From Thermoplasmatales archaeon SW_10_69_26 (lineage in GTDB: Archaea; Thermoplasmatota; SW-10-69-26), in assembly GCA_003009755.1 (NCBI GenBank), contig PXUB01000034.1, positions 1 through 47,530 of the forward strand: 47,530 nt of DNA, written 5' to 3'. Of the stretch, positions 1-47,530 are shown one piece after another; positions within the stretch are counted from its first letter, which is position 1; every line of letters begins with the position of its first letter. Position numbers and translations under genes: made by a program. The notes under the pieces are model-generated. The model did not search any database. It was not told the origin of the DNA and saw only the letters and a list, made by a program, of their open reading frames with translations.

Positions 1-265
1 GAGGTCGACGGCGACGACGCTTGCGGGAGCGGCGAGGGCGTTCCCGTCGGCGTCGGCCTGCTGAGGGCGGCCCTTCGGGCGGCGGCCTGAGCGGCCAATC
101 TCATCGTCGGCCTGCATCGAAAACCCGCAGGGGGTTTCCTGCTTCGGCCTCCTTGACCTTGACGCGCTCATTCGCACGAGCCCTCCGGGCTCGTACTTTC
201 GGGAGACCGTGCCCGGTCTCCCGAGACCGGCGCGAGAGCTCAAGCAAAACACGTCCGGCAGTCTA
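1..265. repeat. Intergenic hairpin repeat, copy 1 (left end cut by window)
   Basis: The right-hand 94 bp (172-265) match 14104-14195 with about eight mismatches and a 2-nt gap. The first 24 bases match 13776-13799 with one mismatch, so the two copies share both ends while their interiors differ. The conserved core folds into two perfect hairpins. One has arms ACGAGCC (176-182) and GGCTCGT (188-194). The other is a 10-bp stem, TCGGGAGACC (199-208) with GGTCTCCCGA (215-224). Loop bases differ between copies while the stems do not. A conserved tail contains AGCAAAACA and CCGGCAGTCTA. No coding sense was found. It may be a non-coding RNA, a MITE-like element or a terminator-like structure; function unknown. 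Confidence 0.7.
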
Positions 266-462
266 ACCCCTCGGTCGGGGTATACGTTGGCCCGCCACCG
301 GTCACGGTGGTCGCGGCGGGACGCGCGAGACGTCCGCGCGAATCACGGGTCGAGAGGACGAGGCGAGGAGAGCAGGCGCCGCGGACGCCGACGCCCGTAC
401 GACCACGGCGCGAAGGGCGCCGCGGGGCGAGGCAGATGACCCCGGCCGCAGACCCAGCGCGC
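266..462. other. Intergenic region between repeat and aconitase 3' end
   Basis: This is a GC-rich stretch with no supportable gene. It holds a symmetric TATAC at 281-285 that could drive transcription leftward into the repeat; this is inference only. Open frames crossing it are shadows of the aconitase gene. Confidence 0.4.
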
Positions 463-3273
<2,811 letters not shown>

Positions 3274-3369
3274 TGTTGGGCCCGGATGCCAGGTCCCTTT
3301 CTTCAAGGTTGGCGAAGGCCACGGTCGAGGGTGGCCACCCCGGCCCCGATCCGGGTCGATCGACGACCG

Positions 3370-4734
3370 TCAGCGGGCGCGGGCCCGACCGGCGAGCGCG
3401 AGCGCGGCCATCAGCGACGCCAGCGTGACACCCATGCCGAGCGGGACGGCCGAGGGGCCCTCGCCGTCGGCGGAGGCCTCCTCGAGGTCCGCGCCGGTGG
3501 AGGCGTTGTCGGGGGGCGTGGTCGCGGTCCCCTCGACGACGGCTCGCGAGCTGTCGGGGTGGAACAGGGCCGCGGCGTGGCCGCGCAGCGGGTGCACGGC
3601 GTCGTGGACGAGCCCGTCCTCGGTGACGACGCCGGGCTCGATCGTGTGCTGCTCCATGAGGTCCTTGACCTCCTCCTCGTTCGGGAGCTCGTAGGCCTTC
3701 GCCAGATCCCCGGTCGTGTTGCCCTCGACGTACTTCTCGGATGGCAGCTCGACGGCCAGCTCGGCGCTTTTCTCCTTCGCCGTCGAGAACCGGTCGGCGT
3801 GCTGGTCGACGTACCGCGTGGCGGCGTCCATCACGACCCGTTGGATCTCGATCCGTCGCTCCGGCGTGTGGAACTCGTTGGGGTACTGGTCGACGCGCGT
3901 CTCGATCAACAGCCCGGCCACGTTGTGAAGGCCGTAGTGGTTGCGCAGGATGCCGGGGTCGGGGCCGCCGGCGATCTTGTCGACGCCCTCGTCGTTGACG
4001 GTGACCTCACCGTACTCGTTGACGCTGTAGCCCTCCTCCTCGACCTGAGGCCAGATGCCCTGGTACATCAGGTCACTCGCGGCGTCCAGCGTCGGGCCGC
4101 GCACGTTGCCGTGGATCGGGTACAGGGTCAACAGATCGTGGTCGTAGGTCCGCACGGGCACGGGGTTGCCGGGACCGAAACCGCCGTACTCGTGGTGGTC
4201 GAGCGCCACGTCGATGTCCCAGTCGTTGATGACGCGGTGCACGGCCTCGGCTTCGGGCGTCTCGAGGTCGATGTGGTCGCGGTTGATGTCGACGCCGTCG
4301 GCGTTGCCGCGCTGGAAGGCCTCGCTGCCGTCGGGGTTCACCATCGGCATCACGACGAGCACCTGGTCGTCGAGCCGATCGGTGACCGGTCCGCCGGCGG
4401 TGACGTTCTCCAGCAGACGGATCGCGGCCGGTGTGCCGGCCGGCTCGTTGCCGTGTTGCTGGGTCAGGATGAGCGTGACGGCGCGCTCCTCGCGCGGCGT
4501 CGTCGCGTTCGGATCGGCGACCTCGGCGACCTTGATCGGGCGATCCTCGGTCGAGGTGCCGACCTGGGTGACCTCGATCCAGGGATGCTCGTCGAACGTC
4601 GACAGCCGATCTTGCACCTCGTCGGGGCCGGGGAAGGCCTCCTCGTCCTGCGAGAGCTGAGCTCCCACGGTCCCGGCGATGCCGGACAAGAGGAGCGGTA
4701 CCACCAGCGCGAGCGCGAGCCGTCGACGTGCCAA
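3370..4734 (-). CDS. Secreted M14-family zinc carboxypeptidase with C-terminal anchor
   Basis: Predicted metallocarboxypeptidase acting outside the cell on peptide C-termini. Residues 5-25 (from the TTG start) form a signal peptide. The zinc motif HGNE gives His94 and Glu97. MVNPDG (131-136) and VDINRDH (148-154) are M14 substrate-pocket motifs, DHHEYG (179-184) supplies the third zinc His, and Glu278 in LLIETR is the likely catalytic Glu. A hydrophobic segment followed by GRARAR ends the 454-residue protein, suggesting membrane anchoring. The longest frame starts with GTG at 4779, but the TATA-like element at 4768-4776 would then lie inside the gene. A TTG at 4734 has GGAGG seven bases upstream, so I chose it. 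Substrate unknown; a succinyl-type M14 deacylase is a less likely alternative. Confidence 0.88.
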   Translation of the reverse strand: MARRRLALALVVPLLLSGIAGTVGAQLSQDEEAFPGPDEVQDRLSTFDEHPWIEVTQVGTSTEDRPIKVAEVADPNATTPREERAVTLILTQQHGNEPAGTPAAIRLLENVTAGGPVTDRLDDQVLVVMPMVNPDGSEAFQRGNADGVDINRDHIDLETPEAEAVHRVINDWDIDVALDHHEYGGFGPGNPVPVRTYDHDLLTLYPIHGNVRGPTLDAASDLMYQGIWPQVEEEGYSVNEYGEVTVNDEGVDKIAGGPDPGILRNHYGLHNVAGLLIETRVDQYPNEFHTPERRIEIQRVVMDAATRYVDQHADRFSTAKEKSAELAVELPSEKYVEGNTTGDLAKAYELPNEEEVKDLMEQHTIEPGVVTEDGLVHDAVHPLRGHAAALFHPDSSRAVVEGTATTPPDNASTGADLEEASADGEGPSAVPLGMGVTLASLMAALALAGRARAR

Positions 4735-4737
4735 GCG

Positions 4738-4776
4738 TGGGCCTCCAACAGCGGCGACGACCTTCGCCCTTCTAAG
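4738..4776 (-). promoter_or_regulatory. Promoter and Shine-Dalgarno deciding the M14 start
   Basis: On the minus strand CTTAGAAGG (4768-4776) resembles an archaeal TATA box. A transcript starting about 27 nt downstream would carry a leader of some 11 nt containing GGAGG, seven bases before a TTG codon. This argues against the upstream GTG at 4779. Confidence 0.55.
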
Positions 4777-4825
4777 CACTTCGGCGCATCAGTGGGTCAG
4801 TGGCGTCGCGCGATCCGCAGGAAGC

Positions 4826-5008
4826 TCACACCACGAGGACGAGCATGCCCACGATCGTCGCCGCAGCTCCGATCGCCGCCAGCGAGGCTACGATCCGTCG
4901 CGGCCACCGGCCGCGAACCTCCGCGTAGGCGATGCTGGCCAAGATCGCCAGCGGTGCCCCCACGACGATGAGGGCGGACAGCCAGGAGGACGGCGCACCA
5001 GCGGGCAC
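4826..5008 (-). CDS. Small two-helix membrane protein, function unknown
   Basis: A 60-residue protein with two hydrophobic helices: about residues 9-28 (ALIVVGAPLAILASIAYA) and 39-59 (IVASLAAIGAAATIVGMLV). A short basic loop (EVRGRWPRR) lies between them. The start is a GTG at 5008, which lies 27 nt downstream of a strong TATA-like TTTTAAC on the minus strand, the geometry of a leaderless archaeal transcript. Longer frames over the region lack this support. It points the same way as the M14 gene but is separated by a promoter. I do not recognise a family; the call rests on the hydrophobicity pattern and promoter spacing. Confidence 0.6.
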   Translation of the reverse strand: MPAGAPSSWLSALIVVGAPLAILASIAYAEVRGRWPRRIVASLAAIGAAATIVGMLVLVV

Positions 5009-5030
5009 GTCGGGGACCAGACGGACCTGG

Positions 5031-5040
5031 GTTAAAAGGA
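5031..5040 (-). promoter_or_regulatory. TATA box for the small membrane protein
   Basis: Minus-strand TCCTTTTAAC is centred 27 nt upstream of the GTG at 5008, suggesting leaderless transcription. Confidence 0.65.
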
Positions 5041-5349
5041 TTGTCTAGCTGTGGGGTGAACGGCGAACAGGGCATCACGCAACGATGCGGCTCTGCAGGA
5101 ACGCGCCTGGAGAGGACGGCGAGGGCTACGAGCACGCCAGCCGCGAGCTCGCGCGGACCTCTTCGACGCGATGGGGGTTGGCCGCCAGCGAGCCGAGCGT
5201 GGAACGGAAGGCCGGCAGGAGCGAGATCCTGACGGTTCATCCACGACCGTGATGAGGATCGGAGCCCATCAGTCAACGCACAAGAGGGAGCTGTAAGCAT
5301 CGACTCTCCTCTTGGAAGCGCGGGAGGCCCCACTGCCGGAGCGACAGAA
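5041..5349. other. Gene-free stretch with a possible decayed ORF
   Basis: No intact gene is supported. On the plus strand an ATG at 5084 opens a 56-codon frame. Restoring one base near 5157 would give a helical-looking HASRELARDLFDAMGVGRQ, so it could be a frameshifted remnant. Arg-rich frames on the other strand look like shadows. Confidence 0.25.
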
Positions 5350-5358
5350 GCTTCAAGG
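5350..5358 (+). promoter_or_regulatory. TATA-like element of beta-propeller gene
   Basis: GCTTCAAGG is centred about 27 nt upstream of the ATG at 5381; a weak but correctly placed box. Confidence 0.4.
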
Positions 5359-5380
5359 CGACCGAAAACATGCAAACGTA

Positions 5381-6601
5381 ATGGACACCCAGGGGTCCCT
5401 GCTGGCGGTTGTCCTTGTCCTGTCGATGCTTTTTCTCGTCAGCTCGGCCGCCGATGCCTCGTGGACACACCCCCGGGCGGATTCCGCCAATACGGGGGCC
5501 ACCGGGGCCACACACCCAGGCAACGGTTCGACGGCCTGGACGAAAGCCTTCGAGCACGAGATCATCGGATCCCCCGTCCCGGGGAACGGGAACGTCCTCC
5601 TCGCCGAAGCGGAAGTCCACGCTTTCGACACCGAGACGGGAGAAGAGGAATGGAGTTTCCGACCGACGTGGTCGAACTTCACCCTTCCACCCGGGTGGAT
5701 CGAGACTACCCCGGTCACCGACGGCGAGACCGTCCTGTTCTCGACGGCATATCCCTCGATCCACGCAATCGATGCCGAGACTGGGACCGAGCGATGGAGG
5801 GTGCAAACCGAGAACGTTCACCGGTCGCTCATCGTCTCCAACGGGACGATCTTCTCCGCTGCCGACCTGAACATCACAGCACACTCGTTGACCGACGGCG
5901 AGGACCAGTGGAGCTTCGACGTCGACAACCCGCTTCAGGGGCTGACCGTCGACGGTGACATCCTGTACGCGGTCTCCTCCAACCAGACGGAGGGGAGCGT
6001 TCACGCCCTCGATACCGACGATGGAGAGCGGTTTTGGTCTCAGCCCACGGAGGAAGCCGTGACGGCACGCCCTGCCATCGGAGAGGAAACCGTGTTGATC
6101 GGAGGAGGCTCGAAAGACGGTTTCGTTCGCGCCTACGAAAGGTCGGGAGGAGAGGAGCTCTGGAAGGCGAACACGTCAGGTGTGGTTCGATCGGTTTCCC
6201 TGGCCGACGGTCGTGTTCTTGCGACGGAGCAAACGGTCAACGATAGCCGTTTGGACCTTTCCGTGCTCTCGGTCGAGAGCGGGGAAAAGGCATGGTCCGC
6301 AGAGGGTGTCTCAGTGCACGTCTCCGTCGCGAACGAGATCGTGTATGTCGGCGGAAGCGATGTGCACGGATTGAGTCTCGAAACCGGCAAGATGGTTCGG
6401 TTCTTCTCGGGGGTTCGATCAGCCGAGACGGTTTCGGTGGGTTCCGGGCTCGTGTTCGCTACGACAGACACGGAACTCCATGCCCTCAACGGAGGTCAAG
6501 AGATTCACTCCTCGGCGGAGAATGAGACCGATGGTCCTGGCGTGGTAGCTGTCCTCTGTGTCGCGTGGTCAACGATCGTTGTTCGCCGGCGGGTTGTCTG
6601 A
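5381..6601 (+). CDS. Secreted PQQ-like beta-propeller protein
   Basis: A 406-residue exported protein. The ATG at 5381 begins a clean signal peptide (about residues 6-21, ending SAADA); the upstream part of the frame has no such property. The body repeats the beta-propeller blade motif seen in PQQ/BamB-like repeats: VHAFDTETGEEEWSF, IHAIDAETGTERWRV, AHSLTDGEDQWSF, VHALDTDDGERFW, VRAYERSGGEELW, then weaker blades. The last 20 residues are hydrophobic and end RRRVV, a possible anchor. No cofactor or active site can be named, so a binding or scaffold role is as likely as an enzyme. Codon use is visibly less GC-rich at third positions than in the neighbours, which may mean recent acquisition. Confidence 0.85.
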   Translation: MDTQGSLLAVVLVLSMLFLVSSAADASWTHPRADSANTGATGATHPGNGSTAWTKAFEHEIIGSPVPGNGNVLLAEAEVHAFDTETGEEEWSFRPTWSNFTLPPGWIETTPVTDGETVLFSTAYPSIHAIDAETGTERWRVQTENVHRSLIVSNGTIFSAADLNITAHSLTDGEDQWSFDVDNPLQGLTVDGDILYAVSSNQTEGSVHALDTDDGERFWSQPTEEAVTARPAIGEETVLIGGGSKDGFVRAYERSGGEELWKANTSGVVRSVSLADGRVLATEQTVNDSRLDLSVLSVESGEKAWSAEGVSVHVSVANEIVYVGGSDVHGLSLETGKMVRFFSGVRSAETVSVGSGLVFATTDTELHALNGGQEIHSSAENETDGPGVVAVLCVAWSTIVVRRRVV

Positions 6602-6782
6602 AACCGGCCGGGTCGACGCTTGGCTCCCACAGCGGATCTTTCGTTTCCTCAGGAGCTGCCTGGGAACCCAAAGCCCTCTCAGGGACCTCCTCAAGCGGAA
6701 CGAAGGGAACCAGGGGGACCTCGAGCAGGTCCACGCTCTCAGAGAGCGGGAGCGTGTCGCCATCCTGGCCTGGGCTTTGGCC

Positions 6783-7211
6783 TCACTTCGTCCGGTCTGC
6801 TTCGTCCAGCAAGCCCCCAGTGGTCACGGTGCGCACCGGGGCCTCGTCGGCGAGGGTGTTGTCGTGCGTCCAAAGCCTCCCGTCCACGGCGAGCACAGCC
6901 GCGATGTAGGGGGCGTCTTTGCGACCGGCTTTCCCCGCAAGCTCGAGCGCTTCCTCGCGTTCCTGCTCAATCGATGCCTCGGGGATGTCCACGATCCTGT
7001 CCCGGGTCTGACGAAGCAGCTCGTCCAGCGCGGCCGCGGGGAGGTTCGTTTTCTGGAGCAACCAGTCGTAGCGCCCGGCAACCTCCTCCCACAACCACGG
7101 AGGGCTGCGCAGGTCCAGTCCACGATCGAGGACGATCTCGCGCGTGGCGCCGTCGGCGATGAAGGCTGCGAACACGACGTTCGCGTCGACGACGATCGGG
7201 TCGGTGTCCAT
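6783..7211 (-). CDS. PIN-domain ribonuclease toxin (VapC-like)
   Basis: A 142-residue PIN-fold protein, probably an endoribonuclease toxin. Acidic metal-binding positions typical of the fold are visible: Asp in VVDANVVFAAF near the N-terminus, a central Glu in LWEEVAGRYDWLL, and the C-terminal pair in GRKDAPYIAAVL and LWTHDNTL. Its ATG directly abuts the TGA of the upstream ribbon-helix-helix gene, so the two are co-transcribed and probably translationally coupled, as in VapBC modules. Regulation is expected through the operator upstream of the partner. The RNA target cannot be read from sequence. Confidence 0.87.
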   Translation of the reverse strand: MDTDPIVVDANVVFAAFIADGATREIVLDRGLDLRSPPWLWEEVAGRYDWLLQKTNLPAAALDELLRQTRDRIVDIPEASIEQEREEALELAGKAGRKDAPYIAAVLAVDGRLWTHDNTLADEAPVRTVTTGGLLDEADRTK

Positions 7212-7433
7212 TCACCAACCTAGCCGGTCGAGGATGCTCTGCTTGGCCTCGTCGCCGGCCTCGATCGCGTCCTCCTGGGTGAGTTCGCTCCCGGCCAGCA
7301 ACTCGTCCCACATGTGGACCTCCCGGGCTTTCCGGCGGAAGGCCTCACGGGCAACGTGGCTCCAGTTGATGCCCGGGTGGTTCTTGATCACCTCGTAGGT
7401 CTCCTCGTCGAGGGACAGCGTCATGTTCGGCAT
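7212..7433 (-). CDS. Ribbon-helix-helix antitoxin (VapB-like)
   Basis: A 73-residue protein. The N-terminal MTLSLDEETYEVIKNHP has the beta-strand-then-helix pattern of ribbon-helix-helix DNA-binding proteins. It is followed by helix NWSHVAREAFRRKA and an acidic C-terminal segment likely to bind and block the toxin. I chose the ATG at 7433; a second ATG three codons on (7424) is also possible, while the longer frame crosses the promoter. A TATA box lies at 7458-7467, placing the transcript start next to the ATG (leaderless). A perfect palindrome sits between the two and probably mediates autoregulation. The stop touches the toxin start. Confidence 0.82.
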   Translation of the reverse strand: MPNMTLSLDEETYEVIKNHPGINWSHVAREAFRRKAREVHMWDELLAGSELTQEDAIEAGDEAKQSILDRLGW

Positions 7434-7435
7434 GT

Positions 7436-7455
7436 TAGCACATGGTTGTGTGCTA
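7436..7455. promoter_or_regulatory. Palindromic operator of the VapBC-like operon
   Basis: TAGCACA (7436-7442) and TGTGCTA (7449-7455) form a perfect 7-bp inverted repeat around a 6-bp spacer. It lies between the TATA box and the antitoxin ATG, where a bound ribbon-helix-helix dimer pair would block initiation. A degenerate half-site TGTGTTA lies at 7467-7473. Confidence 0.7.
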
Positions 7456-7457
7456 CG

Positions 7458-7467
7458 CATATTTATG
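7458..7467 (-). promoter_or_regulatory. TATA box of the VapBC-like operon
   Basis: The AT-rich minus-strand element CATAAATATG is the most AT-rich spot in the area. It is placed so that transcription would begin about 1-3 nt before the ATG at 7433. Confidence 0.7.
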
Positions 7468-7487
7468 TGTTACTCGGTCGGGCGGGA

Positions 7488-7988
7488 TCAGTCCCGTCTA
7501 CGATAGGCCTGGACTCCCCAGAGGAAGCGCGTATCGTCGAAGCCCCCGCTTCCCTGCAGCCCGGTCCAGAAGGGACACTCGGGGCAGTCTTGACCCTCGG
7601 GGAAGTCGATCTTCTCCTCATGCGGGCACCCGGTGACGCCCTGCGAGAGAACGAGCGTGTCCAAGCCCCAGTCGTCCATCGTGGCCTCGATGGTATGCTG
7701 GACGTCCGCGTCCTGGTGGGCTGCGTCCGCGTACCACTTCTCCATCCCGCCGGCGGCCTTCTCGTACCCGTCGATCCGGGTGAGCACCGCCTTGGTGGCC
7801 TGCGTGGGGTCGGGACCATAGTAGGTCAACGTGGCGAACGGTGGGTCGACGTTGGCCCGGTCGTTTTCGGCGATCCAGTCCGGGCTGGGCGGGGCGATGT
7901 CCAGTGGGTTCGCACCCCGTCGAGCCAGGCTGGTCAGCTCGGCGGCCTTCTGCTTGGCTGGCAGGTCTTCGTTGGGAAGCTCCACCAT
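7488..7988 (-). CDS. Hypothetical protein with C-terminal Cys/His cluster
   Basis: A 166-residue cytoplasmic-looking protein that I do not recognise. The body is mixed, with Trp and aromatic residues (FATLTYYGPDP near 51-61). It ends in a probable zinc site: Cys121, His123, Cys135 and Cys138 in the pattern C-x-H-x11-C-x2-C. The start is the ATG at 7988 (MVELPNEDLPAKQK); the longer frame upstream is Arg-rich and unlike a real N-terminus. It is transcribed divergently from the SEC-C protein across 131 bp. Both carry metal-binding cysteines, but no functional link can be shown. Confidence 0.7.
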   Translation of the reverse strand: MVELPNEDLPAKQKAAELTSLARRGANPLDIAPPSPDWIAENDRANVDPPFATLTYYGPDPTQATKAVLTRIDGYEKAAGGMEKWYADAAHQDADVQHTIEATMDDWGLDTLVLSQGVTGCPHEEKIDFPEGQDCPECPFWTGLQGSGGFDDTRFLWGVQAYRRRD

Positions 7989-8087
7989 GAGCGGACAACC
8001 GCGCTTCCGGAGATGAAGCCTCGGGCGCAAACGGCGGGCCCGCGCGACTCTGCCCGGGGCTTCGGTCGACCGGAAGCGGTGCCGCAA

Positions 8088-8096
8088 CGTTGAAAC
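8088..8096 (+). promoter_or_regulatory. TATA-like element of SEC-C gene
   Basis: CGTTGAAAC is centred about 28 nt upstream of the ATG at 8120. The same core is found before the PLD-like gene at 11264. Confidence 0.5.
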
Positions 8097-8119
8097 GGTC
8101 CCCGAAGCCTGCCCTGGCT

Positions 8120-9127
8120 ATGGGGAAGGTCGGCCGCAACGATCCCTGCCCGTGCGGGTCGGGGACCATGTACAAGAAGTGCTGTCTGCCCGAGGACCGG
8201 GCCCAGGGCATGGTGAAGGGCTCCAGCCCCGACGTCGAGGAGCGCATCTCTCGGATCCCGGACATCAACGAGATCGACCTGTCCACGGGTTCCCCCACGC
8301 CCTCCTCGCCCACGCGACGGTTCCCCGACGAGCTGGCCAAGCGGGTCGAGGCGGTCGACCGGTTGCTGGACGAGAAGGGCTTCCCCGGGCCCTGGGCCGA
8401 ACGCCAGGACGCGTTGACCGAGACCCAGGCGGCCTTCGAGCAAGCCTGTAGGGCTCGATGGGCGCAACGTGCCGGCGAGAAGGACCGGCTCGTGCAGGCC
8501 CGGGAGCGGTTGCTGGAAGCCGACGACGAGTCCCGCTTCACCAAGCGATACCAGGAGGGCTACCAGGAGCGCCGCGAGGCGCTGGCCAAGCCGCTCGAGG
8601 TGTTGACCGAGGCCGGTGAGGAGGGCATCCCCCACCTTGGCGTCCGCCTGAACGAGGACTCCTGGGCCAGCGTGCTGGCCATCGAGACGTTAGCCGAGAT
8701 GCCCTCGAGCCCTCTCAGAGATCGCGCGATCGTGGAGGCGTTGTTCACGCCCGGCGAGTGGCGCAACGACACCGCCACGCGCGCCAGCCAGGAGATGAAC
8801 CCGGAGGCCTCGTGGGCGGCGTTCGAGCACGTGGTCCACCAGGCCAGCAAGGACGGGGTGGAGCTGCAGCACTTCTTCTGGAGCGGGCTCTTGGAGGAGG
8901 AGCCGGCCACGTTGAGCCAGCCGTTGCGCCCGGGGCCGCGATTCGGGGACGCGATCGAACTGTTGTACGACGAAGGGCACCTCGCCGCGCTCAGCGACGG
9001 TCTCTTCCACGTGCTGGATCCCTCCCTGGACGGGGTCGAGTCCGTGGAGGCCTTCCTCGACGACGAGGGCGTGCAGGCCGCGATCGAGCACATCCGATCG
9101 ACCGAATCCCCGCGGATCGGGCACTGA
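8120..9127 (+). CDS. SEC-C motif protein with helical repeat body
   Basis: A 335-residue protein. The N-terminus GRNDPCPCGSG...YKKCC (Cys10, Cys12, Cys21, Cys22) is the SEC-C zinc motif first described at the SecA C-terminus and found in many otherwise unrelated proteins. The rest is helical and acidic, with stretches such as GIPHLGVRLNEDSWASVLAI that resemble HEAT-like repeats. The role is unknown; SEC-C usually marks protein or ribosome contact. The ATG at 8120 was chosen over the upstream frame opening because it begins exactly at the motif and lies 28 nt after a TATA-like box. Confidence 0.83.
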   Translation: MGKVGRNDPCPCGSGTMYKKCCLPEDRAQGMVKGSSPDVEERISRIPDINEIDLSTGSPTPSSPTRRFPDELAKRVEAVDRLLDEKGFPGPWAERQDALTETQAAFEQACRARWAQRAGEKDRLVQARERLLEADDESRFTKRYQEGYQERREALAKPLEVLTEAGEEGIPHLGVRLNEDSWASVLAIETLAEMPSSPLRDRAIVEALFTPGEWRNDTATRASQEMNPEASWAAFEHVVHQASKDGVELQHFFWSGLLEEEPATLSQPLRPGPRFGDAIELLYDEGHLAALSDGLFHVLDPSLDGVESVEAFLDDEGVQAAIEHIRSTESPRIGH

Positions 9128-9762
9128 CTCCACATGGTGGAGGAGCTGTTGTCGATGGCGATTGGCTCCGCCAAAGCGGGCCCTAGATAATCCAGGCGCT
9201 CTCCGACCTCGCAGAGCTCATGGTCGAGGCCCTCGATCAGGTCCTTCAACGCTGGAGCCCCGCCGACGCAAGATACCCGATCGGGGAAGCTGGGTACAGC
9301 TTGCCGTGACTACGAATCCGGTACGGCCGTAGGATGTCCTCCTCAAACATTTCCGGACAAGCGTCCCGCGACCGCATTCTCGGTTCCTTGGGGGGGCCAC
9401 CTGGCTGCCGCCTGCCCGATCACACAGACATCTCCGAGAAAGCAGGCATCCCAAGACCGACCATCGGTGCCCAATTCTAAGACCGAACTCGCCGCCCGAT
9501 TATGGACCGGCGAGGACGAGTGGGGCCACGATCTGTCCCCCGAGACCGTGCAATGCCGTCGGTCGAGATCCCAACGGATCGAGGGCCCGTCGTCTTCCCG
9601 GGCAAGCACTGCCATCTCCGTCTCACCTCGGAACCCGCTGGAGGTCCTTCCCTCGCTGATCGGCTCGGTCGACCTCCAGATCCGAACGTCCCGCCTCGCT
9701 TCGTCGGTCTCGGCCGAACGTTGGATCTGCAGACGGCGCCCTCCAATCCAGCCGTCTGGAAA
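9128..9762. other. Gene-poor stretch with a possible broken ORF
   Basis: No intact gene is supported. On the minus strand two abutting frames read like pieces of one protein: FEEDILRPYRIRSHGKLYP...YLASAGLQ (about 9252-9365), then after a one-base slip KDLIEGLDHELCEVGERLDYL (about 9185-9249). This suggests a decayed gene truncated by the 3' end of the SEC-C gene. Open frames of 100-200 codons at 9343-9963 on both strands have only weak third-position bias and no family features. Confidence 0.3.
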
Positions 9763-9777
9763 CGCGCCCGGCGGGAT
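9763..9777 (+). repeat. Copy of tRNA-Arg 3' end (15 bp)
   Basis: CGCGCCCGGCGGGAT is identical to the 3' terminus of the tRNA gene at 9989-10003, in the same orientation. It fits an old attachment-site scar or partial tRNA duplication. Confidence 0.6.
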
Positions 9778-9811
9778 CCGAGGACCGGCGTAACTGTGCG
9801 GTCTTCGGAGA

Positions 9812-9868
9812 CGCCGGGCGCGCTCTCTGCAGCTGAAGGAATCGACAATTGCGCGAGCGCGCCCGGCG
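9812..9868. repeat. Perfect 14-bp inverted repeat overlapping a tRNA-end copy
   Basis: Arms 9812-9825 (CGCCGGGCGCGCTC) and 9855-9868 are perfect reverse complements around a 29-bp loop. The right arm overlaps the tRNA 3'-end copy, so the left arm is an inverted copy of it. Confidence 0.65.
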
Positions 9869-9874
9869 GGATTT
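9858..9874 (+). repeat. Copy of tRNA-Arg 3' end (17 bp)
   Basis: CGCGCCCGGCGGGATTT is identical to 9989-10005, the discriminator base, acceptor strand and part of the T arm of the tRNA. It is the second of two upstream copies. Confidence 0.65.
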
Positions 9875-9988
9875 TCGGACGAACGGATCCTGCGGTGGAC
9901 ACCGTTCGTCCTCTCCCGAGACGCGACCGGTGTCCCCGCGTCTCGGGATGAACCAAGGTTCAAATCCGTCGGGCTTGGCTGCTATCGA

Positions 9989-10063
9989 CGCGCCCGGCGG
10001 GATTTGAACCCGCGCTCACCGGCTTAGGAGGCCGGTGCCATATCCGGACTTGGCCACGGGCGC
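9989..10063 (-). tRNA. tRNA-Arg, anticodon CCU
   Basis: 75 nt fold into a full cloverleaf: acceptor GCGCCCG/CGGGCGC, discriminator G, D stem GCCA/UGGC, anticodon stem CCGGC/GCCGG with loop CUCCUAA, five-base variable loop, and T arm GCGGG-UUCAAAU-CCCGC. Bases 34-36 are CCU, reading AGG (arginine). No CCA is encoded and no intron is seen. A TATA element lies about 30 nt upstream at 10091-10098. The gene is embedded in repeats of its own sequence: its first 23 nt plus promoter are duplicated at 10160-10240, and its 3' end recurs twice downstream. Confidence 0.95.
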
Positions 10064-10120
10064 AGAGCGTGGAACAGGCACCGGCCTCCGTGATATAAGG
10101 CCGGTGCCATCGAGAGGCTC
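10040..10120. repeat. Direct repeat copy A: tRNA 5' end plus promoter
   Basis: 81 bp match 10160-10240 with two mismatches. The unit contains the first 24 nt of the tRNA (its 5' end at 10063), the leader and the TATA box. An inner 11-bp inverted repeat (10077-10087 with 10098-10108) flanks the TATA box. That inverted repeat also equals the tRNA's own anticodon-arm sequence AGGCCGGTGCC at 10029-10039. Confidence 0.9.
10091..10098 (-). promoter_or_regulatory. TATA box of tRNA-Arg
   Basis: Minus-strand TTATATCA lies 28-35 nt upstream of the mature tRNA 5' end. It sits in the loop of an 11-bp inverted repeat. Confidence 0.6.
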
Positions 10121-10157
10121 CCCGAGCCTCGAGAGAGGACGGATCTGCGATCCGTCC
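10114..10157. repeat. Two adjacent hairpins between the direct repeats
   Basis: GAGGCTC-CCC-GAGCCTC (10114-10130) and GGACGGATC-TGC-GATCCGTCC (10137-10157) are perfect hairpins. On the minus strand they directly follow the truncated tRNA copy and could terminate or stabilise its transcript. Confidence 0.6.
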
Positions 10158-10159
10158 GA

Positions 10160-10240
10160 ATATCCGGACTTGGCCACGGGCGCAGAGCGTGGAGCAGGCA
10201 CCGGCCTCCGTGGTATAAGGCCGGTGCCATCGAGAGGCTC
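10160..10240. repeat. Direct repeat copy B: truncated tRNA 5' part plus promoter
   Basis: 81-bp near-identical copy of 10040-10120, offset by 120 bp. It retains a TATA-like TTATACCA and, at 10161-10183 on the minus strand, the first 23 nt of the tRNA. The tRNA sequence then stops and is replaced by two hairpins. If transcribed, it would give a tRNA 5' fragment rather than a tRNA. Confidence 0.88.
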
Positions 10241-10560
10241 TGTGATCGAGGCCCAAGCGAGGAATCCGCCGTGACGGATCGCGTTCGACGACCTATGCGC
10301 CGCTGCCGGGCCGTCGAGAGGGGCTGGGAGCGAGGGCGCTCGTCGGCACCCGCGCCCCAGCGAGGAACGTGACGGTCCGGGGTCCACGCTGTACCGCGGC
10401 CTCCCGCCCCGCCAAAAGTGGATGCTCGGACCTGTTGATACCTCTTGTTGTGGGCTTTTGACCTCGCAGTTGTGGAGGTTTCATTCCTGGCCGGCTCGCC
10501 GCCGCGGTCGGCTGTGTGGGCATCCCAAGGGTTTCCATCCGGGTCCCGTTTCCGCCTACG
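10241..10560. other. Intergenic region upstream of zinc-ribbon gene
   Basis: I see no gene here. The frames crossing it are Arg- and Ser-rich shadows or read through the tRNA repeats. Confidence 0.4.
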
Positions 10561-10581
10561 ACGCTGGCTGAGGTGACCGTA

Positions 10582-10773
10582 ATGGCTCACACCTACACTT
10601 GCGACTACTGCGGCGAGGAGATCGATCGCGGAGACGATTCAGCCAACCTGCAGCTCCAGACGGTCGAGCAGGAGCCGACGTGGGAACGGCACTTCTGCTG
10701 CACCTCGCACCTCATCAACTGGATCAACGAGGATCCGACCGAGCTCGAACCCCACCTGGCCTTCGGCGACTAA
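10582..10773 (+). CDS. Small zinc-ribbon-like protein
   Basis: A 63-residue cytoplasmic protein with paired cysteines: CDYCGEEI near the N-terminus, then HFCCTSHLINWI. This forms a treble-clef or zinc-ribbon-like metal site followed by a helix, as in many small archaeal zinc proteins. The ATG at 10582 has a strong Shine-Dalgarno GAGGTGA five bases upstream. Partner and role are unknown. It converges on the Cys-rich microprotein gene, and the two stop codons overlap. Confidence 0.75.
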   Translation: MAHTYTCDYCGEEIDRGDDSANLQLQTVEQEPTWERHFCCTSHLINWINEDPTELEPHLAFGD

Positions 10774-10877
10774 GCCCCAGGCGGATCCGAACAACAGCAC
10801 GCCTCGGGCTCCGGGCACGTCTCGACGCGGACACCATCCTCCACGACGCACTCGCAATCCGCACATCCCGTGCGCAC
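10770..10877 (-). CDS. 35-residue cysteine-rich microprotein (metallothionein-like)
   Basis: A short frame missed by length cut-offs. It begins with GTG at 10877 and encodes 35 residues, seven of them cysteine: C5, C8 and C10 in CADCEC, C21 in ETCPE, and C27-C29 in ACCCS. A perfect Shine-Dalgarno AGGTGA precedes it by six bases and overlaps the stop region of the upstream CRM gene, whose TAG lies 10 nt before the GTG. This is strong sign of a translated operon gene. The C-x2-C-x-C start and C-C-C end suggest a metal-binding peptide of metallothionein type, or a very small zinc finger. No homology is claimed. Confidence 0.62.
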   Translation of the reverse strand: MRTGCADCECVVEDGVRVETCPEPEACCCSDPPGA

Positions 10878-10887
10878 GTGAGATCAC

Positions 10888-11160
10888 CTATCCGCGGTAG
10901 AGGACGACGGTGTTGCCACGCACCTCGATCAGGTGCGCCTCCGTGCGCTCGGCGAGGTCCTCCCCGGCCTCCTCGGTGCCGGTCTCGGCTGCCGCCGATC
11001 GCAGCACCCGGACCTTGACGAGGTCGTCGCTGGCCAGCTGGCGGTCGACCTCCTCGACGAAGCCCTCCGAGAGGCCGGCTTTGCCGACCTGCAGCTCGGC
11101 CGACAGCTGCTGAGCTTCGCCGCGAAGCTCCTGGACCCGGTCCGTGGGCAGCTCGTCCAT
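10888..11160 (-). CDS. YhbY/CRM-domain RNA-binding protein
   Basis: A 90-residue protein that is essentially one CRM domain, a fold that binds RNA and in bacteria (YhbY) associates with the large ribosomal precursor. Family features are LRGEAQQLSAELQVGKAGLS with the conserved G-K-x-G-L, LVKVRVLRSA in the middle, and ERTEAHLIEVRGNTVVLYRG at the end. I chose the ATG at 11160; the preceding GTG (11163) is also possible. It probably leads an operon with the Cys-rich microprotein. Likely role: ribosome or tRNA/rRNA maturation, inferred from family. Confidence 0.85.
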   Translation of the reverse strand: MDELPTDRVQELRGEAQQLSAELQVGKAGLSEGFVEEVDRQLASDDLVKVRVLRSAAAETGTEEAGEDLAERTEAHLIEVRGNTVVLYRG

Positions 11161-11232
11161 CACGCCTCGCCAGCAGCCGCTCCCATGTGAACGTTCCCCC
11201 CTCGGCCCCGGTCACCACCGCTTGCGGACAAC

Positions 11233-11240
11233 GCTGAAAC
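11233..11240 (+). promoter_or_regulatory. TATA-like element of PLD-like gene
   Basis: GCTGAAAC is centred 27 nt upstream of the GTG at 11264, supporting a leaderless transcript and this start. Confidence 0.5.
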
Positions 11241-11263
11241 CCTCGCCGACGACCGTCGTCGAC

Positions 11264-13167
11264 GTGCGCCGGCTGCTGCTTTTGGCTCTGTGCCTGACGC
11301 CGACCGCCAGCGGCCTCACCGTGGACCTGGCCGCCCCGAACGCGGCCCCGATCGAGTCGACGCCCTTCGCCGTCGACGTCGCGATCGAGGACGCCGGCGA
11401 ACCCGTCGAGATCAAGGCCTGGCTCGGCTCCGAGGATGCCCAAGCCTCCCGGACCTGGAACGGCACCAGCTTCCAGCGATCGGACTTCTACGCCCGCACC
11501 GTCGACCCCGAGGCCGGCAGCTGGCAGGGCCGGCTGTGGCTGCAAGCCAACCCCGACTCCAGCAACGCGGACGCGCTGGCGGCCGACGAGCTGACCGTCG
11601 GCGTGCGAGCCCGGACGAGCACCGACACCGCCGATGCCCTCGCCGACGTCCCCGGCCCCTGGCCGTGCCCGACCCCGAGCCCAGCCTCGACGTCTGCGGC
11701 CCCGAAGGGTGCTCGCCCGGCCTCGGCTGGAACCTGTCCCGTGCCAGCGAGACCGACGTCGAGCTCACCCAGCGACCGTCGAGCGATCGCGGCGGCGTGA
11801 TCGTGGCTGGCGACCGCGTCTGCCTGCTCCCACCGAGCCCCGAGGAGGGTCCCTGGCGGCTCGCGGTGGACCAGCTGGCCTCAACCGGTGCCTGCCGGCC
11901 CGCCGACCCCGGGTCCGCCGTGGCCGAGCTGTTCCACCTGGGGGAGGCGCTCGACAGGGCGCCCGAACGCCCGGGCCGGGGGGAGGTCGTCCGCGACCCC
12001 GTTGCGGGAGGATGGGCCCCATGGCGCCTGCCTCCCGGTGTGGACGCGCAGCCGGTCACGGCTCGGCGCGTCGAGGGCCACGTGAGCGTGTTCGGTACCC
12101 GGGAAGCCGGCTTGGTCACGCTCGCGGACGTGCTGGCCGAAGCCCAGCACCGCGTCACCGCGTCCACCTACCTGTTGACGAGCCCGGCCGTCGGGGACCT
12201 GCTCGCCCAGACGGCCCAGCGCGGCGTCGACGTGCACCTGTACCTCGAACCCGACCCGGTCGGCGGCCAACCCGCGGCCACGCCCCGCCTGATCGACCGT
12301 CTGGAACGGGCCGGCGTCCACGTGCACGAGGCCGAGGGGCCGACCGACGGGGGCCTCCAGCACGCCAAGATCGTCGTCGTCGACTCCGGGCTGGCGCTCG
12401 TCCTCACCGAGAACATGACCGAGCACGGCCTCCCCCGCGATGGCGAGGGCAACCGCGGCGTCGGGATCGGGCTCGCCAACGCTAGCCTGGCGGCCCGCCT
12501 GGAGGCGATCTTCCGTTCGCCGGGCGAAGGCCGGGAGATCCGACCCGACGGTTGGCGAGCGATCCAGGCGCCGGTCGCCGTCGTCACCGCGCCCGAGAAC
12601 GCCTGGCGGGCCTCCGGCGTGCCGGCCTGGATCGAGGACGCCGAGGGGTCGCTCGTGGGCGCGGTCCTGCGGGCCAACCCGCGCTGGGGACCGCGCTCGA
12701 ACGCCTGGCTGGACGCGATGGTCGACCACAGCCGCGGATCGTCGGTCGAGGTGACGCTCAGCGGCGTCCCCGAGGGCGCCGCCCGGTCGAACCGGGAGGC
12801 GATCGCCTACCTGGAAGCTCACCCGGACGCCAGCGACCTCGACGCTCGACTGTCCGATCCCCGCCAGGGGACCCTGCACGCGAAAGCGATCGCTACGCCC
12901 TCGGCCGCGCTCGTGGGATCGACGAACTGGGGGCTGGGCGGGGTGTTGCTCAACCGCGAGGTCAACCTGCTCGTCCACGACGGTCGCGTCGCCGAGGAGG
13001 TCCGCGAGGTCCTGCAGGGCCCCGAGCCCGGCGCCGGCCTCGGACCGGTCGGGCCCGCGCGGGAGGCGGTGCCCGCGCCCGGGATCCTCGGGGCCGCCCT
13101 CGCGGCGATCGTCGGCCTCAGCTGCCGCTTGACGCGATCGGGACCAGGCCGTGGACGTCGAAGGTGA
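11264..13167 (+). CDS. Secreted phospholipase D-like protein, apparent frameshift
   Basis: Two frames together encode one protein of about 630 residues. The first (from GTG 11264) has a signal peptide (RRLLLLALCLTPTASG) and a beta-rich domain. Near 11650-11662, in CCCCGGCCCCTGG, coding sense moves back one base and continues as PDPEPSLDVCGPEGCSPG to 13167. The PLD superfamily HKD motif HAKIVVVD begins at 12361 and is intact. The second, HAKAIATP (from 12877), lacks the Asp but keeps GSTNWG. The C-terminus (PAPGILGAALAAIVGLS, then basic residues) looks like a membrane anchor. The shift may be a C-run assembly error, a real mutation or recoding. Substrate could be lipid or nucleic acid. The last 50 bp overlap the convergent lipoprotein gene. 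Confidence 0.78.
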
Positions 13168-13633
13168 CGGTGCCGTTGCCGCGGGCGTCCATGCCGACCT
13201 GCCACTCGCCGGCCGTCGGGGTCGGGAAATCGAACCCGGCCTCGGCCGGTTGCGAGCGGGTGAGGTTGCGCTCCTCGCCGTCGGCGGTCACGACGTAGGT
13301 GCGGACCTCGCCCTCGGGGCTGTCCTCCGGCACCACGCCGCCGGGGTCGGGGTTGGAGAACTCGATCGAGAACGTGACCGTCACCTGGCGGGTGTCCGGC
13401 GGCACGCGGAAGCTCTGGTTCCACTGGGAGGCGACGTCGGACTCGTCCTCGACGGTGCGGTTCGGGTCCGCGACCCCGGCCGGCGTGAACGGGACGCGTT
13501 CGAGCAACAGCGTGCGGTCCTCGAACTCGTCCTGGGCCTCCAGGTCGTTGCGGAGCTGGTCGACGACGCTGCCGTCCAGGCAGCCGGTCAGGGCCGAGGC
13601 CAGAACCATCACGGCGACGAGCCGGACCCGCAT
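13118..13633 (-). CDS. Predicted lipoprotein, function unknown
   Basis: A 171-residue exported protein. Its N-terminus MRVRLVAVMVLASALTGC has a lipobox (LTGC) with Cys18 as the lipidation site. The mature part is acidic and beta-rich, with VTVTFSIEFSNPDPGG and a C-terminal FDVHGLVPIASS. It resembles archaeal surface lipoproteins with an Ig-like fold, but no family is named. The ATG at 13633 lies about 29 nt downstream of a TATA-like CCTTTTTTAG. The gene's end overlaps the PLD-like gene on the other strand by 50 bp. Confidence 0.78.
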   Translation of the reverse strand: MRVRLVAVMVLASALTGCLDGSVVDQLRNDLEAQDEFEDRTLLLERVPFTPAGVADPNRTVEDESDVASQWNQSFRVPPDTRQVTVTFSIEFSNPDPGGVVPEDSPEGEVRTYVVTADGEERNLTRSQPAEAGFDFPTPTAGEWQVGMDARGNGTVTFDVHGLVPIASSGS

Positions 13634-13657
13634 ATAGCATTGAATGGCCAGCTCATC

Positions 13658-13667
13658 CTAAAAAAGG
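13658..13667 (-). promoter_or_regulatory. TATA box of lipoprotein gene
   Basis: Minus-strand CCTTTTTTAG lies about 29 nt upstream of the ATG at 13633. Confidence 0.6.
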
Positions 13668-13775
13668 CCGTCGGAGAGGACGAGCGAGACTGCCGGCGAT
13701 GCTTGGGTTCGGCTCTCGCCGCCCTCAGGCGGTGAAAGCGCGGAGCCGAGACGACGGAAGGCCCACAGGCCTTTC

Positions 13776-14195
13776 GAGGTCGACGGCGACAACGCTTGCA
13801 ACAGGCGCACTTGTGGACCTTGCGTCGTCACCGGCCTGCGGGCGGCCTCGCCGTGAGGGGGGTCACGGAGACCGCTCTCCCTCGATTTGGTGAACATTTC
13901 CTGGCCAACCGCTCGTAGGGGGAGACCGTGGGACCGGAAATGTTCTGGTGCGCCGGTCTAAGGTGGGCCATCTTGCTGTACGAATCGGAGATGCGCAGCC
14001 GAGATCGGTCCGGACGGCGGACCGATGCTCGGCCGTTGTCGGCCCCCGTGAGATCTCACGAGAGGGTTGCCGTCCTCGGGCTCGGCGACCGTGCCACGCT
14101 CCCTCGCACGAGCCTTCCGGGCTCGTAGGTTCGGGAGACCGTACCTGGTCTCCCGAGACCCGCGAGAGCCTAAGCAAAACAAGACCGGCAGTCTA
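13776..14195. repeat. Intergenic hairpin repeat, copy 2
   Basis: The left end (13776-13799) and right core (14104-14195) match copy 1 at 1-24 and 172-265; the interior is unrelated and longer. The core repeats both hairpins, including the 10-bp stem 14131-14140/14147-14156, and the AGCAAAACA...CCGGCAGTCTA tail. An extra inverted repeat in the interior pairs GAACATTTCC (13892-13901) with GGAAATGTTC (13936-13945). The last bases of the repeat form the TAG stop of ABCE1, so the element abuts the 3' end of a minus-strand gene, as copy 1 nearly does. No gene is supported in 13634-14192. Confidence 0.75.
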
Positions 14196-15992
14196 GGAGA
14201 CGAGCTCGGGGTCGTAGTAGTACTCGCCCTCGCGCTTTTGCTCCTTGTCCTTCCGGGAGCCGGGCTTGTTGATGCGCGGGCGCTTGGTGTCGCGGTCCCG
14301 GCGGAAGGTGACGTCGACGTTCGCGAGGAACCGGTTCATGCCATCGCGCATGTCCATGGGGCCATGCGAGGTCCCCTCGACGCCGGGCTCGCCCTCGAAG
14401 ACCATCAGGCTGTCGGCGATCAGGTCGATGAGGTAGACGTCGTGGTCGACGACGAGCGCGCTCGTCGACCGCTGCTCCATGACCCGGCGCAGGGCCTTGG
14501 CGACGAGCATGCGCTGGTTGACGTCGAGGAAGGCGCTGGGCTCGTCGAGCAGGTACAGGTCGGCGTCCCGGCCCAGGCACAGGGCGCACGCGACGCGCTG
14601 CAGTTCGCCGCCGGAGAGGTCGTTGACGTCGGTGCTCAGCAGGTCGTCCAGCCCGAGCGGGCGGCCGACCTCGTGCTGGAAGAACGGGTCGTCCCAGGCG
14701 TCGGCCATCGTCGAGTAGAACATCGACTCGACGGTGCCGTCGAACTCCGCCTTCAGGTACTGCGGCTTGTAGCTGACCTGCACGTCGAGGTCCAGCGTGC
14801 CCTCGGTGGGGTCCTCGCCGCCGGCGAGCAGCTTGACGAGCGTCGTCTTCCCGATCCCGTTCGGACCGAGCACGCCGACGACCTCGCCCTCGTGCAGGGT
14901 CCCGCCGTCGGTGTGGAACCGGAACCCGTCGTCACCGTACTGCTTGGCGATCTCGCCGTAGGTGACGAGCTCGCCGCGCTCGAACCGCTTCCGCGGCGGG
15001 TGCGCGGTGAACTCGATCTCCTCCTCGCGGATTCGCACGTTCTCCTCCGGCAGGAACCCGTCGAGGTAGGCGTTGATCGACCCGCGCGTGCTGCGAGGCA
15101 GGCCCATGATGCCGTAGGCGGCCTGCTCGCCGTACAGGACGTGCACGACGTCGCTGACCAGGTCGAGGATCGCCAGGTCGTGCTCGACGACGAGCACCCG
15201 GCGGTCGGCCTCGTCCACGAGCTCGCGGATGAGACGCGCCGTCGTCGTGCGCTGCTCGACGTCGAGGTAGCTGGACGGCTCGTCGAACATGTACACGTCG
15301 GCGTCCTTGAGCGCGGTCGCGGCGATCGCGACGCGCTGCAGCTCGCCGCCGCTGAGGTTGCCCAGCTCGCTGTCCAGCGTGTGCTGGATCTGAAGCTGGT
15401 CGACCAGCTCGTCGAGCTTGCCCCGCTCGTCGACGCTGGCCAGCAGATCGCTGACGTTGCCGTCGACGACCTTCGGCATCTGGTCGACGTACTGCGGCTT
15501 CGTGGCGACCTCGATCTCGCCCTCGGCCACCTGAGCCAGGTAGTCGTGCAGCTCGGTGCCCGCGTACTCGTCCAGCACGTCCTCCCAGGAGGCCTCGGAG
15601 GCCCACTCCCCCAGGTTCGGGGTGCTTCGACCGTTGAGGAAGGACAGCGCGGTCGACTTGCCGATGCCGTTGGGGCCCAGCAGGCCGACGACCTGGCCCT
15701 GCTTGGGGACGGGCAGTCGGAACAGGCGGAAGGCGTTCTCGTCGTACTGGTGGACGAGATCCTCCTCAAGCTCGTCGGGCAGGTTGATGATGTCGATCGC
15801 GTCGAACGGGCACTTGTTGACGCAGATCCCGCACCCGATGCACAGCTCCTCGCTGATCACGGGCTGGTCGCCCGGTTCGTCGTGGTAGATCGTCTCCGGG
15901 ACGCCGGCCCGCACCTTGGGACAGTAGTTGATGCACTCGTAGTTGCACTTCTTCGGTTGGCATTTGTCCCGGTCGAGGACGGCGACGCGCAC
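14193..15992 (-). CDS. rli1: ABCE1/Rli1 ribosome-recycling ATPase
   Basis: Cytoplasmic twin-ATPase that splits post-termination ribosomes in archaea and eukaryotes. All 599 residues fit the family. The N-terminal iron-sulfur domain has eight Cys: C11, C16, C20, C24 and C51, C54, C57, C61 (CIGCGICVNKCPF). Both ATPase domains are intact: GPNGIGKST, LSGGELQRVAIA and VYMFDEPSSYLD, then GPNGIGKTT, LSGGELQRVACA and LYLLDEPSAFLD. The start is a GTG at 15992 that begins exactly at the family N-terminus (MRVAVLDRDKC), with a TTAAAAG box about 29 nt upstream (leaderless). The stop TAG lies inside the intergenic repeat. Confidence 0.98.
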   Translation of the reverse strand: MRVAVLDRDKCQPKKCNYECINYCPKVRAGVPETIYHDEPGDQPVISEELCIGCGICVNKCPFDAIDIINLPDELEEDLVHQYDENAFRLFRLPVPKQGQVVGLLGPNGIGKSTALSFLNGRSTPNLGEWASEASWEDVLDEYAGTELHDYLAQVAEGEIEVATKPQYVDQMPKVVDGNVSDLLASVDERGKLDELVDQLQIQHTLDSELGNLSGGELQRVAIAATALKDADVYMFDEPSSYLDVEQRTTTARLIRELVDEADRRVLVVEHDLAILDLVSDVVHVLYGEQAAYGIMGLPRSTRGSINAYLDGFLPEENVRIREEEIEFTAHPPRKRFERGELVTYGEIAKQYGDDGFRFHTDGGTLHEGEVVGVLGPNGIGKTTLVKLLAGGEDPTEGTLDLDVQVSYKPQYLKAEFDGTVESMFYSTMADAWDDPFFQHEVGRPLGLDDLLSTDVNDLSGGELQRVACALCLGRDADLYLLDEPSAFLDVNQRMLVAKALRRVMEQRSTSALVVDHDVYLIDLIADSLMVFEGEPGVEGTSHGPMDMRDGMNRFLANVDVTFRRDRDTKRPRINKPGSRKDKEQKREGEYYYDPELVS

Positions 15993-16017
15993 GACGGCGG
16001 CAGGTAGCCTCGGCCCC

Positions 16018-16025
16018 CTTTTAAG
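16018..16025 (-). promoter_or_regulatory. TATA box of ABCE1
   Basis: Minus-strand CTTAAAAG is centred about 29 nt upstream of the GTG at 15992. The element is nearly symmetric and could also fire to the right. Confidence 0.65.
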
Positions 16026-16134
16026 CCTTGGTCACGGTGGGCCAACGGCCCCATCCCCCGACGGGGACCAAGAGTGGAAGAGGCGACGTGCGCTCCCCGG
16101 CCGACCATCCCCCTCCCGCCGCCGAGCATCCCCC

Positions 16135-17436
16135 GTGCACAGGCGGACCCTCCTCGTGCTCGCCGTGCTCGCCCTGACCGTGGCTCCCGTCGTCGGCAGC
16201 CTCGTCGAGTTCTTCGACACAGACCGGTGGGGCCGGGAGGTCGAGCTGGCCGGCGGTGCCGAGGTCGAGGGCGATCCCACGAGGGACGACCGGATGCAGG
16301 CGCGGATCGAGGCCGAGGATCGACAGGCCGAGGTCACCGTGGACCGAACCCTCGCCGGCCTCGTCGACGAGTCGCCCCGAAGCCAGGCGATCCGGGAGGC
16401 CTCCCCAACCGGCCCGGCCCAGGCGCAGCTGCGGCTGGCCGCCGGGCCTGTCGAGCGGGCCGAGGCCGGTGACGTCTCCCCCGCCTTCGCTCTGCAGGCC
16501 CGCGTGAGCGTCGACGGAGACGAGGGGTTCGAGACCGCCTGGCTTCGCCTCGACGGGGACCGTTGGACCGAGCTCGAGCCGGCGGGCTGGGCCGGCGACC
16601 GGCGGGTCCTCCTCGGCGAGGTGGCTGCTCGCACGCTGCCAGCCGGCGAGACCACGCACGTGGACGTCGTGTTCGAGCGCGAGCCCGCGCCTGGTGCCCG
16701 TCACGTCGTGCAGGGGCCCGGCTTCGACGTGTTCGCCGACGCCGAGGGCCCGCCCGAGCCCACGCTCGCTATCGACGAGGGGACGATCCGGGTCGGCTCC
16801 GGTGCCGAGGAGGTGCACGCCCAAGCGCGGACCCCCGGCGAGGATTGGCGTCCCGTGCCCGTGCGGGAGGGATCGATCGATCCCGCCGGCGAGGGCCCGC
16901 TCGAGGTGCGGGCGCGCGGCGTCGACGCCGTGGGGAACACCGGCCCCTGGAGCCCGACCCACCGCGTCGAGACCGTCACCGAGCCCGACCCCGCGCCGAC
17001 GGTGGCCTTCCAGCTGAGGGCGCCCGACGAGGGCCAGACGATCGAGGGCGTCGCCGCCGTCGACTGGCGCCCCGCCGACCGGGCCCAGGTCGTCGCCGTC
17101 GAGGCTCACTCGGCCGAGCACGGCAACAGCACGATCTCCGAGGGCGCCAGCCAGCCGCCGGTCCGCTGGCGGACCGGCTTCGTGCCGGACGGCAAGTGGA
17201 CGCTGCACGTGCGAGCCCAGACGCCGCAGGGGCTCGTGTCCGAGCTGGTGACGGTGACCGTGGACAACCTCGAGCACGGGCCGGCCGGCGACGGGGCCGA
17301 CGACGACGGCCCGGCCCCCTCACGCGATCCGGTGCAACGCACGCGATCGCCGCTGTCGGCCGCGCTGGCCTCCGGCGCGGGAGCGCTCGCGCTGGTCGCG
17401 CTCGTCGGGCGGGCCTGGAAGCGAAGACCCAAGTAA
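16135..17436 (+). CDS. Secreted Ig-like surface protein, C-terminally anchored
   Basis: A 433-residue protein. The GTG at 16135 opens a signal peptide (HRRTLLVLAVLALTVAPVVG); the longer frame would overlap the ABCE1 start and is rejected. The ectodomain is acidic and beta-rich, with Ig or fibronectin-like segments: RARGVDAVGNTGPWSP, and PTVAFQLRAPDEGQTIEG leading to GKWTLHVRAQTPQGL. A disordered acidic linker (GADDDGPAPS) precedes a transmembrane helix (AALASGAGALALVALVG) and a basic tail WKRRPK. No enzyme motif is seen. The presenilin homologue starts 24 nt downstream, so co-transcription is likely. Confidence 0.8.
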   Translation: MHRRTLLVLAVLALTVAPVVGSLVEFFDTDRWGREVELAGGAEVEGDPTRDDRMQARIEAEDRQAEVTVDRTLAGLVDESPRSQAIREASPTGPAQAQLRLAAGPVERAEAGDVSPAFALQARVSVDGDEGFETAWLRLDGDRWTELEPAGWAGDRRVLLGEVAARTLPAGETTHVDVVFEREPAPGARHVVQGPGFDVFADAEGPPEPTLAIDEGTIRVGSGAEEVHAQARTPGEDWRPVPVREGSIDPAGEGPLEVRARGVDAVGNTGPWSPTHRVETVTEPDPAPTVAFQLRAPDEGQTIEGVAAVDWRPADRAQVVAVEAHSAEHGNSTISEGASQPPVRWRTGFVPDGKWTLHVRAQTPQGLVSELVTVTVDNLEHGPAGDGADDDGPAPSRDPVQRTRSPLSAALASGAGALALVALVGRAWKRRPK

Positions 17437-17460
17437 GCCCTTCGTCGTGGGTCGGCGTTC

Positions 17461-18519
17461 ATGGCAGAGGCCCACAGCGAGCCCGACAACGGCCACGAGA
17501 TGCCCCACGACGGGGTCGAGGAGGACACCGAGGTCGGCGCGGCCATCGCCATGGGCGTCATCTTCGTCGGTACGATCGGGCTGGCGCTTCTCCTCGCCGA
17601 GCTGTTGCAGGGCCAGGTCCCGGCGGCCTTCGAGGATCCCCAGGACCCGACGAACCCCCTGCTGTACCTGGGCCTGGTCATCGCGTTCACCGCTGGCATC
17701 TTGCTCGTCGCCAAGCTCGACCTCGACTGGATCATCCAGGCCGTCGTGCTCGGCGCCGTCGCCTTGACGATGGTCTACCTCTACGAGCCGATCCTCGCTC
17801 TGATCCCCGGGCTCGGCGGGGCCCCGGCCTTCTCCCTCAGCCTGGCGCTGGGCGCCGGTCTGACCGCGCTGTTGTACTTCTACCCCGAGTGGTACGTCGT
17901 CGACGCGGCCGCGATCTCCGTCGGCGCCGGCGCCACCGGCCTGTTCGGGTTCTCGTTCGGCATCGTGCCCGCGCTCGTGCTCTTGATCGCGTTCGCCGTC
18001 TACGATGCCATCGCCGTCTACCGCACCGAGCACATGCTCGACCTCGCCGACAGCGTCGTCGGGCTCCGCCTGCCCGTCATGCTCGTCGTCCCCAAGGTCG
18101 CCGGCTACTCCTTCCGCGAGGAGATCGAGCAGGAGGACGTGCCCGGCGAGCCCGCCGAGACCGCCGAGGAGCCTCCCCGACCGACCGAGGACGAGGAGGC
18201 CACCGAGGCCGAGGGCCAGGACGCGCTGTTCATGGGGCTGGGCGACATCGTCATCCCCGGCGTCCTCGTCGTCTCCTCCCACGTCTTCCTCGGCGACTAC
18301 GCGGCCAGCCTCGACGCCGTGGTCGGCCTGTCGCCGGCCGTGTTCGTCGCCTTGACGACCCTCGTGGGAGCCACCGCCGGGTTCGCGGTCCTGATGCGCA
18401 GCGTGCTGAAGGGCAACCCGCACGCCGGGCTGCCCGCCCTCAACGGCGGCGCCCTGCTCGGCTTCCTGATCCCGGTCCTGTGGCTGTTCGGGACGGCGCC
18501 CTTGATCCCGCAGTTCTGA
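17461..18519 (+). CDS. Presenilin/signal peptide peptidase-family intramembrane protease
   Basis: A 352-residue polytopic membrane protein of the A22 aspartyl protease group, which cleaves transmembrane helices. Both catalytic aspartates are present: Asp182 in YDAIAVY and Asp262 in MGLGDIVIPG. The downstream PAL-type motif is GLPALNGG (323-330). About nine hydrophobic helices surround a long acidic loop (residues 214-256) between the two catalytic helices, as in archaeal PSH proteins. The acidic N-terminal 25 residues are cytosolic by prediction. Substrates are unknown; the many anchored surface proteins here, including the one just upstream, are candidates by context only. Confidence 0.9.
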   Translation: MAEAHSEPDNGHEMPHDGVEEDTEVGAAIAMGVIFVGTIGLALLLAELLQGQVPAAFEDPQDPTNPLLYLGLVIAFTAGILLVAKLDLDWIIQAVVLGAVALTMVYLYEPILALIPGLGGAPAFSLSLALGAGLTALLYFYPEWYVVDAAAISVGAGATGLFGFSFGIVPALVLLIAFAVYDAIAVYRTEHMLDLADSVVGLRLPVMLVVPKVAGYSFREEIEQEDVPGEPAETAEEPPRPTEDEEATEAEGQDALFMGLGDIVIPGVLVVSSHVFLGDYAASLDAVVGLSPAVFVALTTLVGATAGFAVLMRSVLKGNPHAGLPALNGGALLGFLIPVLWLFGTAPLIPQF

Positions 18520-18846
18520 GGTTCGGCTGATCGGTGTCTGTCCGCGACGGGGGTATCGATCCTGGGGAGATGATCCGAGAGGCAGGGGCAGCCCTGGCTT
18601 CGTTCGTGGAATGCATCACCCGGGGGACACCTCGACGGGCGGCGCGATCACTCTGCGATGGGCACCGAGAGGGCCCCTAGCCCGCCAGGAAACGCGGTTC
18701 GTCTAACCTCAGTCGGCCCCCTATTGTCCGTCAGCAGAGGTCACCCATCGCTGCCGCCGGGCTAGCCGCAACCGCCAGGGATCCAGCGCTCCGACGACGT
18801 GACACCGGCGGATGCCTACGCCGGAGGGCGCCTCCGCGCCGACGAA
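18520..18846. other. Intergenic region upstream of SDR gene
   Basis: No gene is seen in these 327 bp. An ATG at 18812 lies in the SDR frame, but it precedes the TATA box and is not favoured as the start. Confidence 0.4.
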
Positions 18847-18855
18847 GCCTTATGC
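18847..18855 (+). promoter_or_regulatory. TATA box of SDR gene
   Basis: GCCTTATGC is centred 27 nt upstream of the GTG at 18878 and decides that start over the upstream ATG. Confidence 0.6.
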
Positions 18856-18877
18856 GGGGGCGCCGAGCTCGGTCTCC

Positions 18878-19660
18878 GTGTTCGACGCCCTCGACGAGGA
18901 TCCCCGCCTCGGCCTCGCGAACGACACGATCTGGGTGACGGGCGCCTCCAGCGGCATCGGCGAGCAAACCGCCCGCCTGCTGGGGTCGGCCGACGCCCGC
19001 GTCGTGCTCTCCGCCCGCAGCGAGGACCGGCTCGCCGAGCTGGCCGAGGAGGTCCGAGAGGCCGGCGGCCGAGCCCTGGCCGCCCCCGCCGACGTGACCG
19101 AAGCCGACGAGATCGACGCCGCGATTGCGCAAGCCCGCCAGTGGGCCGGCGCCATCGACCACGTGGCCCACGTCGCCGGCTACCCGCTCGACGAGCGCCT
19201 GTGGGACAGCCCGCTGCACGAGCTCGACTAGGCCGACTTCGACCGCGTGCGCGAGGTCGACCTCGAGGGCGCCTGGCGCGTGACCCAAGCCGCCTTGCCC
19301 GACGTCCGCGAGACCGGCGGCGCGATGGTCTACATCTCGTCCACGCCGGCGATCAGCGGCTACAAGGGCACACCCTACACCGAAGCCAAGGCCGCCGTGC
19401 TCGGCCTCATGCGCGACGTCGCCCGCGAGTACGGCGACGACGGCGTGCGCGCCAACGCGCTGGCGCTGGGCAACATCGGGACCGAGGCCACCGTCGAGCA
19501 CACCACCCACGACTACGACGAGCTGGCCCGCGAGGCCGCGCTGGGTCGCTGGGGCCAACCGGCCGAGGCCGCGGCCGCGATCGCCTGGTTCCTCTCGCCG
19601 ATGGCCAGCTTCGTCACCGGACAAACCCTGGTCGTCGACGGCGGGGCGGTGATGCGCTGA
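18878..19660 (+). pseudogene. Short-chain dehydrogenase/reductase broken by one in-frame TAG
   Basis: The frame encodes a classical NAD(P)-dependent SDR of about 260 residues with one amber codon at 19229-19231. Before it are the cofactor motif TGASSGIG and HVAGYP (the NNAG-like motif). After it are the active-site Ser in YISSTPAISG, the YxxxK pair in YTEAK, and the C-terminal GQTLVVDGGAVMR. The family sequence around the stop suggests Glu (ELD-E-ADFDRV), so a single G-to-T change explains it. TAG also ends ABCE1 and the CRM gene normally, so genome-wide pyrrolysine reading is unlikely. It may be a recent pseudogene or a base-call error. Its TGA overlaps the ATG of the DUF72 gene. Confidence 0.85.
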
Positions 19661-20466
19661 TGACCGAGCTGCTCGTCGGCACCTGCGGCTGGTCCTACCC
19701 CGACTGGGTGGGCCCCTTCTACCCGCCCGGCACCGCCAGCGAGGACATGCTGGCCCGCTACGCCGAGGTGTTCGACACCGTCGAGGTCAACAGCTCCTTC
19801 TACGCCGTCCCACCCCGCGAACGCACGCGCCGCTGGGACCGGATCACGCCCGAGGACTTCGACTTCGCCGTGAAAGCCCCCCGTGATCTGACGCACGAGG
19901 CCCGCCTGGACCTGGACGAGGCCGACGACGTCGTCTCGGACTTCGTGACCGCCCTGCGCCCGCTGGGCCTCAAGGTCGGGGTCGTGCTCCTCCAGCTGCC
20001 CCCGTCCCTGACGGCCGACGAGGGCCGCCCGCGCCTGGAGCGGATCCTCGAGGAGGAGGCGATCCCGGCACCGATCGCCGTCGAGGCCCGCCACGAGAGC
20101 TGGAACCATCCCAGCACGTACAGCATGCTGGAGGGCCACGATACGACGTGGGTGTGGAGCGACAACGACCGCTGGTCGTCGCCCTCGGCCCGCACCTCCC
20201 CCGCGGCCTACCTGCGGTTCATCGGCGACCGCGAGACCGAGACCTTCGACGAGCTGCAGCGCGACCCGGAACCCCAGATCCAGCAACGCTGGGCCGACCT
20301 CGAGATGCAGACGGACGCCATCGATACGATCCGCGTCTACGCCAACAACCACTTCGCCGGGTTCGGCCCCGGCGCCGCCAACGCCTTCCTCCGCGTCGCC
20401 GGCCAGGAGCCCAGGGAGTGGGGCGCCGGCGAGCAGGGCGGCCAATCGCAGTTGGGCGAGTTCTGA
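19660..20466 (+). CDS. DUF72 (YecE-like) family protein
   Basis: A 268-residue protein of the DUF72 family, a TIM-barrel-like group of unknown biochemistry. Family signatures are present: GTCGWSYPDWVGPFYP at the N-terminus, FDTVEVNSSFYAVP, FDFAVKAPRDLTH, VVLLQLPPS, IAVEARHESW and YANNHFAGFGPGAANAF. It looks complete and cytoplasmic. The start codon overlaps the SDR stop (TGATG), so it is translated from the same mRNA, and the amber codon upstream could reduce its expression by polarity. The role of the pair is not known. Confidence 0.9.
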   Translation: MTELLVGTCGWSYPDWVGPFYPPGTASEDMLARYAEVFDTVEVNSSFYAVPPRERTRRWDRITPEDFDFAVKAPRDLTHEARLDLDEADDVVSDFVTALRPLGLKVGVVLLQLPPSLTADEGRPRLERILEEEAIPAPIAVEARHESWNHPSTYSMLEGHDTTWVWSDNDRWSSPSARTSPAAYLRFIGDRETETFDELQRDPEPQIQQRWADLEMQTDAIDTIRVYANNHFAGFGPGAANAFLRVAGQEPREWGAGEQGGQSQLGEF

Positions 20467-20527
20467 GGCGGCGGTCGGGCCCCGCCCGCGCCCGTCGGGC
20501 GTCGTCTGTCGATCGTCTACAGGGGAG

Positions 20528-20536
20528 GGTTGAAGG
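20528..20536 (+). promoter_or_regulatory. TATA-like element of small Ca-motif gene
   Basis: GGTTGAAGG lies 27 nt before the second ATG (20559) of the short gene that follows. Confidence 0.4.
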
Positions 20537-20552
20537 GACGTCGGACGGTTGC

Positions 20553-20750
20553 ATGTGCATGGTCTTGGGTCCCACGACAGGGAGCCGGGTCATTCTCGAT
20601 GGAGCTGATGTCTTCGACTTCGATAAGGATGGCAATCCGGGAGTGGGTGACGAGATCAACGCGTTCAAAGTCCAATACAACGTCACCGTCGACGGCGACG
20701 AAACCGACCGGGAAACCATCGAGATCCATGCTGGAGACGATTGTGAATAG
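20553..20750 (+). CDS. Small protein with EF-hand-like loop, function unknown
   Basis: A 65-residue acidic protein. DFDKDGNPGVGDEI has the spacing of oxygen ligands of an EF-hand or dockerin-type calcium loop. It is flanked by beta-strand-like VQYNVTVDG and ETIEIHAGD. No signal peptide is seen, though the N-terminus is uncertain: ATGs at 20553 and 20559 are both usable, and the second is 27 nt from a TATA-like box. Base use is less GC-rich than in the DUF72 gene upstream. The next gene starts 10 nt downstream, so the two form a likely operon. I do not recognise the family. Confidence 0.55.
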   Translation: MCMVLGPTTGSRVILDGADVFDFDKDGNPGVGDEINAFKVQYNVTVDGDETDRETIEIHAGDDCE

Positions 20751-20760
20751 GCGGTAAATC

Positions 20761-22377
20761 ATGGGCGCGAAACCGTGGTTCACTCTTCTGCTCTGCGGAG
20801 TGTTGTTATCCAGCGGGTCGGTCTCTCTGCTTGGAACCCAAGCACCTCAGGAGCCACACGCCGAGTTGTCGAACTCCCACGCTGGCCAGGCAGGGGAGGG
20901 GGATGTGGAACCGGGCTCTGCGTACGCGGCCCAGCCTTCACCCTGCGAGGCGCGGGCCAAGCCGCCGGCTGGGCTCGGCGGCTGTCACGCCTGGCGGGCC
21001 TACGTGGACGGTCCGGCCAGCAGCCACGACGACCCGATCACGATCACCTACGACGGGGATCACGATCTCGTGATCGCCGTGGGGTCCACCCGGCCGCCTG
21101 ACGGTGGGCGCGAGCGGGTGGTGGGGGCCGATGATACGGAGGATGCGACGGCGGTGGCCTTCGATGCGGCGACCGGCGAAGAGGTCTGGCGTCACAAGCT
21201 GGACACGGCCGGCGAGCACGACGTGTTCGCCGACGTGGAGGCGGCCGCCGATACCGGGCCGGTCTATGTGACGGGGGCCACGACCGACGCCACCGGCACC
21301 CAGCACGGTCTCGTCCGCGCTCTCGACCCTGCCAGCGGTGAGCCTGTGTGGACGGACACCTTCGTCTCCCCCCACAGCGACAGCGACGGGTTCTTCGGGC
21401 TCGAAGACACCTACGCTTTCCGCACAGCGGTGACCTCGCAAGGGGAGCTTCTCGTCTCGGGGACCTACACCTCGGCCGACGGTGACAGTGATACGCACTT
21501 CCGGAGCTACGATCCGGCCAGCGGGGCGCTAGCGTGGAACCTCACCTATGAAGGTCATTCGAGTGAGAACGAGTACATCGAATGGCTCGACGTCGACGAC
21601 GGGGCCACCCGCGCCTGGGCTGGAGGACTGGATCGCCGCGGGCGGACCCTCCTCATGGATCTCGATCTCGAGAACCGGGAGGTCGACTGGTACCGTGCGA
21701 AGGGCAGCTACTACGGTGACCGGGGCTTTGCCCACTCCGAGACGCGCGAGGAGATGTACAGCCTCACGACGACGCGCGGGGACAAGGATTACCGGCTGAC
21801 GACGTACGAGGTCGCCACGGGGGACGGGTTGGGCTCGCTGACCACGGGTGTCCCCGAGGACGAACCCAATCGCGCGAGTGATCTGGCCTTCGCCGAAGAG
21901 GAAGGCCTCCTGATCGGGACAGGGAGGACCTTGCCTCCGGAGACCGCAGAGAGCGCCTGGACCGGCACGGTCGGCATCGACGCGGACACGGACGAGGTCG
22001 TTTGGCGAAACCGGGGAGAGGACAGCGCCACCGCTGCCTCCTTCCCCCGCGAGTTGGCCATAGCGCCTGGGGAGTCGTGTGCCGTCGTGGTCGGCAACGG
22101 TCAGAACCCTGTCTACCCCCGGATGCTTTCCATCACTTCGCTCGACATAGGCACGGGGGAACCGATCTTCGAGGCCGGGTACTCCGAGAACCCGTACTAT
22201 CCGCCGTTCGCCGTCGACACAGCCTTCGCCAGCGACGGAGATGCCATCTTCGTGCTCGCCTCCCAGTACCAGCTGACCGCCGATCTCCGGTTGGACAGCC
22301 CGAACAAGTTCACGCAGACGGATTGGCTGGTGCTCGGCTTCGACGATCCCTGTCGATCGCGGGGTCCGGTGGGGTGA
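20761..22377 (+). CDS. Secreted PQQ-like beta-propeller protein
   Basis: A 538-residue exported protein with a signal peptide (residues 6-26, FTLLLCGVLLSSGSVSLLG). A low-complexity acidic linker is followed by a repeated propeller pattern: AVAFDAATGEEVWRHKL, VRALDPASGEPVWTDTF, FRSYDPASGALAWNLTY, GIDADTDEVVWRN and SLDIGTGEPIFEAGY. A pair of Cys (in PSPCEARA and LGGCHAW) may form a disulfide. It differs from the propeller protein at 5381 in length and in lacking a C-terminal anchor. No catalytic motif is visible, so it is best described as a secreted propeller of unknown ligand. Confidence 0.82.
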   Translation: MGAKPWFTLLLCGVLLSSGSVSLLGTQAPQEPHAELSNSHAGQAGEGDVEPGSAYAAQPSPCEARAKPPAGLGGCHAWRAYVDGPASSHDDPITITYDGDHDLVIAVGSTRPPDGGRERVVGADDTEDATAVAFDAATGEEVWRHKLDTAGEHDVFADVEAAADTGPVYVTGATTDATGTQHGLVRALDPASGEPVWTDTFVSPHSDSDGFFGLEDTYAFRTAVTSQGELLVSGTYTSADGDSDTHFRSYDPASGALAWNLTYEGHSSENEYIEWLDVDDGATRAWAGGLDRRGRTLLMDLDLENREVDWYRAKGSYYGDRGFAHSETREEMYSLTTTRGDKDYRLTTYEVATGDGLGSLTTGVPEDEPNRASDLAFAEEEGLLIGTGRTLPPETAESAWTGTVGIDADTDEVVWRNRGEDSATAASFPRELAIAPGESCAVVVGNGQNPVYPRMLSITSLDIGTGEPIFEAGYSENPYYPPFAVDTAFASDGDAIFVLASQYQLTADLRLDSPNKFTQTDWLVLGFDDPCRSRGPVG

Positions 22378-22550
22378 GGGTAGCCCCGCCGGTGGGGAAC
22401 GCCAGCACCAGCGACAGCGCGACCGGGATCGTCATCGTCCGCGACGTGGGATCTCGGAGCGACGAACTCGCTGGCAAAGGCAAACGGTGTGGCCCCTGCT
22501 GGTCAGCGCCGACGGGGACGGAAGGGGCCAAAAGACCCCTGGCTTCCCCC

Positions 22551-24335
22551 TCACCGCCAGGGCAGCCCGGTCTGGTGGTCGTGGGTGTCCTCGTAGGTCA
22601 GCGCGCTCCCGTCGTCGCCGCCCCAGTGGACCTCGATCGGCCCGGAGGGGCGCGGCAGCGGGCTGTCCTGTTCGAGCACGAGCTCGAGCTGGTGGCCCTC
22701 CTCGACCACCGTGTCGAGCGGGAACAGCTGCATCTCGACGTCCAGCTGCTCGCCGGGCGTGACCGGCTGGGGGTCGTCGCCGCCGGCGGCGTAGCGCAGG
22801 TTCATGTAGCCGTGGCCGATGCGCTTGCGCTCGCCGTCCTCGTCCACGTCGTAGAGGGAGGCCTCGAGGTTGCCGTCCGGCGAGGTGGGGGTGGCGGTGA
22901 AGTGGAACCGCGGCTCGCCGACGATGCGCTTGTCGGCGTCGAGGGGCTGGCTCGTCCACGTGAGCTGGCTGGTCGGCTCGGCGGGCGCCGTCGTCCCGGC
23001 CGGGGTGAACAGCGTGGCCGAGCCGTCCTCGGTCGTGTTCGTGGACAGCGAGCCGTCGCCGAGGTACAGGCTGTGGGTCTCGGCGTCCCTCGGCGGCCAG
23101 TCCTCGCTGGCGTGCCAGCCGCCCTCGTCGTCCTGGCTCCACACCGTCGGGCCGGTGTCGACGTCTTGGCCCTTGAGTTCGCTGTCGAACCAGCGCTTGA
23201 GGGTCTCCGCGAAGTCCCAGCGCACCGCATCGGGGTGCGGGCAGGCCCCGCAGTTCTCGACCTGGTCGGGGCGGTCGGGGTAGATGTGGCTCCACTGGCC
23301 GAACCACAGCTTGCGCTCGCCGTCGAGCTGCTCGAGATCGTCCCAGACGTGCGTGACCATGTCCGGGTGCACGTTCCAGTCCTGCAGGCCGTGCACGACG
23401 AACACGGAGCCGTCGTAGTTCTCGAGGACCTCGGGCTTGAACGAGCGCTCCTCCCAGTACCCGGTCGGGTCCTGGCCGCCGGTCGCGGTGCCGGAGGCGC
23501 CGTTGGCCAGGTGCTCCCCGACAGCCGGGCAGGCGCGCTCGGCCCAGACGGGGTCCGGGCGCTCGAGCCAGTTCGCGCCGTCGTAGTACAGCGGGCCGAG
23601 CATGCCGCCCTTGGCGACGCCGAAGGACCAGTAGGCGAAGTTCAGCCAGCCGGCGCGCGTCTCGGCGGTTCCGTTCATGAAGTGCAGCTCCTGGAAGGAC
23701 GGGATCCCGGCCAGGGGAACGATCGTCTTCAGGTTCTCGTTGCCCTGCGCGGCGGCCTCCCACGGCGTCGAGCCGTCGTAGGATTTCCCGATGAGGCCGA
23801 CGTCGCCGGTCGAGACGTCCAGCTCGGCGAGGAACGTGACGGCGTCGTCGACGGCGACCTGCTCGCGGGGCCCGAAGTAGTCCTCGCAGCCTCCGCTGTC
23901 GCCGGTGCCGGGCACGCTGACCATGGCGACGGCGTAGCCGTGGGGCACCAGGTTCTCGATGAGGAAGTTGTCCAGGCGGGCGTCGTCGGGGTTGTCGACG
24001 TCGCCCTCGAGCTCGCCGTAGTAGGGGCCGATGTCGGCCACGACGGGCACCTGCTCGTCGGGGCCCAGGTCGGCCGGTTTCACGATCCCGATCGAGACGT
24101 CGTCGCCGGCCGAGCTGGTGACCATCACCTGCTCGGGCTCACCGATCTCGTAGGTCCCGTCGTCCACCGTGGACGACCACTGGCCGCTCGTGTTCAACTC
24201 CGCGTCCGCCGGGTACTGGCTGGCCTTGCTGTTGGCTTCGCCGAGATCGTCGCCGACCTCCTCGGATCCGATCCCGATGCATCCGGCGAGGGCGATCAAG
24301 GCGCCGACCGCGAGCACGGCGACCGTCCGTCGCAT
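22551..24335 (-). CDS. Lipoprotein S15/CocE-family alpha/beta hydrolase
   Basis: A 594-residue exported serine hydrolase related to Xaa-Pro dipeptidyl peptidases and cocaine esterase. MRRTVAVLAVGALIALAGC carries a lipobox with Cys19. The nucleophile is Ser185 in GKSYDGS. The acid is the Asp of VVHGLQDWNV and the His lies in GQWSHIY, both in family positions. The C-terminal third is the jelly-roll domain of this family (SLYLGDGSLS ... TSQPLDADKRIVG ... HWGGDDGSALTYEDT). The ATG at 24335 lies 26 nt below a TTAACC element, and the GTG three codons up is less likely. Peptidase versus esterase activity cannot be decided from sequence. Confidence 0.9.
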   Translation of the reverse strand: MRRTVAVLAVGALIALAGCIGIGSEEVGDDLGEANSKASQYPADAELNTSGQWSSTVDDGTYEIGEPEQVMVTSSAGDDVSIGIVKPADLGPDEQVPVVADIGPYYGELEGDVDNPDDARLDNFLIENLVPHGYAVAMVSVPGTGDSGGCEDYFGPREQVAVDDAVTFLAELDVSTGDVGLIGKSYDGSTPWEAAAQGNENLKTIVPLAGIPSFQELHFMNGTAETRAGWLNFAYWSFGVAKGGMLGPLYYDGANWLERPDPVWAERACPAVGEHLANGASGTATGGQDPTGYWEERSFKPEVLENYDGSVFVVHGLQDWNVHPDMVTHVWDDLEQLDGERKLWFGQWSHIYPDRPDQVENCGACPHPDAVRWDFAETLKRWFDSELKGQDVDTGPTVWSQDDEGGWHASEDWPPRDAETHSLYLGDGSLSTNTTEDGSATLFTPAGTTAPAEPTSQLTWTSQPLDADKRIVGEPRFHFTATPTSPDGNLEASLYDVDEDGERKRIGHGYMNLRYAAGGDDPQPVTPGEQLDVEMQLFPLDTVVEEGHQLELVLEQDSPLPRPSGPIEVHWGGDDGSALTYEDTHDHQTGLPWR

Positions 24336-24356
24336 CGGACCCACCGAGGCCGCGGG

Positions 24357-24365
24357 AGGTTAAGG
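24357..24365 (-). promoter_or_regulatory. TATA-like element of S15-family gene
   Basis: Minus-strand CCTTAACCT is centred about 26 nt upstream of the ATG at 24335. Confidence 0.5.
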
Positions 24366-24430
24366 GGTTTGTGGGGAACCCGTTCACCGGGCCAACTCCC
24401 CGACTGGTCGTGGGGGTCGGGGACACGCAA

Positions 24431-24440
24431 GCGTTTATCC
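24431..24440 (+). promoter_or_regulatory. TATA box of lamin-tail protein gene
   Basis: GCGTTTATCC lies about 32 nt upstream of the ATG at 24467, giving a leader of only a few bases. Confidence 0.6.
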
Positions 24441-24466
24441 GCCGCCTGGGCGCTGTCGACCCGAGG

Positions 24467-25339
24467 ATGGTCAACGCTGGGGTGGCCCTGGCCCTCGTGC
24501 TGGCGCTCGTGGTACCCGTCGGCACGGCCCAGGCCGCACCGACGCAGGACACCCCGCTCGACTGGACCGAGGGTAGCTTCGAGGTCGGCCTGAAGGGAGC
24601 CGGCAAGGCCCTGATCCCCGAGGCCGTGGACGCCCCCGATCACGAGCGGCTGTCCGTCCCGGTCGATCCATGCCATCGCGAGCTGAGCCTGGGCCTCACC
24701 TACGAGCCCAGGAACGCCTCGGCCCGCGTGGCCGAGGAGGGCTACGCCGCCGAGGCCACGCTGCCCTACCGGTTCCAGGCCGGCCTGATCGCGCCCAACG
24801 GCACGGTGCTCCACCGGATCGTCGTCGACGAGCCGGACCCCTCGATCGCCTTCGGCACCGTCGAGGAGCCGGGCGAGCACACGCTCGAGCTCGAGCTGCT
24901 CGAAGGCGCCACGGTCGACTGGCGGGTGCGGATCCGCGGCTTCGCGGCGGCCGACGAGCCGACCTGCGATCTCTGGCTGAACGAGGTCGAAACGAACCCA
25001 GCCGCCGGCGGGGACTGGGTCGAGCTGTACAACGAGGGCTCGACGCCCGTCGACGTCTCCGGCTGGAGCCTGCAAGCCGAGGAGGGCTCGGCGGACCGGA
25101 CGTTGGCCGAGGGCACGGTGCTGGCGGCCGGCGAGCGCCGCCCGATCGATCTCGGCCCCACCACGCTGTCCCCCGCGGACGAGACGGTCACCTGGCTGGG
25201 ACCCCGAGGCTCGGTCTTCGAGACCACGCCGAGCCTCACCGACGCGGACGCCGACGATCGGACGTGGCAGAAGGCCGGTGACGGGCTCGGCGACTGGATC
25301 TTCGCGGACGGGACACCCGGCCAACCCAACGCCGGCTAG
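24467..25339 (+). CDS. Secreted lamin-tail-domain (LTD) protein
   Basis: A 290-residue exported protein. VNAGVALALVLALVVPVGTAQA is the signal peptide, which fixes the ATG at 24467 rather than the longer frame from 24371. Residues 30-160 are a beta-rich domain with one Cys (DPCHREL). From about residue 165, DLWLNEVETNP...DWVELYNEGSTPVDVSGWSL is a clear LTD domain, an Ig-like module common in secreted prokaryotic hydrolases and surface proteins. No catalytic domain is present, so a binding or structural role is likely. It is divergent from the S15-family gene. Confidence 0.82.
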   Translation: MVNAGVALALVLALVVPVGTAQAAPTQDTPLDWTEGSFEVGLKGAGKALIPEAVDAPDHERLSVPVDPCHRELSLGLTYEPRNASARVAEEGYAAEATLPYRFQAGLIAPNGTVLHRIVVDEPDPSIAFGTVEEPGEHTLELELLEGATVDWRVRIRGFAAADEPTCDLWLNEVETNPAAGGDWVELYNEGSTPVDVSGWSLQAEEGSADRTLAEGTVLAAGERRPIDLGPTTLSPADETVTWLGPRGSVFETTPSLTDADADDRTWQKAGDGLGDWIFADGTPGQPNAG

Positions 25340-25850
25340 GCGGTCCCCGTCAGCGGCCGCTCTCGCGGAGGTGCCGTTCCCGTCCTCGGCGTGGTCGTTC
25401 CCCAGCGCTGGCTCGAGGTCCCCCGGCGCCAGCCGCCGCACGCCGGTCGTGACCGGTCCCCGAGCCCGTGTGACCAGCGCGCGGTGGCCTCGCCGTCGGT
25501 CCACCTCGCTTGGGTCGTCTTCCGGCACAGGCCGGCGGCGTTGCACGTCTCGATCCCGGCCACGGCGCCCGCGACGGGCTCCTCGTCCTCGTCGTGGACC
25601 GGCACTCGCGGTCACCTCGACCCCGTCGCTGCCGTGCTCGATCGGGTGGACGTGCATCGTCGGCTCGGTCAAGCCCACCGTCGCGCTCGTGGTGCCTGGC
25701 CTCCGTCGTCCGTGAGGGTCACCCGAGGATATACGCACCGCCGGCGTCGTCGGTGGGCTCGACGAGGTGACCGCTGGCCCCGTCGCCATCCCCCAGCGAC
25801 CAGGCGCAGGCCTCGATCGAGCCGTCCTCGTCGCCGCTGAAGGGAGGAAG
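25340..25850 (-). pseudogene. Decayed C-terminus of a third subtilisin-like paralogue
   Basis: No intact frame exists, but the minus strand can be read piecewise as the tail of a protein like the subtilisin at 25900-27711. The pieces, in order, are SGDEDGSIEACAWSLGDG with DDAGGAY (a PKD domain), then after shifts VTLTDDGGQA, TVGLTEPTMHVHPIEHGSDG and VHDEDEEPVAGAVAGIETC. MHV...IHD-like spacing and the later Cys pair echo the C-terminal domain of the neighbour. At least two frameshifts separate the pieces. This indicates that the tandem protease array once had another member. Confidence 0.6.
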
Positions 25851-25899
25851 ATAAGAAGAGGAGAGGAGGGGACCGGCCCCTCTAGAACCGACGGACCCG

Positions 25900-27711
25900 C
25901 TACTTGGAGACCGTGATCGTGGTCCCGTCGCTGTCCCCGTCGGGGTCGTGGTTGTCCGAGGAGCTGTACGTCAGGTCGGCGTGGCTGACGTCCGTCACCG
26001 TGAAGTCGACCGGGCTCTCGCGGTTCCGGAAGCTCTCGGACACCGAGCACCACCCGTCGCTGGCGGTCGTGCACGAGGCCGTGCCGGTGGCACCCTTGTC
26101 GGTGGTGTAGTCGAAGGTGACGGTCGCGTCGCTGACAGCCGTGTGGTTGCTGTCGTGGATCAGGACGTCGACGACCGCGGTCCAGGAGCCGCCCTGGCCC
26201 CCGGAGCTGGCGTCGTCGAGGTCACCGACGTGCATCCCGCTGGCGCCGCTGTCGCTGCTGGAGACGCTGACGGTCTGCGTCTGGCTGTCGGTGGCGCCGT
26301 CGTCGTCGGTCACAGTCAGCGTGACGTCGTAGTCGCCGCCGCTGTCGTACGTGTGCGAGGTCGTCTCGCCCGTCCCCGTCGTGCCGTCGCCGAACTCCCA
26401 GTCGTAGCTGGTGATGTTGCCGTCGTCGTCCGACGAGCTGGACCCGTCGAAGTCGCACGTCAGGTCGGTGCACGTGTACGTGAAGTCGGCCGTCGGGCCG
26501 CTGTTCGAGCCGCCGCCTCCACCGCCACCGACGAGCGCGCCGGTGTTCAGCCGGCCGTCACCTTGGCGCTCGGCGATCAGGCCGAGATCGTCGGCGCTGG
26601 AGCCGAGCTCGGACTCCATCGTGGAGTGGCTGACGTCGCCGTTGGCGTCGATGTAGAGCCCGACCGCGCCGGCCACGTGCGGGGTGCTCATCGACGTGCC
26701 GGAGAGCTCGTGGTAGCCGGACGTCGTGCCGCCGTCGACGCTGAGGACGTTGTTCCCCGGACCGATGATGTCGGCCTCGGGGCCCTGGCTGCTGAACGAG
26801 CAGAAGTCGTCGTTGCTGTCCGAGCACGTGACGATGACGACCTTGGCCGGTCGCGAGGCCCACGGATCGGAGACGCAGTTGGTGCACGAGCCGTCGTTGC
26901 CGGCGGCGGCGACGTGGATGACGCCCTTGTCGTTGGCGTAGTCGATCGCGTCGAGCAGCGCCTGGTCGTCGCCGCCCCAGGAGTTGCTGGAGATGTGGGC
27001 ACCCTTGTCACCCAGGTCGGCCAACGCATCCGCGATACTGTTCGTGCCGGCGGAGCCGCAGCCGAAGAACCCGCTGTCGAAGATCTTGTGCATGATGATG
27101 CTGGACTCGCTCATGCCGGCGATCCCGACACCGTTGTTCGTCGTCGCAGCGGCGGTCCCGGCCGTGTGCGAGCCGTGGTAGTCGCACCCGCTGTGATCCT
27201 CGGGCGTGCCGTCGCTGTGGTAGTAGTCGTACCCGCTGACGCGGCTGTTAACGAAGTCCTCGTGGTCGACCGTGATCCCGCTGTCCAGCAGGCCCAGCTG
27301 GACGCTGGTGGATCCGAACGTGGTGTCCCAGGCGGACTCGGTGTTCGTGATCTGGGGGCCGTACTGGTTGCTGTACTGCCCGTCGTCCGGGGTCGCAGCG
27401 AGCTCGTAGTCGTACCGGTTCTCGTGCATGTAGCGCACGTCGTCGTCCGTCTTGACCTTGATCTCGAACGTCGAGGGGTTGTCCGGCGCGACGACGAAGA
27501 ACGTCAGCCGTTCGCTGACGTCGATGACCGGTTCACCCTGGTAGGTCTCCCGGTCCTCGGGGAGCTGATCGTGGAAGCCGACGACGTACTCCTTGTCGTC
27601 GTCGGCGTCCGTCTCCATCGGTGTCGCGTCCGTTGCCCCGACAGCCGCCATCGGCAGTCCGACGGCAAACATCGACAAAGCTACCGCTATGACAAGTGGC
27701 TTGTTTCGCAT
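25900..27711 (-). CDS. Secreted subtilisin-like serine protease with PKD domain (paralogue 1)
   Basis: A 603-residue exported S8 protease. The signal peptide is residues 1-25. A propeptide (about 40-105) precedes the catalytic domain with Asp143 (LLDSG), His179 (DYHGSH), oxyanion Asn272 (AAAGND) and Ser340 ([11 protein letters not shown]), so it should be active. A Gly-rich linker leads to a PKD domain (406-484, with YDWEFGDGT). A unique C-terminal beta domain (MHVGDLDDASS to the end) has a Cys pair. Several catalytic-domain cysteines suggest disulfides. The ATG has GGGAG seven bases upstream, and the leader carries a 10-bp hairpin. It is closely paralogous to the gene at 27974-29935 over the first 480 residues. 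Confidence 0.95.
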   Translation of the reverse strand: MRNKPLVIAVALSMFAVGLPMAAVGATDATPMETDADDDKEYVVGFHDQLPEDRETYQGEPVIDVSERLTFFVVAPDNPSTFEIKVKTDDDVRYMHENRYDYELAATPDDGQYSNQYGPQITNTESAWDTTFGSTSVQLGLLDSGITVDHEDFVNSRVSGYDYYHSDGTPEDHSGCDYHGSHTAGTAAATTNNGVGIAGMSESSIIMHKIFDSGFFGCGSAGTNSIADALADLGDKGAHISSNSWGGDDQALLDAIDYANDKGVIHVAAAGNDGSCTNCVSDPWASRPAKVVIVTCSDSNDDFCSFSSQGPEADIIGPGNNVLSVDGGTTSGYHELSGTSMSTPHVAGAVGLYIDANGDVSHSTMESELGSSADDLGLIAERQGDGRLNTGALVGGGGGGGSNSGPTADFTYTCTDLTCDFDGSSSSDDDGNITSYDWEFGDGTTGTGETTSHTYDSGGDYDVTLTVTDDDGATDSQTQTVSVSSSDSGASGMHVGDLDDASSGGQGGSWTAVVDVLIHDSNHTAVSDATVTFDYTTDKGATGTASCTTASDGWCSVSESFRNRESPVDFTVTDVSHADLTYSSSDNHDPDGDSDGTTITVSK

Positions 27712-27735
27712 GGTGTCGTCTCCCTACCGTTCCTG

Positions 27736-27770
27736 CCGTCGCCTCCGTCGTCACTCCCGTGAGGCGACGG
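27736..27770 (-). promoter_or_regulatory. 5'-leader hairpin of subtilisin paralogue 1
   Basis: Arms 27736-27745 and 27761-27770 (GAGGCGACGG on the plus strand) pair perfectly around 15 bases. If transcription starts about 27 nt below the ATTGATAC element at 27791-27800, the hairpin lies at the very 5' end of the mRNA, 25 nt before the start codon. Confidence 0.5.
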
Positions 27771-27790
27771 CCGACCACCCAAGCCAGGGA

Positions 27791-27800
27791 GTATCAATGG
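27791..27800 (-). promoter_or_regulatory. TATA-like element of subtilisin paralogue 1
   Basis: Minus-strand CCATTGATAC lies about 85 nt upstream of the ATG. The paralogue has CATTGATGC at nearly the same distance, so both seem to have leadered mRNAs. Confidence 0.45.
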
Positions 27801-27973
27801 TAGGCTTCCCCGTGGTTCGGTATGACGCTTGACGGTACGTGGCGAGCTGGGCAAGGACACCAGCTGGCAGCTCTGGAAAACGGAGGAAAAGAGGGGAAGG
27901 CAGCCGCTCGCGCGGCCGCTAGGAGCGGGCCAGCTTGCCCGGACCCGCCCACCTCGGATCGGGGTTCGGGCCG

Positions 27974-29935
27974 CTATTCGCCCACGACCTCCACGTTGTC
28001 GACGTACCAGCCGGGGTAGTCGTTGTAGGCGTCGTCGATCGAGTCGAAGTAGTAGCGCAGCTGCAGGTCGCTGCTCGCCGAGCCGGAGATGTCGAAGCTG
28101 ACCTCGGTGTAGTCGCCGTTCGTGTGGTCACGGGAGTCCCACTGGGCGATCGTGCTCCAGCTCGAGCCGCCGTCGCTGCTGACCTGGACGCGCATCGTGT
28201 CGTACTCGGCGTCGTAGTTCTCCACCTCGAAGAAGTGGGCGAACTGCAACGTCACCGTCGAGTACCCGCTGGCGTCGATCGTCGGCGACTGAGCCCAGCC
28301 CTCGGCGGTGCCGGCGTCGTAATCGCAGTCGGGCGAGGCTCGGCTGAAGGCGAGCTGGTACTCGGGCGAGAACGGGCTCACGCAGTCCGAGGAGACCCGC
28401 CACAGGTCGTTGCTCATGCTGGACTTCGTCCAGCCGTCGGCCGAGCCGTCGTCGAAGTCCTCGGAGTAGACGGTGGTCGACCCGCTCGAGGACGAGACCG
28501 TCACGTCCTGGCTCGCCGAGTCCGTGGCGCCGTCGTCGTCGGTGACGGTGAGCGTCACGGTGTAGGTCCCGTCGCTATCGTAGGTGTGCGAGGTGGTCTC
28601 GCCCGTGCCCGCCGTGCCGTCGCCGAACTCCCAGTCGTAGCTGGCGATCGACCCGTCGTCGTCCGACGAGCTGGACCCGTCGAAGGTGCAATCGAGGTCG
28701 GTGCAGCTCGAGGTGAAGTCGGCCGTCGGCGGGCTGTTCGAGCCGCCGCTGGATCCGACGAGCACGCCGGTGTTCAGCCGACCGTCGCCCTGGCGGTTGG
28801 CGGACAGGCCGACGTCGTCGGCGCTCGTGGCCAGCTCGTCCTCCATGGTGGCGTGCGTGACGTCGCCGTTGGCGTCGATGTAGAGACCGACGGCGCCGCT
28901 GACGTGCGGGGTGCTCATCGAGGTGCCCGACTTCTCGGTGTAGCTGCTCGTCGAGCCACCGTCGACGCTGAGCACGTTGTTCCCCGGCCCCGCCAGATCG
29001 ACCTCGGGGCCCTGGCTGGAGAACGAGCAGAAGCCGTCGTTCTCGTCCGTGCAGGACACGATCACCGTCTTCGCCGGCCGCGAGGCCCACGGATCGCTCA
29101 CGCAGTCGGTGCAGGACCCGTCGTTGCCGGCCGCGGCGACGTGGATGACGCCCTTGTCGTTGGCGTAGTCGATCGCGTCGAGCAGCGCCTGATCGCTGCC
29201 GCCGCCCCACGAGTTGCTGGAGATGTGGGCACCCTTGTCGCCCAGGTCCTTGAGCGCCTGCGCGATGTCGCTGGTGCCGGCGGATCCGCAGCCGAAGTAC
29301 CCGCTGTCGAAGATCTTGTGCATGATGATGCTGGACTCGCTCATGCCGGCGATCCCGACACCGTTGTCCGTCGTGGCGGCCGCGGTCCCCGCCACGTGGC
29401 TCCCGTGGTAGCCGCAGGAGCTGGTGTCCTCGGGCGTGCCGTCGCTGTGGTAGTAGTCGTACCCGCTGACGCGATCGGCGGCGAAGTCCTCGTGGCCGTC
29501 CGCGATCCCGCTGTCGAGCACGCCCAGCTTCACAGCCGTGCTGCCGAGCGTGGTGTCCCAGGCGGACTCCGTGTTCGAGATCTGGGGACCGTACTGGTTG
29601 CTGTACTGCCCGTCGTCCGGGGTGTAGTGCAGCTCGTAGTCCCGGTGGTTCTCGTGCATGTAGCGTACGTCGTCGTCGGTCTTCACCTTCACCTCGAAGG
29701 TCGCCGGGTTGTCCGGGGCGACGACGAAGTACTCGAGATCGGCGTCGTGGAAGACGACCTCCTCGCCTTGGTACTCGTCGGTGTCCCGCGGCATCTGGTA
29801 GAACCCGACGACGTACTCATCGTCGTCGTCCTGGCCAGGCGTCAGGATGGGAACGTCGGCCGCTCCCGCCGCCGCCGTCGGCAGCCCGACGGCGAGCATC
29901 GACATGGCAATAGCTATCGCAAGCTGTTGGCGCAT
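27974..29935 (-). CDS. Secreted subtilisin-like serine protease with PKD and jelly-roll domains (paralogue 2)
   Basis: A 653-residue exported S8 protease. The ATG at 29935 opens a signal peptide ([24 protein letters not shown]); the longer frame to 30055 is rejected. The triad is complete: Asp141 (VLDSG), His177 (GYHGSH), Asn271 (oxyanion) and Ser339 ([11 protein letters not shown]). A PKD domain with YDWEFGDGT follows at about 405-480. The C-terminal 150 residues differ wholly from paralogue 1: a MAM/jelly-roll-like module ([15 protein letters not shown] ... [10 protein letters not shown] ... [12 protein letters not shown]). The pair thus shares a catalytic core but swapped tails, suggesting different binding targets. 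Confidence 0.95.
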
Positions 29936-29959
29936 GATCGGATCGACTCTCCTGCCGTT

Positions 29960-29974
29960 GGGGGCCAAGCCCCC
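29960..29974 (-). promoter_or_regulatory. 5'-leader hairpin of subtilisin paralogue 2
   Basis: GGGGGC and GCCCCC pair around a 3-nt loop, 25 nt upstream of the ATG at 29935. It is in the predicted leader but differs in sequence from the hairpin of paralogue 1. Confidence 0.45.
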
Positions 29975-30020
29975 GTGAACCCCCCAATAGGGCCGGCGCC
30001 ACGGCGAACCATGGGTCCAC

Positions 30021-30030
30021 GCATCAATGT
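30021..30030 (-). promoter_or_regulatory. TATA-like element of subtilisin paralogue 2
   Basis: Minus-strand ACATTGATGC lies about 90 nt upstream of the ATG and corresponds to the CATTGATAC element of paralogue 1. Confidence 0.45.
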
Positions 30031-30194
30031 TGGGGATCGACAGGCAAGGTTGCACGGGTCGCCGATCCGATCAGCGAGCGACGCTGACACCGTATGCCAA
30101 CCCAAGCGATCGGCGATGCCAGACAGCTGGTCGGGGCGGACCCGGGGTCGGTCGCGCGTGCGAGACCCGTCGGCCGCCCGCGGGCAAGCGCCCG

Positions 30195-31301
30195 TCACCG
30201 CCGCCGGCGGATCGCCACCCACAGCCCGGTCGCCAGCGCGATCGAGGCGAGGCCCAGCGGCCCGGGCGAGGCGTTGGCGGTCTGCGACTCGGCGTGGAAC
30301 GTCCACCGGGCGATCCCGGTGCCGCCGGCCGTGTTCGGCACCTCGATGCTGACCGAGTACTTGCGCGGATCGAGCGTGCCCTCGGGTCGATAGGTGATCG
30401 TCCCGTCCCCCACCTCGAAATTCGAGCGATCGACGCGCTCCTTGTCGAAGAACAGGCGCACGTCCTCCTCGACGATCGGCCAGCCCCGCTCGTCGTAGGA
30501 GGCCTCGATCAGGACGCTGTTGGCGGGCACCGTCCCGTTCGGCGCCGGCGTCACGGCTTCGACGAGCGGCTCGGGCGGCTCGGTGCTCTCCGCGGTCGTG
30601 ACCGTGATCGTCTCGCTCGTCGCGTTGTTGCCCGACCAGTCGGCGGCGTCGACGACCACCTCGTAGGTCGTGTTCGCATCCAGGCCCTGCACCGGGAACT
30701 GCTGCCAGGGGCCCGGACGGGCGGGGTAGGTCTGGATGATCTCGCCCTCCGTCGAGCGGACGAACAGCTCGGTGCGAGCGATCTCGCTCGTGTTCGTCGT
30801 CACGTCGAAGCCGATGTCGGTGCGGTTGCCGACGCTGACGATCTCGATCGTCGGCGAGGTCAGGTCGCGGGTGAGCGTGAGCTCGGCCTCGCGGCTCCCG
30901 TCCTCGCCGGTCCCGTTCAGGCCGAGGTCGTAGCGCCACCCGTCGTCGGTCTCGTTCAAGCTGAACACGTCGGCCGCGCGATCGACGTCGGTGACGCTGG
31001 GGGTCTGGATGAAGTGGTCACCGTCGACCAGGGGCACCAGCTGGCGGCCCTCCTCGATCGGGAAGCCGCGATCGATCTCCACGTGGGCGACGTGGTATTC
31101 CTCGGTCAGGTTCAGGGCCCAGGCGTACCGATCGGGCGCGTCCTGGTCCTCGCCGGTCACCAACCCGTCGGGGTCGGTGACCGACGTGTTGCCATCCTCG
31201 GCGATCGCGATCGTCACGTCCCCCTCGCTCGCCGCCGCCGTCCCCAGCCCCGCCAGGCCGAACACGACGACGGCGAGCACGACTCCCCATGCTCCTCGCA
31301 T
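30195..31301 (-). CDS. Surface protein with fibronectin/Ig-like domains and C-terminal anchor
   Basis: A 368-residue exported protein. The ATG at 31301 starts a signal peptide (RGAWGVVLAVVVFGLAGLGTAAA). The ectodomain has a fibronectin-III-like segment (FPVQGLDANTTYEVVVDAADWSGNNATSETITVTT, split here by its core) and Ig-like domains resembling the bacterial SbsA/CARDB group (YSVSIEVPNTAGG). It has many N-x-T/S sites that could be glycosylated. It ends ASPGPLGLASIALATGLW then AIRRRR, a transmembrane anchor like those of the M14, PLD-like and Ig-like proteins in this window. No enzyme motif is seen. It diverges from the acyl-CoA dehydrogenase gene. Confidence 0.8.
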   Translation of the reverse strand: MRGAWGVVLAVVVFGLAGLGTAAASEGDVTIAIAEDGNTSVTDPDGLVTGEDQDAPDRYAWALNLTEEYHVAHVEIDRGFPIEEGRQLVPLVDGDHFIQTPSVTDVDRAADVFSLNETDDGWRYDLGLNGTGEDGSREAELTLTRDLTSPTIEIVSVGNRTDIGFDVTTNTSEIARTELFVRSTEGEIIQTYPARPGPWQQFPVQGLDANTTYEVVVDAADWSGNNATSETITVTTAESTEPPEPLVEAVTPAPNGTVPANSVLIEASYDERGWPIVEEDVRLFFDKERVDRSNFEVGDGTITYRPEGTLDPRKYSVSIEVPNTAGGTGIARWTFHAESQTANASPGPLGLASIALATGLWVAIRRRR

Positions 31302-31325
31302 GCAGGGCCGAGCCGTGTCCGCCTC

Positions 31326-31333
31326 GAAAACCC
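31326..31333 (-). promoter_or_regulatory. TATA-like element of surface-protein gene
   Basis: Minus-strand GTTTTCGA lies about 28 nt upstream of the ATG at 31301. Confidence 0.4.
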
Positions 31334-31392
31334 TTCCCCGGCGCAGCCTCGCCTGGGGCCTGACCGCTGTCTGTAGTCCCGCGGTGGACAGG

Positions 31393-31400
31393 GCTATAAG
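31393..31400 (+). promoter_or_regulatory. TATA box of acyl-CoA dehydrogenase gene
   Basis: GCTATAAG is centred about 32 nt upstream of the ATG at 31429, in the 127-bp divergent promoter region. Confidence 0.6.
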
Positions 31401-31428
31401 CTGGCGGGCCACTCGGGGAGCCCGAGCG

Positions 31429-32547
31429 ATGCCGTTCCACCTCGACGACGAGCAGCAGATGATCCGACGGGTCGTCTCCGACCTCGTCGACAAGACCGTC
31501 CGCCCCCACGCCGAGGAGGTCGACCGCGAGCGCCGTCCCCCCGAGGAAGCCCTCGAAGGCCTGCGCGAGGTCGACCTCATGGGGATGCTTGCCTCCGCCG
31601 ATTACGGCGGCGGCGCCGACACGGTCACCTTCTGCGTCGCCGTCAAGGAGCTGGCCAAGGGCTGTGCCTCCACGGCCGCCCTCATGGGCCTGACGAACGC
31701 GCTCGCCACGCTGCCCGTCGACCTGCTCGGCACCGACGAGCAGAAGGAAACGTGGCTGGCCGAGCTGACCAGCGGCGCCAAGCTCGGCTCGTTCGCGTTG
31801 ACCGAACCCAACGCCGGCGCCGACGTCAGCTCGCTCGACACCAAGATCGTCGAGGACGGCGACGCCTGGACGCTGCGCGGCCAGAAGGCCTGGGTGCTCG
31901 GCGGACCGCTCGCCGACGTCCACCTCGTCGTCGCCCGCGGCCCCGAGGGCCCGACGACCGTGCTCGTCCCCGCCGACAGCGAGGGCGTCGAGACCGGGCC
32001 GCCCGAACGCCTGCTCGGCCTCCGCGGCGCCCAGACGAGCCCGCTGTACCTCGAAGAGGTCCCCGTCGGCGAGGACGAGGTGCTCGGCGACGCCGGCGAG
32101 GCGCTCCAGCAGCTCGCCGAACCGCTGCGCGTGTCCCGGTTGGCGATCGCCGCCTGCGCGACCGGCCTGCTCGAGGCCTCGCTGGCCGCCTCGCAGGACT
32201 ACGCCGACCAGCGCGAGCAGTTCGACGAACCGATCCGCAACTTCCAGGCGATCCAGAACCGCCTGGCCGGCGTGAAGACGGCCGCCTCGACCGCTCGCTC
32301 GCTCACGCTCAAGGCCGCCGACCGCCGCGACGAGGGCCAACCGTTCTCCTCGCAAGCCAGCGAGGCCAAGTGGCGAGCCACCGAGGACGCCCGCGAGCAC
32401 ACCCGCTCGGCGATCCGCCTGCACGGCGGCACCGGCTACATGCGCGAGGCCCACGTCGAGCGCTTCTACCGCGACGCGCGCACGCTCACGATCGTCGGTG
32501 GACCCAACCAGCTGCACCGCCAGCGCATCGTCGACCGGATGTACTGA
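31429..32547 (+). CDS. Acyl-CoA dehydrogenase
   Basis: A 372-residue FAD flavoenzyme that introduces the alpha-beta double bond in acyl-CoA (fatty acid or branched-chain amino acid oxidation), passing electrons to ETF. The three ACAD domains are in order: an N-terminal helical domain (FHLDDEQQMIRRVVSDL), a middle beta domain with FALTEPNAGAD and GQKAWVLGG, and a C-terminal helical domain with REQFDEPIRNFQAIQNRLA, IRLHGGTGYMREAHVERFYRD and a final TIVGGPNQLHRQRI. ACADs usually have Glu as catalytic base near the position of GGTGYMRE, or earlier in the helix; the exact residue needs alignment. Chain-length preference is not readable. Confidence 0.95.
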   Translation: MPFHLDDEQQMIRRVVSDLVDKTVRPHAEEVDRERRPPEEALEGLREVDLMGMLASADYGGGADTVTFCVAVKELAKGCASTAALMGLTNALATLPVDLLGTDEQKETWLAELTSGAKLGSFALTEPNAGADVSSLDTKIVEDGDAWTLRGQKAWVLGGPLADVHLVVARGPEGPTTVLVPADSEGVETGPPERLLGLRGAQTSPLYLEEVPVGEDEVLGDAGEALQQLAEPLRVSRLAIAACATGLLEASLAASQDYADQREQFDEPIRNFQAIQNRLAGVKTAASTARSLTLKAADRRDEGQPFSSQASEAKWRATEDAREHTRSAIRLHGGTGYMREAHVERFYRDARTLTIVGGPNQLHRQRIVDRMY

Positions 32548-32741
32548 CGGCCGGGACCCGGCTGTCTGGTTAAGCAGGGGCCGCGAAGGACACGAAGGAT
32601 CGCCAAGGCCACGAAGGGCCTGTGTACTCGCCGCCGGGCGGCGTTGTCACGGCAGCTGCTCGCCTTTGTGCCCTGGCGTCCCCTCGCGCACTTGGTGGTC
32701 CCCCCGTTTCTTATCGTTACAGCGCGGGCCGGGACCCGAGG
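32548..32741. other. Intergenic region upstream of giant gene
   Basis: No gene is seen. The stretch holds the hairpin CGCCGCCGGGCGGCG (about 32628-32642) soon after the dehydrogenase stop, which could help end its transcript. It also holds an isolated CTTATCG TATA-like spot near 32710. Confidence 0.35.
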
Positions 32742-32829
32742 AACGTTTATGCACACCTTGGGCCATCGACCCTAGGAGGCGCGAGGCTCGTCGCGGACGG
32801 CGAGGCTCGTCCACCCGTGCCTGGGAGGG
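32742..32829 (+). promoter_or_regulatory. Promoter, leader and Shine-Dalgarno of giant protein gene
   Basis: AACGTTTATGC (32742-32752) is a good TATA box, placing the transcript start near 32776. The leader of about 60 nt contains an 11-bp direct repeat CGAGGCTCGTC (32782-32792 and 32801-32811). It ends with GGAGG seven bases before the GTG start, unlike the leaderless housekeeping genes. Confidence 0.6.
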
Positions 32830-32835
32830 CCCCAC

Positions 32836-35800
32836 GTGAGCCATCGATCTGCTTCGACCCCGAGCCTGTTCGGACCAGCTGCCAAGCTCTCCGAAACGAC
32901 CCTCGTCCCGCTGTTCCTGGCGATCGCCATGGTCGCCGGACCGTTGACCAGCGTGGCCCCCCTCGCGTCCGCCTCGACGGCTGACGCGGGCGGCGTGGAC
33001 GACGCGATCGACTGGGTCGACGCTTGGCTCGACGACCACGACGACGACGCCAACCTCGTCGACGACCGAGCCGAAGCCGAGGCCCAAACGCTGATCGACG
33101 AGGACCGGGGCGGGGCTCCCGTCGGTGTGCTCGTCACCTACGACCACTGGCCCGACGACCACGATCTCGACCGGCTCGTCGCCGAGCACGGCGCCAGCCA
33201 GACGTACGCCTTCGAGATCGTCCCGACCGTCCAAGCTCAGGTCCCCGCCTCCCAGGTCTCCCAGCTCGGACAGGTCCCGGGCGTCGTCGCGGTCGAGTAC
33301 GACTACCCGATCGAGCCCGTCCTCGACGTCAGCTCCCCCGCCTCGCAGGCGCAGGAGCCCGCCAGCACGGGCAGCGCGTACGCCGGCAAGACGGCCCAAG
33401 CCCTCGGCTACGATGGCTCCGACACCGTGGTCGCCGTCCTCGACTCGGGCGTCCAGGACCAGCACAGCGCCTTCGCCGACACGCGCTTCGTCACCGGCGC
33501 CGACGTCTCCTCGCCCGGCTCGACCGGCGACGGGACCGGCGATCCCGGCGACTGCACGAACCCGCCCGACGACAACGGCCACGGGACGCACGTCGCCAGC
33601 ACCGTGCTCGGCGAGACCGCCGAGTCCGACGGGACCCGCCTGCCGGGCACCGCGCCCGGCGCCGGTCTCGTGGACGTCCGCATCGCCGCCAGCGGCGCCT
33701 CGATCGGCGGCGCCCTGCGCGGGTTCGAGTTCGTCGAGCGGTGGAACGACGCGCTGCGCGAGGGCGACCCGCTGTGCCCGCTCGCCAACGCCGACGACCG
33801 GATCGACGTCGCCACGCTGAGCTTCGGCTCGCTGAGCCCCGCCGAGGGCGACGCCGGCAGCACCGGCGAGGCGATCGAGCGCCTCAACGAGCAGGGCGTG
33901 GCCGTCACCGTCGCCGCCGGCAACTGCGGCCCGCAGGGATCGGCCGGCTGCACGACGACCGACAGCGAGGAGACCGTCACCAGCCCCGCCAACGCCGAGG
34001 GCGCGATCACGGTCGCCAACTCCAACGACCGCGAGACGATCGATCGCGGCGACGACCAGGTCAGCGCCAGCAGCTCGCGCGGTCCGATCGCCGGCAGCGC
34101 CTCCGACGCCAGCGACCTCGAGGACCGGTTCCGCAAGCCCGAGATCGCCGCGCCCGGCACCCAGATCACGGCCGCCGGCCTCTCCCCCGGCACCGTCTCC
34201 ACGCTCAGCGGGACCAGCATGGCGACCCCGCACGTCGCCGGCATCGCAGCCACGCTCGTCGAAGCCGGGCGCGACGTCGCCGACCAGACCGGCGGCGAGA
34301 ACCTGATGCTCCCCGACGGCACCGCCTACAACGACGACAGCTACGACGCCGGCGCCAACCCGGTCGTGGATGCCATCATCCACGCCGCCGAGTACAAGAC
34401 CGACGGCGTCCCCCAGGACATGCGGGACAAGTGGGAGGGCCCCGGCGCCGACGACCTCCGCTGGAACAACGGCTACGGCTACGGGCACGTCGACGCCTTC
34501 AGCGCACTCTGCTGGGCCTGGCAGAACGTCCTCCAGCCCGGCGGCGCCGCTCCGACCGACACCGTCGAGTCCGCCTGCGGCCTCGACGACCCGCTCACGG
34601 TCGACCTCGGCGGACCCTACACCGTCGAAACCGAGCGTCTCGTCACCCTCACTGCCGACGCGACCGGCGGCCAGTCCCCCTACGAGTACGCCTGGGACAC
34701 CGACGACGACGGCGCCTTCGACGACCGCACCGGCGACGCCATCCAGGTCTCCTACCCGACGACCGGCGCCTTCACGGTGAGCGTCAAGGTCTTCGACGAC
34801 GCCGGCGCCTCCAGCCAGGACGCGACGACCGTCGTCGTCAGCGAGGACGCCGACGACGGCTCGGGCCTGATCGAGATCACCGAACCGGACCGCGACGAGA
34901 CGGTCGACCCCCAGCTCGTCGTCGAGGGGATCGCCGGCTCCGAGGGCAACAGCCCGCCCTCCGCGAGCTGGACCCACACCAGCGACGGACTCACCGTCAG
35001 CTTCGACGCCACCGGGTCCACCGACCCCGACGGCGACCCCCTCACCTACGAGTGGACCTTCGGCGACGATGCCACCGCGCGCGGCGCCACCCCCGACCAC
35101 ACCTACGCGACCGGCGGCGACTTCACGGTCTGCCTGACCGTCTCCGACGGCTCGCTCACCGACGAGAGCTGCCGACAGATCAGCCTCACACGCCAGGACC
35201 CCCTCTCGCTCGTCACCGACCCCAAGGGTGACGCCGCCGGGCCCGTCACCGGCTCCAACGTCGACGAGCTCGACATCACCGAGGTCTCCGCCATCCAGAA
35301 CGAGGATGGATCGTTCACGATGGTGCTCTCGGTCAACGACCTCCAGCAGGCCACCGTCCCCGCCACGGAAGGCGGCAACGGGGCCATCTGGCGGGTGACG
35401 TGGGACTTCCCCGGCACCGACGGCCACTTCGTCTCCTTCGAGACCGGCCTCGTCAACACGACGGACCCCGGCAGCGTCTACACCGACTGCAGCTACGGCG
35501 AGTGGGACGGCAACATCGCCCAGTCCCAGGGCACGGCCCCGTGCACCGTCGACTACGGTGCCCCCGCCGAGATCCACCTGACGTACCCGGCCAACGCGAT
35601 GGCCGAGAACGGGTACGCCGGCGACGAGCTCCTCTCCGGCGTCCAGGGCCTCAGCTACACCTACCAGGGCAGCCCCCCCGACGCCTCGGTCAGCGCCGGC
35701 CTGACGACCCAGGTCGACGACACCGCCTCCGGCACGTACGAGCTGACCGGGACGAACGCCGAGCTCGCCGAGATCGGGCTCGGCTCCCGCGCCGACGCCC

Positions 35801-38800
35801 GCCAGGCCCCCGAGGAACCGCCCGAGGACCCCGAGATCGTGGACGAGGGCGGTGACGTCAACGGCGACACCGTGCCCGCCAGCCAGATGGACATCCAAGC
35901 CGGCTGGTTCGACGCGGACGCCTCCCACCTCTACGTCGGCCTCGAGCTCGACGACATCCCCCAGAACACGAACACGACGGCCTTCACGAGCTACCGCGTC
36001 GGGTTCCAGCCGGACTACCAGGTCGAGGATCCGACCTGGGGCGGCACCGTGCCCGAGGACGCCACGCTGACCGAGCTGCGGACCTTCGCCGCCTTCAGCC
36101 CGCTCGCCTTCGACAACCTCACCGAACCCACCACTCGGCAGTCCCCCTCGTTCGAGCTCCAGCTCACCTACGAGCAGAACGGCCGGTCCTTCTTCGCCAC
36201 CGTCGGCGACATCGAGGAGGCCAGCATCGATCCCGAGACCGACATCGTCTGGTGGGCCGTCGACCGCGACCTGCTGCAGTCCCCGCCGCCCGACAGCCGC
36301 ATCGTCGAGACGACCGCCACGAGCGCGCCCGCCATCGATGGCCTGCTCACGTTCCAGGGCGCCACGGCCGACACCGCTGGCCCCGGTGATCCGTTCTCGT
36401 TCCCCAAGAGCGCCGACCAGATCCCGCCGACGGTCACCCTCGACGCCTCCCCCGTCAGCGGCTCGGCCCCCCTCGACGTGACCTTCCAGCCCGACACCGA
36501 CGCCGACGATGTCGCCTCCTGGACGATCCGCTACGGCGACGGCGCCTCCGAGTCCGGCACCGGCGGTCTCCCCGCCGAGCTCGGCCACGTCTACGACGCC
36601 GCGGGCGAGCACACCGCCACGCTCGAGGTCACCGACAGCAACGGCCAGACCGGCACCGCGAAGGCGACGGTCAACGTCACCCCGCCCGAGGGCCGCTCCG
36701 TCCGCGTGACGGCCGGCGACCTCGACCCCGTGTGGGCCAACTGCGAGGACGCCTGCAGCACCTGGACGGCGGCCCTCGACCTCGACGCGCTCGAGCCCGG
36801 CACCACCAGCCTCACCGCGACCCTCGTCGAGGACGGCGAGGTGCTCGGCCGCGACACCGTCGCCGTCGAGGTGACCCCCGACGACGGGCTCACGGTCCTC
36901 GCCCCCGAGGAGGACCAGCGCCTGCCGCCCGGCGACGTCCGCGTGCAGGGCGAGATCGACGACACCGATCGACCGCCGCGCGCGATGCTCGACGCCGAGC
37001 CCCAGCGCGGCTCCTCCCCGCTCGACGTCACCTTCGACCTCGACGGCGCCGACGACGAGGGCGTCGTCTCCTGGCGGCTGCTCACCGACGACGGCACCGT
37101 CATCGACGGGACCCAGCTCCCGATCGAGGCCGAGCACACCTACGACGAGCCCGGCAACTACACGGCCACCCTGCAGGTCACCGACACGGCCGGCCAGCGC
37201 GACACGAGGGCCGTCCCGATCGAGGTCGACGACGAGAACGAGGCCCCCGAGGCCCCGAACTCGCCCACGCCCGCGGACGGCTCCGGGGACGTCCCCCGAC
37301 CCCCGACGCTGAGCTGGGAGGCCAGCGACCCCGACGGTGACGAGCTCGTGTACGACGTCTACCTCGACACCTCCGCCCAGCCGGACACCCTCGTCCGCAC
37401 GGGCCTGGAGGACCCCTCGTTCGTCGCCACGGACCTCGAGCCCTCGACCACCTACCACTGGCAGGTCGTCGCCGACGACGGCCTCACCACGACCGAGGGC
37501 CCGGTCTGGAGCTTCACGACGGCGGCAGCCTCCGGGCTCGCCAACTCCCCGCAGACCGTCATCGCCTACATCGACAGCGGCGGGTTCCCCTACCACGAGC
37601 AGTTCCAACGCGCCGAGCACGACCAGCACCCCAGCGAGTACATCGAGGGCTACCCCGCCGACGCCCAGGCGCTGGACCTGTGCTTCTTCGACCAGGCGTC
37701 CGGCACGGTCGACCGCAGCAACTGCCCCGACTCCCCGACCGCGGCCGCCGAACAGGACGTCGACGAGTGGCGCAAGCTCGGCGTCACCGGCACCGGGCAG
37801 ACCGGGCCCGGCGAGGGCGATCTCGCCTACGTGCCCGGCACGAACGTGGTCGGCGCGATCAGCTTCGCCCACGACGGCGACGCCGACTACCCCACCCTCG
37901 ACGGTGACAAGGGCGACGGCGACGCCCACGGTACGTGGGTGGCCGGCTCGATCGCCGGCCAGACGACCGGCTCCTGCCCCGACTGCCTGATCGTCACGAT
38001 CGAAGCCGACAGCGTCTCGGCCATCGAATCCGGCTGGCAGTGGGCCGCCCAGCAACCCTGGATCGACGGCATCACGTCCAGCGTGTACGCCGGCATCTGC
38101 ACCCCGGTGGGGGTCTGCCAGAGCATCGACGGCTTCGCGACCTCGATCGCCAGCTCCACGCAGACGGCCGCCGAGAACGGCAAGCTCGTCTTCGAGGCCG
38201 CCGGCAACGGCGTCGGCGGCGCCGGCCTCGCCACCTCGACCACGGCGCCCGACTCGAACTTCGCGCCCTGGTCGATCTCCGTCGGCTGCTCCTCCGAGAG
38301 CGGCCACTCCTGCCTCTACAGCGACGAGCCCGCCCCGATCACCGCCACCGGCACACCTCGCCAGACCGCCGACCCGGGCACCTACGACGGCACCAACGAC
38401 CCGGTCGGGACGAGCTTCTCCTCGCCCAGCGCCGCCGGTGTCGCCGGCCAAGCGCTGGTGTCCCTGCGCGCCGAGCTCGGCGCGACGACCGAGGGCCCGG
38501 CCGCCGACGCGAACAACTCCCTCGTCGAACCCGCCAGCGACGCCACCCTCCCCGAGGACACGGCGCTCACCAACGGCGAGCTGACGAAGAAGGAGCTCGA
38601 GGAGGCCCTGTTCAAGACCGCCCGACGCGGCGTGCTGCCCTCGACGCCCGCCTGGATCGTACCCGTGGAGACCCCCGACTCGCCCGCCGGCTTCCTCAAG
38701 GGCGGCTACGGCGACGTCTACCGCGGCGCCTGGGGCGTCAACCACGAGTCCGCCTCCAGCTCGGACTCGACCGCCGGCGCCGTCTCCGCCACGCTCCTCG

Positions 38801-41800
38801 GCGAGACCGAGATGCCGAACCGGTACCTCGAGGAGACGTACTGGGAGGACGCCGTCGAACCGATGCAACGCCAGGTCCACGGCGAGGAGCCCGAGGAGCC
38901 CGACGACGACGCCTGGCCCACCGACGACGAGGCCAGCCCCGATGGCCTCGACGGCCACCAGGGCGGATCGTCCACCACCACGACCAGCTCCTCGGGGGAC
39001 CTCGCCCAGCCCGCGTCCACGCGGCCGCAGGGCGACCAGCCGACGCCCGACAACAGCCGGCTGTACCTGCACCACGACCAGACCGACGCCGAGAGCGTGA
39101 GCGACGGCGCCGACCTCTACATGAACACGATCCCCGACCCCGGAGACGGCTGCAGCGGCCCCGGCTGCCCCGACACCACGCCCTGGGGCGCCACCGGCGC
39201 CGGCACCAGCGGCGAACAGCAGACATACGAGATGGATCACCCCGAGCTGGCTGACACGCTGCTCCTCGACGAGGACGGCCAGATCACCGTCCACGTCGAA
39301 GCCACCGGCATCTTCGACAACCCGCCCACGCCGACCGAGGTCGACGTCACGCTCCAGGATGGCGACGGGCTCGTCGCCACCGGCCAAGCCGACCGCGAGA
39401 TCCCCGGCTCCGCCGACCACGCCACCTACGAGGCCACCCTCGACCCGGTGGCCTACACCATCGAGGACACGCTGACGCTATCGATCACGTGGGATGACCG
39501 GCAGTACAGCTTCCACGTCCAGAGCCACGGGGCCTCGTGGGTCGATCTCCCGCTCACGGGGAGCGCGGACGAGCTCGACTACGAGCAGGACAGCTTCTAC
39601 CTCGACGACCTCGACGCGAACATGGGCAACGGCGAGACGGTGCCGCTGACCCGCGACGAGGCCGACCTGCAGGGCGATCCCGACACCGGGACCACCTACC
39701 TGCGCGCCTACCGCAACGGGTTCACGTTCAACCTCGACAGCGGCCAAGACGACGCCGCAGCCGGCGAGAACGTGCTGCTCGGCAACGACGGCTCCGCCAC
39801 CCTGTGGGTCTGCACGGCGCCGGTCCTCTCCTACGGCGCGACCGAGTTCACCGTCGAGGTCGCACTCCAAGCCGGGGACACGCCGCTGGGCGGGGGCTCG
39901 GTCACCCAGACCTACGCCGGTGCGCACGACGGCTCCTCGCAGGCGATCACCGTTCCCTTGGACCTGCACGAGACGCTCGTGCCCGAGGACGAGCCGCTGA
40001 CCGGCTCGATCACCGTCGAGGGCGCCACGGGCTTCTACACCTCGAACATCGCCTTCTGCGGCGGCAGCGCTGACAAACCGTGGAGCCTCGACCTCCTCTC
40101 CGCCGAGCTGGGCACCCAGCTGCCCAGCACGGACCTCACCGAGGCCCCCGACGGCACCCTCGCGGGCGAGACCCCCCTCGAGGGCACCTACGAGGCCCCC
40201 GAGGACCCCGGCCTCCAGCAGACCACCTGGTACGCGACGAACTTCGACCAGTGGTCCGAGGGCGACGCCGAAGCCCAGAGCCCCGAGCTGCGGCTCGGCA
40301 CCGAGGGGCCCGGGCCCGGCAGCGGCGGACCGATCCTGCCGCCCGAGGAGGACGGCTACACGATCGAGCTCACCAGCGAGCAGCCGCTGCTCGACGAAGC
40401 CGACGAGATCCTCGACGAGGGCGCCGGCAGCGCCCAGTTCTGGGTCACCGCCGCCGGCGGCGCGACCGACGTCCGCGTGGACCTGACCGCCATGCTCGAG
40501 GGCTCCAACGGCGACCGTCGCGTGCTCGGGGAGGGCTCCGTCACCAAGCACGTCGTCCCGCCGTTCGGGACCGTGCGGACCCTCACCCACGAGCCCTTCC
40601 GCGTCGACTTCGAGCCCGCCGTCACCGACGTCGCGGACGACGAACGTCTCGTCCTCCGCGCGCAGGTCACCAACGTCGGTCCGGCCACGACCACGCAGGT
40701 CACCTGCGTGTGCGGCGGCGAGGAGCGCCCGATCACCGTCAGCCTGCCGACCGACGACGCCGTGACGCCGAGGGATCCCCAGGTCCGCGTGACCGTGGAC
40801 GAAGCCATCGACCGCCGCGTCCCGGCCGACAGCTCCCCATGGAGCACCACGATCGACACGACCGAGCTCCCGGACGGCGAGCACACCATCACCGCCACGC
40901 CCGAAGCGACCTACGGCGACGAGACCCGCCAAGGCACGCCCCAGGAGGCCACCTTCACCTCCGACAACGACCTCTCGAACGAGGCGCCAAGCGCCTCGCT
41001 CGCGGTCGACCCGCTCAGCGGGACCGCGCCGCTCGCCGTGACGGCCAACGCCGACGCCACCGACGACGACACGCCCCGCGATCAGCTCTCCTGGACGCTC
41101 ACCTGGGGCGACGGCTCCGCCCAGGAGTCCGGCACCGGCCTCCCGGCCGAACTCACCCACGAGTACGCCGACCCCGGCGAGTTCACGGTGACGCTCGAGG
41201 TCACCGACGACGAGGGCGAGACCGGCACCGCGACCGCGAGGGCCCAGGTCTTCGCCCCCGCCGAGGAGAAGGTGATCGTCACCCTCGGCAACGAGACGAT
41301 CGAAGCCCAGGCCGACGCCGACGACGGCTCGCTGGCCGCGTGGCACGCCGACATCCCCAGTGTCGACCGTGGCCTGCACGAGGTCACCGTCGAACACGTC
41401 GAAGAGAACGCGCAAGAGACGACCGTGTTCGCTCGCGAGCAGCTGCTTCTCCGCGTCGAACCCTCCGGCGTCCCCGAGACCGCCATCGAGGGCCCCGGCG
41501 AGGACACCCGCGTCCACGAGACGACCCCCATCGAGGGCCGCATCACCGGGTACACCGGCGAGGAGGAGCCGACGCGAACGAGCACGTCCCTGACGACCGA
41601 CAGCTCGCAGGCCGCCGTGGCGCCGATCGTCCAGGACGTCGTCGACGCGGGCGAGCCCGCGCCCAGCGTGCCCGAGCCCGTCACGACCGACGCGCTCGAG
41701 CCCGCGCTCGAGCACCTCGTCGACGTGGCCGGCGGCGACCCCGAGCGCGTCAGCGACGAGCTCGACCAGGCCACGATCCCCGAGGAGGCCGAGACGCCGC

Positions 41801-44800
41801 TCGCCAGCCTCGCCGAGGCCGTCGCGCAAGCCACGGAGATGCGCCGCGAGGCGATCGATCTCTCGACGACCGAGCTCGAGACCGTCGAGCTCACGCCGAC
41901 GCTGCTGGAAGCCGTCGACGTCGACCACGCCCAGCTCGTCGAGGCCCAGCTGCTCGTCGCCACCACCGTCGACGAGCACCGCGAGAGCCTGGAGCAGGTG
42001 CCCGCGGAGGCCGACGAGGACGACGCCCCCGCCTTCGAGATCGAGGGCATCGTCGCCTTCGACAACGAGGGCGACACGACCTACGAGCCCGGGCACTACT
42101 TCCTGAAGGTCGACACCGCCGGCCAGGACACGCACCGCGACACCGCCGGCGGCGCCTACGGTCTCACTCTGGACCGCGACGTCTCCGTCTCGATCGACAC
42201 CGACGGCGCCGACACCTACGACGGCGACTGGTCCGCGCCTGCCAGCTCCTCCTTCGAGACGTTCCAGGGAGCGGCCACGAACGTCGGGCTCGGCCTGCTC
42301 GCCGACACCGTCGGCGACGACAGCTACACCGTCACCGGCGACGTCGCCGAGGCGACCAGCGACAACGTCCAGCGCGCCGCCCAAGGCGCCGGCCAGGTCG
42401 CCTCGGTCGGCGTGCTCGCCGATCTCGCTGGCGAGGACACCTACGAGGCCACGCTCACCGGCATCGACGACAACGCTGCATCCACGATGCTGGCCTCCGC
42501 GCAAGGCGCCGTGCACGACACCGGCCGGATCAACCCCGGCTACACGCTGCTGTTCGACCGTGAAGGCGACGACGCCTACGAGGCCACCTTCGACGGCGAC
42601 GCCGCCTACCAGGGCGACGTGAACCCTGTCACGGTGCCGTCGGTCGCCGCGCTCGTCGACGGCGACGGCTCCGACGACTACAGCCGCCCCGTCAACGGCG
42701 ACTACCTCGCGCGCACGACCGCGCCCGACACCGCCGCCGGCGCCGCCCACTTCCTCGACACCGCGCCCGAGGACCCCTCCGTCCACGTCCGCGAGCCAGC
42801 CGCGGGCGACACGGTCCGCCAGACCGCCGACGTCACGGTCGAAGCCCGCGACCTCGACGATATGCTGGGCACCTCCGGCGCCCGCTTCGTGACGCAGGTC
42901 GAGGCCGAGATCGGCGACAAGGGCTTCGTCGACCTCACCCAGCAGGGCGACACCGACCGCTGGACCGGCACGCTCGACCTCGCCGGCGAGGACGGCGCCA
43001 CCGAGCTCACCGCGCGCGCCACGAACGTCGACGGGAGCACGGCGACGGACACGATCACCGTCGACGTCAACAACGACCTACCGCCGACGCTCGCCGTCGA
43101 CGAGACGATCACGCGCGCCAGCCCGACCGAGGATCCCGCCGTCAGCCTCGACCTCTCCGGCACCGAGGACCCCGAGGGCTCCACGCTGGCCTACACGATC
43201 GCCTGGGGAGACGGCAGCGAGACCACGCGCACCAGCCCGCACGACGTCAGCGACGTCTCGCACACCTACGACACCGGCGAGTACACGATCGCGGTCACCG
43301 TCGAGGACGAGGCCGGCAACGCCGACGAGGCCACGCTCGACGTCGACCTCTCGCCGCCCGCGTTCGCCAGCGTCACCCAGGAGGACGTCCAGGTCGCGAG
43401 CGCCAACTACACCGTCGACCTCGACGACGAGGGCACCCTCGACGCGAGCCTCGACGGCGCGGGCACCGTCGACGTCACCGAGCAACCCAGCGCCTTCGAG
43501 GTCAACGCCACCGAGCTCGACGCCGCGACGACCTACACGCTGACGCTCACCAGCGCCGACGACCTCGGCAACGAGGCCCAGACCACCGAGACGTTCACCA
43601 CCTCCGAGCCCGACAACGAGCCGCCGACGGTCGCCCTGGACCTCGACGCCACCACGGTCCCGACCGGCGGCACGGTCGAGGCCACCGTGACGGCCGAGGA
43701 CCCCGAGGACGGCGCCCTCTCCGAGGCGACGGTCACCTGGGACGATGGCACGCAAGAGACCGTCGCGCTGACGAACGGCGAGGGCCAGGCTCGGCACACC
43801 TACGACGAGCGCTGCGAGTGCACCGTGCACGCCCAAGCCACCGACAGCGACGGCGCCAGCGCCTCCGACAGCGTCGACCTCGTCGTCGACCACGCTCCCC
43901 AGGTCACGCTCACCGTGCCCGCCAGCCCCGCGCCCGAGACCGACGAGCACACGATCGAGCTCGACGTCACCGACGCCGACGACGATCCGATCCGAGCCGA
44001 TCTGCGGCTCGAGGGCGAACCCGTCACCCTGCGCGAGGCCGACCCCGCGGACAACACGACGGACGACGGCAAGCTGTTCACCGCCACCGTCGACCCCGAC
44101 GCCGGCACCGTCACCGCGAGCGCCGACGTCCACGACGGTCTCCGCACGACGACCGAGGAGACCAGCTACACGGTGAACGCCGCGCCGAACGTGACCGGCA
44201 CCCTGTCCCCCTGGAGCGGCACGCAGGACACCACGTTCACCTACGATGCCGCGACGAGCGACGCCGACGGCGACCCCGTGAGCCTCACCCTCCTCGTCGA
44301 CCACCGGGAGATCGAGCTCGGCCCCGACCGCACCGCGCAGCTCGACCTCGACGACGGCCAGCACCGCTTCGCCCTCCTCGCCACGGACGGCTTCGACGAG
44401 GTCCGCTGGCCCGGCCCCGGCGCCTGGGCCTTCGGCCCCGTCGTCGGCAACCTCTCGCAGGTCGAGATCTCCGCCGACGGCACGTTCGCGGATCCGACCG
44501 TGGCCCAGACCGACGGCGACCTCGACGACTGGACCCGCCAGCTCGGGGACGTCGGCCTCGCCGAGGACCAGGCCCACGAGGTCCACGTCCGCGGCGTGGA
44601 CGCTGACCACGGCCCCGGGCCCGCCGCCACCGTGAACCTGACGATGGACCAGCTCCCGACGCCCAGCATCGAGGTCCTCACCGCCACGCCCGTCCGCACG
44701 GGCACCAGCCTCGACCTGCAAGGCTCGGCCGAGCCCAGCACCCACGGCGACGACGTGCCCCCGGAGAACCTCGCCTGGAGCTTCGGCGACGGCGCCACCG

Positions 44801-47530
44801 CCACCGGCCCCGACGTCGACCACGCCTTCGCCGACGACGGCACCTACGACGTCACCCTGACCGCCACCGACACCGAGGGCCGCGACGGCGAGACGACGAC
44901 GCAGATCCAGGTGCTCAACCGCGCGCCCACGGTCTCGCTCGCCACCGACCCGAGCCCGGCCTACCAGAGGGATCCGACCACGATCGAGCTCGCGAGCGAG
45001 GACCCCGACGGCACCGTGGCCAGCGAGGCGATCCGCGTCTACAACGGCACGTCCACCGAGGACGAGCTGCTCGCCTCCGGCACGAGCCCGGTCGACGTCA
45101 CCTTCCCCGACGACGGCGCGTTCCTGATCGTCGGCGAGGCCACCGACGACGACGGTGACACGGCCACCACCGAGGTCACCCTGCACGTGCGCAACCGCGC
45201 CCCGCAGGCCGACCTGGCCGTCGAGCCGAGCCGGCAGTTCACCGGCGCGAACGCGACCCTCGACGCCTCGGCCACGACCGACCCCGACGGCGAACCCGTC
45301 GCGTACACCTTCGAGACCGGCGACGGCAACCGCACCCGGACGACGTCCCCGACCCTCGCGCACGCCTACACGCAGACCGACCGCTACCAGGCCGACCTCG
45401 CGGTCGAGGACGACGACGGCGCCACCGCCACGGCCGACACCGTCACCGTCGACGTCCACGCCTACCCGACCGTGCCCGACCAACACGTCGCCAAGGGCCG
45501 CAACCTGAGCTTCGCCGTCGAGACCGTCACGCCCGGCGAGGCCACGCCCGCCGCCCTCTCGATGCACGCCCCCGGGCTCCCCGAGGACGCGTCCTTCGAG
45601 GAGCACGGCGACGGCACCGGGACCTTCTCCTGGCAGACCACCGTCGACGACGCGGGCACCTACGAGGCCAACTTCACCGCCGACCTCGGCGAGACCGAGC
45701 AGACGCAGACCGTCGCGATCCAGGTCACCGCCGAGGAGCCTGCGGCCGTCAACGAACGCACCCGCCACGGGTACGACACGATCCAGGCCGCCATCGACGA
45801 CGCCCGAGCCGGCGACACGGTCCTCGTCGGCTCCGGCACCCACGCGGAGGAGGTCACCGTCGACCGACCCGGCCTGACCCTGTGCCCGGCCGACGCGGAC
45901 GACACCGGGTGCGCCGCGGACGCCACGCGGCCGACGCTGGCCTCCGACACCGGGCTCGGCGTGGCCGTCACCGCCGACGGCGTCCACGTCGAAGGCCTGG
46001 CCATCCGGCCCAGCGGCGCCGCGAGGGAGACCGTCGGCCTCGCCGCCGGCACCGACGCCGGCCCCGTCGACGGGCTCGTCCTCGAGAGCAACCGCATCCA
46101 ACCCGGCAGCGAGCTGCTCACCGACCTCGGCGGCACCGGCCTGGACATCGAGGCCACGAACGCCACGATCACCGCCAACGAGTTGCGCTCGTGGACCCAG
46201 GGCCTGAGCCTCGCCGCCGACGAGACACGGGTCACGGACAACACGGTCGAGGCCTCGACGCTGGGCTTGACCGTCACCGACGGCGACGCGATCACGCTCG
46301 CCGGCGACCGCGTCCACGCGGCCGACACCGCCTACCGCATCGAGGCCGCCAGCGACGTGCTCGTCGCGGACGCGCTCGTGACCGCGACGGCCACCGGTGT
46401 CGAGCTCGCCGCTGGCGAGGCCGGTGTGCAGCCGACCGACGTCACGGTGAACAACACGCGGCTGGAGACCACCACGGTCCCGCTGGCGTTGACCTGCAAC
46501 GACTGGGGTGCCTACCACCGCGGCGCGATCGAGGAGCGCATCCAGGACGCCGGTCAAAAGAACACCGTCGAGTTCCAGCCCTGGCAGGGCCCCAACCCGG
46601 ACGTCACGCTCGACAACGGCTGCCTCGTCGAGCCCGTGAGCGCGTTCGAGCACACGCCCGAGGGCCCGACCCGGCAAGACGAGGTCCGGTTCAACGAGAC
46701 CGCCCGCCCCGGCTCGGCGCCGATCCTCACCTACGAGTGGGACTTCGGCGACGGCACCACGAGCCGCATGGCCAACCCCACCCACTCCTACGACGAGCTG
46801 GGTAGCTTCGAGGTCGAGCTCACCGTGGAGGACGCCAACGGCATGCGGTCCACCACGACGCAGACCGTCGACGTGCGGAACCTCGCCCCCGGGCTGGACG
46901 CCCCGATCGCCGTCGAGAGCGCCCACGAGCAGGACCTGTCGGTCGACGTGAGCGCCAGCAGCGAGGAGGGTGACGCGGTCGAGCTGTCCGCCAGCGGCAC
47001 CCCGCTCGCCGAGGGGGCTACGTTCACCGTGGAGGATCAGGGGACCGCGGCCCCGGTCGCTACGTTCAACTGGACGGACATCGACGCGAGGGACCGCGGC
47101 ACCTACGTGCTCGAGGTCACCGCCAGCGACGAGCACGGCGCCGAGACCACCGACCAGGTCGAGGTCACGGTCACCGACGAGGCGCCCACCCTCGACCCGG
47201 TCGAGGATCCGACGACGCGGTTGGGTCACGAGGTCACGTTCACGGCGAACGCCACGGACGAGAACGGCGATCCGGTCGAGCTGACCGCCAGCGGCGTGCC
47301 CTCCAACGCGACGTTCACGGTCGAGAACCAGACCACCGCCGAGCCGACGGCCACGTTCGTCTGGACCCCGACCGGGGACAGCCAGGTCGGCGAGCACAAC
47401 ATCACGCTCGCCGCCGAGGCCGAGGGGCTGGCGGACACGCAGATGGTGACGGTCACCGTGGGTGAGGAGAACCAGCCGCCGGCGATCGCGATCGAGCGCG
47501 GGGGCTCGCCCGTGGGTGATACGGTGACGG
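32836..47530 (+). CDS. Giant secreted protein with two subtilase domains, PKD/Ig repeats and a beta-helix (partial, 3' end outside window)
   Basis: One frame stays open for 4,898 codons to the window edge. The GTG at 32836 has GGAGG seven bases upstream; residues 22-46 form a signal peptide. An I9-like propeptide (95-158) precedes subtilase 1: Asp203, His249, Asn363, Ser461 (GTSMATPHVAG). PKD-like domains lie near 590-670, 704-790, 1197-1285 and 1380-1465, with DPxGDAxG-type beta domains at 795-1190 and an Fn3-like domain at 1469-1562. Subtilase 2 (about 1570-1900) has Asp1580, His1698, Asn1791 and Ser1860 (GTSFSSPSAAG). Then come an acidic Ser/Thr linker (about 2016-2075), a PKD near 2716, a helical block (2936-3065), GDDxY repeats (3076-3290), many more PKD/Ig domains, a parallel beta-helix (4305-4600) and more Ig-like repeats. 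Likely an exported or surface-bound protease. Confidence 0.93.
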   Translation, partial: MSHRSASTPSLFGPAAKLSETTLVPLFLAIAMVAGPLTSVAPLASASTADAGGVDDAIDWVDAWLDDHDDDANLVDDRAEAEAQTLIDEDRGGAPVGVLVTYDHWPDDHDLDRLVAEHGASQTYAFEIVPTVQAQVPASQVSQLGQVPGVVAVEYDYPIEPVLDVSSPASQAQEPASTGSAYAGKTAQALGYDGSDTVVAVLDSGVQDQHSAFADTRFVTGADVSSPGSTGDGTGDPGDCTNPPDDNGHGTHVASTVLGETAESDGTRLPGTAPGAGLVDVRIAASGASIGGALRGFEFVERWNDALREGDPLCPLANADDRIDVATLSFGSLSPAEGDAGSTGEAIERLNEQGVAVTVAAGNCGPQGSAGCTTTDSEETVTSPANAEGAITVANSNDRETIDRGDDQVSASSSRGPIAGSASDASDLEDRFRKPEIAAPGTQITAAGLSPGTVSTLSGTSMATPHVAGIAATLVEAGRDVADQTGGENLMLPDGTAYNDDSYDAGANPVVDAIIHAAEYKTDGVPQDMRDKWEGPGADDLRWNNGYGYGHVDAFSALCWAWQNVLQPGGAAPTDTVESACGLDDPLTVDLGGPYTVETERLVTLTADATGGQSPYEYAWDTDDDGAFDDRTGDAIQVSYPTTGAFTVSVKVFDDAGASSQDATTVVVSEDADDGSGLIEITEPDRDETVDPQLVVEGIAGSEGNSPPSASWTHTSDGLTVSFDATGSTDPDGDPLTYEWTFGDDATARGATPDHTYATGGDFTVCLTVSDGSLTDESCRQISLTRQDPLSLVTDPKGDAAGPVTGSNVDELDITEVSAIQNEDGSFTMVLSVNDLQQATVPATEGGNGAIWRVTWDFPGTDGHFVSFETGLVNTTDPGSVYTDCSYGEWDGNIAQSQGTAPCTVDYGAPAEIHLTYPANAMAENGYAGDELLSGVQGLSYTYQGSPPDASVSAGLTTQVDDTASGTYELTGTNAELAEIGLGSRADARQAPEEPPEDPEIVDEGGDVNGDTVPASQMDIQAGWFDADASHLYVGLELDDIPQNTNTTAFTSYRVGFQPDYQVEDPTWGGTVPEDATLTELRTFAAFSPLAFDNLTEPTTRQSPSFELQLTYEQNGRSFFATVGDIEEASIDPETDIVWWAVDRDLLQSPPPDSRIVETTATSAPAIDGLLTFQGATADTAGPGDPFSFPKSADQIPPTVTLDASPVSGSAPLDVTFQPDTDADDVASWTIRYGDGASESGTGGLPAELGHVYDAAGEHTATLEVTDSNGQTGTAKATVNVTPPEGRSVRVTAGDLDPVWANCEDACSTWTAALDLDALEPGTTSLTATLVEDGEVLGRDTVAVEVTPDDGLTVLAPEEDQRLPPGDVRVQGEIDDTDRPPRAMLDAEPQRGSSPLDVTFDLDGADDEGVVSWRLLTDDGTVIDGTQLPIEAEHTYDEPGNYTATLQVTDTAGQRDTRAVPIEVDDENEAPEAPNSPTPADGSGDVPRPPTLSWEASDPDGDELVYDVYLDTSAQPDTLVRTGLEDPSFVATDLEPSTTYHWQVVADDGLTTTEGPVWSFTTAAASGLANSPQTVIAYIDSGGFPYHEQFQRAEHDQHPSEYIEGYPADAQALDLCFFDQASGTVDRSNCPDSPTAAAEQDVDEWRKLGVTGTGQTGPGEGDLAYVPGTNVVGAISFAHDGDADYPTLDGDKGDGDAHGTWVAGSIAGQTTGSCPDCLIVTIEADSVSAIESGWQWAAQQPWIDGITSSVYAGICTPVGVCQSIDGFATSIASSTQTAAENGKLVFEAAGNGVGGAGLATSTTAPDSNFAPWSISVGCSSESGHSCLYSDEPAPITATGTPRQTADPGTYDGTNDPVGTSFSSPSAAGVAGQALVSLRAELGATTEGPAADANNSLVEPASDATLPEDTALTNGELTKKELEEALFKTARRGVLPSTPAWIVPVETPDSPAGFLKGGYGDVYRGAWGVNHESASSSDSTAGAVSATLLGETEMPNRYLEETYWEDAVEPMQRQVHGEEPEEPDDDAWPTDDEASPDGLDGHQGGSSTTTTSSSGDLAQPASTRPQGDQPTPDNSRLYLHHDQTDAESVSDGADLYMNTIPDPGDGCSGPGCPDTTPWGATGAGTSGEQQTYEMDHPELADTLLLDEDGQITVHVEATGIFDNPPTPTEVDVTLQDGDGLVATGQADREIPGSADHATYEATLDPVAYTIEDTLTLSITWDDRQYSFHVQSHGASWVDLPLTGSADELDYEQDSFYLDDLDANMGNGETVPLTRDEADLQGDPDTGTTYLRAYRNGFTFNLDSGQDDAAAGENVLLGNDGSATLWVCTAPVLSYGATEFTVEVALQAGDTPLGGGSVTQTYAGAHDGSSQAITVPLDLHETLVPEDEPLTGSITVEGATGFYTSNIAFCGGSADKPWSLDLLSAELGTQLPSTDLTEAPDGTLAGETPLEGTYEAPEDPGLQQTTWYATNFDQWSEGDAEAQSPELRLGTEGPGPGSGGPILPPEEDGYTIELTSEQPLLDEADEILDEGAGSAQFWVTAAGGATDVRVDLTAMLEGSNGDRRVLGEGSVTKHVVPPFGTVRTLTHEPFRVDFEPAVTDVADDERLVLRAQVTNVGPATTTQVTCVCGGEERPITVSLPTDDAVTPRDPQVRVTVDEAIDRRVPADSSPWSTTIDTTELPDGEHTITATPEATYGDETRQGTPQEATFTSDNDLSNEAPSASLAVDPLSGTAPLAVTANADATDDDTPRDQLSWTLTWGDGSAQESGTGLPAELTHEYADPGEFTVTLEVTDDEGETGTATARAQVFAPAEEKVIVTLGNETIEAQADADDGSLAAWHADIPSVDRGLHEVTVEHVEENAQETTVFAREQLLLRVEPSGVPETAIEGPGEDTRVHETTPIEGRITGYTGEEEPTRTSTSLTTDSSQAAVAPIVQDVVDAGEPAPSVPEPVTTDALEPALEHLVDVAGGDPERVSDELDQATIPEEAETPLASLAEAVAQATEMRREAIDLSTTELETVELTPTLLEAVDVDHAQLVEAQLLVATTVDEHRESLEQVPAEADEDDAPAFEIEGIVAFDNEGDTTYEPGHYFLKVDTAGQDTHRDTAGGAYGLTLDRDVSVSIDTDGADTYDGDWSAPASSSFETFQGAATNVGLGLLADTVGDDSYTVTGDVAEATSDNVQRAAQGAGQVASVGVLADLAGEDTYEATLTGIDDNAASTMLASAQGAVHDTGRINPGYTLLFDREGDDAYEATFDGDAAYQGDVNPVTVPSVAALVDGDGSDDYSRPVNGDYLARTTAPDTAAGAAHFLDTAPEDPSVHVREPAAGDTVRQTADVTVEARDLDDMLGTSGARFVTQVEAEIGDKGFVDLTQQGDTDRWTGTLDLAGEDGATELTARATNVDGSTATDTITVDVNNDLPPTLAVDETITRASPTEDPAVSLDLSGTEDPEGSTLAYTIAWGDGSETTRTSPHDVSDVSHTYDTGEYTIAVTVEDEAGNADEATLDVDLSPPAFASVTQEDVQVASANYTVDLDDEGTLDASLDGAGTVDVTEQPSAFEVNATELDAATTYTLTLTSADDLGNEAQTTETFTTSEPDNEPPTVALDLDATTVPTGGTVEATVTAEDPEDGALSEATVTWDDGTQETVALTNGEGQARHTYDERCECTVHAQATDSDGASASDSVDLVVDHAPQVTLTVPASPAPETDEHTIELDVTDADDDPIRADLRLEGEPVTLREADPADNTTDDGKLFTATVDPDAGTVTASADVHDGLRTTTEETSYTVNAAPNVTGTLSPWSGTQDTTFTYDAATSDADGDPVSLTLLVDHREIELGPDRTAQLDLDDGQHRFALLATDGFDEVRWPGPGAWAFGPVVGNLSQVEISADGTFADPTVAQTDGDLDDWTRQLGDVGLAEDQAHEVHVRGVDADHGPGPAATVNLTMDQLPTPSIEVLTATPVRTGTSLDLQGSAEPSTHGDDVPPENLAWSFGDGATATGPDVDHAFADDGTYDVTLTATDTEGRDGETTTQIQVLNRAPTVSLATDPSPAYQRDPTTIELASEDPDGTVASEAIRVYNGTSTEDELLASGTSPVDVTFPDDGAFLIVGEATDDDGDTATTEVTLHVRNRAPQADLAVEPSRQFTGANATLDASATTDPDGEPVAYTFETGDGNRTRTTSPTLAHAYTQTDRYQADLAVEDDDGATATADTVTVDVHAYPTVPDQHVAKGRNLSFAVETVTPGEATPAALSMHAPGLPEDASFEEHGDGTGTFSWQTTVDDAGTYEANFTADLGETEQTQTVAIQVTAEEPAAVNERTRHGYDTIQAAIDDARAGDTVLVGSGTHAEEVTVDRPGLTLCPADADDTGCAADATRPTLASDTGLGVAVTADGVHVEGLAIRPSGAARETVGLAAGTDAGPVDGLVLESNRIQPGSELLTDLGGTGLDIEATNATITANELRSWTQGLSLAADETRVTDNTVEASTLGLTVTDGDAITLAGDRVHAADTAYRIEAASDVLVADALVTATATGVELAAGEAGVQPTDVTVNNTRLETTTVPLALTCNDWGAYHRGAIEERIQDAGQKNTVEFQPWQGPNPDVTLDNGCLVEPVSAFEHTPEGPTRQDEVRFNETARPGSAPILTYEWDFGDGTTSRMANPTHSYDELGSFEVELTVEDANGMRSTTTQTVDVRNLAPGLDAPIAVESAHEQDLSVDVSASSEEGDAVELSASGTPLAEGATFTVEDQGTAAPVATFNWTDIDARDRGTYVLEVTASDEHGAETTDQVEVTVTDEAPTLDPVEDPTTRLGHEVTFTANATDENGDPVELTASGVPSNATFTVENQTTAEPTATFVWTPTGDSQVGEHNITLAAEAEGLADTQMVTVTVGEENQPPAIAIERGGSPVGDTVT
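42061..42705 (+). repeat. GDDxY repeat block inside the giant protein
   Basis: Residues about 3076-3290 contain imperfect repeats of some 35-40 residues. Copies centre on LADTVGDDSYTVTGD, LADLAGEDTYEATLTG, LFDREGDDAYEATFDGD and LVDGDGSDDYSRP, with an AQGA segment between some copies. The regular D-x-x-G-D-D-x-Y turns suggest a beta-solenoid or calcium-binding strip. Confidence 0.65.

Follow-up and report, generated by a model that had tools for sequence, protein, structure and literature searches.

A seven-cysteine microprotein gene behind an archaeal CRM gene: a candidate family of minimal metallothionein-like proteins in archaea and bacteria

The window analyzed here, a stretch of 47,530 nucleotides from Thermoplasmatales archaeon SW_10_69_26, carries directly behind a gene for a CRM-domain protein a frame of only 35 codons, seven of which specify cysteine. 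This raises the question of whether so short a frame is a gene at all and, if it is, whether its product has to do with ribosome maturation, as its neighbor might suggest, or with metal ions, as its cysteines might.

The microprotein frame and its immediate neighbors

The features on which the argument turns are the following.

10582–10773, forward strand: convergent frame of 63 amino acids, zinc-ribbon/TRASH-like, with weak, below-cutoff matches to DUF7576 and zf-FCS
10770–10877, reverse strand: coding sequence of the 35-residue, seven-cysteine microprotein, with GTG start and TAG stop, from direct reading and from homologues with seven cysteines at corresponding positions
10884–10889, reverse strand: Shine-Dalgarno sequence AGGTGA by direct reading, 6 nt 5' of the GTG and sharing bases with the CRM stop codon (10890–10888)
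10888–11163, reverse strand: CRM/YhbY-domain gene upstream of the microprotein (PF01985, E 1.5e-22); co-transcription probable, association not conserved

Direct reading of the reverse strand at 10770–10877 gives MRTGCADCECVVEDGVRVETCPEPEACCCSDPPGA, with cysteines at residues 5, 8, 10, 21, 27, 28 and 29, and bears out the anatomy described in the earlier note, namely the coordinates, the GTG, the AGGTGA at six bases, the seven cysteines and the 10 nt that separate the CRM stop from the start codon. Cysteine thus makes up 20% of the 35 residues, and the frame has the small size and conserved thiols of a metallothionein in the broad sense. No comparable cysteine-rich short frame arose when the window was shuffled 40 times under a first-order Markov model, versus one in the real sequence. 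The decisive test, however, was conservation: because the seven-cysteine layout recurs in other archaea and in bacteria, the reverse-strand frame is, on comparative sequence evidence, a genuine protein gene, and the suggestion that an uncalled cysteine-rich microprotein lies here holds. A scan for sigma-70-type promoters, which does not cover archaeal ones, found none for this copy; equipped with a Shine-Dalgarno sequence, it probably depends on the CRM transcript and is translated from there.

The 10-nt spacing invites the reading, put forward in the earlier note, that the microprotein is a partner of the CRM protein in ribosome maturation and couples zinc supply to ribosome assembly. A gene for the ribosome-recycling ATPase ABCE1/RLI nearby (14193–15992, reverse strand) and one bacterial copy upstream of obgE are in keeping with it. 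However, the sequence downstream of CRM is readable in 19 others of the phylum's genomes, none of which has a microprotein-type frame there (a twentieth genome, G005, was set aside because its CRM gene lies at a contig end), no homologue found elsewhere adjoins a CRM gene, and the obgE gene in question lies 178 nt from its microprotein copy. In the two carriers from the same class, G003 and G004, microprotein and CRM gene are on different contigs. Conserved linkage between the two genes therefore fails, and a CRM partnership is very improbable. Genomes with an intact CRM gene that lack the frame or its cysteines had been named beforehand as the observation to look for; such genomes, members of the same class among them, tell against the CRM link and leave the microprotein itself standing, as its cysteines are conserved where it was found, save for the last one in a divergent copy (G857). 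A convincing-looking operon can thus be an accident of one genome.

Similarly, the convergent frame, which has its own Shine-Dalgarno sequence (GAGGTGA), overlaps the microprotein by 4 nt at the stops, so that the shared 3' boundary claimed previously is real. The pairing of two metal proteins that it seemed to imply looks like a local accident, since the partner is an orphan without detectable relatives in 60 related genomes. A profile comparison of the microprotein with this zinc ribbon was not significant.

Distribution and conservation of the family

Profile and pattern searches recovered the layout CxxCxCxxE-x7-C-x3-5-CCC in five other archaeal genomes, which we infer to be of Thermoplasmatota type, and in about 20 bacteria. 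Specifically, a single-sequence search of 60 relatives returned two copies from the same class as the window genome, MKLVCADCGCLVEKGLVHERCTDPTCCCVALPSVRKASA in G004 (E 2.8e-4) and MKCAECDCVVEKDRRIVVCAADGCCCVDVPVAPDATRASDR in G003 (E 0.004), and three more carriers (G076, G388 and G008) emerged when a three-row profile was run against 389 genomes of the phylum. Weaker single-sequence matches in G001, G006, G009, G019, G022, G024, G031, G032, G052 and G056 had no seven-cysteine pattern where they were read. A 25-row profile over the phylum recovered just the six carriers already known (counting the window genome) and one weak partial match, which makes the family a sparse one here, with the proviso that the genomes are mostly MAGs and absences accordingly soft.

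All six archaeal copies obey the rule C-[AS]-[DE]-C-x-C-x-[VI]-E-x7-C-x(3-5)-CCC. A degenerate DNA pattern for the first part of this rule, omitting the CCC, was scanned in 84,980 species genomes and matched 36 stretches, about seven being expected by chance; 18 of them run on into CCC at the right place, against a chance expectation of about 0.0005. These 18 comprise 16 bacterial records and the public records corresponding to G388 and G076. The bacterial carriers are mostly MAGs of Acidimicrobiia and other Actinomycetota, with one labelled Acidobacteriota. In profile searches, 8 of 247 genomes, query included, responded in the class of one record titled Acidimicrobiales (G395), and, with the number of candidates scored per genome capped, only the query itself did so among 396 genomes sampled across the phylum of G398. 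Four pattern matches on viral contigs were discarded, as the CCC part is absent from them, and plasmids and phages gave no match to a consensus query, so a mobile-element origin finds no support.

In an alignment of 25 archaeal and bacterial members, the seven cysteines are invariant and most other residues drift, apart from conserved A/S, D/E, V, E and G positions and a nearly fixed spacing. The divergent G857 copy has CC in place of CCC and lacks the last cysteine. In three of four comparisons of close pairs, the differences fall mostly at third codon positions. Annotation routinely passes over genes of this length, which is how a family of archaea and bacteria can be missing from curated libraries.

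Start codons, fused forms and known families

If the start is taken as the most distant candidate codon that is no more than five codons from the first cysteine, it lies four residues before that cysteine in 22 of 26 members; G003 and G076 have an additional ATG two residues before it. In the bacteria, a TANNNT -10 box ends 6–8 nt 5' of the start in 14 of 21 members (shuffled upstream regions: mean 0.6, never 14 in 2000 trials), a placement that fixes the start codon independently. To judge by these positions, bacterial members are arranged like leaderless transcripts driven by a promoter of their own. Two otherwise conserved copies depart from the common start: G008 (about 4338–4345 of locus L146, reverse strand) has ATA at the position where its sister genome G388 has ATG, and G857 (about 4071–4086 of locus L147, forward strand) has no ATG, GTG or TTG there. 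Either could reflect use of a rare start codon, an error in the sequence, or decay.

In eight bacterial loci examined in full, the cysteine module is followed, with no break of the frame, by a SnoaL-like domain (PF12680, E 1e-9 and 5e-9 in the two fused proteins tested), so that the known SnoaL_2/NTF2-fold protein forms the C-terminal part and the cysteine module is an N-terminal addition outside curated families. AlphaFold2 models the fused protein as an NTF2 fold (pLDDT 90, pTM 0.83), with best structural matches to SnoaL/NTF2-fold proteins, and places within the module (pLDDT 84–88) a short hairpin that follows the CxxCxC knuckle. The 35-mer alone shows the same hairpin at only moderate confidence (pLDDT 72, pTM 0.38), and a search of this model against the PDB gave no match. 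Because AlphaFold2 is not reliable for deciding metal binding in such proteins (PMC11241148), the model geometry is given no weight here.

The fused and leaderless forms bear on a reading in which the peptide itself is inert. In mycobacteria, as summarized where PMC9031893 cites Canestrari et al. 2020, short leaderless polycysteine ORFs act as upstream attenuators, the speed of the ribosome on cysteine codons sensing cysteine and governing downstream genes; the actinobacterial members resemble them in being short and leaderless and in carrying a cysteine run. In contrast to the attenuators as that summary presents them, the microproteins often end operons, conserve non-cysteine residues (A/S, D/E, V, E, G) at near-fixed spacing, and at the eight loci are fused in frame to a folded SnoaL protein. 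A convergent gene comes next after the frame in the window, G388, G008 and G003, which leaves nothing downstream to attenuate. Gene order and fusion thus refute cis-acting attenuation at most loci, and as a general account it is scarcely credible.

Comparison with known families yielded no matching family in Pfam, NCBIfam or PDB; a Pfam search with 22 members at E<=1 returned only one chance match, to YPEH2ZP. The obvious candidates are the prokaryotic metallothioneins SmtA/BmtA (PF02069; PDB 1JJD, 6GV6/6GV7), which are likewise very small and cysteine-rich and to which the microprotein is alike in its probable handling of soft metals. They share with it a CxxCxCxV[DE] element, CPDCHCKVD in the Pseudomonas metallothionein versus CADCECVVE here, which is a resemblance only. 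The SmtA-type signature consists of CxCxxCxCxV and a YCSxxCA half, whereas the microprotein has seven cysteines rather than nine within 30–45 residues, no conserved histidine, no YCSxxCA half, and a CCC run. PF02069 was not detected in the window genome by a search in which Synechococcus elongatus was among the control genomes responding, and hhalign against SmtA and the Pseudomonas metallothionein was not significant (best E 0.0024 over 15 columns, probability 12%); the SmtA query matches 1JJD exactly. Membership in SmtA/Metallothio_Pro is therefore rejected: no profile matches, and only CxxCxCxV is shared. MymT, the mycobacterial copper metallothionein, is also actinobacterial, small and cysteine-rich with a CxCxV element, but its cysteine spacing differs, and the profile comparison was not significant.

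The haloarchaeal C(P)XCG micro-proteins, such as HVO_2753 and HVO_0758 (PMC11241148, PMC10716476), are similar in being archaeal, shorter than 70 residues, often unannotated and built on a CxxCG knuckle. However, they carry two such motifs, with four cysteines per zinc, whereas the 25-member alignment has a single CxxC[GE]-type knuckle followed by C...CCC, which places the microprotein outside that class.

Gene neighborhoods and a putative metal-binding role

Genes around the homologues were called with a simple composition rule, and only those checked against Pfam or NCBIfam are named with confidence. Several of these neighborhoods point to metals. First, in two archaea of the same genus (G388, with a record titled Poseidoniia/MGIII, and G008), an ArsR-type HTH gene is followed by a CDF transporter (PF01545; the G388 copy matches NF033827 DmeF at 253.5 bits against a cutoff of 250), a 19-nt gap and the microprotein. 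Second, the G857 copy sits between a histidine-rich CDF gene and ArsI/CadI (NF041414, 183 bits), with ArsR and aquaporin genes next. Third, ArsP_1 and CsoR-type genes lie near the fused copy of G398. Another copy (G394) is found behind a cupredoxin-like lipoprotein. Most family neighborhoods, however, are not metal-related: besides the CRM gene of the window and the obgE of G905, one copy follows a type III restriction gene, and in G395 and G403 the microprotein gene closes an ATP synthase operon, starting 2 nt after atpC. The latter two neighborhoods are very similar, yet the records are titled Acidimicrobiales and Acidobacteriota, and one label may be wrong. As the association with metal genes was noticed after the fact, we regard it as suggestive.

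Taken with the conserved cysteines, these contexts make it probable that the microprotein is a small thiolate metal-binding protein, acting as a metallothionein-like buffer or chaperone. The resemblance to metallothioneins noted earlier is therefore upheld as to role, by the conservation of the seven cysteines and by the CDF/ArsR, CDF/CadI and ArsP/CsoR contexts, and given up as to membership in SmtA/Metallothio_Pro. Specifically, the product would be a soluble cytosolic mini-protein of 30–45 residues (35 in the window), in which inspection reveals no visible signal peptide in any sequence, and the CxxCxC knuckle, a beta hairpin (VVEDGVRV), the fourth cysteine and the CCC could combine into a single small metal-thiolate site or cluster. 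The ions bound there may be those of soft or borderline metals (Zn, Cd, Co/Ni or Cu(I)), which the protein would either hold or pass to an efflux system. In some bacterial lineages, the same module is joined to the N-terminus of a SnoaL/NTF2-fold protein, and in the window the gene has ended up behind the CRM gene, with translation from the CRM transcript probable. Counting against a metal role are the lack of histidine in the peptide and a cysteine number below that of SmtA; moreover, several of the small zinc fingers predicted in Haloferax do not bind zinc (PMC11241148).

The main rival, unlikely but to be taken seriously, is a structural or regulatory zinc-knuckle mini-protein, comparable to the haloarchaeal C(P)XCG micro-proteins, that holds one zinc for folding, contacts protein or nucleic acid, and stores no metal. 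Dozens of such micro-proteins occur in Haloferax (PMC11241148). CxxCG-x-V-E-x-G resembles known knuckles, the best PDB profile match being the N-terminal ribbon of the TFIIIB 50 kDa subunit (E 0.039, 18 residues); the hairpin modelled after the knuckle is confident in the fused protein; and the non-metal contexts (ATP synthase, obgE, CRM), together with the SnoaL fusion, would suit an adaptor module. Yet seven invariant cysteines, CCC included, exceed the need of a single zinc site, the second CPxCG motif that defines the class is missing, and the CDF/ArsR operon of two archaea and the CadI/CDF cluster favor metal handling. Alternatively, the thiols could serve redox chemistry or a cysteine store, with adjacent cysteines forming disulfides that buffer oxidants or sulfur, as CCC and CxxC are able to do; in G004, a DSBA-like thioredoxin gene lies 60 nt downstream of the microprotein. 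This is the only locus with a redox neighbor, and an odd number of cysteines, all invariant, fits such chemistry poorly, so we consider it improbable.

On the metal-binding reading, we tentatively propose, at somewhat short of even chances, a new family of minimal, cross-domain metallothionein-like proteins with the core C-x2-C-x-C-x10-C-x3-5-CCC, which would be among the first such proteins to be described from archaea (no paper on an archaeal metallothionein was found in the literature searched), would in some marine archaea act as the last component of ArsR-CDF efflux operons, and would serve as a metal-binding N-terminal module on a bacterial SnoaL-fold protein. If so, the module could make the SnoaL-fold protein metal-responsive. 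If the microprotein binds metal, archaea would possess a protein akin to metallothioneins and associated with efflux operons, and the peptide would provide a natural scaffold of very small size for binding metal. The fused SnoaL form offers a handle on function in cultivable relatives.

Beyond the microprotein, three other features of the window were observed. At 10040–10240, two direct copies of 81 nt, 98% identical and 120 nt apart, repeat the 5' part of a tRNA-Arg(CCT) gene (9987–10064, reverse strand) and its upstream flank, and look like a partial tandem duplication or a tRNA-linked remnant. On the forward strand, 8090–9127 encodes a protein whose N-terminal part carries a SEC-C-like metal-binding motif, GRNDPCPCGSGTMYKKCC, with about 300 amino acids after it. 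Finally, an open frame of about 4898 codons (32836–47529, forward strand) runs to the contig end and apparently encodes a giant secreted or surface protein.

Follow-up and report, generated by a model that had tools for sequence, protein, structure and literature searches.

Chains with two intact subtilases have hardly been described. The nearest precedent, the spore protein CspBA of Clostridioides difficile, has two subtilisin-like domains encoded by one frame, of which the second is a dead pseudoprotease, and is cut between these neighbouring domains by YabG (PMC12880746). A literature phrase search for two S8 domains in one protein returned no paper. The archaeal S8A enzymes Pro-Tk-SP and pro-Tk-subtilisin (PDB 3afg, 2e1p) consist of a prodomain followed by a catalytic domain, an order probably shared with the N-terminal module of the protein described here, whose best fold matches they are, but they have one protease domain in a far smaller protein. 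Stand-alone subtilases with a DTGINPYH signature, found in Thermoplasmatota and some bacteria, are homologous to its second subtilase domain (25–40% identity, the same motifs and no large prodomain); unlike the giant, they are mostly encoded by single genes of about 410–750 amino acids, many of them lipoprotein-like. The protein resembles CspBA in the encoding of two subtilisin-like domains by one frame, but differs in that both catalytic sets are intact, that these lie about 1,120 residues apart and that it is a predicted secreted PKD giant. A CspBA-type fusion, with an active first domain and a neighbouring pseudoprotease, was rejected on this basis, and domain 1 matches the CspBA model (NCBIfam NF040809) only weakly, at 32 bits against a cut-off of 1250.

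The window, meaning the whole stretch of DNA analysed, is one complete contig (C34, 47,530 bases) of an archaeal MAG of 2.8 Mb that is 95% complete. The features of the giant locus are as follows.

30991..32547, + strand: complete acyl-CoA dehydrogenase gene, upstream of the giant
32746..32751, + strand: TTTATG, a TATA-like box by consensus match only, 90 bp upstream of the start
32823..32829, + strand: GGGAGGG, a Shine-Dalgarno-like stretch ahead of the GTG start, read in the sequence
32836..47529, + strand: giant ORF of 4,898 codons, with a GTG start and open at the 3' end
32836..32976, + strand: signal-peptide-like N-terminus (residues about 1–47), inferred from a hydrophobic stretch
33118..33300, + strand: I9-like prodomain (residues about 95–155), from a low-to-moderate-confidence model and a fold match
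33415..34485, + strand: subtilase domain 1 (residues 194–550; D203/H249/N363/S461), PF00082 at 128.7 bits
34591..35184, + strand: first two PKD domains (residues 586–668 and 708–783), by Pfam
37549..38715, + strand: subtilase domain 2 (residues about 1572–1960; D1580/H1698/N1791/S1860), DTGINPYH-signature family, by PF00082, profile and model
42013..42765, + strand: GDDxY-type repeats (residues about 3060–3310), read from the translation
45772..46515, + strand: beta-helix-like region (residues about 4313–4560), a weak NosD-like match
46395..47530, + strand: stretch common to the end of contig C33 (88–90% identity, final 99 bases identical), an assembly break

The frame of the giant ORF contains no stops, against 57 and 16 in the two other plus-strand frames, and third-position GC is 0.89–0.98 in each 200-codon block; on these two grounds the ORF is real coding sequence. 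The probability that the frame is open by chance, given the ORF's own base composition, is about 1e-31. The initial annotation had described one uninterrupted frame with two S8 domains, and this holds, as PF00082 matches both domains and the frame is unbroken over all 4,898 codons. It had also named an assembly error joining two genes, or a start with a promoter between the domains, as ways in which the single chain could prove false, and neither was found. There are no exact repeats of at least 99 bases within the ORF before 46395, so that two genes are unlikely to have been fused by a k-mer join between the S8 domains. A TATA-like box was looked for between the two domains and none was found; the TTTATG at 32746 is the sole archaeal TATA-like hexamer from 32600 to the contig end (47530), and the single in-frame start with a Shine-Dalgarno-like motif between the domains, at 37348, has a weak one. 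The protein is acidic, with about 18% Asp+Glu and 4% Lys+Arg, a composition that fits a salt-adapted host.

The last 99 bases at the right end of the contig are identical to the end of contig C33, also from this genome, and identity over the last 1.1 kb is 88–90%; this end is an assembly break at a repeat. Residues past about 4520 (46395 on) could be cross-joined and belong to either the C34 or the C33 locus. The 99-base end was not found on any third contig of the bin; because the contig ends within the ORF and nothing in the bin continues it, the stop codon and the C-terminus lie beyond the available sequence, and the flanking DNA that had been called for to locate the stop and any C-terminal anchor is absent from the bin. 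Surface anchoring of the protein is accordingly a guess, given where the C-terminus lies. The ends of related giants differ: one (L080) closes with PGPG, a hydrophobic stretch and a basic tail, and the C33 giant has no such ending.

The Asp-His-Ser triad and oxyanion Asn of domain 1 occur in order at the positions first assigned to them and are invariant in an alignment with relatives, and the domain scores far above the curated PF00082 cut-off of 21.8 bits. Domain 1 together with its leader was modelled at low confidence (pLDDT 52), and in this model the leader has the order strand-helix-strand-strand-helix-strand, the beta-alpha-beta-beta-alpha-beta order of the I9 fold. The top PDB fold match of the N-terminal module is pro-Tk-SP (ProN-Tk-SP), and pro-Tk-subtilisin was also matched; Pfam gave no I9 match upstream of domain 1. 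The earlier description of a classical PKD-linked subtilisin with an I9-like propeptide is upheld by PF00082 and the PKD domains as far as the subtilisin is concerned, and the proenzyme fold matches point to an I9-like propeptide.

Domain 2 is more divergent. Taken alone it matches PF00082 at 30.4 bits (37873–38457), above the cut-off, and its triad and oxyanion Asn, also in order and as first assigned, are invariant or at least 90% conserved in the alignment. A profile of its family matches PDB subtilisins at E 3e-22. The structure prediction suggested in the initial annotation, where the absence of a subtilase fold was named as a possible refutation, gave a subtilisin fold when domain 2 was modelled with 22 relatives (pTM 0.81), and the 50 best matches in a PDB fold search with this model were all subtilases. 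By profile and by predicted fold, both domains are therefore assigned to the S8 subtilases, and catalysis is predicted for both. The spacing of about 1,400 residues first given is right from start to start (Asp to Asp, 1,377) but not for the distance between the domains (Ser461 to Asp1580, 1,119), and the Fn3-like domain placed ahead of domain 2 is absent from the Pfam calls at E 0.01. That the S8 domains are embedded in a PKD mosaic was borne out, with PKD domains called by Pfam and the GDDxY and beta-helix-like parts located. The beta-helix-like region shares 65% identity with the gene behind the C33 giant, and an ORF on C37, another contig of this genome, is weakly similar to the GDDxY repeats (31%, E 1e-6).

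Relatives of domain 2 occur in all seven species of the class, mostly as single genes of about 420–740 amino acids, and are recognized by the signature (I/V)DTGINPYH and a conserved QPWID motif. A wider scan, with a profile from an 8-sequence subset of the 23-sequence domain-2 alignment, placed the family also in Poseidoniales, Marine Group III, other Thermoplasmata, Actinomycetota, Nevskiaceae and a Rubrivirga MAG; no viral relatives were found with a single-sequence query. Many stand-alone relatives have a lipobox, and in several the catalytic core begins within about 10–40 residues of the signal peptide or lipobox cysteine, too short a distance to accommodate an I9 prodomain. As the family has no large prodomain, the missing propeptide of domain 2 is inherited: domain 2 does lack one, as had been noted, but this is the rule in its family and not a peculiarity of the chain. 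In a quick tree the window's domain 2 forms a long unplaced branch within the archaeal part, and its end branch (1.72) is the fourth-longest among 70 relatives, which could mean a changed or relaxed function. The neighbourhoods of stand-alone domain-2 genes showed no general link to other S8 genes, the exceptions being an arrangement conserved in Poseidoniales and a single adjacent pair in genome G004. In the latter (L160, G004:C54) a classical subtilase gene, split between two frames, lies directly before a domain-2-type gene (3481–4054 and 4784–6019, + strand), so that both subtilase types are present there as separate neighbours.

The arrangement is not unique to one chain. Contig C33 carries a complete giant (P0002, 3,932 amino acids) with two S8 domains, each after a prodomain-like stretch, and HMMs built in this analysis located further chains, with two or three such domains, in another archaeon and in two bacterial MAGs. 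The archaeal chain, in genome G128 (L158), has a classical S8 domain at 201–508 followed by a domain-2 type. In its record (L158, 3883–7419 and 773–3967, both on the minus strand, G128:C76) a homologous PKD continuation lies in another frame, which marks a frame break. A Nevskiaceae protein of 2,117 amino acids (L127) has the order domain-2 type, classical, domain-2 type, and a Rubrivirga protein of 1,319 amino acids (L132) has a classical domain, then a domain-2 type, with a C-terminal secretion tail. The domain-2 type is thus joined to a classical S8 domain in three other genomes and, in a fourth (G012), to a C14 caspase-like domain (52.5 bits) in one secreted PKD chain (L157:256–5118, + strand, G012:C30); with the window protein this makes five chains that combine it with a second protease, against some 70 distinct domain-2 units seen. 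The classical domain of the window clusters in a quick tree with that of C33 and with single-gene subtilases, and the classical domains of L158, L127 and L132 cluster together in the same tree; the pairing of the two S8 types accordingly arose at least twice.

Among the PF00082 matches of seven genomes of the class, of which only one other (G001) belongs to the window's family, two separate S8 domains are present only in the two giants of this genome. A 4,072-residue ORF in G005 was rejected as a further case, its two PF00082 pieces being one interrupted domain. A trypsin-like unit in a cut 2,166-residue ORF of G004 (L081) was likewise discarded, as Pfam and PDB sequence searches up to E 1 do not support it; that cut giant (L081:3–6500, minus strand, G004:C285) has a domain-2-type subtilase, and the trypsin-like motifs AGHC and GDSGS were noted by eye only. 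The window itself holds two further neighbouring, closely similar subtilase-PKD genes (25900–27711 and 27974–30055, minus strand), a tandem duplicate with exact repeats of up to 69 bases, which with the giant's two brings the S8 domains in the window to four. At 10040–10214 there are short direct repeats, exact over 34 and 27 bases and separated by 120 bases.

The history of the C33 giant indicates how such chains can be put together. Residues 1–706 of the window protein are 50% identical to its first 700 residues. From residue 586 onwards, the C33 giant is colinear with the giant of genome G002 (L079, 3,989 amino acids) over 3,236 columns at 43.6% identity; the G002 giant belongs to another family of the class, and its N-terminus is a BNR-like domain (PF13088, E 0.002, below the curated cut-off) with no subtilase there. 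Like the window protein, both are PKD giants with an internal subtilase. The C33 giant has the N-terminal subtilase module in common with the window protein, whereas G002 has the BNR-like N-terminus instead, and in both giants the internal subtilase is a classical one that has an I9-like prodomain to itself and does not belong to the domain-2 family. The last 48 bases of the acyl-CoA dehydrogenase gene (32500–32547) recur as a remnant before the C33 giant, and the local alignment scores 84, whereas none of 200 shuffles exceeded 33. Most simply read, a locus of the window's type donated a copy of its N-terminal subtilase module, together with the upstream flank, to an older PKD giant, the direction being indicated by this remnant of the donor's neighbour together with the colinear relative that has no N-terminal subtilase. 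The tails are also close, the window giant and the gene behind the C33 giant sharing 65% protein identity over 600 columns and 88% DNA identity over the last 1.17 kb, so that the C34 and C33 loci have exchanged DNA more than once. That gene (L025, contig C33, 2–4066, minus strand) encodes a signal peptide and two beta-helix-like stretches and runs off the contig.

We propose, with a probability of roughly 0.6, that the window encodes a mosaic exoprotein secreted by a salt-adapted archaeon of the Thermoplasmatota, whose long stalk of beta domains carries two independent serine-protease modules. The N-terminal one, made up of a signal peptide, an I9-like prodomain, a classical subtilase and PKD, would fold and mature itself through its own prodomain, like the pro-Tk-subtilisins, and the second module, a compact subtilase from a mainly stand-alone secreted or lipid-anchored family, would work with no large prodomain. 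Spacing of the enzymes and binding to a surface or polymer may fall to the PKD, GDDxY and beta-helix parts, and the chain would digest extracellular protein with two different clefts. Such chains would arise by the grafting of ready-made modules onto PKD giants. The activity, location, dual specificity and mutual independence of the two enzymes are in each case predictions.

Another possibility is a processing relay: domain 1, once matured through its prodomain, would cut between the domains, freeing or activating domain 2 and separating surface parts. A classical S8 domain with a prodomain also precedes a domain-2-type S8 in the G128 and Rubrivirga chains, and the CspBA fusion is cut between its domains, although by another protease (PMC12880746). 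Most domain-2-type subtilases, however, stand alone with neither a partner nor a large prodomain and so appear to need none, and the Nevskiaceae chain has a domain-2-type unit first; we consider a relay unlikely. The main alternative is that the two subtilases met by chance through module shuffling and have no special function together. The genome is rich in PKD giants and in S8 genes (24 PF00082 matches), module exchange between its giants is demonstrable, and the restriction of PF00082-defined double-S8 chains to this genome, within its family and class, would agree with such an origin. Against it, full catalytic sets are retained in both domains despite strong divergence, and the two-type pairing is seen again in two bacterial phyla and in an archaeon from a different family; we consider an uncoupled meeting unlikely as well. 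An artefact of assembly or gene calling that fused two genes is very improbable: the sequence is a MAG contig whose right end is an unresolved repeat, but the unbroken frame, its even third-position GC and the lack of a joining repeat before 46395 or of an internal TATA-like box argue for one gene, as do the independent double-S8 giant in the same genome and the similar chains elsewhere.

A bolder reading is that DTGINPYH subtilases are a partner protease repeatedly joined with a second, self-activating protease to give true bifunctional chains with coupled activities. The second protease is a classical S8 in two lineages of archaea, in Nevskiaceae and in Rubrivirga, and a caspase-like one in another archaeon. 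We regard this reading as possible but less likely than not; if the two activities are coupled, the chain would show how a salt-tolerant exoprotease with two specificities can be designed in nature. The C33 giant provides a concrete case of how double-subtilase chains arise, through a 5' module graft that carries the footprint of the donor locus, and domain 2 points to a family of secreted subtilases that lack a large prodomain and may be used for testing folding and self-control.
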